Shown here piece after piece: positions 1 to 64,000 of a stretch of 64,000 nucleotides of DNA; within the stretch, counting starts at the first letter, position 1; every line of letters starts with the position of its first letter. A program made the translations under genes and the position numbers. Source of the stretch: Clitopilus passeckerianus (Eukaryota; Basidiomycota; Agaricomycetes; Agaricales; Entolomataceae); assembly GCA_944990035.1 (NCBI GenBank), contig CALYLX010000097.1, forward strand, positions 310,001-374,000, written 5' to 3'. The notes beneath the pieces were generated by a model. The model was given only the letters and a program-made list of their open reading frames with translations, searched no databases and had not been told where the DNA came from.

Positions 1-1140
1 CGACCGTCATAACTTCTACTATGGTCTCGCGGCTTGTCCTCAATCTCCGGCTCGCAGCAGCAATGACACAAGCCATAACAACGGCCGATTTGGAGGGTCG
101 GCACAGTCAACCATTGAGATTTCTCCATACGACGATTGAGCAACTTGGTGAGGATGTGGATGAGAAAGGCGACGATGGCAGTACGTGGGAAGGAGAGAAA
201 AATGAAATTGGAGATGTAGACATTCCGCTGCGCGATATACCCCAGCTATAGACCGCTTTAGACTGCGACTCGGAGAACGCAAAAATTTACCGTAGGATCC
301 TAAGAAGCACATCATTGAAAGTCATTCGTCTTACTATATCAGCTCCACCGACGGTCGTCAAATGCACCTTTCAACACGAACCTATCTGCATTATCTTTTA
401 GCGACAGGTGACTGAACTCTTACTAGCCCCGGGAAGCCACGCACCAATCTCGACGATCGGCCTGTGACACCGCAGACAACCATTTAAACTTGAGTGACAT
501 GAGCGCCTTTCTGACCTCGTGCCGCTGCGTCTAGTGTCTCATAGTCAACTGCGACCTGACTCGCACAGGCAAAAAAAAAAAAATGCCGGCTTTATGAAGC
601 CTCGGACTAGCAAAGATTAAAAAAATGCTCAAGGAGTCACTTTCTGGGTTTTATTAGGCGTCATAGCTCTCAACGGCTCAAATGACCACCATTGGCGCCA
701 CATGCGTCTGTCGATCGAACACAATTAAAGTCACTTCTTTCTTTCGATTTTGAATACTCCACGAGAACAACCCAGATGATTGCCACTTGATGCCCCTTTC
801 CCTATGCTCATCTCACTATATAGTTAGTGGATTGGACCCGCCGGCTGGAAGGGATCGTACTGATGTCCTCACTTCCCCTAGGCGCTCGTCTGGAAGCTCA
901 CTCTGTAAGCCTAGGCCTAACAACATATGGCTGGGTAAATTTCCCAGCATGGTATGCATTTCAATTACCAACGATTCACGGACTACTTGGTACGCAATCT
1001 CTGCATAATTCAACCCCCTCAACCCTTAGACTTTCCCCAGGACTATCACTTAGTTTACTCTTGGTGACAACCCTCATGTTCCAGTGCGTCGCCTCCACAT
1101 ATCCTCACCCACCCTGAACCTCACTTCCCTCCCCCATCGA
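1..1140. other. No gene recognised
   Basis: I see no coherent coding structure here. Open frames on both strands are short and lack recognisable motifs. An A-run lies near 571-583. Confidence 0.4.
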
Positions 1141-1282
1141 AAGGCAGCCGCTGACTCGTCGTCCCGCTACAAGAACATTCTCCATCATCACATCCGCAAA
1201 CCTGGCCCTCCTCCTCACCTTTTCCCTCGCTGAATTACATCACTTATTCTCCAATTCCCATGCTGATCTTTGCTTTACATGG

Positions 1283-2258
1283 GTGAACCAGAAATATTCC
1301 GGGGACGTCGATAGTGGCAAGCTTTGTTATGACAAATTCACCCAGTCCTCTCCTGAGTCCGACCTGAGGGAGGGTGTGTTCTTTCATGTCCTTCAACTCC
1401 TCATGGTACGCCTCGTGAATCTTCAATGTGACTATCCTAACCGATCAATAACGTTCCAGGTCCTGCTCAGCGATGAATCGATCATGTATCGAGCATTTGC
1501 CATCTCGACACATCGAGCTGCGACGCCATTTCGCATTCTTCTAATTACTAGTACTCTGTGGGTTGGGTTATTGGGTGCGTGGTTTTCCGTCATACCACAG
1601 TCGACTCCTCTCCTAATCTTATCACCTTCTGATATACCAGCCCTCGGCATTCTAATCCCAACATACTCCTTGAGCACATCGCGTTCTGCAGGATATATCC
1701 CCGTTATATTCATCACTTTCTCATTCCTATGCAACGCTTTCGCCACCACCGGGATTACCATCACGCTTTGGTGTGTACATTGACATCCAACCACTTCCCG
1801 TCCCTTTCTGACTCTCTCTTCTTGGCCCATTCTATCCGACCTTTTTCTCCAGGAGATACCGTCGCCTCTTCCTAAAAGACCTCCACATCCGCCCCTCAAA
1901 CCTCACAAAACACCGCCCCCAGAAAATCCTCGCATCCCTCTTCGAATCTGGACTCATATACTGCGCATGCCAAGGCGTCTACGTTCTCCTCCTCACCCTC
2001 TAATCTCCGTCTAAACCCAGAATTAAGGACTCCATGGGCCCTCCTAGTTCGGAGTATGTGATACAGGCTGTGTATCTTGGACTGACTGTGAGCCTTGAAT
2101 CGAATTTGCACCATAAGGACTGTTTGGCTGATGGTAAGGCTTCGAAGGGTGTATATCCTGCTATAGTCATTGTTATGGTGAACGCTCGGATGATCTCCCC
2201 CGATGAGCATGGGGTGTCGGTTGTGTGCTCGGATGGACACTGTAGAGAACCAGACTAG
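1283..2258 (+). pseudogene. Fungal 7TM integral membrane protein, fragmentary
   Basis: Several plus-strand pieces read like the middle and end of a seven-transmembrane protein of the kind that is very abundant in Agaricomycetes. An exon ending at 1770 carries two hydrophobic segments. A credible intron (donor GTGTGT at 1771, acceptor TTTTTCTCCAG ending 1852) joins it in frame to a stretch with the pattern SLFESGLIYCACQG near 1935-1980, the usual 'ESG.IY' helix start. A later piece gives LGLT, a short intron, then KGVYPAIVIVMVN, the usual last helix. I cannot find a clean start or first helices, and a TAA closes the ESG exon, so I call it degenerate. Family assignment is by motif memory only. 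The ligand and role are unknown. Confidence 0.4.
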
Positions 2259-2620
2259 ATGCTATGGTCGGGTGCTGGTGATGGCTGTAGTGGTTAGTAT
2301 AAATATCTGGTGGACGTGGGTCTAGTGCAGCTTGGCACTGAGGCAGCATACCTTAAATAGACCAGATGCCAGAGACGCCGTGCGAGCGAGTGAGGTTGCT
2401 CAAGGAGCTCCGTGACGGTGAGAGGGACCGGACAGGAGCGATTTATATATGGCATGTATTACGCGGTTTGACGTTGTACAATGGGTATCGTAGTGTCGAT
2501 AAATAAATAATAGCTTAGATTCCCTAATCACAAGCGGGAGGTCAGAAAGACGTTCGAAGGGGTGAAAAGTGATGATGTACCTTTTCCCCCACATGGCCAC
2601 CAAAGAATGACGGGATACCC

Positions 2621-3340
2621 TCATAGAGCCACAAGTGCGCCCACCAAGCCACCAAGGGCTAGGGTGAGACCAGATCCTTCTCCAACACGCATGCCACTGT
2701 TTCCCGTTGGATTGGCACTAGGTGCAGATGAAGTAGGAGCAGAGCTCGTGGTGCCTGTAGGCTTTGGGTTGGCTGAAACACCAGTTGCAGGGACGACGGT
2801 CATGGCTGGGAGCGTATAGCCTCCTTGCGCGCAGATGTTCGCGAATTCTGTTAGGAACCTCATCAACAGGGTAGCAACGGGGCAGGAGAAAGGAGACGTA
2901 CGATCAACCTGCGATTGGTACTTTTTGATGTCTGCAGGTTCCGAGCCGTTTGCGGCCACAATACAGTCAACGCAATTGACAAAATCTTTCTCCACAGTGT
3001 CATTGCAAAAGCAGGTCGCACCGGAGCCGTATTTACACCTCTAAAACGCGACATTCGTCAAACCCAGAAGACGTGAGCAGCAGGACATGGGGGCCTACAT
3101 TGGTATCAGCCAAGATGGCTGCACACTGGGTCTTGCAACCAGGAGGGACGTTACTAGGCTCTATCGACTGTCGCGCAAGCAGTTGTGAACGTTTAGCCAT
3201 CTGAGCATGGGAATCAATCGAAGCTGGACAAGAAACGACGTGTCAGCACAACGAACAGCAGCACATTCAATTCAGAGTCAGATACCTTGGCTGGAGCCCA
3301 GCAGACTGAGCAGGATCGTAGAGAACAGTACACTCTTCAT
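2621..3340 (-). CDS. Small secreted, probably GPI-anchored protein
   Basis: Four exons: 3340-3286, 3223-3099, 3040-2902 and 2847-2621. They give 181 residues with every junction in frame. The first exon encodes a signal peptide (MKSVLFSTILLSLLGSS). The middle carries paired cysteines (GCKTQC, then ATCFCN and NCVDC), presumably disulfide-bonded. The C-terminal third is a Ser/Thr/Pro/Ala-rich linker followed by a hydrophobic tail (LTLALGGLVGALVAL) that ends the protein, the layout of a GPI-anchor signal. A TATA-like GATATAAGG lies about 75 bp upstream. This architecture is common among basidiomycete cell-wall proteins. I recognise no specific family or activity. Confidence 0.75.
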
Positions 3341-3399
3341 GTTGGTCGGCGACTGGCGCTGGACGGGGCGGGGCGGAAAAGAACCTTGTCAATGTGAAA

Positions 3400-4432
3400 A
3401 CACCTGCGTCCCTTATATCTCGGCACCTAGGCGACCATGTTGATGGTGATTTCTAGCGCCCAACTGCAAGTATTGTGTTGGCGGCATATTTGTTCTCTTG
3501 CTATGAACTAGGGCATTTCAATGGCGGAATAGCAAAAATGAATGTCGTTCTCGGCATGAAATACTCGAGTAGCGAGGTGGTCAACGTTTCCAGTTGCACA
3601 CTTGGGTGGTTGAGGTCGGCCGAAGCACACAGTTGAAACGTGGGAAAAGGCTCTTGAGGGCAGGTGGAATAGTGAAATCCGCAATCCGCGAGGGTCGGTC
3701 CCGTTCCTTCTTGGTTCTCTCTTCAAATTCTCTAAATCCTGGATGCCAACTAGAGGGAATTTACCATATAAACGTGAAGAATACCCAACGACGCCCTGCA
3801 CAACATGGGATCGCCCGGGCCTGAGGAACCGTTTCCTCTCCCAATAGCCACCATGTAAAAAAACCATGCCAATGTTCTGCTGCAAAGCACCATCGATTCA
3901 TCGCCTTCATGCGTGACGAAGAGTGTGAAGCCGGAGAGGCTACCGGAACTGAGAACATGGCAGGCCAAGTAAGATTTTCCACTTTACCGCCAACTTCTTG
4001 TCTGAAGCAAGTTATCAGTCGAGACGGTGAAGTGGAGTGGTCACAAGCTATCGGCTTCTCACGGCGGAACGTTGACTTCAGCGCATGACGATTATAACTT
4101 CTCCCAGGGAAGTAAAGCTACTCGCGCGTAGAAAGTCGAATCGATGGTTTCAAATTTGGATACAAGCATATTGTTACAGGAGTAGGAAGAATAACATGGG
4201 TACAAAAACTACAGTTGCAAGGCTTAGAGAAAAATAGGCATAGATCCCGGTTTGTTGACGGTTACACAGCACATTGCGAGCGAGAGGACATTGCAGGCCA
4301 CATTGATGAGGCGGCCTCTGGAAAAATACGAATTAGATCCAAGTCGAACCACCCTACTGGAGACCTAATTTCGACAAATACTTACAGGACGCAGAGTGAC
4401 ATATTGAAACGATCATTTCACGGGTTGGTGCT
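3400..4432. other. No gene recognised
   Basis: Open frames here overlap on both strands without motifs or convincing splice structure. I treat the stretch as intergenic. Confidence 0.4.
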
Positions 4433-4720
4433 TTAGGTGCATACAAAGAACTGTTTGATGAACGAGGCGAGCGGGAGACAATGTGGTTAGAGTCTTGCTA
4501 AGCGACATAGGAGGAAGAGGAAACTCACAACGCAGTAAGAGTCTTTGCAGCATGGCGTGCCGAAACATGCATGTCCTGGCTCGATACATTGAGCGGCCGA
4601 CTGGCTAGTAAGGCTACTTTCGCCCTGCTTAACATTGTCGCCGCGGATGTCTATGACCGCCGCAGAGGCCGAGAGAGCCAGGGCAAGGAGGACGTTGGAG
4701 AATACGAGTTTAGCGTGCAT
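4433..4720 (-). CDS. Secreted six-cysteine knottin-like peptide
   Basis: Exon 1 (4720-4529) starts with a signal peptide rich in Leu/Ala/Ser and ends at a GTGAGT donor. Exon 2 (4450-4433) adds five residues and a stop. The product is 69 residues. After a propeptide-like stretch the mature end shows the spacing C-x6-C-x4-CC-x4-C-x4-C, which matches inhibitor-cystine-knot folds. The last cysteine appears only after splicing, which supports the short second exon. A TATA-like element (TATAAAAGG on the minus strand) lies about 80 bp upstream. The function is unknown. Small secreted cysteine-rich proteins of this size are common in mushroom secretomes. A peptide of the same layout lies at 9381-9683. 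Confidence 0.65.
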
Positions 4721-4799
4721 TCTGAGAGTTTCTGAGCAGTGAACACTGGGAGGAGGTATCCGAAGGATATATTATACCGATGTACCAAAAACCCCTTTT

Positions 4800-5970
4800 A
4801 TATCTAGCTGACAACAAGAAGGATTATTTTGCTAATCATAGAATGGCAGCGTAAATGCACGAGTTGGACTAGAAGACATCACAGTTCATTTTGACGTCCT
4901 TACAGGCGAACTACAATTGCTCTGGGTAGACTGGATCCAGTTTATTAACCATGACAGAAATTAATATAATCCTGCAACACGGTCGAGTGATGGATGGTTC
5001 TCTCTCTACAACCTAATGCATAATGGCCGGTAGTCGTTGTGCGGTGCTGAGACAGGCGGATGTCCACAGCGGGAGAATGTAGCCCAATCATCAGCTACTG
5101 CTGGTCTCGCTCAAAGACGTGAAGAGTTCGACTTTTGGTCGATAGGTTTTCTCTCCATCTCCGGGGTTCCCGCAATAAAGAGCAGACACCTAGACTACAG
5201 TACACGCGGTCCAATTTCAAAATCGCCTAGAGTAAATTGAGAAGCGAATCAAGTCAGATGTGCTGAGCTTGTGATCATGCGCTGAAAAAAGCGACTCCAA
5301 AGGAGTCTCAATGTGGCTTAGACTAACATGATGGTTGATTTCGAACAGACAGACGAAATGTTTCCCTGTGAGTGTCCGTGTAGCGGAGCACTCTGACCAA
5401 AGGCAGAATCCAAACGTAAGGGGATAGCATACAATGCCGGCGGCGTTGGCCAGCTGACACCCACAGAAGTCGCCCGAACGCCATGACTTGACAAGAAGGA
5501 TGGTCGGAGTCAGCGCCAGGCGAGGAAGAGAAGGGAATAATCATGCCCTAGGCGTAACCGGAGTCGACACAGTAGGACACTGGTATTGCACGCCCTTCCA
5601 GATCCCTCAAGCAGGCGTACGTCTAGCTTATATAGGGAGAATACGAAAGATAATTTTCTTACATAGAAAACTAGTAATTTCCAGAAAACCTGCCAATTGT
5701 CGATCGAACTTCATTTGGATCAATCCATCACGATTGAGCCGGATATGCTTTGTCGCTTTCAGCATCAACTTTACTTAGATCGCATTGCCAGCCGATGAGA
5801 ACTCGGGACAGGACAGGAGAGGGTAGTTAACCGGCCAGTGACTGGTGACTATGGAAAGAACGACTGCCACCGGGAGCCTGAGGGAGGCAGCTCATCCCGG
5901 GCCAGTTTTGGCTAAGCGCGTTCAAGCGTGGGAATATTATATAATAACATATTACAGTTGACTATCTCAT
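4800..5970. other. No gene recognised
   Basis: There are short frames only, and no motif or splice-consistent coding region was found. Confidence 0.4.
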
Positions 5971-6782
5971 ACAGCCAATTACAGATCGATAGACTGGTTT
6001 TCGATATTCTGGCCATTGGATACGGTGTTTGTCCTTGGGGCAGAACAAATATTTAATTTCCCCTTTTGGAAGCGTTCGGAGGAAGCACGGCGGCAACGTG
6101 CCACACGTTCATGTCTTTCAGCTCAGTATCGATGCACACCTCGACGCCGGACTCCCTCTTTCCCATTCTCAACGATAATCAAATTCGCAATATTTGGCTA
6201 ATAACTATCTCTGAGATACCACTGTACTGCCTTCACAAATTCGGCCCCATAAGCCATATTCTGCTGCTTCAATTCGTCACGCTGCAGCTCTTCCAGTGCA
6301 TGTCAGGAGTCCGTTCAATGAAACTCTCGAGCTACTGGGATAGGCGAATGTTAGAATACAATGTGATTGGATGTAGGAGAATAACGAAACTATACGTACC
6401 ACCATATCCAGAGAATTCAGCTTTCGAGTCCTTCCAGCTTGTTCTGCGACCTTCACAAGCACCTGTTCTCCTTTTGAGCCTCCTTACGCGTCGAATAGTC
6501 CTTTCACAGATGCCCGTCATTGCGGCAATTTTGACAACTCAATAGCGGTGAGACATAAGGACAAGCTGCTCATTTATTCCAGAGGCGATATGCCGACACC
6601 CATGATTTTGAGGTGAATGGGAGCTTCCTCCCTCGCACCTGAGACCTCACCAAACGGGTTACCACTTTTGATCTCAATTGCTCCCAAAAGCGGAAATTAA
6701 ATATTTGTTCAGCCCCAAGGACAAACATCGTATCCAATGGCCAGAATATCGAAAACCGGTCTATCGATCTGTAATTGGCTGT
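5971..6782. mobile_element. Non-autonomous inverted-repeat element
   Basis: The arm at 5971-6073 is repeated in inverse orientation at 6680-6782 with only a handful of differences over about 103 bp. Both arms start ACAGCCAATTACAGATCGAT at the outside. The 600 bp between them have no recognisable transposase. This fits a MITE or a deleted DNA transposon. I could not identify a target-site duplication with confidence. Confidence 0.6.
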
Positions 6783-6783
6783 A

Positions 6784-7430
6784 ATGCATAACGCTCGTCC
6801 TGAGGTAGCGCTATGCATTATCATGTCTTATGCATTATGAACAGTGTCACGCTCTCGTGACGTGCTGTGACGTTTTCCACTCATTCGGCGTTGACCTCAA
6901 CTTTGCCTCGATTTTGAAGTTTTAGCAGCGAAACAAGAAAGCTAATTGAAGTGGAGTTGATTTAGAGACTAAAACTTATGAGAGTAAGGGCTTTCTATAG
7001 AAATCCCGCTCAAGCTCACGCGAACGGGCACGAAGTTCTTAATAAGGTTTACCATGAGGTTTACAGTCATTAACGAAACCTGACTTTTGCGCCTCAGGCT
7101 GGATTTCGGACTGGAAAGTTGCATGTATCTCTGGATTTTCCGAGATCAGTAGACCATGCATGGGGATGATGGCTGGTTTAGTCCAGAATCGGGTGTAATG
7201 TTGCTATGGTAGCTATTTTGTTACCGAAATTTTACACATATAGATATATTTTCACCCAAACGACCAGTGTTTTCAAGCAAAATATGGGATATTCTAATGC
7301 ATAAATGCCTGATTCAGCTATGCAATATCCAGTATGAGAAATAATGCATAAAATGGCCTAGACGCACGCGGTCTGGCCGATTTCTATGCATTATGATGTC
7401 TTATGCATTATGACCTTATGCATTACGAGG
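6784..7430. repeat. Segment bracketed by TGCATTA motifs
   Basis: Motifs of the form TTATGCATTA cluster at 6784-6842 and again at 7384-7430. The 30-bp blocks at about 6811-6842 and 7384-7415 are direct near-copies, and TAATGCATAA occurs at one end with TTATGCATTA at the other. The interior has no gene I recognise. It may be a second small element inserted beside the preceding one. Confidence 0.35.
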
Positions 7431-8190
7431 TATTCGGCTGTAGCTGCTACCTTAGGGCGGGTGAATGCCTAACGAACGTCGTGGTTCAGCAATACCACAA
7501 GGAACGATTGCTCCTTCCCGTCTCACTGCAGAGGCAATCGAGAATCTATCCAGCAGCGGTTGAAGACTGTTGGGATCAACATTCATGGTAGCTTAGGAAG
7601 TTGTACCTCCTTGATTACGGACGCTAATCAAAGCTTAGACTCTCCAGACATTTTCCAAGCAAGGGCGAAGACCAAAAACAAGGGATCACCTCCTGAAAAA
7701 TGATTTAATGGCCCTAAACCACGTATAAACAACCATGTCAATGGAATCAGTGCTCATACCTCGATGAAGCTCCGAGTCCAAAGGGTTTCACTGGCACTGA
7801 GGACGATGTAGACCAGGTAAGATTTTCCAATCTGCTGCTGACATCCTTTCTGAAGGCGATTGGCGGTAACTGACTGCATAACGGAGACCTCACGACCTTT
7901 TCTCATTGGTTGCCTGACGCATGACATATCACGGTGACCGGCCCTCCACCTGGTCCCATGGACAAGGCACTTCCCAGATTGACCGAAAGACGACCGCTGT
8001 ACTGCCTTTCGCGAAAGCTGGCCTCGGCACGACCCGGGCCAGTTCATCCTAGCGACGTCCTCTATCATGCATGGCCAAAGCTAGTTCCTATATGCGAGGT
8101 CCTTGTGCGTAATGGCCGAGACCTCGCCTACATGCTGGACCAAAAACTGTCCGTTATCCCTCATAATTGCAGCATCAGGGTGCTATCACT
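7431..8190. other. No gene recognised
   Basis: Nothing with motif support was found in this stretch. Confidence 0.35.
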
Positions 8191-8826
8191 ATGACGGCAG
8201 ATTTCGTCAATTATTCCTAAGCCAGTTCCGGACAAAAATCGCGGGCGTGGTGCGTGGTTTTGGCACAGCCAAGGTCTGGTTCGGGTTTGGTCAGGGTTTG
8301 GGTCAGGTTTGGTTTGCCCGGCCGTCAGTTTCTCACGGCCGCTGACATGGTCTACAATGACCTGAATGGCACGAAGTTGATCAAATTGTTCTGAGATATA
8401 TTCATGAATGGTCGTCGAGTACTTTTCGGAATGATTTGTTCCATGAAAGGAAATCTTACTTGTCCAGAGAGCGCAAATTGATCCGCCCCCGTGTAAGGGC
8501 GCGTGCTTTTGCTCATCCAGAAGGACAGCCCCATGTCCCTGGTGTACGGAAAACTTTTCACTAGCTAAAAATAAGTATTATAGCTCATATATTATTGCTT
8601 TGAGTACAATGAGTAGGTTGAGGTTTGTTTGTAACAATAATGGACTTCATTTGTTGCTGCCGACTCGCCACCGCTTTTCGATCGTGAATGGCCAAAAGGG
8701 GCGTGGGAGATTGATGGTCGGGAAAACGGTACCTGAACCAGACCTCGGCTACACCAAACCAAGGACCACACCCACGATTTTTGCCCGAAACTAACCTAGG
8801 AATACTTGACGAAAACTGCCGCCATA
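8191..8826. mobile_element. Second inverted-repeat (MITE-like) element
   Basis: The arm at about 8192-8286 matches the reverse complement of 8730-8824 at roughly 80% identity, outermost TGACGGCAG / CTGCCGCCA. The sequence TATCACT occurs just outside both ends (8184-8190 and 8827-8833) and could be the target-site duplication. The left arm runs into a TTTGGGT/TTTGGTC-type simple repeat at 8280-8315. No coding capacity is recognisable inside. Confidence 0.5.
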
Positions 8827-8833
8827 TATCACT

Positions 8834-9330
8834 CTATCGGGTGTACTTCAGGTCTCGCCAAGGCCTGGCTATTGAGATTCTTTCGTACTTATCGCCCACC
8901 TCTTCTATTATCCTTAGGACTTCAATTTGCCCCACCACGATCCATGACCATGTTCTTGGCACATTCCAATGACTACATTACCCTTACCAGATCCGTCATA
9001 GGCTATTGATTTTGAGTTTATGTACGGGCGTAATTCATTTTGTCGGCGTAGATGAAATGATTCAGGGTACTAATCTGATCGCTAGCCCCTCATCTTGGAG
9101 TAGGGGAGTGGTAAGCTCCACACATTCGACTTGCCTTCGTGTCGATATTGTATACCAGACAGAGTTGGAAAGGCCTCGCATAGGTTTGAGGTTTCCTACA
9201 TGCCCCAGGGACTATCTCATGCATTGACTGGACTCACGGTATTCGGGTCCCAATCTTTTTGCAATAGTGAACGCAAATCAGCCACGCTGGCACTAGGCTG
9301 CGATCGCCAAGATGGATTTAAGCCACTAAC
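8834..9330. other. No gene recognised
   Basis: Intergenic. No coding signal beyond short frames. Confidence 0.35.
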
Positions 9331-9334
9331 CATG

Positions 9335-9343
9335 TATAAAAAG
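9335..9343 (+). promoter_or_regulatory. TATA box of the knottin-like gene
   Basis: TATAAAAAG lies 38 bp before the ATG of the secreted peptide gene at 9381, at a suitable distance for a fungal core promoter. Confidence 0.5.
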
Positions 9344-9380
9344 GGTCTTCTGAGTTCACCCACCTCCACAAGCACACTCA

Positions 9381-9683
9381 ATGCGATTCTTCACCGCGCT
9401 TTCCTTCATCCTCACCAATATTTTTATTGGTACTGCCATGGCGGCTGCTGTCTGCGACTGCCCAACTGGCCACCCTCCTGGTACGTATAATCGCCCGCCG
9501 CCGTTCCTATTGCAACAAATTACTCATCGGCTTTCAGCTTGTATACCCGACGGTAGTTCATGCGACATCATGCATCCAGAGCAGTGTTGCAGTAAGACCT
9601 GCTCCGTAGCTAACGTGAGTACCATCCGCTCCACTCACGGAAGTGGTATTGGTAGATTTACACGTTTTCAGGGATGCATTTAA
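9381..9683 (+). CDS. Secreted cysteine-rich knottin-like peptide
   Basis: Three exons (9381-9480, 9538-9614, 9672-9683) are separated by two 57-nt introns with GTACGT/TTTCAG and GTGAGT/TTTCAG borders. They give 62 residues. Because both introns are multiples of three without stops, the unspliced frame is also open to the same TAA. The spliced product has a signal peptide (MRFFTALSF...AMA), two early cysteines (CDC), then C-x6-C-x7-CC-x3-C-x5-C ending G-C-I. This knottin spacing resembles the 4433-4720 gene. The final cysteine again sits in a tiny last exon. The function is unknown and no homologue is recognised. Confidence 0.65.
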   Translation: MRFFTALSFILTNIFIGTAMAAAVCDCPTGHPPGTYNRPPPFLLQQITHRLSACIPDGSSCDIMHPEQCCSKTCSVANVSTIRSTHGSGIGRFTRFQGCI

Positions 9684-10030
9684 CACAATAGTTGGGAGTG
9701 TCATTACTCGTACGGTTCAGAGACTACTACTACCTGAAAGGACTTATGTAGGGAACATTGGCGACCGTGACAACCGTCCCTAATATACTACTTCTCGATT
9801 GCGCAGACTGATAGAAGTGCTCCACATCCTCTTGGATGAACCCATCCAACCCTAAATATCTAAGATCCAGGTCGAGTGTGGGCAGCTTGGGAGGTTTTCA
9901 TCAGCTGCTTTGCTTCTCCATGTGTCCTCGTTTCTCTGGAGGTCTGGGTCACCTGAAGTACCGCCGTATCCGCCCAAACCTGTTGGCCTGACGCGCTGTC
10001 CGTGGCTCGAGGCCGAAAGTCCCCATTTGC

Positions 10031-12107
10031 CTAGCTATTTAGATTGGCGGCATACGAGAACAGAAGGATCGCCCCATCCGTGTGGCCTCTCTTTGACGCT
10101 AGACAATGAGCAGTTCTGCCTCGCTTGTCTGAGAAAATATGAGCTTTCATTCTCCACAGACCTAGGATATCCTCACCTTTCGCATTCACGCAAGCACCAT
10201 GGTCTATCAAGATTCGGATCACGTCTATGCGCCCTCGCAGAGCCGCTTCATGAAGTGCTGTTTGGCCTTTTTGATAATCTTGAAAAGGAACCCATGTCAG
10301 CCAAAACTTTTGCAAGATGATAGCAAGTTGTCTTACCTGTGGCGCTCATATCAGCACCTCGATCCAGAAGTTGCTTGACAACGTCTCCGTGGCCTCCTTT
10401 AGAGGCGAAGTGAAGTGCCGTACCAGATTTAAAACCTGGACCGCCAAGGTCATTATAGAATCACGGACACGGAATATCACTTACGTTTGGTGACGTCTGC
10501 AAGCTCGCTAAACCCCGCACCTTGTTCGTATAACCACTGAGTCATGGTAGCCGATCTCCCTTTGTCCATGTCCTCCCAATAAGGCGCTATTGAGCTGTTC
10601 CACCCTAGGGTTATTTTGAGAAAACGTAGTCACATTGACTATGAAGTCGCTTACCTCGAGCGTTGACATCGGCACCACTGTCAAGCAATAGTTCTACGAT
10701 GTCTCCGTGGCCGTGTTCTGCTGCTGTATGGAGCGCGACTTGGTTCCCCCCATCTCAAGGGATCATCATGTTAGAAAGCTAGTCAAATAAAAGTCGGCGT
10801 ATCTCGCACCTTTCGCATTCACATCGACAGATTGTTCTATCAAGAACTTTGCGGTATCGAAGTGTCCTTTTGCAGCAGCAACATGAAGTGTAGTTCTTCC
10901 GAACCAATCTGCAGTACGAAAATGAGAGGTTTATTCCAACAAGAATCCGGGAAAACACGTACCTTTTGCGTGGATATTCCCACCTATGCGAACCAAGTAC
11001 TTGATGGCATCTAGGCAACCTTTCTCTGTTGCGAGCCGTAGGGACTTCTCTGGATGGATATTAGTATAACCAAATCCTAGCTCGAAAACCGTATTTCTTA
11101 CCTTTGGCGTGGGGATCAGGCCCGAGCTCGCCCACGTAGCGGACAACGTCAAGCTGCCCCTCCTCCACAGCGGCTAGTAGTCGTTTCCCGAGATTCCTAG
11201 GCCGTCGCTGCAAGAGCGTTTCTATGAGGTCTCGGATGGGCACTAGAACCATTAGAAGGGCGAGAACCTGGCCGAACGTCCAGACGGAATCGTCATTGTC
11301 CATCAGCCGATGAGCATTCCACGCGATGGTCAATTCTGTATCGGCGAGAAGCACGGAATCGGCGATGGCCACCGCCATTATGCAGGCATATACGGGCATG
11401 ATACTCGGTTTGAAACCGAATGAGCGGAGCTGGGCGCAATAATACATGTAGAGAGGGCCCACGACAGCGACCAGGATGAGGGGAAACAATGGACAAAGAG
11501 CGTAAAAGACGAGAGATCCAGCTCTCAGTTCTTGGGATTGAAGAGGTATCCGGATGCCGATAACGGCAACAGAAAAGGATTCCAGACACGGCAGGGAGCC
11601 TTTGAAGGAATTAGGCCAGCCCCATAGCGCTAACCCAAGCAGTGACATGATGAACATGTGAAACCAGCCAATCATGAAGACAGGATTAATCAGAATCTTC
11701 CCAACCTCGCCACGCCAGGAGAACGACGCCCTCCTTGTGATAAGCCCATCATCCGAATTTCCCTGCTCCATGGCGCACATTCGGTGGTAGACGTAGAGTA
11801 GGAGATAAATGAACAGATTTGTGTTGTTGATTAGACTGAGATTGAGGATAATGGCGACGTGATATCGTGTAAGGCCGCCTGCGAAAGATTGAACGCCAGT
11901 GGATACGATGACGGCAAAGGCGGTGATGAGGATCGTACTCGACTGTGTCTCCAAGGTCTCCAGCTCGGTCGGTGTGACTTTCCCATCGAGGAGCGCAAGG
12001 ATTGCCGGCACGAAGCTGAGCAAATTCTGGGCATAAATCGAGACTCTTACGCCAATGCCAGAAATATCCGGATTCGATGGCAAACAGAAAGGAGCTGAGC
12101 TGGACAT
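10031..12107 (-). CDS. Membrane protein with C-terminal ankyrin repeats, copy 1
   Basis: The large first exon runs from 12107 to about 11100. I prefer the ATG at 12107 (MSSSAPF...) over the upstream one at 12164 because the paralogue starts at the equivalent place. It encodes the motif NPDISGIGVRVSIYAQNLLSF and about seven hydrophobic segments. The rest is ankyrin repeats, roughly one per small exon: ELGPDPHAKG, then 'EKSLRLATEKGCLDAIKYLV', 'GRTTLHVAAAKGHFDTAKFL', 'VALHTAAEHGHGDIVELLL', 'GTALHFASKGGHGDVVKQLL' and 'QTALHEAALRGRIDVIRIL'. Introns are 50-70 nt. The gene ends at 10031. Ankyrin repeats mediate protein contacts. The membrane domain is an Agaricomycete type without known function to me. 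A close paralogue is at 29023-31207, also upstream of a HET gene on the same strand. Confidence 0.75.
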
Positions 12108-12169
12108 GAAAGGTGATACAAAGAGAAATTGTCTGTCGAGTATATTTATGTTCGTTCGTGGCACTATCC

Positions 12170-13080
12170 GCCGTCGACCACTACGTCGGTGTCGACGCCC
12201 ACAGTCCTCATTATGCTCTTCTTAGTCTGGTTGTCATGGGAGTCGTTATGGTGTAGCCCAACGACGTCCCGATACGATTGATGTCCAGCTCGAAGAATGC
12301 CATTCCTTGCCACCTAACAGGGTCGTCTAATGCATCCTTTCCCTGCGGCGTACGGTTTGAATGGGTTCAATGACACTGCGGTGAAATGTAGTTTTGATGT
12401 AGTTCATATCCCTCGACACAAGGCCGAAACAGCATCACCTTCCGTAATTTCTGTCAGTCGAACAAGCATAGAGCCAAAGTTCAAGGCGACGGTAGCCAGA
12501 AAGCACCTCAAGCCTGAGCCTCGAGGACTCACACTGGCATATGGACCCTGAAATAGCGCCTGAGCCGTCAGAGTATTGGAAGCTTTCCCATTTTGAGATT
12601 GACTGAACTCTATCACCTCAAATTCGTGTTGGATCGTTGACCTCGTAATTGACTGGTGATTAGGCAAAAGCGTATTTCTTCGAATTCCGAGGTCCTCTGC
12701 GGACTGCCAGAGGTCCCAGGACGAGCATCCACCCACCATGGAGTGGACTGGTGAGCGCTTGAGCGCTAGGCGGGCGTCTAAATGGAATCCGTTGGCTGAG
12801 TAACACCCTCTTGTAACAGTCCTACGAATTTGACGGGCCAAATCTTTTCTCACCACATCGTTGCGAATCCGGCGGCATTAACGTCAAAGATCGGTACGGA
12901 CCAACATCCAATCTGGCTGCGCTCTGTCTAAGATACCTTGGTTCTTCCGCAGGACTGCCAAAGCTTGTTATGATGCACACCTCTCCGCAGTTTGCAGGAG
13001 GCTAATTGGTTTCGTCGGTTGATCTCCCGTGAAATGTTCTTACATTTAACGCTGCCGATTTCATCGCGTTCGCTATTTAC
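12170..13080. other. No gene recognised
   Basis: A minus-strand open frame of 150 codons lies at 12404-12856, but it has no motif I recognise. I do not call it a gene. Confidence 0.35.
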
Positions 13081-13082
13081 TC

Positions 13083-15655
13083 ATGGTGCAGCTTCTCCTC
13101 ATCTTGTTCGCTGGAATCGCATCCGCCGCACTGTCGGTCAGTCATAGCAGTGAAGTGAACTATGTACGACACGAAGTCCGCTCAGTTCTACCCGATCCCT
13201 TACTGCGAGTGTCGACTCCGTCGAAGTCCTCATCTCTTCCGATTCGGATAGCGCTCAAGCAACAAAATCTACATCTACTTCCCGATTACCTTCTATCGGT
13301 CTCGGACCCTACATCTCCGTCATACGGGAAGCACTGGGCTCCCGAGCAAATTGTAGAGGGATTCGCTCCCCCGGTGCATGTAGCTCAGACGATCACGGAA
13401 TGGTTGTCGGGGCATGGTATCCATCCAAGCCGAGTGAAAACGTCTCCAAACAAGAGCTGGCTCGACATCAAAGACGTCACCATTGAGGAGGCTGAACGCT
13501 TCTTGAAGGCTCGTTATCATCTGTATGAACGAGGGGATGGAGATGAGGATTATCTAGGTCGGAATAAAGATATGATTATAAATCACCAAGAAGAATTCTA
13601 AATACCCTTTTAGCTTGTGATTCCTACTTTCTTCCGAGAGAAATCTCCAATCTCGTCGACTTCGTGACACCAACTGTCCATCCGATTCCTCTCATAAAGC
13701 GCAAGGAAGATGGTTTGGGAGGAGTTTCTATCCAGCGTAGAACTCAGAATGGATCTGCCTCCCCTGCTCCTATCAGCGGCTGCGACACTGTGATCACGCC
13801 TGACTGTCTAAAGGGTCTATACAATATCACTTACACTCCACAAGCAGTAAACCGCAATTCGGTTGGATTAGGTAACGTCACTTTAATTTTCAGAGAATTT
13901 CTGTCTTAACATCGATCATAGTCAGCTACTACTCTTTGACATACCTTCAATCCGATCTCGACACGTTCTTCCGGAATTTCTCTCCTTCACTGGTGGGCAC
14001 ATCCCCAAAGTTAGTTTCAATTGACGGAGGTATGCAGCTCGCTTTATCTCAACTACGATTATGGGCTTACCGTCCAACGCAGGCACCGTTACTCCCGATG
14101 AGAGCTCTGATTTTGGTGAAGATGGCTGGATTTTGCAATACCTCATGACTCTTGTACAATCGCAGCCCGTCACACTGCTGCAAGTTGGGAATAAGCAAAC
14201 CGGTAGGGCTTCTCCCGACTTAGGTCTTTGAAGAGTTTGAATGTTATCTAAACATCGTTATCTTTAGGGGAAACTCGTTCGTTCAATTTGTGGCTGGACG
14301 CCGTGGACGGTAGCTACTGCACCTCGGGAGGCGGCGACGACTTTACCTACGACCCTCAAATCCCCTCACCCTTCCCAGACGGGCTCAAGAACACTCTTGC
14401 GGAATAGCTAAACCCCCATACGTCGTTTCTAATTCCCAAGCAGCCTACGAGCACGGATACTCCAAGTACTACCTCGAACGACAGTGCAATGAATTCGGTA
14501 AATTGGGACTGATGGGGATTACGGTGCTTTATTCTGCTGGAAACACGGGAGTAACTGGAGCTCAGAGTGGAGTTTGTATGGATGAACATAGTACGTATCA
14601 TCCTCTGTTCCGTCAATTTTATCCAAGGGTGTAACCTCTCCTTTAGGCACGTTGAACTACAACGGGACCGTCTTCGTCCCATCCTGGCCAGCCTCATGTC
14701 CTTGGGTGACTGCTGTAGGAGGAACCCAAGTGAAAGCAAACGCGACAGCGGCACCCGGCAACGAAGAGGTATGGAGCCAGGAGGTCCTCCCTGACGTATT
14801 TCAATCTGGAGGCGGCGGGTTTAGCAACAACTTCCCGTCTCCAAAGTATCAGAAGGGCGCGGTCAAGAATTACCTGAAGAAATTCGGCTATACACACAAT
14901 ACAAAGTTCAACACAGGCGGGGTGGGCTTCTTTCTCTGTCTCCTTCCTATCTTGCCTCCTCATCTACGCCATTTCGCAGAGAGCCTATCCTGACCTGAGT
15001 GCCAACGCGTGAGTTGTGACTTCAATTCTCAGAATCAACCCTAGATGACATTGGATGGACAGTAACTCCTTCTTGAACGTCGACAACGGGTCCCTCTCAA
15101 TCGACAGTGGCACTTCAGGCGCTACGCCAACGGTTGCTGCCATTATATCCCTCGTCAACGACGCTAGGATTGCTGCCGGTAAATCTCCAGTTGGTGTGTG
15201 ATTACCTACCCTTTGCTGCCTTCCTGTCATTAACAAAAACTTTAGGCTTTATAAACCCAGCGGTAAGCAACAACCCCATACAACGACCTGGGCACACTTA
15301 CTCAACTTTGCCCTAGATTTACTCCCCAATATTCGCTGGAGCATTCAACGACGTGACTTCGGGCTTCAGCCAAGGTTGTAGAGGACGTGGGTTGTCTATT
15401 CTATCCCCTTAACCCTCGCTAATTCGAATGTTCGTCTAGTGCAAGGCGAAAGAGGCGGAGGTTTCAATGCGTGAGTCTAGGTTTTCTACGAACGACATGT
15501 ATGGCTGAGCGTTTTTTCAGGACCAAAGGCTGGGATCCCGCATCCGGTAAGCTAGTTCTCTCATGACCCTAACTATAGTATTCATTCAGTCAATTCCAGG
15601 CGTTGGAACGCCCAACTTGGGCCGTTTGATCGAGACATGGCTGAGGCTGCCTTGA
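13083..15655 (+). pseudogene. Sedolisin-family (S53) serine protease, decayed
   Basis: Exon 1 encodes a signal peptide and a pro-kumamolisin propeptide (SYGKHWAPEQIVEGFAPP). Downstream exons show family landmarks: CDSYFLPREISNLVDFVTPTVHP, LQYLMTL, SGGGDDFTYDP, CGIAKPPYVVSNS, LGLMGITVLYSAGNTGV, SWPASCPWVTAVGGTQV, GGGFSNNFPSP, AYPDLSANA, the nucleophile motif SGTSGATPTVAA, and the usual end GVGTPNLGRLIETW (TGA 15653-15655). Two catalytic landmarks differ. The ExxxD pair before LQY reads E-D-G-W-I, losing the Asp. The oxyanion Asp in 'SGDNG' is Asn (SAGNTG). Near 14390 the reading frame of SGGGDDFTYDP runs into TAG while the next conserved block is in another frame, with no suitable intron. Most likely an inactive copy. 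Confidence 0.7.
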
Positions 15656-15659
15656 TAGA

Positions 15660-18600
15660 AGACATGACAGACTGTGGATCCAATATACTTTCACTTCTCA
15701 ATGGTACGGTCGATCAACATCTCTAATAACGCAATACATATCATATGTTCTCCATAATACTTTGGGCACAAAGGTGACTGGCGAGCATCACATGTCCCAG
15801 TGATAGCCCTAGCGAGAAAACGGTACGGGATAGTACGAAGGAAAAAAAAACGTAAGGATATATACAGGCGTGGTGACGTATGTCGCTGAAGGTAATGGAA
15901 CGTCGTGGTTGAAGAGAGACAAAGACGGAGTGAAACATGGTTTGTGAAGGACACCGTCTGATCCCAGGAAGTCCTGAACGTATATGCATTCGTATCGCCT
16001 GCTTTCGCTTCGGGGTGCCTGTTCTCCCAACCTTGGGTAATACGGTAGGTTGGCCACGTCTCCCAAAGTATCATCTGGAGTTCTAGCGCGAGGAGATCTC
16101 GTGCAGGAGGGGAATCGGGGCCTTCACCGACATCACCCTAGTGCCTCATAGCCGATTGAGCAAGCCATGCTTGATGACGACCAAGAATGTATGCTGGTGG
16201 TCCAAATTGCGGTGGTGAGGATGATGTGGGCGTGCATACGGAGGTGTATTGAGTACCGGTAGCAAAAATGCCAGTTGAGAGACCGACGAGGGGTGGTCAT
16301 GTTGAATGGGATTGTGGTGGTCTTCGCTGGTGCTGTTGAGGGAGATGCTCTGACGAGCCAGCTTATCAAGATAAAGCAAGCTGTGCCGAGGAGTTGTAGG
16401 GTCCGAGCTTGAAGATAGTTGACAGCTGGAATGGCCTGTAAAGATTCATGAAGATTGGTCGGAAACTTGATGGGGGGAGGACGACGAACCTTCAAGCTTA
16501 GATATCACCATCTACATTTTTCTAAGGTCCATTCCTCGAAGACCATACAGCAGCAGCAGGATATGTATGTTTCATCCTCCCATTGTTCCAGAGGCCGAGT
16601 ACCCCCTTGTCCTTCGTACTCCATGGCAATTTAGAAGTCCTCCTTGAGAGCCCACAGGAACGCAATATCAAAACGAAAGCTGATGCTAACGACCAAGGTG
16701 GTTATTCAAGAGGTCATGCGTATTCGTATCCGTATTTGGCACTTGAAGTTTGCCAGTTTTGCGTGCACCAGGAGAAGGAATGCTGAGCGCTGAAGCCTCG
16801 ACCAAGCTGTCCATGAACGAGGGTGAAGATGCTGTGGGAAACAACTTTAGGGCAGGCGGCATAATCCTGGTGGCCCCAAGCCGTGATGCCCCTGTTGCTC
16901 TCCTTGCTCAACATTCTCCTCGTAAACCCGCCGACAGCGACCAGAAACATAGCTGCGAACAGTGTCAACGATGACCAGCAAGAAGAGGAACGAGAACACC
17001 TGCCCCAGTCAACGTTTCATTGCAACAGTGGCCCCGACTTACATCTCCTTCGTACTGCGAACTGTGCCAGAATTTTCGCGAGGCGACCAGCCTCAGGTCG
17101 CCAGATAGAGAGTTACAGATATACCTGCCGGAGATACACAGTCTGGCCTGATTCAAGCATTAGTGGAAATGTCGACTCAAGGCCGTCCGAGCCCAGATCC
17201 TCCCCGAATGCTCTGGCGGTTCGTTTGCAGCCATTTCCTGGTAGGTTCGCCTAATATTTTTTCATCTCTTTAACCTCTCCGTTAACACCCTCATCTAGCT
17301 AACGTCAGTTGAGCCCTCTTCGGACTCCGGACCTTACATATCCTCTCGTCGCCCAGCGGAAGCTCTGCAGGGATATATCCAGTACCAATGGCAAAAAAGG
17401 GATCCCTGGATGCAGAACTAGCGATTGGGCTGCTTGATATACCTCCGAGCCCCCGTCACCCAGTGTATAAGGTCAGTAGCCTCCACTTAATCAGGTACCG
17501 ATGAAGGCTAATTGAACTTTGCAGGCTCAACATTGCACCGGCACCAAAGCTACTGAGGATTCAGCTCCCCCTTCCCAGTGTATTCAACTCCCAGAGCATG
17601 GAGGCCCTTGCAAAAACTGAGGTCACCTCGGAAATTTACGAGTCAGCGACCGTATTCCCACTCGGGTTGTTGTTTTCATCTCCTGTCTGGGCATTACGAC
17701 CCTCGTCTGCTGCGCGGTTCGGCACGAAGGGCAGCAGAACCCGGGAACCTTCCTCAGCTGAAACCCCTGTCCGAATTGCACACACCAGGTCATACCTTCA
17801 AATCTACATGTACGCCGTCCGACCCCTGATCCGTGTTTAATCTAACAGTTTTATGTCTCTAGGTCGTTCGGAAGATGCTCTTGGAGTCTCAACCTGACCT
17901 CCATGTCGAACCTGTGGCTCCCACAACCACGTTGACCATCTTGGCTGACTCAACCTGTCGCAAACTTCCCCGCTCGTCAACTTCCCAGACCAGAAATTGT
18001 GGTCGTGGGTGCAGCACGCCGACACAGCCCTTTTCTCCAACACGTAAACCACCCTTCCGTGTGGCAGGATTCCCCACCTATCGCATCCCCACCCCATCGT
18101 TTACCATCGAGTCGAGACTACCTCGCAACGTAGATGATTCCATCTGGTAGCTTTCACGAAGCCAAAAGTTACAGGCATGGCAAATCGAACAATACGAAGA
18201 GAACCGACCGGCCAGCATCCCTTCGAGCCCCTCCTCGTCTTTGAGACTTCCATGTCCTCGCTGGCGGAGAGCTATCCACTCGTCATACTAGACCCTTGTA
18301 CAGCAGGGTCGGTTCCGAACCTACTCAACGGTCCAATCGCTTCTGTGAATGAGGACAGCCCTTGCTGGCCGGCTGACTTGATCCAGCAAATAGTCAGCAC
18401 ATCACACGATGAATTGGAAAATATGCCATTGGGCTTTCGTTTCTGGCTGGCAAGGGTCAGGCCGACCACAGCACCATTGAAGTCGTGGAGATGGGAGAGC
18501 ACGACCATCTAGAGAAGGTCTGAGGAGAGTGTCCCAGGAAGTTGGTTTGGCGTTTGGGCTGGGAAGAAGAGCAACGAAGAAAAGACTTTCAAGTAGTATG

Positions 18601-18890
18601 TACATCAGACATCATAGAACGTAAGGGTTGTTGTACAGGATAGAATCGCCACGGATATGCCAAACGCTTGTACGTTGTACGAATGTGAAAAGATTAGAGA
18701 TCATGGGCTCTGGGAAGAAGAGGTGTACATGTACACTTTGGTAAGCGCGGTAGACGAACGGGTTGTATAGTATAAATCAAAGCAAGAAGGAAAGTAAATT
18801 CAAGTGCCTTCGACACCTGGAAAGTGGTCACTATGTGCAAGAGAACCGGGTCTCTTGGACGACTCACCTTGGAACCAGCGGCATGCGGCC
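15660..18890. other. Long stretch without a supported gene
   Basis: Many overlapping frames occur on both strands. Hydrophobic runs on the minus strand near 16.9 kb (LTLFAAMFLVAVGG) could be a decayed membrane gene, but I cannot assemble exons. A plus-strand frame at 18177-18512 has no recognisable motif. Confidence 0.35.
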
Positions 18891-18898
18891 GAACGCTA

Positions 18899-21800
18899 TT
18901 ACTTTATGAACCGGAGTTTGGACTCTTTCAAGGTGTTGTTGCTCCAGTAGGGCAGCTTGATGCGGTCTTGGGTGGACACCCTCAACCAACGGCCCTGACG
19001 GAGACCTAGCAAGACGGCCAGATAAGGGGACTGCCGGCTGTTTGATACGCGCCCCAGGATGGCCACTTCAAGTCGCTCGTATTGAGCAAGATTCCCCGCC
19101 TCCACATCGATATTCCAAAGATCCTCGACCTCCAAACGAGACTTCACCACTGCCGACTCGTCAACCTTCTGCCCCTTATCATGAGCAGCGGAACCCCCAC
19201 TAAGGATCCGCACGCTATAACCTGGGAGCCATATACGCAATCCACGATTTGTCATGGTGTAGGTTTGGTCAATGGATTCATCCATCGAGGCCTCTTGCTG
19301 CGAAGCGAATGAGAGAGGGGAGAAGCAGTCTGGACCCGCCGCGAGCATACTGTTCTGGGTGGATGACAGTCCTTGCCAGGCAAACAGCCCCATATCGTCG
19401 CTACGCTGGAGGATTTCCACCTGCAACCTATAGAATGCAGCGTTGCCCTCCCCATAGGCAATGGTGAGTGGGACGTCCAGGAAACCGATGAGACAGTAGG
19501 CGATGTCTTCTATCCGAGTCGTACGCCTTTTGGAGACCCAGATTAGGGCGTCCCTGGCATGACTGATACCAGGGGTAAAGTTAAGAAGCGAGTCGACAGG
19601 TATTCCTGTAATCTTGGAGATGCGCTCCCAGAGAGGGACACCCAAGATATCGTCAGACACCTTGTCGTTATCGTCGAGGTTGGGCTGTGTTGGGGTAATG
19701 CGGCGCCATGATGTCCCAAAGAACAGGACTCTTTTCGGCGCCAAGAGCTCCTGTAGAGTCCATCCTCGAGTAAACCACAGATCTCTCTCCAGGGTTTCGA
19801 GCGAAGTGGTGTCGGCGAGGTGTATGATGCAAAGCTTGGAGTTTCGGTACCAGCTGAACATCGAACGTATCGATTCCTCGAGTTCAGCGCTTCTACTCTT
19901 GTCAATGCAGCCAGTGTCAAACCAGACGAACTGACAACCGTGTTGGGAGGCGATAGCGCAAAATTCGACGATCTTCACCAAGTCCGCACAGCTCTCTCGG
20001 ACGACGGGAGACATCCTATCACAGAATTCCTTCATAGCCGATAGCAGCCCGTTGTTTGGCTTCCCCGTGGTCGCTCCCGCTTCATCCGCGAAGCTGCCTA
20101 CTTTTTCCAAGATCTGTGCGCTGGTGTGCAGGTGGCGCGGATGTTCATCGTGCACCAGGCTCTTAAATCCGGTTATGCCGAGTTTCTCGAACTTGGCGAC
20201 ATCCTGAAAATTCAGTTCACCTTTATCGAGCCAGCGATGAGAAAATATTGCGTATGCCGCCTGTTTCGCGATCCACTCCTTTGCGCAGTTCCGGATATCC
20301 CCCTCAGTTTGGCTCGACCACTGGGGCCGTTTCTTCCATGGAAAATATTCATCGATGAACCTTGTGATTGCGCTCTGTAGAACACCTTTGATGCCTGGTC
20401 GTCGAAGAAGTTCCATGCCTCCGAGATGAAGAAGATAGATAGGAAGTTGGTTTTGAATGTGCTCGTCGATGGCATTGTTCATGGCTTGAGTGGGAGAAGG
20501 TGTTTCAACGCGTTTGTGACGGATTGGATGAAATCCACTTGCCTTCTATATATTGATTCTTGAAGATGTAACCGAGTTAGAAATAGTTGGCGCTTGAGAG
20601 AAATGGTAATACCCGCTGAAAGGGATGAAGACGCGACATAGAGATATGACACTGAGCAGATCGCTCTACTATCAAGAAAGCCTGCGTACCAACTATGGGA
20701 AATAATGAATGAAAGCCTCCTGAGCCAAGGTTCGGTATTCTTATGGGACGGGCTTACGTTCTAGAGTCACAAATAAAGGCATAGTTAGTCCAGGCGTGCA
20801 TGCAGACGGCGATATCCTTACTTCCTAAAGGTCATGAAGATTGTGGCGATGTTCGTAAGCAGATATTAATATTCGGACAGATTCACTTACTGTCTGAAGA
20901 CACAAGGTAGACGACACGGTTAGAGGCAATGTACGGGTTCAGCAATGCCACTCACTTTCTAGATATAGGAAAATGGGCATCCCTGATAAGTAAACAGGTT
21001 ATAACGCAGATACTGGCATACTCTCTGGGAAGTGGGAATGCGTGAGATCGTGTTAAGCACAAGGATATTCATACTCAATAGATGCACGGACTTTCTGAAG
21101 ACCCGAGGCAAACAACCATGGTAAGTCGACGAAAGGCCCTATTCAACGGCTCTACGTACTTCCTGAAAGACAAAAGGCAGATGAACATTTCAGCGCAAGA
21201 ATTTGAAGGCTAGGCGAGATTGCATACTTCCTAAAAGACGAAATTGAACATCGCGATAAATGCTTCGGTTACATCGACTTTAAAATCTCACCTACATCCT
21301 GAGAATGCGAAGGTAAACAGCCACGTAGGTGAACGGAGAGCAGCTAGTCAAACAACATACCCGCTAGGATGTCAAGGTGCATGTTAATAAGAGCATAGTC
21401 GTGCATACTCGAAAAATACACATACACGCTGTGGAGTGGAAGGTAGATACCCCTGGTAAGTGCATGGTTGTGCATGCTCGACAGAAAGTCCACGCACGTA
21501 CTGGGAAAGCAAAGGTACACGACCGTTGTAAGAGCCTTATGAATCAAAAGTTGACAGATCCACGTACTTTCTAAAGGATCGTTGACGAAAAGTCATCATA
21601 AGCGTTCCATATGAGCGTCTATACTCAATAGCTTGGCGTACTTCCTGATGGTGGCACGAAGATAACACCCATCAGCACACCAACGAAAATATCACGTACA
21701 AGCGTGACTTACTTCCTGGAATCGGAGGGACACGACTATAAGTATATGAACGTCGATTGTCAACAAATTCACGTACCGCCTGTATGACAAGGCAAACGAC

Positions 21801-24150
21801 CCTGGTAAGCGCAGGCTTACACATCGTCTGGTAGACTCACGTACACTCTGGAGGATCAATCGATCATGCCAGACAACCATGGTAAGACCACGGATATGGA
21901 TACTAAAGCTTCACCCACCGGCTGGAGATACAGAGCCAGAAATTGTTGGTAGGTTCATGAGAGTACATACCCGATGAAACCACGTACATTCTGAAGAGGA
22001 AGCCCTTGGTCAGTCACCAGAAGTGCATGAAAGTGTAAATCGAAGGGGTTTACGCACATACTATAGGCGTGAAGACGAAGCGCTATGGTCAAAGCCTTGA
22101 ATATGTGTACTCGGGAGGATTCACCTACCCACTGAAGAGGTTGTTCCAAGTAAGTCAACGTACGGCATATTTACGTAGATACACGTACATTCTGACCATT
22201 CAAAGGCAGATAACCATGATGAGTTCATGGGTGCGGATACAGGACGGACTAATTTGACGTACGAGCTAAAGAAATCAAACCAGACCGCGGTCGTCAGCAC
22301 AAGAGCGTGAATACTCAGGAAAGCCACCTACGTTCTGATGATGGATGGGAGAACCACTATGTTGAGTGCCTGAATATTCATACGTCATGGAACCACGTAC
22401 GCCCTGAGGATGTAAAGGTCGTTGGTGAATGAATGGCTCCATGTCCCAACGGATTCACGTACTTGCTGAGGAAGTAGAGCCAAACAAATAGTGGTCCTTC
22501 TCAGTCAGTATCTTGTGTCCACTCGATGGCCTCACATACTTGCTGGAGAGGAGAGCGGCCATGGTAAGTGCATGAGCATGAACACGCGATGGATTCACTT
22601 ACAAGCTGAAGAAACGGAGGTAAACCATTGCGAATGCTTAAACTGCAGGTTTGGTAGATTCACGCACCCACTGAAGAAGCAAGGCCGAATAGCCGTAATA
22701 AGAGCGTGAGCGTATTTTCTTATGCATTCACGTACTTCCTGACAGTAGGGAACCGTGATCAGTAAGGAGTATAATGACAAGCTTCACCATTCTCACGTAC
22801 TCGCTGACCAAGTGGGACCATTCACGGTAAGTGCATGAAGGCCCATATATAATGAATTCACGGACATACTAGACGAAGCACAGGTGGACACCCCAGACTT
22901 AGTCCCAGATCATGGATACAGGGAGGATTCACATACGCTCTAGAGAACCCATGGAGGGTATCGATGATGAGTGGAGGGATAGGTGCTCGGAAGGTATTTC
23001 ACGTACACGCTGGAGAAACAAATGCGGACGGCCCTAGTCAGAGCATGAGTCTGGGGTTTGAACGGTTCACGTACGTCCTGAAGAATCGAAGGCAGACGAC
23101 CTCAGTGAGCAAATGGATCTCCATACTCTTCATATGCACCCACATTCTGATGAGAGGAAGATGCGCAACCGATTTCAGTGGGTCAATGAGTATGCTTCGT
23201 AGATTCACTCACTTTCTGAAGACCCCTGAGTAAGTTTATGAATTTACAGAGTCGATGAATTCCCGCACCTCCTGAGGAACGCAAGCAGAGTAGCGTGGGT
23301 CAGAAAAGAAGTACAAACGCCCACTAAGTTTCGCCTACTTTCTCCTAGTTGTGAATCCGGAAAGACATGATGAGCAAATTAGTGACACTCCGACAGTTCC
23401 ACCTACTTTCTATCAATGGTCGGTGATTCGGGACAGTCAGCGACTGAACGAGAATACATCATAAAATCACATACCCGCTGGTTTTGCGAGAGAGGCGGGA
23501 TGTACTGAGCCATCGTCATCCCCGTGTGCGTCACATGTACTTACAAGCTGGGTTCATTGCATTAACATACATGTAGAGCGCGCTTCTTCCGGACGTTGAT
23601 AAGAGAACTTACTTCCTGGTGTCATTGACGAGTCAGTTGGTTGGTGTGAAAGGCTTAGAGTCTCATAAAGAGTACATGCTACCTAGGACGGGAAGACGGT
23701 GAATACTAGATTGATAATCAAGGTCTGATGATGCTACTCACTTTCTGGTTTACAGATACGCATGGTGCATGACATTAGAAAGCTTCTTTAGTATTTAGCA
23801 AGATCACACTTACCCACTGACAGGCAGATAGACGTTGAGCTAGAGTGGCTCCTCAAGTCACGATCCACTCACATCCTAGCGTAAATCGCCGAGTACGACA
23901 GTTAGGCGGTGACTCTCCTTGAGAGATGGTGACTTCTTACAAACTGGAAGAATAGTTGTGAAAGAAGGGTTCGGTAAGCTTCATCCCGTCAGAAGATGGC
24001 GAAAGTATACTTCTGTTTCCTTTACATGGCGGCGATATCAGTGCGATCAGTTTCTGGTGAGCTTGGCGCGTCACTCACCGAAGAGTTGTTGGCCGCCTGA
24101 AGCAATAGAGTCAACGCAAGCGTGTAGGCCTAGGCTAATTAACGCACCAT
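18899..24150 (-). CDS. HET-domain protein with single-codon-exon N-terminus (copy 1)
   Basis: The uninterrupted ORF 20482-18899 (527 codons) is a HET-domain protein. AYAIFSHRW lies at residues 76-84, CQFVWFDTGCIDKSRSAELE around 183-202, and LWFTRGWTLQELLAPKR around 235-251. HET proteins act in fungal non-self recognition and cell death. I extend the gene upstream. Directly before the ATG are 21 open codons in frame (20545-20483, starting K-A-S-G-F), preceded by ...CTAAC...TATATAG. That intron's donor (GTATTA at 20612) abuts CGG, the first of 50 tiny exons running to TTT at 23941, then 9 nt at 24011-24019, 18 nt at 24079-24096, and an ATG at 24148-24150 against a GTGCGT donor. All lengths are multiples of three. 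The product would be about 609 residues. The ORF is certain and the upstream extension is inference. The gene could instead start at 20482. Confidence 0.65.
20613..23943 (-). repeat. Array 1: tandem intron units separated by 3-nt exons
   Basis: There are 50 units, spaced 56-77 bp (usually 64-71). On the minus strand each reads YAG, triplet, GTRNGT-like donor. Triplets with plus coordinates of their first base, from the 5' end: 23941 TTT, 23873 GAT, 23814 TGG, 23742 AAA, 23680 GTA (GC donor), 23613 GAA, 23545 CTT, 23475 CGG, 23407 AAA, 23339 GAG+AAA, 23269 GAG, 23213 AAA, 23144 AAT, 23075 GAC, 23007 CGT, 22937 AGC, 22866 TAT, 22801 CGA, 22736 GAA, 22668 TGG, 22603 CTT, 22540 CAA, 22463 CAA, 22401 GGC, 22332 AAC, 22263 CTC, 22189 AAT, 22129 TGG, 22058 TAT, 21988 AAT, 21919 CCG, 21845 AGT, 21777 GCG, 21713 GAA, 21642 GAA, 21568 AAA, 21498 TAC, 21426 CGT, 21361 CGG, 21296 GAT, 21228 GAA, 21160 GAA, 21092 AAA, 21022 AGA, 20956 AAA, 20891 ACA, 20822 GAA, 20758 AAC, 20690 TTG, 20613 CGG. 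No stops. The introns are well diverged from one another, unlike array 2. Confidence 0.85.
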
Positions 24151-26110
24151 ATCTGCGATGGTTGTTTTAGACGTAGAGAATGCGAAGCATCAGAGCAGGC
24201 ACCGCCAGGCATTAAACCTGATCTCATCCTTATCGATGGCCGTTTGCCACTCAATATATCAGGTCCACTCGAGCGCTTGAATGGTCTTGCGGAGAAATGC
24301 CACATGGCTCTCAGTTATCGGGCGCTTCAAATATAACGAGCGCCAAGAAAAGAGGCACCGTCAGCCAGGCTTAGGTCATCCATCCGGCACCTGCCGGCTA
24401 CTGCTCATCAGCCCTGCCTTGCCTGGTCTTCGCCAAATTCCAATGTCAACTGGAAGAACTGGGAAAGATGTACGTTTTCGCATTTCGCAAGCTTACGCAG
24501 CACACAACGCTAACCAAGTCATACAGAACTATGGGCCTTAAACGTCTAAATCCTAAGCCATACAGAATGCCCTCAGAACGCTTGACGGGAGCCCGTACCA
24601 AGCTCCTCTGCAACACGTTGAAGGAAGCGTCAACTGGTGATGCTACGTTTTATGGCCATAGAACTCTATGGTAGATGACAGCCCTGGGAGTCAATCCCGA
24701 CTTCGAACAATCGACGCCCAACCAGTCTGAGCAGCACGTCGGATTTATGTTCAGTGCGATATTCTGGACGCAGAAACGGGCGCGAACACGACAATCATTT
24801 TACCCGTACAGTACACTCTAGGAACAGACAACGTTGTCATGCTCGCTTCTGACGTCCCCACTGCTCTCCAGCGTTGACAACGTTGGCTTGGATGGTCCTA
24901 TAGGTTGCAAACTCCAGGGTTCGCCATCTGCACTTCTTTGCCCTAAGCTCAATGTTGATATCTACTTTCTAGGCCTGAATTCGCATGAAAACCACTGCCC
25001 CTGCTGGCTGTATAGTGGGAGAATGACGACCCCATGGTCGCTATCACCGATTCAAGATGTGATCGTCGGGGATTCTCTCAAACTGGAGGCCACATCTGCT
25101 GTCAGGCCATGGGAAACGCCTGTCAGTGCCTTGCGCTTTTGGTGGTTAGACACAGCTCAACAGCTATCGTCGTTATGCGAGTACTCATGGGGCCTTCTTC
25201 TTTCCCTTATCATCGAGGGCAACTTTAGCTCTGTCGATGTTTGGCTGAGCGAACTGAGGGGACTTCGCACAACCCCCGAACCTTTCGTCTGAAAAAGGTT
25301 TGTTGTCTGCCTTTCTCGCTGTAAACGGGGTCTTACTTCCAACTTGCAGTTCTGACCACGTATGAATGCAGACGCTGATACCCTTTCGCCCGGAGCCCTC
25401 TTACTTCCATATCCCACGGGCTCCCAATCGTTGTTCATCCCCAAGGACCGAGACATCATACCAACCCTCCTCCATCTCGTGCTTGACCTAAGCGGGGCAC
25501 CAGTCTATCGATCCTCATCCTGTTCACGCCTTCTTCCTGGCTTTCCTCGACCTTTCCATCTGCACGGCCGCGAGCCCATCGTTTGGATCCTTCGGATGAT
25601 TAGCAAGCGCATGACTTCAATCCCAATCCAAGCCTCCTCTACGTATAGTCGCCCGATACATTGCCTCCTCTCCTTCCGTGGCGACCTGGTTCACCCGGAG
25701 ACGAATAAATCGCTAGTCACGATGATCCGGAGCAGCGCACAGCCGCACAGTGCGACTGATGTGGCGGGTAAGTGTTTTGAGCGACGGAAGGCGGAGTTGG
25801 TAGCTGTGGATGAGGGGTACGTTGGGATAGAGTTGGGATGATTATAGTGAGTCCTTCCTCTCTACTTTTCGACATGATCGCTGAGAAGTTGACGGCAAAG
25901 ATAAGAAAGCTGTGACGACGAAGCGTCCTGCTAAACCCCGAGATGAAGTTAGGCTCGCTGTCCCTCATCATCACAATTATCTCGACGCAGGCGAAGAGTC
26001 TCTGGCGTACAAGGGCATGGGGTGAATCCAAAGGGACACGGATAATTGCACGTATAGATCAGGTATTTTGTTACCTAGAATACATTCTCACGATATCCAC
26101 GACATTGCCT
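24151..26110. other. No gene recognised
   Basis: This is the presumed 5' flank of HET copy 1 (its promoter would lie here), followed by about 1.6 kb with overlapping short frames and no motif. Confidence 0.35.
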
Positions 26111-26116
26111 GTTCAA

Positions 26117-26614
26117 TCAGATTTTCTTAAAAACTAGCGGGATAAAAAACTGACGAATAACTTCCGGAATCTCCATTTGAGACTGGAACATTAACCGTCT
26201 ACTCGTAACCTCCCCTCTCGATGGTCCATCCGCTGGATTATACTTCCCATCCACCCACAGCACGCTAACCCCTTTCGCGTAACTCCTACAAAGTTGCCGA
26301 ATCCTTGTCAACACGGCTCTCTGTTGCTCATGCTTCGTTTCTCCTGTCTCCAATGCATGGGCAACTCCGGAATTATCAGAACGAATTAGAATGGTTCCGG
26401 AGTTGAATCCAGTTGCAAGAACGGCTAGTAAGCCTAATTCTACGGCCACCATTTCCGCCCAACAATTGTCTCGCCCGTCCGTGTTCCATCCTGGTTTGAA
26501 AGGCCATGCTAACCAGTGATTGTCGTGTACAAATCCGATGCCCCATTCTGATGCATCGACGAAGACTTCATAATACGTTTGTGGTTGGCTAGATGATCCA
26601 GGAGGGGGATTCAT
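26117..26614 (-). pseudogene. Retroelement RNase H domain remnant
   Basis: An open frame of 165 codons carries the hallmarks of an RNase H fold from a retrotransposon: YYEVFVDASEWGIGF (first Asp), WAEMVAVELGLLA (Glu), IRSDNSGVAHA (second Asp) and a C-terminal VDGKYNPADGPSRG. Such domains end the pol region of fungal LTR or tyrosine-recombinase retroelements. No reverse transcriptase or repeats are recognisable beside it, so it is an orphan fragment. Confidence 0.6.
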
Positions 26615-26639
26615 GATTTGGTCGAGGAAAAGTGTTTCA

Positions 26640-27270
26640 GAGGTCGAGGTACCGTCGGCCCAGTCTTGGGGATGAAGGCCGATAGAAAATGTGATTGTGT
26701 GGCCCGTGATGAGCCAACGCTAATGGTTATGGTATTTCTCCTGAGCTATCAGTGTATTCGTGCGATAGCTAAGGAGAAACACAGGTGGCCAATGCATTAC
26801 GTGCACTACACAGCGATTTTGAAGAGTTCTGGTTGTGGTGACGTACCTACACCCGAAGAAGAAATGAGCGGGGAAGTACTGTCATTTGCAACGATTTTGC
26901 ATTTAGGTGTCGCAGGTGGAGTTTGCTAGGCCCGACGTAGTAACCTTAATTTAGGCAGGAGGTGATTGGGAGGCATTGTGGCAGTCACATACCTTGTACT
27001 GAGTTGTACTGAAGCTTGGTCAATTGTAGCGGGTAGTATGGCGGGCTTAGATGGCTTTTAATATGGGTCACAATTCTGCCGTGCCACGGTAACCCTCCGT
27101 ACCGAGCATTGACTTGGATGGACGATGACTTAACAAGAGACCTCAAAGCAGCGATCAACAGGTTACAGAACACCTGTGTGGTGGAGGAGATGAATGCCAA
27201 TACATGTTCAGAATTTCTCCCAAGAAGGCTCCGTCGAATTGTGTAGGTGTCAACGGATACATGAATGTCA
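26640..27270. other. No gene recognised
   Basis: Spacer between the RNase H remnant and the calmodulin-like gene. I see nothing in it. Confidence 0.35.
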
Positions 27271-27279
27271 ATTCTAAGT

Positions 27280-28019
27280 CTACGATGAGCACATCTGGAC
27301 AAATTCTAAATATCATAATGCTTGTTAAAGTCGGAATGAGAAGAGACGGCTTCGAGTCACCAACCTTCGTAATTTATCTTCCCGTCTCCATCGAGGTCAA
27401 CCCCACCTATGACTTCTTCCAAATCCTCGTCAGACAGCGGCTCTCCTAAACACATGTCAGTGAGATCTTTAGGATAGAGAACGACAAGCGTCGTACCATC
27501 TTTGGCCATAGCCAACCTCAACTCTTCCTTATTGATAAACCCATCCCTATCATCATCGAACTTCCTGAACGTCATCATCAGCGCCATCTGCTCCACCAGG
27601 TCCAGAACATATGCCTCCGGAACAAGCGTTGTGAATCGGTCAAAGTCGACGGGGCTGTGCTCGTTCTCGTCAAGCTCCGTTACGAGAGTATGGAAGGGTT
27701 CATCGGCAGGGTCTTGTTTGAGCATGGACATGACGGTGTTGAGTTCGTCGGCACTGATGAGGCCATCTGCATTTGTATCGTATATGGAGAATATTTCGCG
27801 GTAAACTGGGAGGGGAGCGGATAGGTGAGTTGGGTAACTGGTCGGGATTAGGCATCTGGAAGATACGTACCATCGAGCTGATCTGTGGAGAGTGCAAAAT
27901 CAGCACGTTAGCGAGAGTCTTCCATCCTGAGATGCAGAAGTCTACCTTCAGTCTGGGAGAAGATCGTCAGTGGATACGTTTCTGGTGATAGGCATGGTAC
28001 TTACGAGCCGTTTATCCAT
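27280..28019 (-). CDS. Calmodulin-like EF-hand protein with micro-exons
   Basis: Six exons: 28019-28005 (15 nt), 27952-27946 (7 nt), 27882-27871 (12 nt), 27805-27497, 27445-27365 and 27305-27280. They sum to 450 nt, giving 149 residues, exactly the usual calmodulin length. The N-terminus splices to MDKRL-TEDQLDVYREIF and the C-terminus to INYEEFVQMCSS, as in calmodulin. EF-1 (DTNADGLISADE), EF-3 (DDDRDGFINKEE) and EF-4 (DLDGDGKINYEE) keep the calcium ligands. EF-2 (DENEHSPVDFDR) lost the position-12 Glu and loop Gly, so it probably does not bind calcium. Role: calcium sensor binding target helices. It is too diverged to be the housekeeping calmodulin and more likely is a paralogue. The 7- and 12-nt exons are needed to make the conserved TEDQL start, so they are well supported by homology. 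Confidence 0.85.
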
Positions 28020-28024
28020 GATTT

Positions 28025-29020
28025 GAGAGGGCAGAGGTTGGACGGTAAGGAGAATGAGAGAGAGCAGGTCTCGGAGGGAAGAAGGGATTAAATGTTGCAT
28101 CGCCTGGGAGAGCCAAGCCTCTTGTGCCAGGGCGCGGCGTATTTTCAAGGTACCAATCCTCCTGTATGATTCTTCCTTACTATTGGCCTGTCCAGTTCAG
28201 GTGTCCTGCGTAGGACATGGTTTGACATGCCGTGGCCTGTGGAGATGCAACTCCGGCCCCTATGAAGGGCCACACAGAGGTAGCTTTGTAGCGAGGCTTC
28301 GGACCTTTCATTTGGCGGACAAGATTTCATCAGATAACCGTCAGTAATAGAGCGTCCCAGGATTTGCAACGGTTTGAATAGATCACTGAGCATCCTGAGC
28401 CAAGTTCGCATCCCGTGTGTACGGAGCGAGGGTGCAGAAAAAATCCAAGGCTGCACTCGGATGTTCGTTCCCGCGCTCTTCAGAATATCAGTAGTTCGGG
28501 CAGACGCGTAGCTAGACGGGCCTTCGCTAAGCCTGCTCCGTTCTCTAAAGACATTTCGAAGTCGTGATTTTGGGCGAAGTATGTGGCCACTTCAGATGGA
28601 TGGAAGAGGCAGAAAGGTTTGCGCTTAGTCATCAGCTTGCCCTCTCTCTGCTGACTGTCTTGTCGCCTTCGCGTCCACTGGTCTGCCAATCGAATCCTTT
28701 GCATTGGGGGTTACATGCAAAAGTCTTCCTTTACTATGATAGCAGCCCAATAAAAGCCGTCGCTCGAAACCCTCGTGGCGCCTTCCGCGATGTCAAGACG
28801 AACGAGGCGGTGCTGCCTGATCCACGAACGCACAGATGGGTAACGCCGGCACCATCTCTGCGGCCTCTCACTGATAACCACTCGGCATATTCCTTTGTGC
28901 AACTAGAAGTCTGTTGGTGTTCCTACCCGCCAATTTAGAACGTGCCTTGCATTCACAATCCGGAAAGAATTTTCCCAACATCAGCAGGCTGTCTCAGGTA
29001 ATACGTGTGCTTAGGCAACC
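28025..29020. other. No gene recognised
   Basis: Upstream flank of the calmodulin-like gene and spacer. No motif-bearing frame was found. Confidence 0.35.
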
Positions 29021-29022
29021 AT

Positions 29023-31207
29023 TCAAATATGACTATTAGGGTTAATATATAGCGTGCGCATATGAAAATGAACATCGAGCGAACCATCGCTCAGTGACTC
29101 CGATTGACTCGGAGTAACATCTCCCAGACGGGATCTTGTACGTTGTGCAGTGGCTCCATGCTCAGCCAAAAGGATCACTATATCTCTGTATCCTTGTTTT
29201 GTCGCAAGATAACGGGCGGTTCTACCCCGTTTATCTGAAGAATAATGAACATTATTTGAAGTCAATGTGGGATCGTTCTCACTTTTCGCGTCCAAATTAG
29301 CTCCGTGTCCAATCAGAGTTTTGACGATATCTATATACCCTGCCCTGGCTGCCTCGTGAAGTGGAGTTTGGCTCTTCAGATAATCTAAAAAGAAACCATA
29401 CGAATTAGACTACGCTCGTCATATGGAAGCACTCCTTACCTGTAGCATCAACGTCAGCGCCTCGCTCCGTCAGGACTCTGACTACATCTACGTAGCCTCT
29501 CATTGACGCAAAGTGAAGTGGCGTCCCCTGCTTCCAGCCTAAAAGGCAATGTCAGTATGAACTCGTCCCTTTGAAGCCTTCCTCACGTCTTTCAAAGTCC
29601 AGCTCCTTGAGCCCCATACCAATCAGCCATGGTACCAAATGAGCGGGCGTGGTTTCTTCCATTTCCTCCCAATAGGGCGCTATTGGACTGTTCCAACCTG
29701 ACAAAAAAAAATGTAGTCAAGGTTCTCACAGAATAGATGAATTACTAACCATGTTCATTCGCACTAGCGCCATGCTCAAGCAGGAATTTTGCAACCTCTG
29801 CGTGCCCACGATCTGCCGTAGCGTGAAGTGCGGTTTGATTGCTCGTATCTGGAAAGACAACATCAGCCTCTTCAGGACCAGAGTCGGATCTCTCCCACCT
29901 TTCGCATTTACGTCGATCCCACACTCGACAAGAATCCTGACGATATCTAAGTGTCCCCTCGCAGCTGCGACATGAAGTGCAGTCCTCCCAAACCAATCTG
30001 GAATGGCGACGTTAGTATGGCTAAACTCGAGTTAGTTATCTCGCACCTTTTGCATGTGCGTTGGCGTCTATATCAATCAAATACTTCGCTATGTCGAAAC
30101 AGCCTTTCTCTGCCGCTATACGAAGCGACTCATCTGTACTCACGTTATCAGCGGCAGCCTTCTCTGCAGACAGGACAGCTCACCTTTGGCGTAGTTATCG
30201 GGTCCCAACTCGCCCAAGTATCGAACAACATCCATCTTCCCCTCCCTCACGGCAGTCAAGAGGTCTTTCCCAAGCTTACTCGGACGCCGCTGGAGTAGCG
30301 CTTCTATGAGATCGCGGAGAGGAGCTAGCACCATAAGCAGAGCAAAAATCTGCCCAAATGCCCAATCATCGTCGCCTTGATCTGTTAGTGGAAAATTCCA
30401 TTTGATGCTCAATTCGGTATCGATGAGAAGGATGGCATGCATGATGCCCAGCGCCATCAGCCCAGCGGAGATCTGTCTAGTGCCAGTTATACGATTGGAG
30501 GCAGTAAAGTTCCTGCGACTATAGAAATAGAATGGCGCCGCAAGAAAGATCATGGGAATGAAGGCGTTCAGTATTGGGGGAAACAGGAGCGTGTAGACCA
30601 CGAGAGAGCATGTTCTCAGTACTGGGGATTCGAGGGGTATTCTTTGGCCTACGAAAGCCATGGAAATAGATTGGTAACACGGATGGAAGCCCCCAAAGTC
30701 AGCCGGACGGCCCCAGAGCCACAAGCCGAGCGATGATGTGAGAGACAAGTGGATGGAGCCCATCACAATGACGGGTTTCATCAAAGCCGTGAATATTTCA
30801 TCCTTCCACAAGAGGACCGTCTTTCGACTGGTCGTCGAGGTTTCGTTTAGGCTGTCCTGCATTCTTCGTTGTAGAATGCCTGTCCTGTGATAGATATACA
30901 GGAGAAGGTATATGAATAGGTTCGTATTGTTCATCAAGCTGAGATTGACGATGATCGTGGCGTGGTACGGCGTCAAGCGTGGAATATAATATTGGAAAAC
31001 GGAGAGGATGAGGGCAAAAGCGGTGATCAGAGTTGTTATGGATTGTGTTTCCAATCCTTCCATCTCGGCTGGAGTGACTTTTCCATCCACGAGTGCGAGG
31101 ATTGCTGGGATGAAGCTGAGGAGGTTTGTAGCGTAAATCGATGCTCTTACGCCGATTCCAGATATATCCGGGTTATAGGGCAAGCAAACGGCGGCCGGAC
31201 TAGACAT
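29023..31207 (-). CDS. Membrane protein with C-terminal ankyrin repeats, copy 2
   Basis: Exon 1 (31207-30184) starts MSSPAAVCLPYNPDISGIG and has about seven hydrophobic segments like the copy at 10031-12107. It ends at a GTGAGC donor. Ankyrin exons follow: ESLRIAAEKGCFDIAKYLI, GRTALHVAAARGHLDIVRIL, QTALHATADRGHAEVAKFLL, a non-ankyrin linker exon (GWNSPIAPYWEEMEETTP), then GTPLHFASMRGYVDVVRVL, QTPLHEAARAGYIDIVKTL and GRTARYLATKQGYRDIVILL, ending at 29023. Exon-repeat phase is regular. Inference: paralogous by duplication of an (ankyrin, HET) block. There is no premature stop in the parts I traced, so it is probably functional. The cellular role is unknown. Confidence 0.75.
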
Positions 31208-31249
31208 GAAGGGTGTTTGAAGAGGAAATCGAACGAAAGTCATTCATAG

Positions 31250-33030
31250 AGGTCGTTTATGAGTCTCCTCCTCGGTATCTATCTTCGCCACGTAATGAGC
31301 GTTAACCAACCTCATCAACGTTCAATTGTCTTCATGACACTCATTGCTTTGTCGCCATGGAAGTTGCAGGGGAAACCACAGCACAATCCATTGACATACC
31401 GCCACCGCCGCCTCATTCAGTCAAAAGAGGATTCTTCTACCTGTATACCTCCAACGATGGAATCAGGCCGTAGGATATCCTAAGGGACCTCCTTTATCTC
31501 GTTCGATGTCTGTAAGTACAATATGTTGTACCTTAGATTATACCAGCCCATCCAGCATCCCAGAATTCGTGGCCTTTTTGATATAGTGCTTGGCCATGGG
31601 ATCCTAGGCCTAGTTTCACCGTAAACTGTGTGTACAGGGTAAGGGACGTAACAGCAATTAAGGCCATACTTGAAACCTCGGGAGTTGCCAGGGCGCCGTT
31701 CCCGCACACGTCAATGTACAAGAGGGAAGTATTTTGACTTGCGCTTCATCACCGTAGCATTTATGAGTTTGATATGAATCAGCTTTTGACATCGACTCTT
31801 GATAGAACAGGTGATAATCATACACTCCTAGTTCCAAGATGTCTATCACTGCAGGAAGCTCGAAGGTAGCCAAATTGAGGTGTACGGCGAGTGTACACTC
31901 AGAGCATTAGCTGTAGCGGCGAACCAAGGTCGGCTGAAGAATGTAGGGTCGTCCTATTTGGCAGAACGGGCTGTGGTAATTTTGTGTTGTGGAAGGAAAG
32001 GGTAAAAGAGCAAAGAGCGGGTAGAGAATCAGAAGGATGTGAAAAGAGAAAAGGGAGACGATGGAAGACGTGAAGGTACAGTTGGAATCTCTGGAGAAAG
32101 GACGAGAAGGATGGAATCGGGCGAGAATCGGGCGGTCCGCCAGGTGGTTCTGAGGTCAAGTGGACGAGAATGGGGAAGAGAGCCAAGAAAATTGTGCGAC
32201 CTGGCATGAGGATTGCCCTGGACTGACACTTCAAGACGAGTAAGTATGCAGCCGACGTTACGTATCCAGAAGAACAACTTGAAGGTATGGGGAGAGCCTG
32301 AGCTTTCTCTGGCTTAGTCATCACTGGTAGGTCCCCTTGCTTTGACCACCATTGGTATCCTCATCCTAGTATCGCATCGAAGAACATTCCAGAGAACAAA
32401 GCTGCAGGGAATGGTTACAGCCTGAACAGTCTCGGTTGCAGCTCTCGTGGAGCCTTTCGTGAGCCCAAGATTTCTGTAGGCGGAAAACAGTCAGCAGCCT
32501 TCGTTGCTTCATAAACCGCACTTGAACCGCGAGTAAGTTAGTTGAAACCATCCAATCCCATGAATTACCTTAGACGACGCCTCGGGTATTATCATGTAGA
32601 TGCTGCGCCCAACCTTGCTCAATCTCTTCCATCTCTCACATCTCTCCGCTGACTTCATCATCCAGCCTGCTAGTCAGCTTGCCCGTCTGCAAATCTGAAT
32701 TTCCAAACGATTTATTCTCTCCCTGACACTACCTCATCTCCTATCACCCTTTAGAGCTTCAACACTGTCCTTGAGGTCTTCCGTTGACCCGGAACTGCAG
32801 CTTTTCTAGGGATGCTTCGCTCCTCGAAGGCTCAGAAGAACGACGAAGGCCTGTCTTACACGCTATCACTAAGCAGGTCACCAGGAAATGTTGTAATCTT
32901 AGAAAAAATCCTGAACGGACAGAAGTAGTGAAGAGGAATGCATGAAATTGGAATAATACGAATATTTGACAATATTAATTATAACTAAGCTTTATTGCGT
33001 TCTATACCCATCAACCTTGGCCCATCATAC
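31250..33030. other. No supported gene; holds one copy of a direct repeat
   Basis: About 32546-32810 is an imperfect direct repeat of 35598-35860 (see that entry). Near 31930 the plus strand reads CRVVLFGRTGCGN, reminiscent of a P-loop, but no GTPase continuation was found. Confidence 0.35.
32546..32810 (+). repeat. Direct repeat, left copy
   Basis: Matches 35598-35860 in the same orientation with scattered differences. Shared blocks include CCATCTCTCACAT, GCTGACTTCAT, ATCCAGCC, CAAATCTGAA and CCTTGAGGTC. The pair brackets the FAD oxidase gene. Confidence 0.55.
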
Positions 33031-33034
33031 CCCT

Positions 33035-35063
33035 CTAAGTAGTCTTGCAAATCGACTCCTCATCCCATCCTTCAGAGTTGACACCCTTATGGACGATGAA
33101 CAAGTCCTTGGGATCAACTTGCTGCTTGAGGGCACGGAGTCTGGGATAGTGCTTGCCCCAGTATGCGCCCTGCCAGTTCTCCTCGAGTGGGTCGGCCTTA
33201 TGAATAGATCAGTATGTTACAGTTCCGAGAAGTTTACCGTATACTCACTTCGTTGATGTATTGCCCACCTCGTGGAATCGGGACAAGCTTGCGGAGAGGT
33301 TCGATTTGATTGAAGACGCTCTTCTTGATGGCATTAATCTCGTCGACGGTGGCATTGGCGGCCCAACCGTTTCCGAGGGTCATGTCAGACACGCAAGTAC
33401 GCCAGGCGGGGGTGACGGCTGCTGAATCGGGGTCGGCTGCGTTGACGGCACCACCTCCAACCATGCTGGAAAGAAACGGTCATCAGTATTGGTTGAGTTG
33501 ATGAGGGGAATCTACTCACAAGGGACGAGCTGAAGGGATACCCATCCAAGCCTCAGCGAGCGCGGTAGCGTTGTTGTCGAAGGTTTCTCGGTCAATGAGC
33601 CAGGAAGAGACAGTGAGGCGAATACCACCCTGATCTCCGACAGTGTAGTTGAATCCGAAACCGTTCTCGCTCTGAATGAAGTTGTTGAAGTACCAGTCCT
33701 CGAAATCTTTGTAGTCGACCTTCTTGTTAAGCGTGATGTTGACACCGTCGAGTTGAGAAGATTGGTCGATGAAGTTCTGCCATGTCTTGGTGGCGGCATC
33801 GGAAATAGGCTTGCCTTGAGCGATGAGGGTCAAGTACAGGGTGTTGTCCTCGAAAGGCCAGAATCCCGCCCAACCGGAGTCGAGGAGGCTGTTATGGTTC
33901 TTGTTGAAGAGCTCGAGAAGCTTGAAGTAGGCATCCTTGGTAGCTGCCTTGGCCTCGTAGAAAGCACCAGTGACGGGTGGGTTCGGGTGAGTCCTGTAGG
34001 TGAGGCTCATGACGACACCGAAGTTGGGACCACCGCCACCACGCATGCCCCAGTAGAGATCGGGGTGCTGGTACTTGTTGACAGTGACGTAGGTTGCGTT
34101 GGGGAGAACAACCTTCATTTGAAGAACGTTGTCGACACCTAATGGGGCAAGTGAGTGTGATATTCAAGATTCGTGGGGGGAATGGACGTACCGAGACCGT
34201 AGTAAGGCGAGAGGATACTGTGTCCACCTCCCAATGGCCATCCAGCGCCGGCACCAACAGTGCCTCCAGCACCGATGCCACCAGCGACGGTTACGTTGTG
34301 TTCGGAAGCGTATGTGTACACTTCACCCCAGGAAACACCAGGTTGGATGGTGAGAACTAAGAAAACTGTGAGACCTCGTGAGGAGGAAGCAAGTATGTAG
34401 GGGTCGCACCATGTTCACCGGCGGTTCCTTTGGGAGCGCCATCGGGTACCCAGCCGTCAACGAACTCATACTGCTTGAGGTGCTGAACGAAGAGTTCAAG
34501 AGCGCCGACACCGAACTGACGACCAAGATTTTCGTGACTGTAGATATCAATGTCAGGATGTAGTATCCGCGTTTCAAAGTCTAGCACACATACCCGTTGT
34601 TCTTGACCACCAAGTGCAGGTTGTGTCGTGTGGCGAACTTGATAGTGCTTTGAACGTCAGCAACGCTGGTGACGTTGACGACATATTGGGGGACTCGTCC
34701 TTGGTAGCAGGTCGCACCAGGTGCCGGGTCGAATGGGCAGCCTTGAACAGTGCCATTGACGATGACCTCCTCATAATTCTTCCACTGGATTGTGTTAGGA
34801 TTACTGGAGAGCACTAGGCCGTTGAACTGCTGAGCACCGATACCGGTGCAGATATTCTGATTGAATTCCTTGGATGCCGTATAGCAGGAAGCAGCGAGAG
34901 GACGCTGGCCGGTGATCAGAGGCTGGGTAAGCGTCTTGCTGAAGGCGGCCAAGGTCTTGTCATCAGGGAAGCAGGAATCCCCTGGCAAGCACTTGCATTT
35001 TTTGGCTGCGAGTGCACTGCCTGAGAGGAGAAGAGGAAGAAGAAGCAAGTAACGGGAGAACAT
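33035..35063 (-). CDS. Secreted BBE-type FAD-dependent oxidase
   Basis: A signal peptide (MFSRYLLLLPLLLSGSALA) precedes a PCMH-type FAD domain and a berberine-bridge C-terminus. Exon 1 is 35063-34594, and splicing gives KNNG|HENLGRQ, restoring the His that carries covalent FAD. The second loop reads GTVGAGAGWPLGGGHSILSP, so the Cys used in bicovalent flavoproteins is absent (mono-covalent type). Later motifs are DLYWGMRGGGGPNFGVVM (substrate/FAD domain border) and the BBE end YINE-ADPLEENWQGAYWGKHYPRL...DPKDLF, stop at 33035-33037. These enzymes oxidise sugars, alcohols or alkaloid-like substrates using O2. The substrate here is unknown. All junctions I traced stay in frame, so the gene is likely intact. 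Confidence 0.85.
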
Positions 35064-35229
35064 GTTCCGTTAAGTTGTTCGATGGAGCGACATGGTGAAG
35101 ACACATGCTTTTTATACGAGATTGTGTATGGTTGCGCCCTCCATATAGACCACTAAGAACATCCGCGACGATTTCGTAAAGGTACGGCATACACCCTAGC
35201 GACCAGCTGCAATTCACCAGTCTGGTCCA

Positions 35230-35640
35230 TTACGATACAGACAGATGTGTCGACCGATGGATGAGTGTCAAGAACCTGCTGGTGAGAGTCGCTGACGGAG
35301 CCGCGCTTAGCGATGTCATTTCGCCATCAGGACATACTTGGACGAGTTTTTGAATTGGAACTCCGACTTTCTCTGCGGCTTGCAAACTCATGCGCAGATC
35401 CTTGCCTTGACTCGGTGCTTTCAAAACTCCAGCAACTTTACATCTCGTCCCGACCTGGCTGGATATAGCACAAATCATACCGAGCATTCTGAGATGGCTC
35501 TTTACTTCTCGGATGAATCCTTGCGGATGGCCTCCAGCCCTGCGGACGCTTAGACTTTTCACTGGCGAGACGGATGGCGACCGTGAAAAACCCGTCCAAT
35601 CCCGGGAGCTGCTCTAAAGGTGCATCGAATATCATCTAGA
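35230..35640 (-). pseudogene. Possible fragment of a beta-hydroxyacid dehydrogenase
   Basis: Minus-strand frames contain KDLRMSLQAAEKVGVPIQKL, which resembles the C-terminal helical domain of 3-hydroxyisobutyrate-type dehydrogenases. No Rossmann domain lies upstream. Only the short match supports this call. Confidence 0.2.
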
Positions 35641-35860
35641 ATTCTAAGCCTAGGTATGTTTGGTATCCTCCATCTCTCACATTTCTTCGCTGACTTCATG
35701 ATCCAGCCAACTGGTCAGCTGGCGTGCTGCAAAATCTGAACTTTAAGATGATCTCTGCTCTTGTCTTCCTGGAACTACCACCTTTGTTACTTCCTTGTTG
35801 CCTCCATACTTCCGGGTATTTACATTGCCCTTGAGGTCTGCTGTTCACCTGGAATGGCTT
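35598..35860 (+). repeat. Direct repeat, right copy
   Basis: Second copy of the repeat at 32546-32810, about 3 kb apart and on the far side of the FAD oxidase gene. Confidence 0.55.
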
Positions 35861-35869
35861 GGTTGGCTT

Positions 35870-38110
35870 CTGCTTCTCGCAAGTTCGCGAGACGGCCAGA
35901 AGTGTGCTGCACACGTATCAGCAGTGGCGGCAAGTCACAACGCCTTAAGAGTAGAGCTAGCTGGCGGGCTGATCAATGAGTCTCGAAGTTGTTCTTTCGG
36001 ACGATACACAAGGTCGGTTCCCTGTGCACATAATAATTTCGAGCTATACTCACCAGACCCCGACAGGCCTGTGACCACCTCAACAGCTAAACTGCCGATT
36101 ATCTTGACTTGACCTGTCCCAAGCATCTCCTCTTGTGAGGAGCACCGTGACACCAGCTCTACGAGGCTCATCATGAAAGGGACCGAGACATGGTCGGCCG
36201 GCTCAGTACTCTGTTCATCTTCGTAAGTTGCAAATTCTTAAACACTCATCGCATTTCCTAATCCAGTTTAAAGTACAGCGTCCCCACGAACTCACAAGTC
36301 ATCCCGAAAAATATCGTCCAACGATTCTACGTCGATTGGTACGGCGTTCAGACCCCAGGCGTCTCCAGGTACGTCTTTCGACCCACGACGGTTGCTTGGC
36401 CTAACAAACTACTCTTCTAGACGCAATATGGGCAAGGTTATGCAATCCCAAAGCGACCTCTTGAGGAGATACACCCCTTTCTGTGACGAAGAGGAGCGGC
36501 CCTTGACTTGACGAAGAAGAAATCCGCACGAATACCCCAGCCAGCGTCCTGGCTTTAACCAACCGCTACCGTTGCATCCTGCACGACCCTCTTCTACCCC
36601 TGCATACGGTGGCTGTGCCATGCCCAGAGCCTGTCGGGATGGGTTTTCTTGCCCAAAAGACCAAGCTACACTTGCCGTGCCCAGATTCCGCATCTTAGTG
36701 ACCTCGCACCACCACCACATCATTTTGGAATCCATCCCATGCGGGTTACCCTCACGATCACGAAAATTGATGCTTAGACACACCCGATGTCTGTGCTGTT
36801 CGAGCACGAACTCCCAGACCTGGTACCTCTTGCAAAACCACCCTTGAAGCCGATGTACCTGGGGATCAGGCTCGAAGAGCTGAGATGCATCGGAGAATCG
36901 AACCGTGGGCACCTATCGCTTGGAGAAGGTAGTTGTCCAGGGGATGCGTAGAGGGCTAGAGGTCGGTGCTCAATTCCCAACGAGCCCCGACATCCTAGTT
37001 CCTGGGATAGCGTGGCTGTCCGTGCAGCGCCTTTGCATGCCTCCTCGTAGCCGGCGACCCGTTGGATGACCTTGGCGCGAACTCCGGGCTTAGGCACCTG
37101 TTCAAAGCCATCCTCGAAGCTATTATTCGTGCGCGCCACCCCCGAAGTGAAGAGCCCGGAAACACCACAGAGGCGTAGCAGTCGTCGTAAGGGTGTATGG
37201 AATGCGGGAGTACATTTCCGAATTCTGAATTCCGATATGGCAGTTCTCTGTGGAGGAACGGAAGCAGGAGAGGATGGGAAGCACCATTGCTGCAAGTGTT
37301 GACGAGTTAGGTCGGCCAACCAACTGAACCACGCGATTATGTTGCCTTCCGTCTGTCGTGACCTCGCTGGCTGTAGTCTTCCACTCTTTCGACCGAAACT
37401 GCACTATAGTTCGCCTGGTTTCAAGACAACCTGCTCGATTATCCTCACCTCCACCATCAGCCCTTGCGGAACTCTCGTTGGTGACGAGCCAGTTGCTCAA
37501 ACTGTGACCGTCAGGAATCGGGCACGCCTATGCCGATCATATGGCATCGTTGAAGAGGTTAAAATGGCGGCAGGAAGCACCAGAGGTTTGGTAAATGGAC
37601 CTGGCGCAGTGTGGCGAAGGCAAGCTTCTACCAGGAGAACGTCGCCTCGATACTCGTCATAGGCAAAATATCAAGGGTTCAACGTTCAATCACCATCACT
37701 TTGTTGCTCAACTCTCCGGCTTACTTCAGACCACCATTATGCGGGCAGCGTTGAAATGGCTCAGATAGCGCGAGGAACACCGTAGAACCGTAAGAATTTC
37801 GAAAAAACCATTTGTACATGATACAATCGCTGCAAATATATCAAACACTAGTTGTAGAACGATTTGAGACCACAGGCTGTTGAGAGAAAAGGGACGACAT
37901 ATGCAAATGTGTATAGGAGGCATAGTGGATTCGAGGCGATAGGCTTTCGAGAGGAAGAGGACGACATATGTAAATCAGGAAGCATAGTAAAGAACGGGAG
38001 CTATGGTACAGATGAAAGGGGAAGGGGGGAGAATATCTTCAACGCCTAAACGTCTTGATCACTAAGTATCCGAAAATCTGAGGCAGTTGACAACTCACCT
38101 TAAAACTACC
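35870..38110. other. No gene firmly supported
   Basis: Near 36190-36490 (+) three short exons with good borders (GTAAGT/CTAATCCAG and GTACGT/CTTCTAG) could be spliced into an open frame of about 65 codons, but I recognise no protein. The rest shows nothing. Confidence 0.3.
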
Positions 38111-39850
38111 TTGGATGTATCGGTCCTACTTTATAAACCGGAGAACTGGCTTCTTCAGACTGTGCTGAGAGGGCAGCTTGAACCACTCCTCAGTGACTAC
38201 CCTCGACAGCTGGTCCCGGTTGTAGCCCAGCAAGATCGCCAGGTAAGATGACCCCCAGTCGTCCGAAATGTGTCCGAGAATAGCCATTTCGAGCCGGTCG
38301 TATTGAGATATGTTGCGCGTGTCTACGTTACACTTCCCCAGACCCTGGACATCCACCAACACACTATGGAATGAAGAAACCTTAGGGGGGAGTGTCACGC
38401 TATAAACTGGGAGCCGTATACGCAATCCGCGATTTGTCATCGAATAAGTTTGGTTGATAGAGTCGCTGATCGAGTTGAAACTCCAGCCCCATTGCTGTGA
38501 CGTAGGCAATGGACGGAATGGCTGGAATGAGAGGGGTAAGAAGGAGTCAGGGCCTGCCGCTAGCATGCTGTTCTCGACAGATGGCTGCCCCCGCCAAGCA
38601 AACAATCCCATGTCGTCACTACGCCGGAGGATTTCCACCTGCAACCTATAAAACGCCATGTTGCCTTCGCCGTAGGCAATTGAGAGTGGGATATTCAACA
38701 AGCCGATAAGACAATAAGCAATGTCTTCGATCCGTGTTGTTCGCCTTTTCGAGACCCAGACAAGGGCCTCCCTGGCGTGTTTAATCCCTGGCGTGAAGTC
38801 GAGAAGCGGGTCGATGGGTATCCTGGTAATTTTGGAGATCCGTTCCCAGAGAGGAACCTTCAAGACATCATCGGGTACTTTGTCATTGTCGTTCACATCA
38901 CTTCGCTTGGGGGTGATGCGCCGCCACGATTTCCCGAAGAACAGCACTCGTTTCGGGGCCAAGAGCTCCTGTAGAGTCCAGCCCCTAGTGAACCACGGGT
39001 CGTGCTGAAGGGTCTTCAAGGAAGTGTGTCTGCAAGGTGCACGATGCAGATCCTGGAGTTTCGGTACCAGTTGAACATTGACCGTATGGACTCCTCGAGT
39101 TCGGCGCTCCTGCTCTTGTCTATACACCCAGTGTCGAACCAGACAAATTGGCAACCTTGCTGCGAAGCAATATGGCAAAATTCGACGACCTTGACCAAGT
39201 CCGGGCAGCTGTCTTGTAGAATAGGAGACATCCTATCACAAAACTCCTTCATAACCTCAAGTAACCCGACTTGGAGATCCCGCCCATCCGTATCTGCCTC
39301 GCTTGTGAAGTTGCTCACGCTGCCTAGGATCTGTGCGCTGGTTTGTGGCTTGTGCGAAGATCTACCGTCCATCAAGCTCCGGAATCCGTCGGTACCCAGT
39401 TTCTCGAATGTGAAGATGTCCTGAAAATTCAGTTCACCCTTCTCAAGCCATCGATGAGAGAAAATGGCGTATGGAGTGCGTTCCATGATCCACTCCTTTG
39501 CATGACTCTGGACATCCCTCTCGGTTTTAATCCTCCACCCACTGCGTTTGTCCTCTGATAAATACCCCTCGATGAAGTCGGTAATGGTGCTCTGCAAAAC
39601 CGCTTTGATAGCGGGCCGGCGAAGTAGCTTCATGTCTTCGAGGTAAAGAAGATAAATTGGAAGTTGGTTTTGAATGTGTTCATCGATGACATTGTGCATG
39701 GCTTGAGCAGAAAAAAGCGGTTAATGGAGTCTGAGCTGGCCCTAACTTGAAGGAAATTCAACATGCCTTCAAGATGTCGATTCTTCGAGATGGGAGACAG
39801 TCAGATATTGTTAGTACTCGCCACACATCAAAGTAATAGGGTTGAAATAC

Positions 39851-42800
39851 CCGCTGAAATGAATAGAGGTGCCCACACAGAAAGCCTTTGCTCAACTAGT
39901 GGGTTTGACAGACGCGAGGAGTATGACACACCAACTGCAGGAGCAAAGAGGGAACAATCATAAGCAAAGGGTGCATATTCGTGAAAGACGTGCTTACTTC
40001 CTAAAGACGCAGACACGTAGAAGTATGGTGAGTACAGATACGTCGATAGTCCCAGTTCAAGTTGTCATACCGTCTACAAACCCAGAGAGGTGGGACACGG
40101 TCAGTGAACGGATATCAATACTTGACAGATTGACCTACGATCTTAAATAACAAAAACGCACGATCGTGAGAAGTGCATGGGTTTTTGTGCTTAATAACGT
40201 CACATACCCTCTGTCGGCATGGAGGCAGATGTCAGTGGTCAGCGGATGACAACACATGCCCCATGAATTGATGTACTGCCTAAAGATGGGAAGGCAGAGT
40301 ATAATGGTAAGTGGATGAATATGCATACTCGATTCACGCACCTCCTAAGGGACAAAGGCAAACAATAACAGTGAGCGAATGAATGTGCATAATTGATCTA
40401 TTCACACACTTCCTGAAGATGCGAAGGCAAAAACCCAGGGTAAGTGAACGAATGTGCATACTTAATCCATTCACGTACGATCTGAAGATGCGAAGGCAGA
40501 GAGTCATAAGCAAGTGGATGGATGTTCATAGTCAACCCATTCACGTACTCGCTGAAGATTCAGAGGCGGAGAATCATGGTAAGTGGGTGAGTGTGCATGC
40601 TCGATCATTCACGTACATTCTGAAGATGGTCAGGCCAACAATTATGGTAAGTGGACAAATGCGCATCCTTGATCTAATCACATACCTCCTGAAGATGGGA
40701 AGATGTACAATCATGGTAAACAGATGAATGTGCATACTCAACCAGTGCATGTACCTCCTGAAGATGCATAGGTAGATAACTATGGTAAGCAAATGAATGT
40801 GCATGCTCGATCCATTCACGTACTTGCTAAAGATGAAAAGATAGAGAATCATGGTAAGTGAATGAATGTTCATACTCGATGGATTTACGCACGATCTGAA
40901 GGTGTGATGTTATGGTGAAGAATAATAATGAATGGGTGTATGTGCATACTCAATCCCTTCACGTACGATCTGAAGACGGCCCATGGGGAGGCGGAAAATC
41001 ATGGTAAGCGCATCAATATGCACACTCAAACTATTCCCATACAAACTGAAGGTGCGAAGGCAAAAAATCAACGTAAGCAGATGAATGTGCATACTCGATT
41101 CATTCATGTACCTCCTGAAGATGCGAAGGCAGATAACCATGGTAATGAATGTGCCTGCTTGACCCATGCACGTGCTCGCTGAAGATGCCAAGGCGGAGGA
41201 TTATGGTAAGTGCAGGGATATGCATACTTAATCAATTTGCATACTTTCTAAAGACGCAAAAGCGGACAATGATAATCAGTGGATGAATGTGCATACCAGA
41301 TCCATTGGCGTACTCTCTGAAGATGGCCAGGCAGACAATCATCATGATGGTAAGCCATGGATGTGCCTACTCAATCAATTCACATACATTCTAAAGAGGG
41401 GAAGGCAGGTAGTTATGTTAACATAAATGTGCATATTCTATTGATCCACGTACCTCCTGAAGATTCAAAGTGGAAGATTGTCTTAAGGGAATGAATGTGT
41501 ATACTTGGTCTGGTCACATACTTCCTGAGAATGCAGAGGCAGACAATGATGGTAAGTGGCTGAATGTGCCTAGTCACTCCATTGACATACTCTCTGAAGA
41601 TGGGCCGGTAGACAATCATCGTAAGTCCATGAATGTGCCTACTCGATCCATCCATGTACTTTCTGAGGTTCCGATGAGAAATAATCATGATAAGTGAATG
41701 AATGTGCAAGGTCAATTTATTGAGGTACCCTCTGAAGATGTGCAGGGCAGACAATCATTATGGGTGCATGGGTGTGCATAGTTAATCAATTCACGTACAT
41801 TCTGAATGTGCGATGGGATAGAATCATAGTAAGCAGATGAATGTGCATACTTGATCAGTTCACGTACCTCCTGAACAGGCCAAGGCGGAGAATCATGGTA
41901 AGTGGATGAATATCCATGCTCGATTGATGCACGTACCTCCTGAAGTTGGATAGGCGGAGAATTGTGATAAGTTAATGGAGGTGCACACATCATCATTTGC
42001 GTACCTCCTGAAGATGGGTAGGTGTAAAATCCTGTTAAATGCATGAATCTGCATACTTGATTTATTCACTCACCTCCTGGAGATGGGAAAACAGATCCAG
42101 ACAATCACGTTAAGTGCATGAATGTGCATACTCAATCTATTCACGCACTCTCTGAAGATGCGAAGGTGGACAATTCTGGTAAGTGCGTGAGTATGCATAC
42201 TCGGTCGATTCACGTACTGTCTGAAGAGGGGCCAGGCAGACAATCATTGTAAGTGTATAAATGTGCATACTCAATCTGTCAACGTACTTCCTGAAGAAGC
42301 AAAAACAGATAATCGTGGTAAGCGCATGAATGTGTATACTCGACCCATTCATGTACAAACTGAAGATGCAAAGCCGTAAAATCATGGTAAGTACGTGAAT
42401 GTGCAGAGTCAATCCATTCACGTACACTCTGCAGAGTGGAAGGCGTACAATCATGGTCAGTGTACGAATGTGCATATTCAATCGGTGCATATACCTCCTG
42501 AAGATGTGAAGGCGGACAATCCTTGTAAGTGAATGAATGTGCATACTCGATCCATTCACGTACGCCCTGTTCAAAGGTGGACAATCATGGTAAGCACATC
42601 AATGTGCACACTTGATTCATTCACATACAAACTGAAGATGCAAAGGCGGACGATCCTCGTAAGTGAATGAATGTGCACAATTGACCCATTCACGTACTTT
42701 CTGAAGATGCAAAGGCAGACAATCATGGTCAGTGCGTGAATGTGAATAATCAATTCTTTCACCTACTCTCTAAAGAAGCAAAGGCGTACAATCATGGTCA

Positions 42801-43529
42801 GTGCATGAACGTGCACACTTGATCCATTTACGTACTCTCTGAAGAAGCAAAGGCGGACAATCATGGTAGGCGTATGAATGTGCAAACTCGACCCATTCAC
42901 ATACAAAATGAAGATGCGGAAGAGGAGAATCAAAGTAAGTGGATCATGTTCGTACTTGATCCATTCACGTACGTCCTGACAATAGGAAAGCAGACAATTC
43001 CGGTAAGGACATGAATGTGCATAATCCATTCAGCCACATACGAACTGAAAATGCGAAAGTGCAGAACTGTGGTAAGTTCGTGAATGTACATATGTACATA
43101 GTCAATCCATTCACGTACTATCTGAAGATGAGAAGGCGTACAATCATGGTAAGTGCACGAATGTGTATACTCGATTGATTCATGTACCTCCTGAAGGTGC
43201 GAAGGTGGCCAATCTTGGTAAGTGTATGAACGTGCCTACTTGATCAATTCACGTACTTCCTGAAGACGAGAAGGCGTAAAATTGGGGGTGAATGTGCATA
43301 GTCAATTCATTCACGTACTCTCTAAAGATGTGAAGGCAGACAATGGTGATTAGTGGATGAATGTGCGTACTAAAGCCATTGACGTACGATCTGAAGATGG
43401 GAAGGCATACAATCATGAATGAATTTGCATACTCAGTAACTCAATCGGTTCACGCACATCCTAAAGATGCGACGGCAGCCACTTCTGGTGAGTGCATGAA
43501 TGTGCATACTGGATCCATTCAAGTACCTC
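39851..43529 (-). repeat. Array 2, proximal block: 54 single-codon units of about 69 bp
   Basis: Spacing is 69 bp for about half the units. Introns are much more alike than in array 1 (minus-strand pattern GTACGTGAATNGATCGAGTA ... CACTTACCATGATTGTC ... CATCTTCAG). Triplets from 43527 downward: GAG, GAT, ATC, AGA, GAA, GAG, ATA, TTC, GAC, TTT (42905, acceptor CAT instead of CAG), AGA, AGA, AAA, TTT, GGC, GAG, AGT, TTT, GAA, ACA, AGA, GAG, GAG, GAG, GAG, AAT, AGG, AAA, AGA, GAA, GAG, AAT, AGA, AAA, CGA (41176, GC donor), GAG, TTT, ATC, ATC, CAA, GAG, GAG, AAT, CGA, ATC, GAA, GAG, GCA, AGG, ATC, ACG, GAA, TTG, CGG. The last two (39932, 39851) equal those of array 1. The coded residues are strongly E/R/K/F-biased. 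Confidence 0.85.
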
Positions 43530-43563
43530 CTGATGACGTCGCAGCACACAACCTTTGTAAGTA

Positions 43564-45170
43564 CAGTGGGCAACAAAACCCTTCCAATGTTTGCTACTTT
43601 TCCAAAGATGTGTTAATAGCTAATGAAATAAATTATGCAAAATCTTGAAAATAATATATATCATAGTTCAATGTCTTGGCTTGATGCTGACATAACCCTG
43701 AGGCTGTGCTTCCACTTTTAGCAGGTGTTTCACACAGTACAAGGTGGTGACCTATTGGAAGGGTTTTGTTGCTACTGATTTTAAAAACAGAAATACATTA
43801 ATTTTAGTACTTAGTCCACTTTCCCTTAGCATCAACTACTGCCTGAATCCTTCTAGGCATTGACTCTATTAAGTTCTGGCACACCTCTGCTGGAATAGCA
43901 TTCCAAACCTTCTCTACTCTTGCCCAAAGCTCTAATACTCTATTAGGTGGAGAATTATACTTGCTAAGCTCTTTTTTGACATGAACCCAAAGATGTTCAA
44001 TAGGGTTCATATCAGGAGAGTTTGCTGGCCAGATTAGAACCTTCATTTTGTGGTGTTTAAATTATTCCTTGGCCATGTTGATGGTGTGCTTGGGGTCATT
44101 GTCCTGCTGAAAAATCATATCCTTCACTTTTACCTTATAGTACTTTAGGCTAGCCTGAAGTTCCTCCTCCAGGATTGAAGTGTAAAGGACCTTGTCCATG
44201 GTACCTTCAATTTTGGTAGCATATCCAACCCCATCCCATCCCATACAGCCCCACATCATAATATTTCCTCCTCCAAATTTCCGGGTTTCTTTGATGTGTC
44301 GCTTGTTAAGCCCCTCCTCCTTCCCTGCCCATACTCTCTCATTCCCATCTGCCCCAAACCGGTTGATTTTAGTCTCATCAGACCAATAGACCTTCTTCCA
44401 ATCATCTACAGTCCACTCTTTATGCCTCTCTGCACACTCCTTCCGTGCACGAATATGCTTCTGGTCAAGTGCAGATCGTTTCACCTTTCTGAAGGACTTC
44501 CAACCAGTGATTTTGAGGCCCCTGCATACTGTCTGAGGTGTGACAGTTGTGTTGGTAATATCTTGAAGAACTCTAGCAGCTTGGACAGCTGTAGAAATCT
44601 TGCCCATGCACATATTGAGTTTTGTGTATTTGATGTTGGCAGGCGTAAGCTTGGGAGGACGGCCACCAGATAACTTGGAAAGGTGAGAACAGTGCTTATC
44701 ACGTATTCTGCTAATAGAAGCAAGGCCAATACCAGTCTTTTTATGAATATGAGTGGCAGAGAGGCCAGTATGAAGCAGTTCAATGACATGGGTAGTCTGA
44801 GCCTTGGTGAGAGCATGCATGATGGGTTGGGGGCAAAGCAGCACTTGGGTCAGCTGTATATATAGTGTACTGACACTCTAGTCACATGACCTTGTTGACT
44901 ACTATCAACAAACTCGAGTATCATGTGACTTATCACATGATTACTAGATTCAAAACACCTAGCAACAAAACCCTTCCAATAGGTCACCACCTTGTACTGT
45001 GTGAAACACCTGCTAAAAGTGGAAGCACAGCCTCAGGGTTATGTCAGCATCAAGCCAAGACATTGAACTATGATATATATTATTTTCAAGATTTTGCATA
45101 ATTTATTTCATTAGCTATTAACACATCTTTGGAAAAGTAGCAAACATTGGAAGGGTTTTGTTGCCCACTG
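43564..45170 (-). mobile_element. Tc1-like transposon copy A (1607 bp)
   Basis: Ends CAGTGGGCAACAAAACCCTT and its inverse are flanked by TA on both sides (43562-43563, 45171-45172). Long terminal arms (about 210-230 bp) include an internal inverted copy of the GCAACAAAACCCTTCC block. Removing the element leaves exactly 69 bp between array codons 43527 and 45205, so it inserted inside one array intron. It is the same length as copy B. Confidence 0.85.
43804..44844 (-). pseudogene. Tc1-like transposase, copy A, nonsense-mutated
   Basis: Near-identical to the intact transposase of copy B (HTH then DDE with WSDETKINRFG, IFQQDNDPKHT, SPDMNPIEHLW), but a TAA at 44062-44064 splits it. The local differences (Trp, Asp and Arg codons hit in a run of about 20 bp) are mostly G-to-A on the coding strand. 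Likely unable to make full transposase. Confidence 0.8.
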
Positions 45171-45204
45171 TAGATGGATGTGCAAACTCAATTGATTTAC
45201 GTAC

Positions 45205-45893
45205 GAACTGTGGATTTGAAGCCATATAATCATGGTAAGTGAATGGGCATATGGTTGATCGATCCACGTACTCTCTGATGTTGCGACGTGGACAATTATG
45301 GTAAGCAGATGAATATGCATACTTGGTCCATTCACTTACACCCTGAAGATGCGAAGGTGGGTGATCATAGTAAATGCATGAGTTGGCATGCCCAATTGAT
45401 TCACACACCACCTGAAATGCAAAGGCGGACGGTTACCGTAAGTGCATGAATATCCATACTCGATAGATTCACGTACAAACTGAAGATGTGAAGGCAGGTG
45501 GCTATAGTAAGTCAATGAATGTCCATAGTCGATAGATTCACATACTCTCTGAAGATGCAAAGGTGGACAATGATGGTCAGTGCCTGAATGTGTATACTCG
45601 AGAGGTCCACATACAAGCTGAAGCTGCCAAGGCAGACAATCATGGTAAGTCATGAATGTGCCTACTCGATTGATCCACGTACAGACTGAAGTTGGGAAGG
45701 CCGAGAATTAAGGTAAATACATGAAAGTGCACACTCGGTCCACTTTACGTACTCTCTGAATGTGCAAAGGCAGACAATTACGGTAAGTGCCTGAATGTGT
45801 ATACTCGAGAGGTCCACATACAAGCTGAAGATGCAAAGGCGGTTAACCATGCTCAGTGAATGAATGTTCATACTCGACCGATTCACATACCAA
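45205..45893 (-). repeat. Array 2, middle block: 11 units
   Basis: Continuation of the array between transposon copy A and the gypsy/Tc1 nest. Triplets from 45891 downward: TTG, CTT, AGA, TCT, CTT, AGA, TTT, GTG, GGT, AGA, TTC. Spacing is 67-70 bp and the same intron borders are kept. Confidence 0.85.
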
Positions 45894-46189
45894 CTGAAGA
45901 TGTGTTACAGTTACCTTGGATACGCATCCGGACTCTTTTTCCCTTCTTACTAATTCACTGTTACTACTTCAGCCCACTTACATTTACTTGATTACTCTAC
46001 AGTGCTGTGCATTACTCATCCCTCTTACATTGATTATTCAGTATTCTCACGATCGTGAGATACTTGTACTATATTTACTCATCATGACTCATAGTGACTC
46101 TTACCCCGACTCGCTCTAAGTCATACTTATTTTTACTTACACAGCATTGCTGTGCAATGCCCAACCCTTAGCCCTATCAGTCTTGTATA

Positions 46190-47796
46190 CAGTGGGCAAC
46201 AAAACCCTTCCAATGTTTGCTACTTTTTCAAAGATGTGTTAATAGCTGATGGAATAAATTATGTAAAATCTTGGAAATAATATATATCATAGTTCAATGT
46301 CTTGGCTTGATGCTGACATAACCCTGAGGCTGTGCTTCCACTTTTAGCAGGTGTTTCACACAGTACAAGGTGGTGACCTATTGGAAGGGTTTTGTTGCTA
46401 CTGATTTTGAAAGCAGAAATACATGGATTTTAGTACTTAGTCCACTTTCCCTTGGCCTCAACTACTGCCTGAATCCTTCTAGGCATTGACTCTATTAAGT
46501 TCTGGCACACCTCTGCTGGAATAGCATTCCAAACCTTCTCCACCCTTGCCCAAAGTTCTAATACTCCACTAGGTGGAGAATTGTACTTGCTAAGCTCTTT
46601 TTTGACATGAACCCAAAGATGTTCAATAGGGTTCATATCAGGAGAGTTTGCTGGCCAGATTAGAACCTTCATCCTGTGGTCTTCAAACCATTCCTTGGCC
46701 ATGTTGCTGGTGTGCTTGGGGTCGTTATCCTGCTGGAAAATCATATCCTTCACTTTTACCTTATAGTACTTCAGGCTATCCTGAAGTTCCTCCTCCAGAA
46801 TTGAAGTGTAAAGGACCTTGTCCATAGTACCTTCAATTCTTGTAGCATATCCAACCCCATCCCACCCCATACAGCCCCACATCATAATATTTCCTCCTCC
46901 AAATTTCCGGGTTTCTTTGACACGTCGCTTGTTAAGCCCCTCCTCCTTCCCTGCCCATACTCTCTCATTCCCATCTGCCCCAAACCGGTTGATTTTAGTC
47001 TCATCAGACCAATAGACCTTCTTCCAATCATCTACAGTCCACTCTTTATGCCTCTCTGCACACTCCTTCCGTGCACGAATATGCTTCTGGTCAAGTGCAG
47101 GTCGTTTCACCTTTCTGAAGGACTTCCAACCAGTGTTTTTGAGGTTTCTGCGTACTGTCTGTGGTGTGACAGTTGTGTTGGTAATATCTTGAAGAACTCT
47201 AGCAGCCTGAACAGCTGTAGAAATCTTGCCCATGCGCATGTTGAGTTTTGTATATTTGATGTTGGCAGGTGTAAGCTTGGGAGGACAGCCACCAGATGAC
47301 TTGGGAAGGTGAGAACAGTGCTTGTCACGTATTCTGCTGATAGAAGCAAGGCCAATTCCAGTCTCTTTATGGATATGAGTGGCAGAGAGGCCAGTATGAA
47401 GCAGTTCAATGACATGAGTAGTTTGAGCCTTAGTGAGAGTGCGCATAATGGGTTGGGGGCAAAGCAGCACTTGGGTCAGCTGTATATATAGTGTACTGAC
47501 ACTCTAGTCACATGACTTTGTTGACTACAATCAACAAACTCAAGTATCATGTGATAAGTCACATGATTACTGGATTCAGAACAACTAGCAACAAAACCCT
47601 TCCAATGGGTCACCACCTTGTACTGTGTGAAACACCTGCTAAAAGTGGAAGTACAGCCTCAGAGTTATGTCAGCATCAAGCCAAAACATTGAACTATGAT
47701 ATATATTATTTCCAAGATTTTACATAATTTATTCCATCAGCTATTAACACATCTTTGAAAAAGTAGCAAACATTGGAAGGGTTTTGTTGCCCACTG
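46190..47796 (-). mobile_element. Tc1-like transposon copy B (1607 bp)
   Basis: Termini and length equal those of copy A. TA is duplicated at 46188-46189 and 47797-47798. It sits inside the presumed 5' LTR/leader of the gypsy element, so it arrived after that element. Confidence 0.85.
46430..47470 (-). CDS. Tc1-like transposase, intact
   Basis: 346 residues. The N-terminal helix-turn-helix region (THVIELLHTGLSATHIHKET, then SGGCPPKLT) binds the terminal repeats. The DDE catalytic core has Asp in YWSDETKINRFG, Asp in IFQQDNDPKHTS and Glu in SPDMNPIEHLW. It acts in the nucleus, cutting at TA targets. No stop or frameshift is present, and the element has both ends, so it may be active. An open frame on the opposite strand is a shadow. 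Confidence 0.9.
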   Translation of the reverse strand: MLLCPQPIMRTLTKAQTTHVIELLHTGLSATHIHKETGIGLASISRIRDKHCSHLPKSSGGCPPKLTPANIKYTKLNMRMGKISTAVQAARVLQDITNTTVTPQTVRRNLKNTGWKSFRKVKRPALDQKHIRARKECAERHKEWTVDDWKKVYWSDETKINRFGADGNERVWAGKEEGLNKRRVKETRKFGGGNIMMWGCMGWDGVGYATRIEGTMDKVLYTSILEEELQDSLKYYKVKVKDMIFQQDNDPKHTSNMAKEWFEDHRMKVLIWPANSPDMNPIEHLWVHVKKELSKYNSPPSGVLELWARVEKVWNAIPAEVCQNLIESMPRRIQAVVEAKGKWTKY

Positions 47797-48042
47797 TAAA
47801 TACTTTCACGCTTTTGGTCTTGCTTCCCCAGCTTGACCTAAAAGCCTATACATCGCTATTTGCTTTAACTTCGACTTGCTCGATTACTCTCGCTTGTCTC
47901 TACAAAGGCTGGTAGAAGACTGAGCAGCTGAACCCTTGATACTTGTTTAAGCGAGTAGCGATACTAGCTTAATAAAAGGTCAAGCTGATCTGATAGCCCA
48001 CTCATCGCAAGCATAGGCCACAACCACCAACCACCCGACTGC

Positions 48043-49275
48043 ATGAGGTGCACCACTCTTGCAGGAACTACCGAAATCATGTGTCTCTCAAGACCACCAA
48101 ACACTTCAACTCCCACAGGAACAGCCAACGTAGTACAACTCGACGACAGTACTTACGCGGAGTTTGATTACAATGCAAGTAGGTGGAGACACTTGGTACC
48201 GAAAGAAGAAGACCTGCACAAATTTCAATTTGGCGCTAACCTCGACAACTCTTACTTCACCGAAGTAACTACCCCCGAACCCGAACCACAGACAGACCCT
48301 GAATCAGAATCAGAAACAGAATCAGAACCCCACAGACCAACCTACATTCCAACACCCACGCAAACTCTGAGACAAGAACAGCAAACGATGGCTCATGACG
48401 ACTCTGAAACAAAGAAACTTGCTGAACTCCGAATCGGACAACTATTCGAATATGATGGTGACCGAAGAAACACTGAAGTTTGGTTGTTGGAAGTCAAGAT
48501 GTACCTGACCCTGAATCAACACATCTATGACAACAACAATAAACAGATTGCCTTTGCACTTTCCTTTTTGAAAAAGGGAACCGCCTTGGCATGGAAACGA
48601 TCTTTCTGCCAGAACTACAGTGACAAAGATAACAACATTATCTTTCCTGACTTCAAGCAGTTCGAAAAAGAATTCGTCAACACCTTTTTCCCAGTAGATG
48701 GAGAAGGACAAGCATTTGCGTCTTTAGACGCTCTCACCCAGAAAGGACAAATTGATGATTACATCTCTCAATTTAAAGTCCTTATTGCTGCCTCGGGAAT
48801 TTCCGACGAAAAGGCAAAAATCGAATTCTTTCAGAAAGGACTCAACTCCAAGATCATTGAGAAGATCTATAACCTCTCCACTCTTCCCACAACAATTGAT
48901 GGATGGTATGACCATGCCGCCCGATTTGATGCACAATGGCGTCAAGGACAGAATGTCATCCGCCGCAACAGAGGACTTCCCCCTATTGCCCATGCAAACT
49001 CCCGCAACACCCATACCACGGCAGACCCGAACGCTATGGACATTGACGCCTTATTCTTTGAAAAAAGAAAGGAGTTAATGAAGGAAGGGAAATGCTTCCG
49101 TTGCTTCAAGAAAGGACATCGCTCTCGAGAATGCCCGGAACGCAGAGGAGGAAAGCAATCCACTAGCACCAACTCTTATGGCAAGAAAAACATCAAAGAT
49201 CTTGTCCGGACCATCAGAGCACTGGAAGCAGAAGAACTAGACAAGTTCTGGGAGGAGCTCGATGAGGATTTTTAG
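48043..49275 (+). CDS. gypsy gag polyprotein
   Basis: 410 codons. An acidic N-terminal part (PESESETESEP) is followed by a capsid-like region (ELRIGQLFEYDGDRRNTEVW, FALSFLKKGTALAW, INDYI-type segment) and a CCHC zinc knuckle C-x2-C-x4-H-x4-C (CFRCFKKGHRSREC) near residue 355. The true start could be the later ATG at 48388, which begins the conserved part. It packages the element RNA. Confidence 0.75.
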   Translation: MRCTTLAGTTEIMCLSRPPNTSTPTGTANVVQLDDSTYAEFDYNASRWRHLVPKEEDLHKFQFGANLDNSYFTEVTTPEPEPQTDPESESETESEPHRPTYIPTPTQTLRQEQQTMAHDDSETKKLAELRIGQLFEYDGDRRNTEVWLLEVKMYLTLNQHIYDNNNKQIAFALSFLKKGTALAWKRSFCQNYSDKDNNIIFPDFKQFEKEFVNTFFPVDGEGQAFASLDALTQKGQIDDYISQFKVLIAASGISDEKAKIEFFQKGLNSKIIEKIYNLSTLPTTIDGWYDHAARFDAQWRQGQNVIRRNRGLPPIAHANSRNTHTTADPNAMDIDALFFEKRKELMKEGKCFRCFKKGHRSRECPERRGGKQSTSTNSYGKKNIKDLVRTIRALEAEELDKFWEELDEDF

Positions 49276-49325
49276 AACGGCGGCCAGTATCAACCTCTGA
49301 ACCCGCCATAACACTGATTTCTTCT

Positions 49326-49646
49326 ATGTCGTATGCAGAACCTTTTGAAAAATCTATGCGTCTACCCATAAAGGTCTCTGCCCCGAACGAAGAAAGAACC
49401 GTTGAAACCAAAGCACTAGTCGACTCAGGTGCTCAAGGACTATTCATTGACAAAGAATTCGTCGCCCACCATCGAATCAAAACACATCCCCTCCGACAAT
49501 CTCTCACTGCCAAAAATGTTGACGGCACTATCAACAAAACAGGGCAAATCACTCATTACAATTGGGTCGATATAGGGATAGGGAAACACAAACGATGCCT
49601 GGTCACTGGATTAGGGAATGAACACCTGATCCTCAGACTCCCATAG
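49326..49646 (+). pseudogene. gypsy aspartic protease region
   Basis: Contains ALVDSGAQGLFIDKEFV, the DSG active-site motif of retropepsins, just downstream of gag. It ends at a stop before the expected linker to RT, so the polyprotein is broken here. Confidence 0.6.
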
Positions 49647-50075
49647 CTGAAGCGAACGAATCCAGAAATCAACTGGCAAAAGGGGACACTATTCATTAAT
49701 CCCAAACACGTCAAGACATCCCCGCTATGCACAGCCCTTGCCCGAGTCCAGATCAGACAACTAGCCGCAACAGAAGAATCACATCCAGACATTCCCAATA
49801 TACCTGATGAACCCGAACCCCTTGAAACACCACTGAACGAACCCAATATGGAAGAAGACCTGGTTATTGCCTATGTGAAAGGAGAACCAGTAATGGGGAT
49901 ATTTGAACGAGCCTATTCCCCATTAACAAACGAACATCGAGAACCTGAGACCAGAAGGATCCGGGCTGCCAACATCTCCCGAATTACCCGCGACAGAGGA
50001 TCACTACGATTCATACCAACCCAGAACGTCTGGATCCGTGCAAAGATATTTACGAGATGCGGTCCGTTCTACTAA

Positions 50076-50790
50076 TGTATGAATCAGTCGTAGTTGGTAG
50101 ATAGTAATGGTCGCAAATCAGAATTTGCGATGGGTTCCAACGTTCACCAACCAAGTGAGATGGAAATATGCTCAAGTGAGACCCGATAGACGAGGACTCA
50201 AGCACAGGTGCAGACATCGACTAGAAACAAGTCGGGTATTGCAGAAATGAGAGAAACAATGTCGGAGACGTGAGATATGTCAACAACGACGTTCAGAAAG
50301 GCGAAGAGAGAGGTAGAGAACGACGAGAAACAGTCAAACTGAGTCGGAAATGAGAATGCGGGTGAGATAAAACTGCCCTGTCTTCTACGTATTTACAGAG
50401 TATTTAACTGTAGGTACATGTTGTACTATCTGATACTTTAATATCCTACTTTTCCCAAACGTTTGCGTGTGTAGACTCGTGTCAGACTCGTGTGGTGTCG
50501 ACTGGACAGGGAATGCAAAGGAAGTCCGGATTAAAATGAAGATCGCGCTGTAGTCCCTTGATCCAATTGCGTCGGAATCCCATGGTTGGTCGTAGTTGGT
50601 CGTTTTCCGATGCATTCCAGGTGTCGGTGACGTCGCTGGGCAATCCTACGTTGAATTGGAGGAGGTGGATGTAGGATCGGATATTGGCTAATCAGGATTC
50701 GGAGATGGGAGGTGCGGATCTTCAGGAACCGTGCCGTGGAGCGGCGGAAGTAGATGGATGGAATCCCAAGGATAAATCACATTTTTCATG
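50076..50790. other. Non-coding insert within pol
   Basis: About 700 bp between the protease and RT regions show no coding similarity, whereas the element's frames resume on both sides. It could be a solo LTR or another small insertion. I did not find a target-site duplication. Confidence 0.3.
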
Positions 50791-50929
50791 GTCAGAGCAC
50801 GATGATGCGCGTCAACACCCATCTTCCAGGCTTTAGAACATCAGAAGACCGAAGAAGTCGAGAAAAGACTTGAAGACCTGATTCCCCCTGAATACCACGA
50901 ATTCAAGAGAGTCTTCGAGAAAGAAGCAT

Positions 50930-52560
50930 CAGAATGATTCCCCCCCATCACGACCCTGGGATCATGCCATTGATCTCAAACCTGATTTTGTCCCAAAAGA
51001 CTGCAAGGTCTATCCCCTCAACCCAAAGGAGCAAGCCGAAATGGACAAATTTCTCGAAGAAAACTTACGGAAAGGATACATTCGACCTTTGAAATCACCC
51101 CAAGCATCACCCTTCTTCTTTGTAGCAAAGAAAGAAGCAAATGCACTATGACCCTGCCAAGATTACCGGTACCTCAACAGTGGTACTGTCAAGAATGCCT
51201 ACTCCCCTTACCACTAGTCAGCGACCTACTCGACAAACTCAAAGGAGCGAAGATTTTCACGAAACTAGACATCCGATGGGGATATCATAATGTCCGGATC
51301 AAAGAAGGTGACGAGTGGAAAGCAGCCTTCAAAACAAATTGAGGCTTGTTTGAACCCACCGTCATGTTCTTTGGACTATGTAACTCCCCAGCCACATTTC
51401 AAGCAATGATGAACCACATCTTCAGAGACATGATCGATGAAGGATGGTTAATCATTTACATGGATGACATGTTACTCTTCTCCAAAGACCCAAGAGAACA
51501 CGAGAAACACACCAAACGGGTACTCCAAAGGCTGATGGAACACAACCTGTTCCTTAAGGCTGAGAAGTGCAAATTCAATGTGACAGAAGTTGAATTCCTT
51601 GGAATGATCATATCGCCAGACAAGATCCACATGGACCTGACCAAACTTGATGGGATAAAGAAATGGCCAACCCCGACCACCGTAAAAGAAGTTCGGTCCT
51701 TTTTGGGATTTGGTAACTTCTATCGAAGGTTCATAGGAAAATATGCGGAACTAGCCCGACCCCTGAATGATCTCACCAAGAAAGATCGGCCTTTTACATG
51801 GGGAAAGGAACAAGAAGAAGCATTTGAAGCTCTGAAGAAAAGGTTTGCAGAGACGCCTGTACTCACAATGCCCGACCCAACGAAACCATTCACCATTGAA
51901 TGTGATGCATCGCAACAGGAGCAGTGCTACGCCAACGCGATGAAAATAACGACTGGCACCCTTGTGGATACATTTCCCACTCCTTCACCCCAACCGAACG
52001 GAACTACGAAATCTACGACAGGGAACTACTCGCTATAGTCAGAGCACTGGAAACTTGGCGACACTATCTACAAGGATCAGCCCACCCTGTCACGGTATTC
52101 TCCGACCATAAGAACCTGACCTACTACCAAACGCCACAGAAGCTTAGCCGACGACAAGCACGATGGAGTTTACTCCTCTCCCAATATGACCTGAACCTAG
52201 TTCATGTACCAGGAACTCAGATGATCCAATCTGACGAACTATCCCGACGAGCAGACCACATTCTAGACCACGACACTGACAATAAAGATATCACCATGCT
52301 ACCTGATAAACTCTTCATCCGAGTAATTGACACCGAACTTAAGGCGGAATTTGCCGAATGCATGATGAAAGACGAATTCTTCACTGAAGCAATATGACAT
52401 CTGAAGAACCACTCTACTCCGATCAAATCAGCTTTAGCCGACTGGAAGGTAGAGGACTCTCTCCTCTTCTTCAGGGGACGATGCTATGTCCCTAATGACG
52501 CTACCCTACGACGAAGCCTCATACAGAAGTGTTATGACGCACCTATGGCTGGACACAGCC
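50930..52560 (+). pseudogene. gypsy reverse transcriptase / RNase H, disrupted
   Basis: RT blocks appear in order: [53 protein letters not shown], the catalytic IIYMDDMLLFS and RSFLGFGNFYRRFI. RNase H follows ([40 protein letters not shown]), then a chromatin-facing linker and the start of the integrase zinc finger. It is broken by a frame change before 51148, TGA at 51340-51342, another frame change near 51915, and TGA at 52395. It ends abruptly at about 52560. Confidence 0.8.
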
Positions 52561-52564
52561 TTAG

Positions 52565-53901
52565 AGGCTATGCACTACAGCCATATGGCTGTGTTTGCAA
52601 TACATATAAGCAGCTGAAATGCTATCAGATCCCCACAATTTACCATGTGGCCTATTCCATCTGCTGAGAAGGAAAACATTATTTCTCTGGCTTCTAACAA
52701 TTACTCTGTCCGGTCTATTGCCTCCAAACTCAATGTAGGCAAGTCTACTGTGGCTACAGTACTTCAAGAAATCTGTCCCAACCACTCTAAACCTTCTTCT
52801 GGCCGCCCTTCTAAGCTCACCCCTACTGATAAACGAGCTGTTCCGGCACAATTCAACCATGGCAGATGCACTAATGCTGTGCAGGTCACCAAACACATTA
52901 ACACCATCATTTCCAACACTGTCTCCCCGCAAACAGTCAGAAATATACTCAAGATAAATGATTTCTATGCTGTTGTGTTGAAGCCAAAGCCCTTGCTTAC
53001 TTCTGCTCAAAAGAAGGCGCGCATAGCATGGTGCCACAAGCACAAGAAACGCACTGTAGAGGACTGGAAGAGGGTGGTATGGTCAGATGAGACCAAGATC
53101 AATAGAATTGGGTCAGATGGAAGGAAATGGACATGGAAACAGAAGGGCCAGGGCCTTATTCCTAGGGAGATAAAAAAAATGGTTAAACACAGAGGAGGAA
53201 GCATCATGGTATGGGGGTGTATGGGGTGGAATGGAGTGGGGCAACTTGCAGAGGTTGAAGGCATTATGGACCGCTTCCAATATCGGGACATTTTGGACCA
53301 GCAGCTGCTGGTCAGCATGGAGAATTTGGACATTCCCGAGGACAAAAGAATTTTCCAGCAGAACAATGACCCCAAGCACACCTCTAATATGGTCCGGGTG
53401 TGGATGGAAGACAATGATATTGATCTTCTAGACTGGCCAGCACAGTCTCCTGACCTCAACCCTATAGAACACCTCTGGGACCATATCAAAAGGAAGCTTA
53501 ATGAATATCTGACTCACACTAAGGGGGTTTTTGAAGTTTGGGAGAGAGTTGCAGAGGTATGGGAGAATATACCACCAGAGGTGTGTCAGAACTTAATAGA
53601 AAGTATGCCCAGAAGGATAGAAGCAGTTCTTAAGGCAAAGGGAGGCAATACCAAGTACTAATGGCTGAATTTTATATATCTAATGTACATAGTCAAATAA
53701 TTGTCCGGATGTATATCTGACTTGTTTCTACTATATCTCAACGGGCTTTGATCCGAATTACGTAACTTTTATATATTCTTGTAGCAGAGATCAAATGCTT
53801 TGTTTTATGTACCAACACTATAATTCAAACTTTAGTATAGCAAAAGTTATTAAGCAAATACTCAAAAAGTGCGAAACATCCGGACAATTGTTTGAGTCAC
53901 T
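52565..53901 (+). mobile_element. Tc1-like transposon of a different family, 5' end unclear
   Basis: The right end reads ...GGACAATTGTTTGAGTCACTA against an array unit. A related block (AATAATTGTCCGGATGTATA) lies internally near 53695. A matching left terminus is not visible before 52645, where the sequence joins the gypsy integrase region. The element may be truncated or fused to the gypsy by deletion. Confidence 0.6.
52645..53661 (+). CDS. Tc1-like transposase with altered catalytic residue
   Basis: 338 uninterrupted codons. N-terminal HTH (NYSVRSIASKLNVGKSTV), GRPSKLT linker, then the DDE core with VWSDETKINRIG and SPDLNPIEHLWDHIK. The middle motif reads IFQQNNDPKHTS where Tc1 elements have QQDNDPKH, so the second catalytic Asp appears replaced by Asn. 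It is probably inactive despite the open frame. The alternative that the following Asp substitutes is unlikely from family alignments I know. Confidence 0.75.
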   Translation: MWPIPSAEKENIISLASNNYSVRSIASKLNVGKSTVATVLQEICPNHSKPSSGRPSKLTPTDKRAVPAQFNHGRCTNAVQVTKHINTIISNTVSPQTVRNILKINDFYAVVLKPKPLLTSAQKKARIAWCHKHKKRTVEDWKRVVWSDETKINRIGSDGRKWTWKQKGQGLIPREIKKMVKHRGGSIMVWGCMGWNGVGQLAEVEGIMDRFQYRDILDQQLLVSMENLDIPEDKRIFQQNNDPKHTSNMVRVWMEDNDIDLLDWPAQSPDLNPIEHLWDHIKRKLNEYLTHTKGVFEVWERVAEVWENIPPEVCQNLIESMPRRIEAVLKAKGGNTKY

Positions 53902-53905
53902 ATAC

Positions 53906-54516
53906 CTCCTAAAATACCAAGGCAGAGGGCGCGATGAGCAAATACATGCCTATGTTGTACGGCTCCACATACCTCCTATCAGAGCAATAGTATTAGTGAT
54001 TAAAGGACATTCTAGATAGACTACCGTACTTCCTGATCATGGACCAACTTCCGGGTTCAATCGGTAAGTGCCATCTTCATATCTATTTTGCGCCTCTTAC
54101 ACTCTGCGAGCATTCCATTAATAAGCCACATCTTCCTTTCATATGTTAAAATGGGCACATGCCTCCTGATCATTGTGGTCCTGGTAAACCATCAACAATG
54201 TCATGATTTTGAAGAAAGGAACGTACTTTCTGGACGTTGGAAGATGACGAACGCCAATTAGTTTATATCAACTTTGTATCTGAAGATGTTACATACTTTC
54301 TGGTGACCCAAACATACATTAGGCTTGAGGTTAGAAGCTCATCTTTCGTATTGAGCAGGATAATACGTGCCCACTTATAAATGGAGGCAAGATGACCGTT
54401 AGTGGCTGCTTTCTTTGACTGGTGTTTTCAGTCAGATTCACTCACGTCCTAATGCAAACGACCAGGTCACGCAGTTAGTATTGAATCTTCTCGAAGGAGT
54501 GCCGATCACCAACAAA
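53906..54516 (-). repeat. Array 2, distal (5') block: 10 units
   Basis: Triplets from the 5' end: 54514 TTT, 54446 GAC, 54371 TGG (GC donor, AAG acceptor), 54297 AAA, 54227 AAA, 54163 GAG (GC donor), 54101 AGT, 54030 GAA, 53974 GAG, 53906 GAG. Upstream are a 15-nt exon (54585-54599) and an ATG exon end (54666-54668). Units here are more diverged than in the proximal block, as in array 1. Confidence 0.75.
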
Positions 54517-54668
54517 CTATAACAAAATCGCAAAAGGAAAGCGGTCAGCAAACATTCTCCCAGGAGGCTGTAAAGATCGCTTACTTCTGTCTCCATCGCC
54601 TTCACATAGTGGCGGCAGCATCAGTAAGATCAATTGTTAATGAGTGAGCTCGTTAGGGTACGCACCAT

Positions 54669-57320
54669 AGTGTTGCTGTTCTGTTCATTGATCTGGAACG
54701 ATCCTGTCCGCGAAGAAGGTGATGGAATGACATCAATGACCCACCACCTGAATCCGCACAATCCTTGGTCGTAGTAGAAGCAGAGAGGGATGATTATTGA
54801 TGCTGTTGATCATATGAATCCTTGGGACATCCCCATCTATCACCTATCGGTGGCACTTTCCATGAATTAGACGCCCAGTGGCAGCAACTTGGTAGTGGTT
54901 TGAGGGCAACTTGAGTCTGTAGTTGGAATATCGATGTTGTGAGTAATCTTCAAGTTCAAATAGTCGTCCTCATGGAGCCATTGAATACAAGGAAGTTACG
55001 CAAGACAAGCGCTTGAACGTGGCAGGCGCTCGCGCAATATTCATGGTGTGTGCTTAGTCAGCCCTCCATGCCTCTGTCTTCGGCCACCGTGACCATGACC
55101 CAACGTCATAAATTTCTCATTCTCAATCCTGGACTGCCAGGAGAAAGCCAGCATGGCTAGATGCCCCTTCTGCTTCACTTAATAAGAATCCCCCAGCGCG
55201 AACGAGATGTTGCAGGCTTCTTGAAGGTTGAAGACCGAAAACGGATTTTGGTTTGTGGCCACATTTTCTGAGATCTGGTCTATTCCTGTGCTAAATTTGC
55301 TTCTTTTTTAAAAGGTCTATCTTGACCCCTTGGACCTTACTCTCCGAGCTTGATGCTCATTCCGTCGCCGTGGACAGGTGACGACCTCCTGGAAATCCCG
55401 ACGTACTCCTTGTCCACCAGCTGCACCTCCATACGCCGTTCAGCGTAAGAACATGCTACGTGTATGCAGCATCATTCTAGGTACTAACCACCGTTCTTAG
55501 GAAATTTTAACAAGCTCATTCGGAATTTTGCAGCCTTCTGTATCCCAATTGGCGGAATGCAGGCGGATGGACAATATGTGTCTTCTCCTAGAGCTACCGC
55601 TGCCTCCGCGATAAACCCTTCCCGTCTCCTCCTGTAGGCTCGAAATTTTCTGCGCCGGATGTGTTTCCTCATGCCGCCACTGGCTGGCCGCTGATCGTCC
55701 CATGCTACCTATGGCGTCAAGCTTTCACCATGCTGCTCCAGGCCCAGGAGACCCGTCGCATATCTTAAATCAGCATCAAATCGTGATGTTGTTGCTCAGA
55801 CCGTACCGGAAACCAACCCTCATCTCCATCCTGGATCTCATCCTCCCGGGTGGCAACCCTCTGCGAGCCCAGGTAGCGGCTTTCTCACTTCACCCTTCTA
55901 CCGATGGGTGCCTCTCGACGCCTTCAAATTTTTGGATGTCCGTTCTCCATTGTTGCCTACAATCCGGGCTTGAATTCCGGGGACGACTACTGGCCCCCAA
56001 TTGCCCTACCCCTGACGCGCTTGTGCTCAGTTTCTGCCTTCCCCTTCGAAATCGACAACATCGCTAGCGTTAATTCCCTGCGAGTATTGTGCGAAGATGT
56101 AGGAATTTGCTTAAGAGCGTCAAGACTGAGGATGGACTCGATTCGTCAGAAGTTTAACCACAGGAAAGCCTTTCTTTCATGGAGGACATGTTATTTGCGT
56201 AGGGTTTTTTGGTCTGGCATTGTGTATCAAAATGCTGATTGTATAGTCAACAGACGATTGCTGACAAACAATGGAATCCTCGGAATGCCCCAGGTTCTGT
56301 CTTCCTTGACTGCCGCCCAGGCGGGATTCTGGATCGAACTATGCTCCTCGAGGTTCGTCTCCCTCCAGAATGATGTACTGTAGGAAATGGGCCTAATTCT
56401 CCGTTTCTTGCAGGTCATGGGAGTACACACTACTGATTCAGTTAAGGCATCAATTATAATCATCGCCTTCTTCGTATGACGCCTACATTCTGGTCTTACG
56501 TACCCTGGCTGTAAGTTCCGCCTTCTTATCCTCCTTCATTCATGGCTTCTCAAGGTCTTTCCTTTTAATGTCAAATAGGGTTCTCCATCCCTGGATGCCG
56601 CACAATCCTGCGCCTATATGAAGATGCTGTGAGCGCTCATCTCAATGTCTCTAACGAGGTTGTCAAGGAACTTCGTACCCTCGTCGATAACGCTGAGATC
56701 GCTGGAACAAGTCACCGTACTCTTTCCCGGATCCAAGCTGGTGTCGAAGGCGACTGTCTTCCTCTTGGAGGATGGATAGGCAAGGAGAACATGGCGCAAT
56801 TGGGATTTAGGAAGATCTTTCATAAACATCCCTGCTTGCAGATCCATGTATGTATGTCGACATGGCGGAAATATAAGCTTCTGTATTTGTTACCGGAATG
56901 ATCCGGCTGCCTTAATATTATCAAGATCTCAATATATTTTTGTTTTGGTAATTATACCGGGGCTCCACGGTGTATTAGGATTAAACTATCGGGACGTGAA
57001 CGACCATTAGAGACGACATCAGCATTCCGCAAGTTTTCTTAAACGCTCTTAAACCGTCTTAAACATCTTAAAACCGTCTTGAAAGTCTTGAAAACGGTTT
57101 TCAAGACTTTCAAGCAAATTAAGACTTTCCAGAGTACATTTCATCTTGAAAATTGTCTTGGAACTCATTGGGATGTGGCATTCAATCTCAAGCAGCATAC
57201 CTTTTTTAAGAGAATTTAAGAGAGTGACTGAGAGTCCAATAAGGGTTCAAGAGAGGGTTGATATTAAGATAACTAAGATAAAACAAGCACACAGAATATT
57301 CCAAGCACGCATTGCAGAGC
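54669..57320. other. No gene recognised; one palindrome
   Basis: This is the 5' flank of HET copy 2, then about 2.4 kb of overlapping frames with no motif. TCTTAAA-type short repeats at 57030-57075 lead into the palindrome at 57078-57114. Confidence 0.35.
57078..57114. repeat. Perfect 18-bp-arm palindrome
   Basis: CTTGAAAGTCTTGAAAAC is followed by one base and its exact reverse complement. It would form a cruciform or RNA hairpin. No element boundary is obvious. Confidence 0.7.
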
Positions 57321-57323
57321 CTA

Positions 57324-58888
57324 CTAAGTACTACCACTGGCAGAGAGCCCGCCGTCACCTGAAGATTTCTTTTTTGGCAACAGCTCATCCAACTTGGTGA
57401 ACATATTGACAGACTCCTTCCACCTCTGCTTCTGCTCCTGCCGGTGTTTCTCCAGGTCCGCCGGGGTTGCCTTCGCTAACCAATCCTCTTCTGACATAAA
57501 ACCGTTGTGCACCCATCGATAGAGACCTCCAGATGCATATTGAATGATGGAGAATCGAGTTTCGCCTGGCTTGATGGATGTGTTGGAGTGGCGAATGAGG
57601 GCAGAGGGGATTAAGATTGTGGCGCCCGCTGGAAACTCAATGACAAGTCCAAAGTCCCAAAGGACGACGTGGCCACCTGTTCGTGGGTCAAAGCTGCCGA
57701 ACGGCGTGATTGAGCACCAAGACTGGGCAAGGTTACCCTCGTCTGTGTGCGGGTATGATATCGATTGTACGCCGAGGTTGAGGGAGCGACATGGGAAGAC
57801 GCCGAGCTCCGAGTCGTAAGAGCGGCGTAGGCGGCGCTTTTTCTCCTTGACAGTGTCGTAGTGTGCTCGTAGCTTCTCCATGGTGGTCTTCATATGCTCG
57901 TAGTTCCGTTTGCTGTAGGTTTCGAAAGCACCTGTCAAGGGCCGGGGTTATTGGGTGGGTTTCGGCAGAGAGGTGGGTGGGACTTACGGCTTGCAAACTT
58001 GCAAACCCGCTGGATGGATCGGTTCTGCATCAGGCCGTCGAGGATGGCTTGCTTTTCCTGTGAGCCGTGACACAGGTGCTTAGGCTCCTTATGAGAGAAG
58101 AGGCGTCAGTCAAAGCCTTGTAAAAAGAGAAAAAAGGCGCTCACTGCCTGACCGCCGCCAAAGGATATCCCGTGCGCCACGGCAGGGAAAGCCCCCCGCC
58201 TGTGACAGGTCTCCTCGTACGAAAACTTCATGCTTGAGGCAGCTGCTTGCAGGGCCTCGTAAGCCTCGTCATGGACCTTCTACCACCCTTCGACGCCCTT
58301 TGGCTAGCCGACAAGAACGCCGATGATGTGCTGCTGGTTGTCAAGCAGCAGATGGGTGGTTCTATAGTTTAAATCAGTGGGCTGTCGGGTGCGTTTGGGC
58401 CCGAAGACTCACCTGCCGTCCCACGGAAAGCAAGTCAGCCCGTGGTCATCAACGAGCTCCTGCTTTGTGAACTCCCTCCGAGGCAGATCGCTCACGCGTT
58501 TTCCAATCCATCCCGGCTTGGTTACCACAACGTCTTCTCCCATGTTGAAGCTCAGCTGTAGAGCGGCTCTTGTGGCCTCGATTTGGCGCTTCTTCACCAC
58601 GTCCTTGAGCTCCGTATTGCCAGCCGCTTGCTTGGCTGCTCGCTTTCGCCTGCGTTTACGAGAAGACCTCTCCTTGTCCTTTTTCAGGCGGTTTGAGCCG
58701 GGGGGAGGTGTTGGTAGCGAGGCAGGGACGGAGCACGCGTTGTTCGTGGGGCAGGGAGCTGTTGGAGAGTCTACAAAGCCGGTGTTGTCTTCTGGGCCAG
58801 AGGAGTCGTAGTCCGTGAGTGGGCCGTCAAACGCTTCGTTGATCATCCGGTTGTGCAGGTATTGGTCAATGGACACCGATTTCGCCAC
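57324..58888 (-). pseudogene. TET/JBP-type 2-oxoglutarate dioxygenase, disrupted
   Basis: The 3' exon carries the double-stranded beta-helix signature of the fungal TET/JBP family: SYPHTDEGNLAQSWCSITPFG (HxD iron ligands), GGHVVLWDFGLVIEFPAG, ILIPSALIRHSNT (distal His) and GETRFSIIQY (Arg for 2-oxoglutarate). The first exon (58888 to about 58409) has a Lys/Arg-rich segment (KKDKERSSRKRRRKRAAKQ). In the next exon two in-frame TAG codons (58304-58306 and 58280-58282) interrupt VLVG..PKGVEGW..KVHDEAYEAL. In mushrooms such genes are multicopy and associated with DNA transposons, and some oxidise 5-methylcytosine. Here the protein is probably not made. Confidence 0.7.
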
Positions 58889-58889
58889 G

Positions 58890-60070
58890 ATAGATGGCCC
58901 AACGGCCGCTGCATATACGGTTGGAGCTAGGAAGAATGCAAAAGAATCAGAACGGTGGACGTGAGGGCGGCCAGGTCAACGAAAGTTGGAAGGGACAGTT
59001 GTGCACGGCGAGCAGAGGGTATGGTCTCAGCAGACTTGAACCGCTGGTACCAGGGTCGATTCCAGCGGCCTCGTCAATAGATTCCGCGTACTCAGCAAGC
59101 CGTAGAGTAGATGTGGGAGGAGGGAAGTGAAGAGTTGAAAAAACATACCTGTTTGAACAACCCGACGCGCCAGCGATGGATGCAGTCCTCCAGGCATTGG
59201 TGAGCAAGTTGTTGCTGTGCGAAAATCTAAATTTCGGTCGGAGGGAAGCAACACCTGGGAGTGTTCGAGCGTAGAGTGAGTCCTGAGCTCGAGTCAGGCG
59301 GGGTCGAAGTCTTGAACACAAGTCAGCGACAAAAACGAGATGAAAAAGTAATTGAGTACTCACGGAACTCGGGAAAGGTGCACGTCAATGTGGTTCAACA
59401 AAAGCGCGTCCTGTCACGCGTTGCGTTGGGCAGTGACAGTGGTTTGGTGGTGACAATGGTTGCCTGTGGAAGTTGCGGGTGGCGTATCTGAGCGATCGCT
59501 ATTCCACCCGGACCATTGCGCGTTTGACGTGTGCTCGTATGGTTAAAACAAGTTGCGGTTCCTTTGACGTGATTTGGGGCCTTGAGGACGCTGTGCTTGG
59601 CGGATATGTGCGAGCAACGATTGAGAAGAGGCCGTCTTTGAGCAAACAAAAGTTACCTTAGTAATCAAACTGCTTGAAGTCGATCTCCCCGAAGAAAGCG
59701 CCGTTTTCGTCAATTCTTTCTATTTCTATATATGTGCTATAGGCATAAATGGGACGTGGGATGAGGGAGGAAAGCTTCTATAGCTCATAATTGTAGTGAT
59801 AAGGATCGACGGGTTATAACTATTTAGAAACACGCATACAAATGCCGAGTTATTTCTCCACTAATGGTACAGGCCCTATAAAAAACCAATTGCTGAAGTA
59901 AACATGAATCTGAGTTGCTTGGTCGACGTGAGAGGGTATCTAGAGTCTACAAGTGATACACAAGGCGGCTTGAGCAAAACTTGAGGCAGATGGGTAGCAA
60001 GAAAACAAATAGACCGTAGAACCCAAACGGGCAGCAGGTGCTACCATGTCGAAGGGGCGACCGTAGCGTA
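58890..60070. other. No gene recognised
   Basis: Spacer between the dioxygenase and cyclin pseudogenes. Only short frames. Confidence 0.35.
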
Positions 60071-60073
60071 CAT

Positions 60074-60951
60074 CTAGTATTTGAAGGGACGAATCGCCGG
60101 GAGCTCTTCTACTGATAGCATGAAGTCCAGTGGCGAATCGAAAGTTTTGACTTGCGGGTTGTAAATCTCGCCTCCCACAGGAGTCGCCAGCGAGCTTGAC
60201 GAGGCGGGGAGTATTGCGTTCGGAAAGGATGGCGAGGGAGTGTCGGGGGCGGTCGGTGATTGCTGGTGGCTGGTGCTGGGTATAGGTGCTCGTGCAGGGA
60301 CGGAAACCGTCGCTGGAGCGGGCTTTTGTGAGGGTGAGAGTGGGACCGGACCTGTGTTGGGTGGTGACGATGATGCCAAAGCTGGAGCTGCTGTGGGAGC
60401 TGCATGTTTTGACGCTATTGTGAGGGGGTATGTGGTAAGGGCTGCCAGGGTTGGCGAAGTTCCTCCATAGCTTTGTTTCGAAGGCGGCGACTTGGGTCGT
60501 GAGCATTGTGTTGTCGACATTCAATTCCCACTCCAAGGGCCCGCACGTCTCGCGTTCCATCTGGTTGATCTCTCAGCGAGAACATGCCCTGCGCAACAAT
60601 GCCCCAGGATTTGTTCGAATAGGTATCGTCACAATTTACCTTGGAGGCAATCATAAACGCAGAAATGTAAAGTCGATGACCTGATGAACCGCGAGCAGTG
60701 GGGAATTGAGCCTTCAGTCTTTGCAGAAGGACAAGGGCAGCTATAGACACGCATGGATTAAGTTTAGTCCGATGGAGCGCATATGCGATGAAGAGCGGGA
60801 GGCGTGCGTTCTGGTGAGTGGCGACAGGAGGGGGTTCCAGGCAGGCGAAGAGGTGGGTTATGAAACGAGCGCTCAATCGAGCGATCTCCTCGTGACCGTA
60901 GAAAAGATCTAAGCCGTGAGGAAGGTTAGCGCTGGACGAATTATTCTTCAC
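60074..60951 (-). pseudogene. Cyclin-like protein, frameshifted
   Basis: The 5' part has the cyclin box as found in many basidiomycete cyclins: IARLSARFITHLFAC, LPLFIAYALHRTKL, AALVLLQRLKAQFPTARGSS and AFMIASKVNCDDTYSNKSW. The expected continuation 'INQMERE..LEWELNVDN' is present but in another frame: two bases are missing at about 60561-60576. A second frame change near 60435 leads into a Pro/Ser-rich tail ending RPFKY at 60074. Cyclins activate a cyclin-dependent kinase. With two frameshifts this copy is probably dead. Confidence 0.6.
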
Positions 60952-61510
60952 GAGTTCAGCTCAAGCACTTGAATTTAAGGTGTTAGAGAACTCACAGTAG
61001 GTAGAACAGCAGTATAACGACTCCGTGGGGCATTACCAAGGTTATGCTTAGGAGGAACAGCTGGTGTTCGGGAGGTCGTCGCGCGAGAGTGGGTGTAATT
61101 AAGTTAAGACGGGCCTGTAAAGGAAACGATCGAAAATTAAGGTTAGAAACAGGATTATTTGCTCTTGAGTAGATATGGCTTGATTCCCAAACAAAAAACA
61201 TGTTGTTTTCGGGTTTGAAACACCAACAGGCAACCTCAAAGGTTGAAGCCAGGTGTAACTGTGCCCGTCGCCAGGCAACTTCCCAGGTGACCTGCCTGCT
61301 TCACAGGCTGAAAAGAAGTGGAGCACAAGAGCAACGAGCGTTCATTGCTCTTATGACCAGGCATGGACGAATGCGTGGCATACGTCGTTTGGAGGTGGTG
61401 TGAAATAGCTGGTTGCAACGAAATACTTACAGAAATCGCTGCCAACGGCACCCAATTGGTCAACAGCACTTCGTGATAAAGGCAAGGAGGGCCTTTGGGT
61501 ATACGTAGTC

Positions 61511-61533
61511 GTGGTGGTGGTGGTGGTGGTGGT
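61511..61533. repeat. (GGT)n microsatellite
   Basis: Seven consecutive GTG/TGG units. Confidence 0.9.
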
Positions 61534-61623
61534 TAGAATAGAGATGGTATGGGGGCTGGATCTAGGGAGAGCGTAAGTTTTCAGGAGGCAAAGACGTTCA
61601 TTCAGTTTACTTACCAAACAGAG

Positions 61624-64000
61624 TTAAGAAAGAATCTCAAAAGAGTGGTGGTCTGCGAATTTGTTGAGGTAGTAGGTCGTGAAGGCATCCAATGAGCAGT
61701 CGGCCGTGACGTAGCGAGGAACCACTGTCTCTCCAAAAATAGGAAGCAGGTGGCAGCTTCTCAAGATTGCGCTTGTGCATACGAAGTCAAGGAGGGGAGA
61801 GCCGTCTTCTCGGGTCTCGCGTTCTAACATCCACATGCCGGTGTCTTTGTCAGGAGCGTCACCCACGTAGCTGAACCACTCCACCAGAGCAGCTGGGTAT
61901 TTAGTGCCTTCAAAGTCGAACGAGAAGAGTAGATGTAGCCGAGCAACTGAGAGGCCGTGCGGGCCTGGCTCAAGCCCGGTCTTGATGAGAACCGTGTCGT
62001 AACGACTCGATCGGTTGCGCCACGATGAGGAGGCTCGAATGCGCTCCTTTCGCCGGCCAGTTACCCCACTAGGGTCGCTTGGTGCGAAGTAGACAGCTGA
62101 GGCGGAGCTAACGACGTATAATCGAGGGTCAACACTTGGGCAGTCGTCGATAGGCGCGTCTGACCCGTCACCGGCTTCCGGGAATTTCAGGTCATGGAGA
62201 AAGCGGCAGAAGAGCTCAGGGAGCTGTGAGTCTTCAAGATTTGCTGCAAGCTCCGAAACCGTTGTTCTGTCGCCTATTGAACAAAGTTGATCAGCCACAG
62301 ATGCAGTTGTAACAAAAGGAGAATGTACAAACACGCCAAGCAAGCTTTACTCGGGAAGGAACAAGCACCCCGGCATCAGCATCCTCCTCGTTGTCGTCAC
62401 CGTCGTCTTCGTTCTCAGGCTCTCCATTGGCCGCCGCGTCGTTAACAAGGGGAGGATTGTTCTCAAGGCGTACGGCCTCTATTAAAGGTCATGTTAGGAG
62501 TTAACCCAGGGGGTAAGAGGCATGTGAGTTGGGGCGTACCAATGAGGTCAAGGGCTGCTCGAAGCCCGCTAGCTTCAAGCATTCCTCGTTCAGTGAAGTC
62601 TGTGCGCATTGCTGCCAACTTGTCAAGGCGCTGGTTTATGTACAGAATTTGATTCAGCGGTTGGTAGCGGTTTGTTCTTCGCCAGGGTTCCTTGACAGCC
62701 TTAATGTGCTTTGCTTCTGTAATCGACGAACAGAGGCCGTTGGGGGCACCAAAAAGTCGAATGTTGTCGAAATAATGCGTCATTGCATGTTGTCGAGGGA
62801 GCGACAGGCCAGGTGAGATACCGTGCTTCCTGAAGATGAGACGATAAAGGTGAAAGCGTTGGAGGGCCTCCTTTAGCTCGTCAAGGTTTGTTTCAGTGAT
62901 TACGTCGTGTCTAACAATGTAGCAGAACTCGAGAAATGCTCGAAAGCATCTGAGCATCTCGGTGGGGATATAACCTTCGATGGCCGGTAGATATACCTTT
63001 CAGAATCGGCATAAGTTTGGTCAACCACCCCGAAAGCTGAAGAACAAGGCTTACCTTCATCAACGCCTTTGAGTCGTCCCCCGTCCACTGCTTGAACCCT
63101 CGTCCCTGCGGAAAACGGCGTATACCCGAGAATGGAGCTGCTGCTGCTATTCTGTAAGGAGTGAGCTTGATTCCGCAGAGAAGCTGCTACGTATTGCATA
63201 CCTTCGGTCGATATCAGCCATAATTTTATCTGCTTTGTGTTTACCGTGTGTATTGACGAGGTACTGCTCCACCCAGTCAACTAAGTGGTCTTTGAACGTT
63301 CTTTGATGAGCTGGTGGAGGAGGTCCGGCGTAATTAACTCGTATACATCTGCGCGAGGAAAGTGTTCAGTGAATGGCTGGAACGACAAGAGTGAGGACAG
63401 GGTCAAATAGAAATCAGCAAGGAGCTTACAACGGCATCTCCAATCACACCGTAGAGGTCCCATGCTTGGATGAATTCGAAGTGCGTGGCCACAAGCTCGG
63501 TGTGCTTGCGGGTTCTCCGAACGCCGTGAATGTCCTCATCAAGGTGCTCCCAGTGAGCTGTGCATCTTTGAAGCTCGGGTCAGCTCTGAAGCAAAATCAG
63601 ACCGGGAATTAAGACTTACTTGGGACACCAGTTCTGCACAATGCAGGAGATGAGCACCTGCTCGGGTAATCGGCTATATACGGTCCAAGGCCGTATACAG
63701 CTCGCCGAAAATGACCGTCTGGACAACGAACAACTTGAGGTTTTGACATTGCAGGCTTCAACCTCCGCAGAATTTCGGTGAGTGACGCGTGGAACATCTG
63801 GCGCCGGAAGTTTCGAAACTTTCCACTGCCAGCATGTTGCCTGTCAGCTTGCGTGAACGTACTTTAGCTTGGTGCGTGTGACTCAAATTACAGCCAGGGT
63901 ACGTACTTTTAGGGATTGATAGAAACCCAATCAGGACCAGTGCATCAGCGTGAGCTCGTCTAGCTTTGTTGTGGACATTTCCGATGGACATGTACAGGGG
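61624..64000 (-). mobile_element. Plavaka-type transposase, running off the window
   Basis: Minus-strand exons carry hallmarks of the Plavaka transposases of Agaricomycetes: RRAHADALVLIGFLSIPKS (about 63.9 kb), RCPDGHFRRAVYGLGPYIADYP, FIQAWDLYGVIGDA-type segment, ADVYELITPDLLHQLIK, FLEFCYIVRHDVITETNLDEL, SLPRQHAMTHYFDNIRLFGA, PNGLCSSITEAKHIKAVKEP and NQRLDKLAAMR, with a divergent tail to 61624. The 5' part lies beyond base 64000. Introns about 50-70 nt long separate the blocks. I did not find a clear frameshift, so it could be intact. No terminal repeat could be identified. Confidence 0.75.

Follow-up and report, generated by a model that had tools for sequence, protein, structure and literature searches.

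The question raised by this locus is whether a long row of small repeats in front of a HET gene could be a coding region that is written one codon per exon and assembled by splicing. The window analysed is a 64,000-nt stretch of Clitopilus passeckerianus (GCA_944990035.1, contig CALYLX010000097.1, positions 310,001-374,000, forward strand), and the 64.8-Mb genome was searched for HET matches and arrays. The first-pass annotation had proposed an N-terminal region encoded almost one amino acid per exon, ahead of a HET domain. Our analysis makes it very probable that these are protein-coding HET genes in which tandem units of an intron and one codon are spliced to give an N-terminal region, which may have a role in recognition.

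The model of this gene, gene A, lies on the minus strand (24150-20484) and has 55 exons giving 594 amino acids in frame, in the order ATG, 18-nt exon, 9-nt exon, 49 single codons with one 6-nt exon, one 16-nt exon and the HET exon. The proposed start codon (24148-24150) touches the first donor, GTGCGT, and its A is the position 24150 at which the feature had been drawn to end. An ATG directly before a donor is found also in A2 (the syntenic copy of A), C, D, L026, L027, L028, L030, C155a and the gene at C155:278.5 kb. The small 5' exons reported earlier were located at 24096-24079 (18 nt, AANNSS, with two non-synonymous differences in A2) and 24019-24011 (9 nt, ETE in the spliced model). Counterparts of the latter are AMETE (15 nt) in C and D, KTQ/ETQ in C36/C34, and RLE and ELE in C155a and C106. 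In the array itself (23943-20613, minus strand) the count of 49 units of 3 nt and one of 6 nt (GAGAAA, 23344-23339) was reproduced, with 49 introns between the exons, and the array reads FDWKVELRKEKEKNDRSYREWLQQGNLNWYNPSAEEKYRRDEEKRKTENLR. Introns of A are 51-74 nt long, those elsewhere in the family mostly 50 or 66 nt, and two donors of the gene are GC.

The connection to the HET exon goes through a 16-nt exon (20558-20543), which encodes NQYIE and the first base of the next codon and thereby leads from phase 0 to phase 1, and through a last GC-AG intron of 58 nt in phase 1 (20542-20485) that holds a 1-nt indel between A and A2 and a 7-nt difference between B and D. An in-frame 16-nt exon followed by a phase-1 last intron was found in 19 of 20 loci, a count that may include chance solutions, and the predicted frame from array to HET domain, as placed by the earlier annotation, is intact through it. 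L026 has a second, implausible solution for this join, the sole solution in L034 (a 191-nt intron with a GAG acceptor) was left uncounted, and C36/C34 would also permit HET to be joined directly in phase 0. In A and A2 the parser picks TAG|AAG over the 16-nt exon, after which HET would be out of frame. Direct reading from TAG|AAG at 20545 into HET was rejected, being in frame only in A and broken in A2 by the 1-nt deletion. The HET exon (PF06985, 20484-18899) encodes 527 aa from an internal ATG, and no other domain exceeds the Pfam cut-off in this ORF. Its HET match scores 36.5 bits (cut-off 22.5) over ORF residues 174-229 and profile positions 38-93 of 146, and the closest protein among the matches listed is from Flammula alnicola (55%).

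The exon length of three is not due to chance. With a splice-site parser that allowed exons of 0-20 nt under a flat prior and ignores translation, internal exons of exactly 3 nt were obtained in 46/53 cases in A, 44/50 in A2, 84/91 in D, 68/74 in C and 40/45 in the 3' piece of B, with scores of 253-547 over these arrays compared to 6-19 in shuffles; array A alone scored 277 against 9-17 in five shuffles and 22 on the plus strand. On its plus strand, D reaches a score of 126 with 61 pseudo-introns, so that the repeat itself accounts for some of the signal. With the tuned parser, five of the 22 tiles of 5.5 kb scored 84-401, all on the minus strand and all with an array, and the other 17 scored 5-20. 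The introns of array A have diverged (mean pairwise difference 0.55) with the acceptor-triplet-donor core kept, as had been claimed: donor +1 and the acceptor AG show a difference of 0, and donor positions +2 and +5 one of 0.07, although the invariance is partly built in, as the parser requires GT/GC and AG. When 43 windows of two introns each, taken from 16 loci, were compared, no column was invariant except the donor G, the branch A, the AG of the acceptor and the GT of the donor that follows. The array exons fall within the definition of microexons (at most 15 nt, consensus splice sites).

When the codons are joined, the 522 single-codon exons from 16 arrays contain no in-frame stop, compared to the 35.5 that position-specific base composition predicts, a contrast whose probability is overstated because the units are copies of each other. 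Adding the full C155a array raises this to 592 exons with no stop, and stops in the three phases number 0/1/5 in A, 0/1/7 in D, 0/3/3 in C and 0/11/5 in C155a. The pooled counts exclude A2, B and L014-L019 (copies, or fragments of arrays that enter the count elsewhere), P106/P155, L024, L032, L033 and L035, as well as L029 (HET with two stops, irregular array parse), L031 (array identical to that of L038) and L036, L037 and L039 (without array). They also drop five last triplets that overlap the 16-nt exon (A, L026, L027, L028, L030), which are still included in the codon comparisons with HET exons and between copy pairs. CAG was used for none of 29 Gln and AAG for one of 45 Lys in the arrays, compared to 178/291 (61%) and 202/364 (55%) in 15 HET exons; as both codons would create competing acceptors within an array, their near-absence is read as avoidance. 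Together with the layout repeated in paralogs, the open phase and the avoided codons point to N-terminal coding as proposed, and the architecture and frame of the predicted array genes are established at the level of sequence.

The units are tandem copies, and the HET ORF alone begins at an ATG (20482) near the start of the homologs' models, as would suit a non-coding minisatellite before a HET gene with its own ATG, its intron look derived from one founding unit, or an array removed as one long intron. We regard both forms of this explanation as very unlikely. Diverged arrays retain splice signals and exon length, phase 0 is free of stops, CAG and AAG are avoided, and some HET exons (e.g. L021-L023) lack an ATG at this position. 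The comparison of A and A2 also argues against it: introns differ at 301 of 2969 positions outside GT/AG (10%) and 15 of 54 change length, but only two of 216 GT/AG positions differ (both GT versus GC) and none of 53 exons changes length. Five of 61 codons differ, the two non-synonymous ones in the 18-nt exon and three synonymous ones in the 3- and 6-nt exons, so that changes in the array are synonymous only; the 16-nt exon has two non-synonymous differences (NQ/SR). With exon lengths fixed and intron lengths drifting, the earlier view of selection rather than recent copying held. Pooled over A/A2, P155/P106 and L034/L035, three pairs picked after all six had been seen, codon positions 1+2 differ at 1/218 sites and introns at 438/5099 (p = 2e-7). 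In two other pairs, codon differences far exceed intron differences. Judged from the DNA comparisons, splice sites, exon length and codons are evidently under selection.

Arrays were found upstream of 23 of the 26 HET matches in the genome, and all of the at least 18 Pfam-HET genome matches, among the matches listed, fall in loci of the array family. The genes have roughly 13 to 99 small introns and 11 to 95 one-codon exons in a row, and the model of one paralog comprises 100 exons, of which 95 are 3 nt long, and gives 632 residues. A start motif, [ETE/ETQ/KTQ/RLE/ELE]-[F/I]-[D/N]-W, is present in ten of the 11 long arrays with a visible start. C36 and C34 have 47 and 57 single codons with the same ends and different middles. 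In C36, units that carry the same codon have flanks in common (p 0.003); the idea of units as copied codon modules was dropped, as such sharing is absent in C34, D and C. Four DNA queries gave no array units outside HET-gene arrays among the 5-10 candidates scored for each, a search that distant units could escape, and no intronless copy of the D N-terminus was among the genome matches listed, where the HET start alone matched. Database searches with two spliced N-termini gave no homologs at E<=10, three spliced N-termini had no Pfam family above the cut-off, and the one match in a solved-structure search (E 0.4) was disregarded. The family, the excess of codon over intron divergence in some pairs, the exact HET join through the 16-nt exon and the phase-1 GC-AG intron, the GC donors and a second array extend what had been annotated.

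The predicted N-terminal regions are of roughly 17 to 113 residues and mostly charged. The strings resemble a coiled coil, yet the hydrophobic moment at 100 degrees was significant in only one of nine and gave 0.07 in C155a, and because of this no helix is claimed. The array might instead serve chiefly to slow HET expression through splicing, with codons that need only be harmless and splice well. Dozens of splices ahead of the HET exon would be slow, and a splicing constraint might produce the observed preference for NNA codons. However, start motif and ends are shared among arrays, residues are conserved in the A/A2 array, codons outdiverge introns in two pairs, and Trp and Phe are in excess (17 and 25 compared to 4.2 and 4.0 expected), and we give a brake as the main role very little credence. 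Straight-through translation into a protein of 23-residue repeats that each vary at one residue has practically negligible probability: although young 69-nt units are open over 540 aa in C34 and 310 aa in C36 (460 and 310 when the loci are taken shorter), all six straight-through frames contain stops in 14/14 arrays or parts (which closes an antisense ORF as well), the best C34 frame has 14 stops, and introns are not multiples of 3 in 42/54 cases in A and 27/27 in L022.

The second array in the window, B, lies on the minus strand in several parts separated by transposons (53.9-54.7, 45.2-45.9 and 39.8-43.5 kb). According to the parser, its 5' piece (54680-53973) has two 15-nt exons followed by single-codon exons FDWKKESEE, and its middle piece (45893-45205) has 11 single-codon exons. 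The 3' piece (43529-39767) extends to the 16-nt exon of B and has one decayed acceptor (CAT, 42898-42916), and the HET gene (39699-38126) is split between two overlapping frames. In the B/D tail (L033/L017), codon positions 1+2 differ at 3/48 sites versus 8.4% in introns, a small sample, and such a lack of codon conservation is expected if B is dead.

The products of schistosome micro-exon genes evolve fast, and aphid bicycle genes have many micro-exons; to our knowledge, the latter do not have one codon per exon or tandem repeat units, and their proteins are unrelated. As far as the available parts of the sources go, schistosome micro-exon genes resemble the present family in their many tiny exons (3-81 bp), but their introns reach 5 kbp, compared to 51-74 nt in A, and a tandem one-codon exon run with repeated small introns is seen only here (PMC10526429). 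Bicycle genes are described as a fast-evolving family recognised by gene structure and not sequence (PMC9168663). A 1-nt exon in Arabidopsis APC11 (PMC4674806), a 3-bp exon in Drosophila homothorax (PMC7392893) and plant microexons (PMC8831610) indicate, in the portions consulted, that exact splicing of 1-3 nt is possible and that annotation misses such exons; these are single, or two adjacent of 5 and 12 nt, in contrast to 11 to 95 in a row here. In Podospora, HNWD allorecognition genes are reported to carry a repeat array in concerted evolution whose rearrangement alters specificity (PMC2873952, in part), but what is repeated in them is the WD repeat of the protein, and here an intron with one codon. 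NACHT with WD40 or other repeat domains beside HET was not found in the 527-aa ORF, where HET alone exceeds the Pfam cut-off. Introners and tandem-duplication introns produce many similar introns through copying (PMC9860276, PMC4457414, PMC4974935, in the parts available) and introners insert into many genes, whereas array units lie only beside HET genes among the matches listed; similar introns scattered over unrelated genes were not seen among the listed matches of the four array queries. A literature search found no description of a gene with one codon per exon, in line with the earlier statement that none was known.

In the reading that we prefer, that of spliced one-codon units, each unit would consist of exactly one codon and a small spliceosomal intron of the ordinary kind, most commonly 50 or 66 nt long and provided with a GTRNGT donor, a branch A and a YAG acceptor of its own. 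We infer that the RNA is spliced as modelled, and likewise the splicing order: as a 3-nt exon cannot hold both machineries, introns would be removed by intron definition, one each time, and codons joined in phase 0, then to the family-wide 16-nt exon and the HET exon. By analogy, we think that the codon string fused to the HET domain may serve an allorecognition or immune protein as a fast-evolving region for recognition or assembly, because whole amino acids come and go with the units while the frame is kept, and codons outdiverge introns in some copy pairs. As each unit is an intron and one codon, recombination could insert, delete or swap single amino acids with the frame intact, and the frame would likewise survive if splicing skipped any subset of the exons. 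A further step, that unequal recombination and exon skipping make the array a codon-by-codon diversification device of fungal non-self recognition, with both new alleles and many protein variants from one locus, is a tentative suggestion that we consider rather less probable. C36/C34 and L027/L030 fit its allelic half.

If RNA confirms the models, these genes would represent an extreme of exon-intron structure, with 632 residues from 100 exons of which 95 are one codon long, and the spliceosome would be capable of dozens of successive splices around 3-nt exons per transcript. The family would then be a natural system in which to test intron definition and the order of splicing. It would also expose a class of genes that gene finders would miss and annotation takes for intergenic repeats, and a frame-safe route by which a recognition region may evolve residue by residue.

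Re-parsing of the minus strand bore out the tandem unit YAG-NNN-GTRNGT (23943-20613) that the first-pass annotation had described as about 50 introns split by 3-nt exons before a HET gene (20613..24150), and its count was reproduced, with 49 exons of 3 nt, one of 6 nt and upstream exons of 9 and 18 nt. The resulting gene model (gene A, minus strand) runs from the ATG (24150-24148) through the 18-nt and 9-nt exons, the 50 small exons and a 16-nt exon (20558-20543) to the HET exon starting at 20484, giving 55 exons, 54 introns and a product of 594 aa. As parsed, its donors are GT (52) and GC (2) and its acceptors CAG (36), TAG (16) and AAG (2), one TAG being swapped for AAG in the final model. 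Our splice-site parser used general fungal weights, not trained on these data, and a flat exon-length prior (0-20). Exons of 3 nt dominate despite this prior (46/53 internal exons in A, 44/50 in its syntenic copy A2, 84/91 and 68/74 in the further array-HET loci D and C, and 40/45 in the 3' piece of B, the second such locus of the window), and therefore the array is not an artefact of seeking threes. Arrays scored 253-547, as against 6-19 for shuffles and 22-126 for plus strands, the highest plus-strand value being that of D. It is very likely that array-HET genes have a one-codon-per-exon architecture.

Selection on splicing is seen at several levels. Across 43 windows of two introns each, drawn from 16 loci, the only invariant columns were the donor G, the branch-point A, the acceptor AG and the next donor GT, an invariance partly built in because the parser picking the windows demands these sites. 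The A/A2 comparison shows 2 differences in 216 GT/AG positions, both GT versus GC, and 301 in 2969 at the remaining intron sites; over three pairs the length changed in 0/96 exons and 28/99 introns. Codons that would form a usable acceptor at their end are avoided in the arrays, CAG being found in 0/29 and AAG in 1/45 cases versus 61% and 55% in 15 HET exons. In array D the two together reach 0/10 although GAG:GAA is 17:9 (p 4e-4). GAG is also reduced across the arrays (25/119 versus 61%), and therefore the avoidance is partly a general preference for A at the third position.

Selection on the codons themselves is seen as well. In 16 arrays, not one of the 522 single-codon exons is a stop, against 35.5 expected. 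The three codon changes between A and A2 in 3- and 6-nt exons are all synonymous, the non-synonymous ones lying in the 18-nt exon (two) and the 16-nt exon (two). Both changes in the 22 codons of the pair P155/P106 are likewise synonymous, and the loci L034 and L035 show 0 in 26. The opposite pattern was detected in two pairs with HET 95% alike. In L027/L030, 12/36 exon and 60/752 intron nucleotides differ (exons 12/33 without a misparsed last triplet, p 1e-5), and in the arrays on contigs C36 and C34 the values are 67/150 and 354/3273 (p 3e-24), in an alignment that is ambiguous between near-identical units, yet sets exons against exons. The units of these two young arrays vary most at the codon (0.67 and 0.58 for exons, as against 0.21 for introns). 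Similar introns around dissimilar codons suggest that the codons may be kept apart by selection.

The join of array to HET exon was chosen by comparing loci, and a frame-keeping 16-nt exon (example readings NQYIE, VAYMQ, APYIQ and ASYSE) is present in 19 of the 20 loci tested, the exception being L034. The phase-1 intron that follows is GC-AG in A, A2, B, C and D, and the HET frame is kept despite 1-nt and 7-nt indels inside it. In C36/C34 a direct join to HET is likewise open.

A protein-level search for HET in the 64.8 Mb genome yielded 26 matches, 23 of them with an array in the examined flank, including L034/L035 (HET identity 42%); the examined flanks of L036 (40%), L037 (43%) and L039 (46%, a 133-residue fragment) had none. 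All 18 of the Pfam-HET matches listed (at least 18) lie within array loci, and all listed matches to DNA queries from further arrays adjoin these HET genes. The richest gene examined, on C155, has 100 exons and 632 aa (ATG, 27 nt, 9 nt, 95 single codons, 16 nt, HET), and its phase 0 is free of stops, the other phases containing 11 and 5; L027 and L030 have the fewest single codons, 11 each. Units of about 69 nt make up the arrays of C97/C157 and C36/C34, and the unit of several C155/C106 arrays measures 53 nt. L034 and L035 (C101, C98), the most remote of the array genes, mix 3-nt exons with 6- and 12-nt ones, perhaps an earlier or looser form of the array. L036 and L037 (C13, C113) carry an open frame of 612 residues with HET identity of 40-43% and no array in the examined flank, and are a possible outgroup for its origin.

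The contig pairs C97/C157, C36/C34, C155/C106 and C101/C98 look like the two haplotypes of a dikaryon. The window occupies C97:310001-374000, and C157:530001-571457 is collinear with its positions 14961-55982, mostly at 83-91% match. Gene C (L011, C157:551899-558433; 71 single-codon exons) was not seen in the syntenic window stretch, which is presence/absence variation. Damaged copies also occur. The HET copy L029 (C106:161237-162709) has two internal stops and an irregular upstream array parse, and B (38126-54680, minus strand) is in pieces, its HET being divided between two frames and its array lacking one acceptor. Between its pieces lie Tc1-type transposase ORFs (44062-44844, 46430-47470, 52645-53661) and gag-like (48043-49275) and RT-like (51346-52038) retroelement ORFs. 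B is a natural dead copy for comparison with D; codon conservation was looked for in the B/D tail and none was seen. Elsewhere on the minus strand of the window, two similar 367-residue ORFs (11061-12164 and 30140-31243) with a common C-terminal tail appear membrane-protein-like by eye and had no Pfam match, and an ORF at 26117-26614, 91% alike in its C157 copy, has a weak, below-cut-off likeness to a viral-type polymerase C-terminal domain.

The array-encoded region is rich in Glu, Arg and Lys; Trp and Phe greatly exceed expectation, and Gly, His and Val fall below it. A start of the form [ETE/ETQ/KTQ/RLE/ELE]-[F/I]-[D/N]-W is common to A, A2, B, C, D, C36, C34, a second C36 gene, the richest C155 gene and one C106 gene, and is lacking in the gene at C155:278.5 kb. 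In the second C36 gene an intron apparently stands right behind the ATG, followed by SGNE..., and in the C36/C34 pair the ATG continues without break into SGTE... (starts L049, L050, L054), as if this intron had been lost or gained. The spliced N-termini tried gave no Pfam family above cut-off, no database homolog and no noteworthy solved relative, and helical periodicity was looked for and not established.

No description of runs of single-codon exons was found in the titles and abstract openings of the open-licence papers listed. Tiny exons are known singly: Arabidopsis APC11 is reported to have a 1-nt exon, the smallest before it being 6 nt (constitutive) and 3 nt (alternative) according to the same report (PMC4674806), and according to a 2024 paper no functional microexons had been described in filamentous fungi (PMC11121469). 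Each array intron appears self-sufficient and could be removed singly by intron definition. On general splicing principles, the splices around a 3-nt exon would be successive, because such an exon would be unable to serve both neighbouring introns simultaneously.

HET domains are death effectors of fungal incompatibility. The closest functional analogue of the array-HET genes appears to be the HNWD family, in which the repeats are WD repeats and, as reported for that family, the arrays vary through repeat gain and loss (PMC2873952). Because of this analogy we tentatively propose, at somewhat less than even chances, that the array may encode a diversifying recognition or assembly region.
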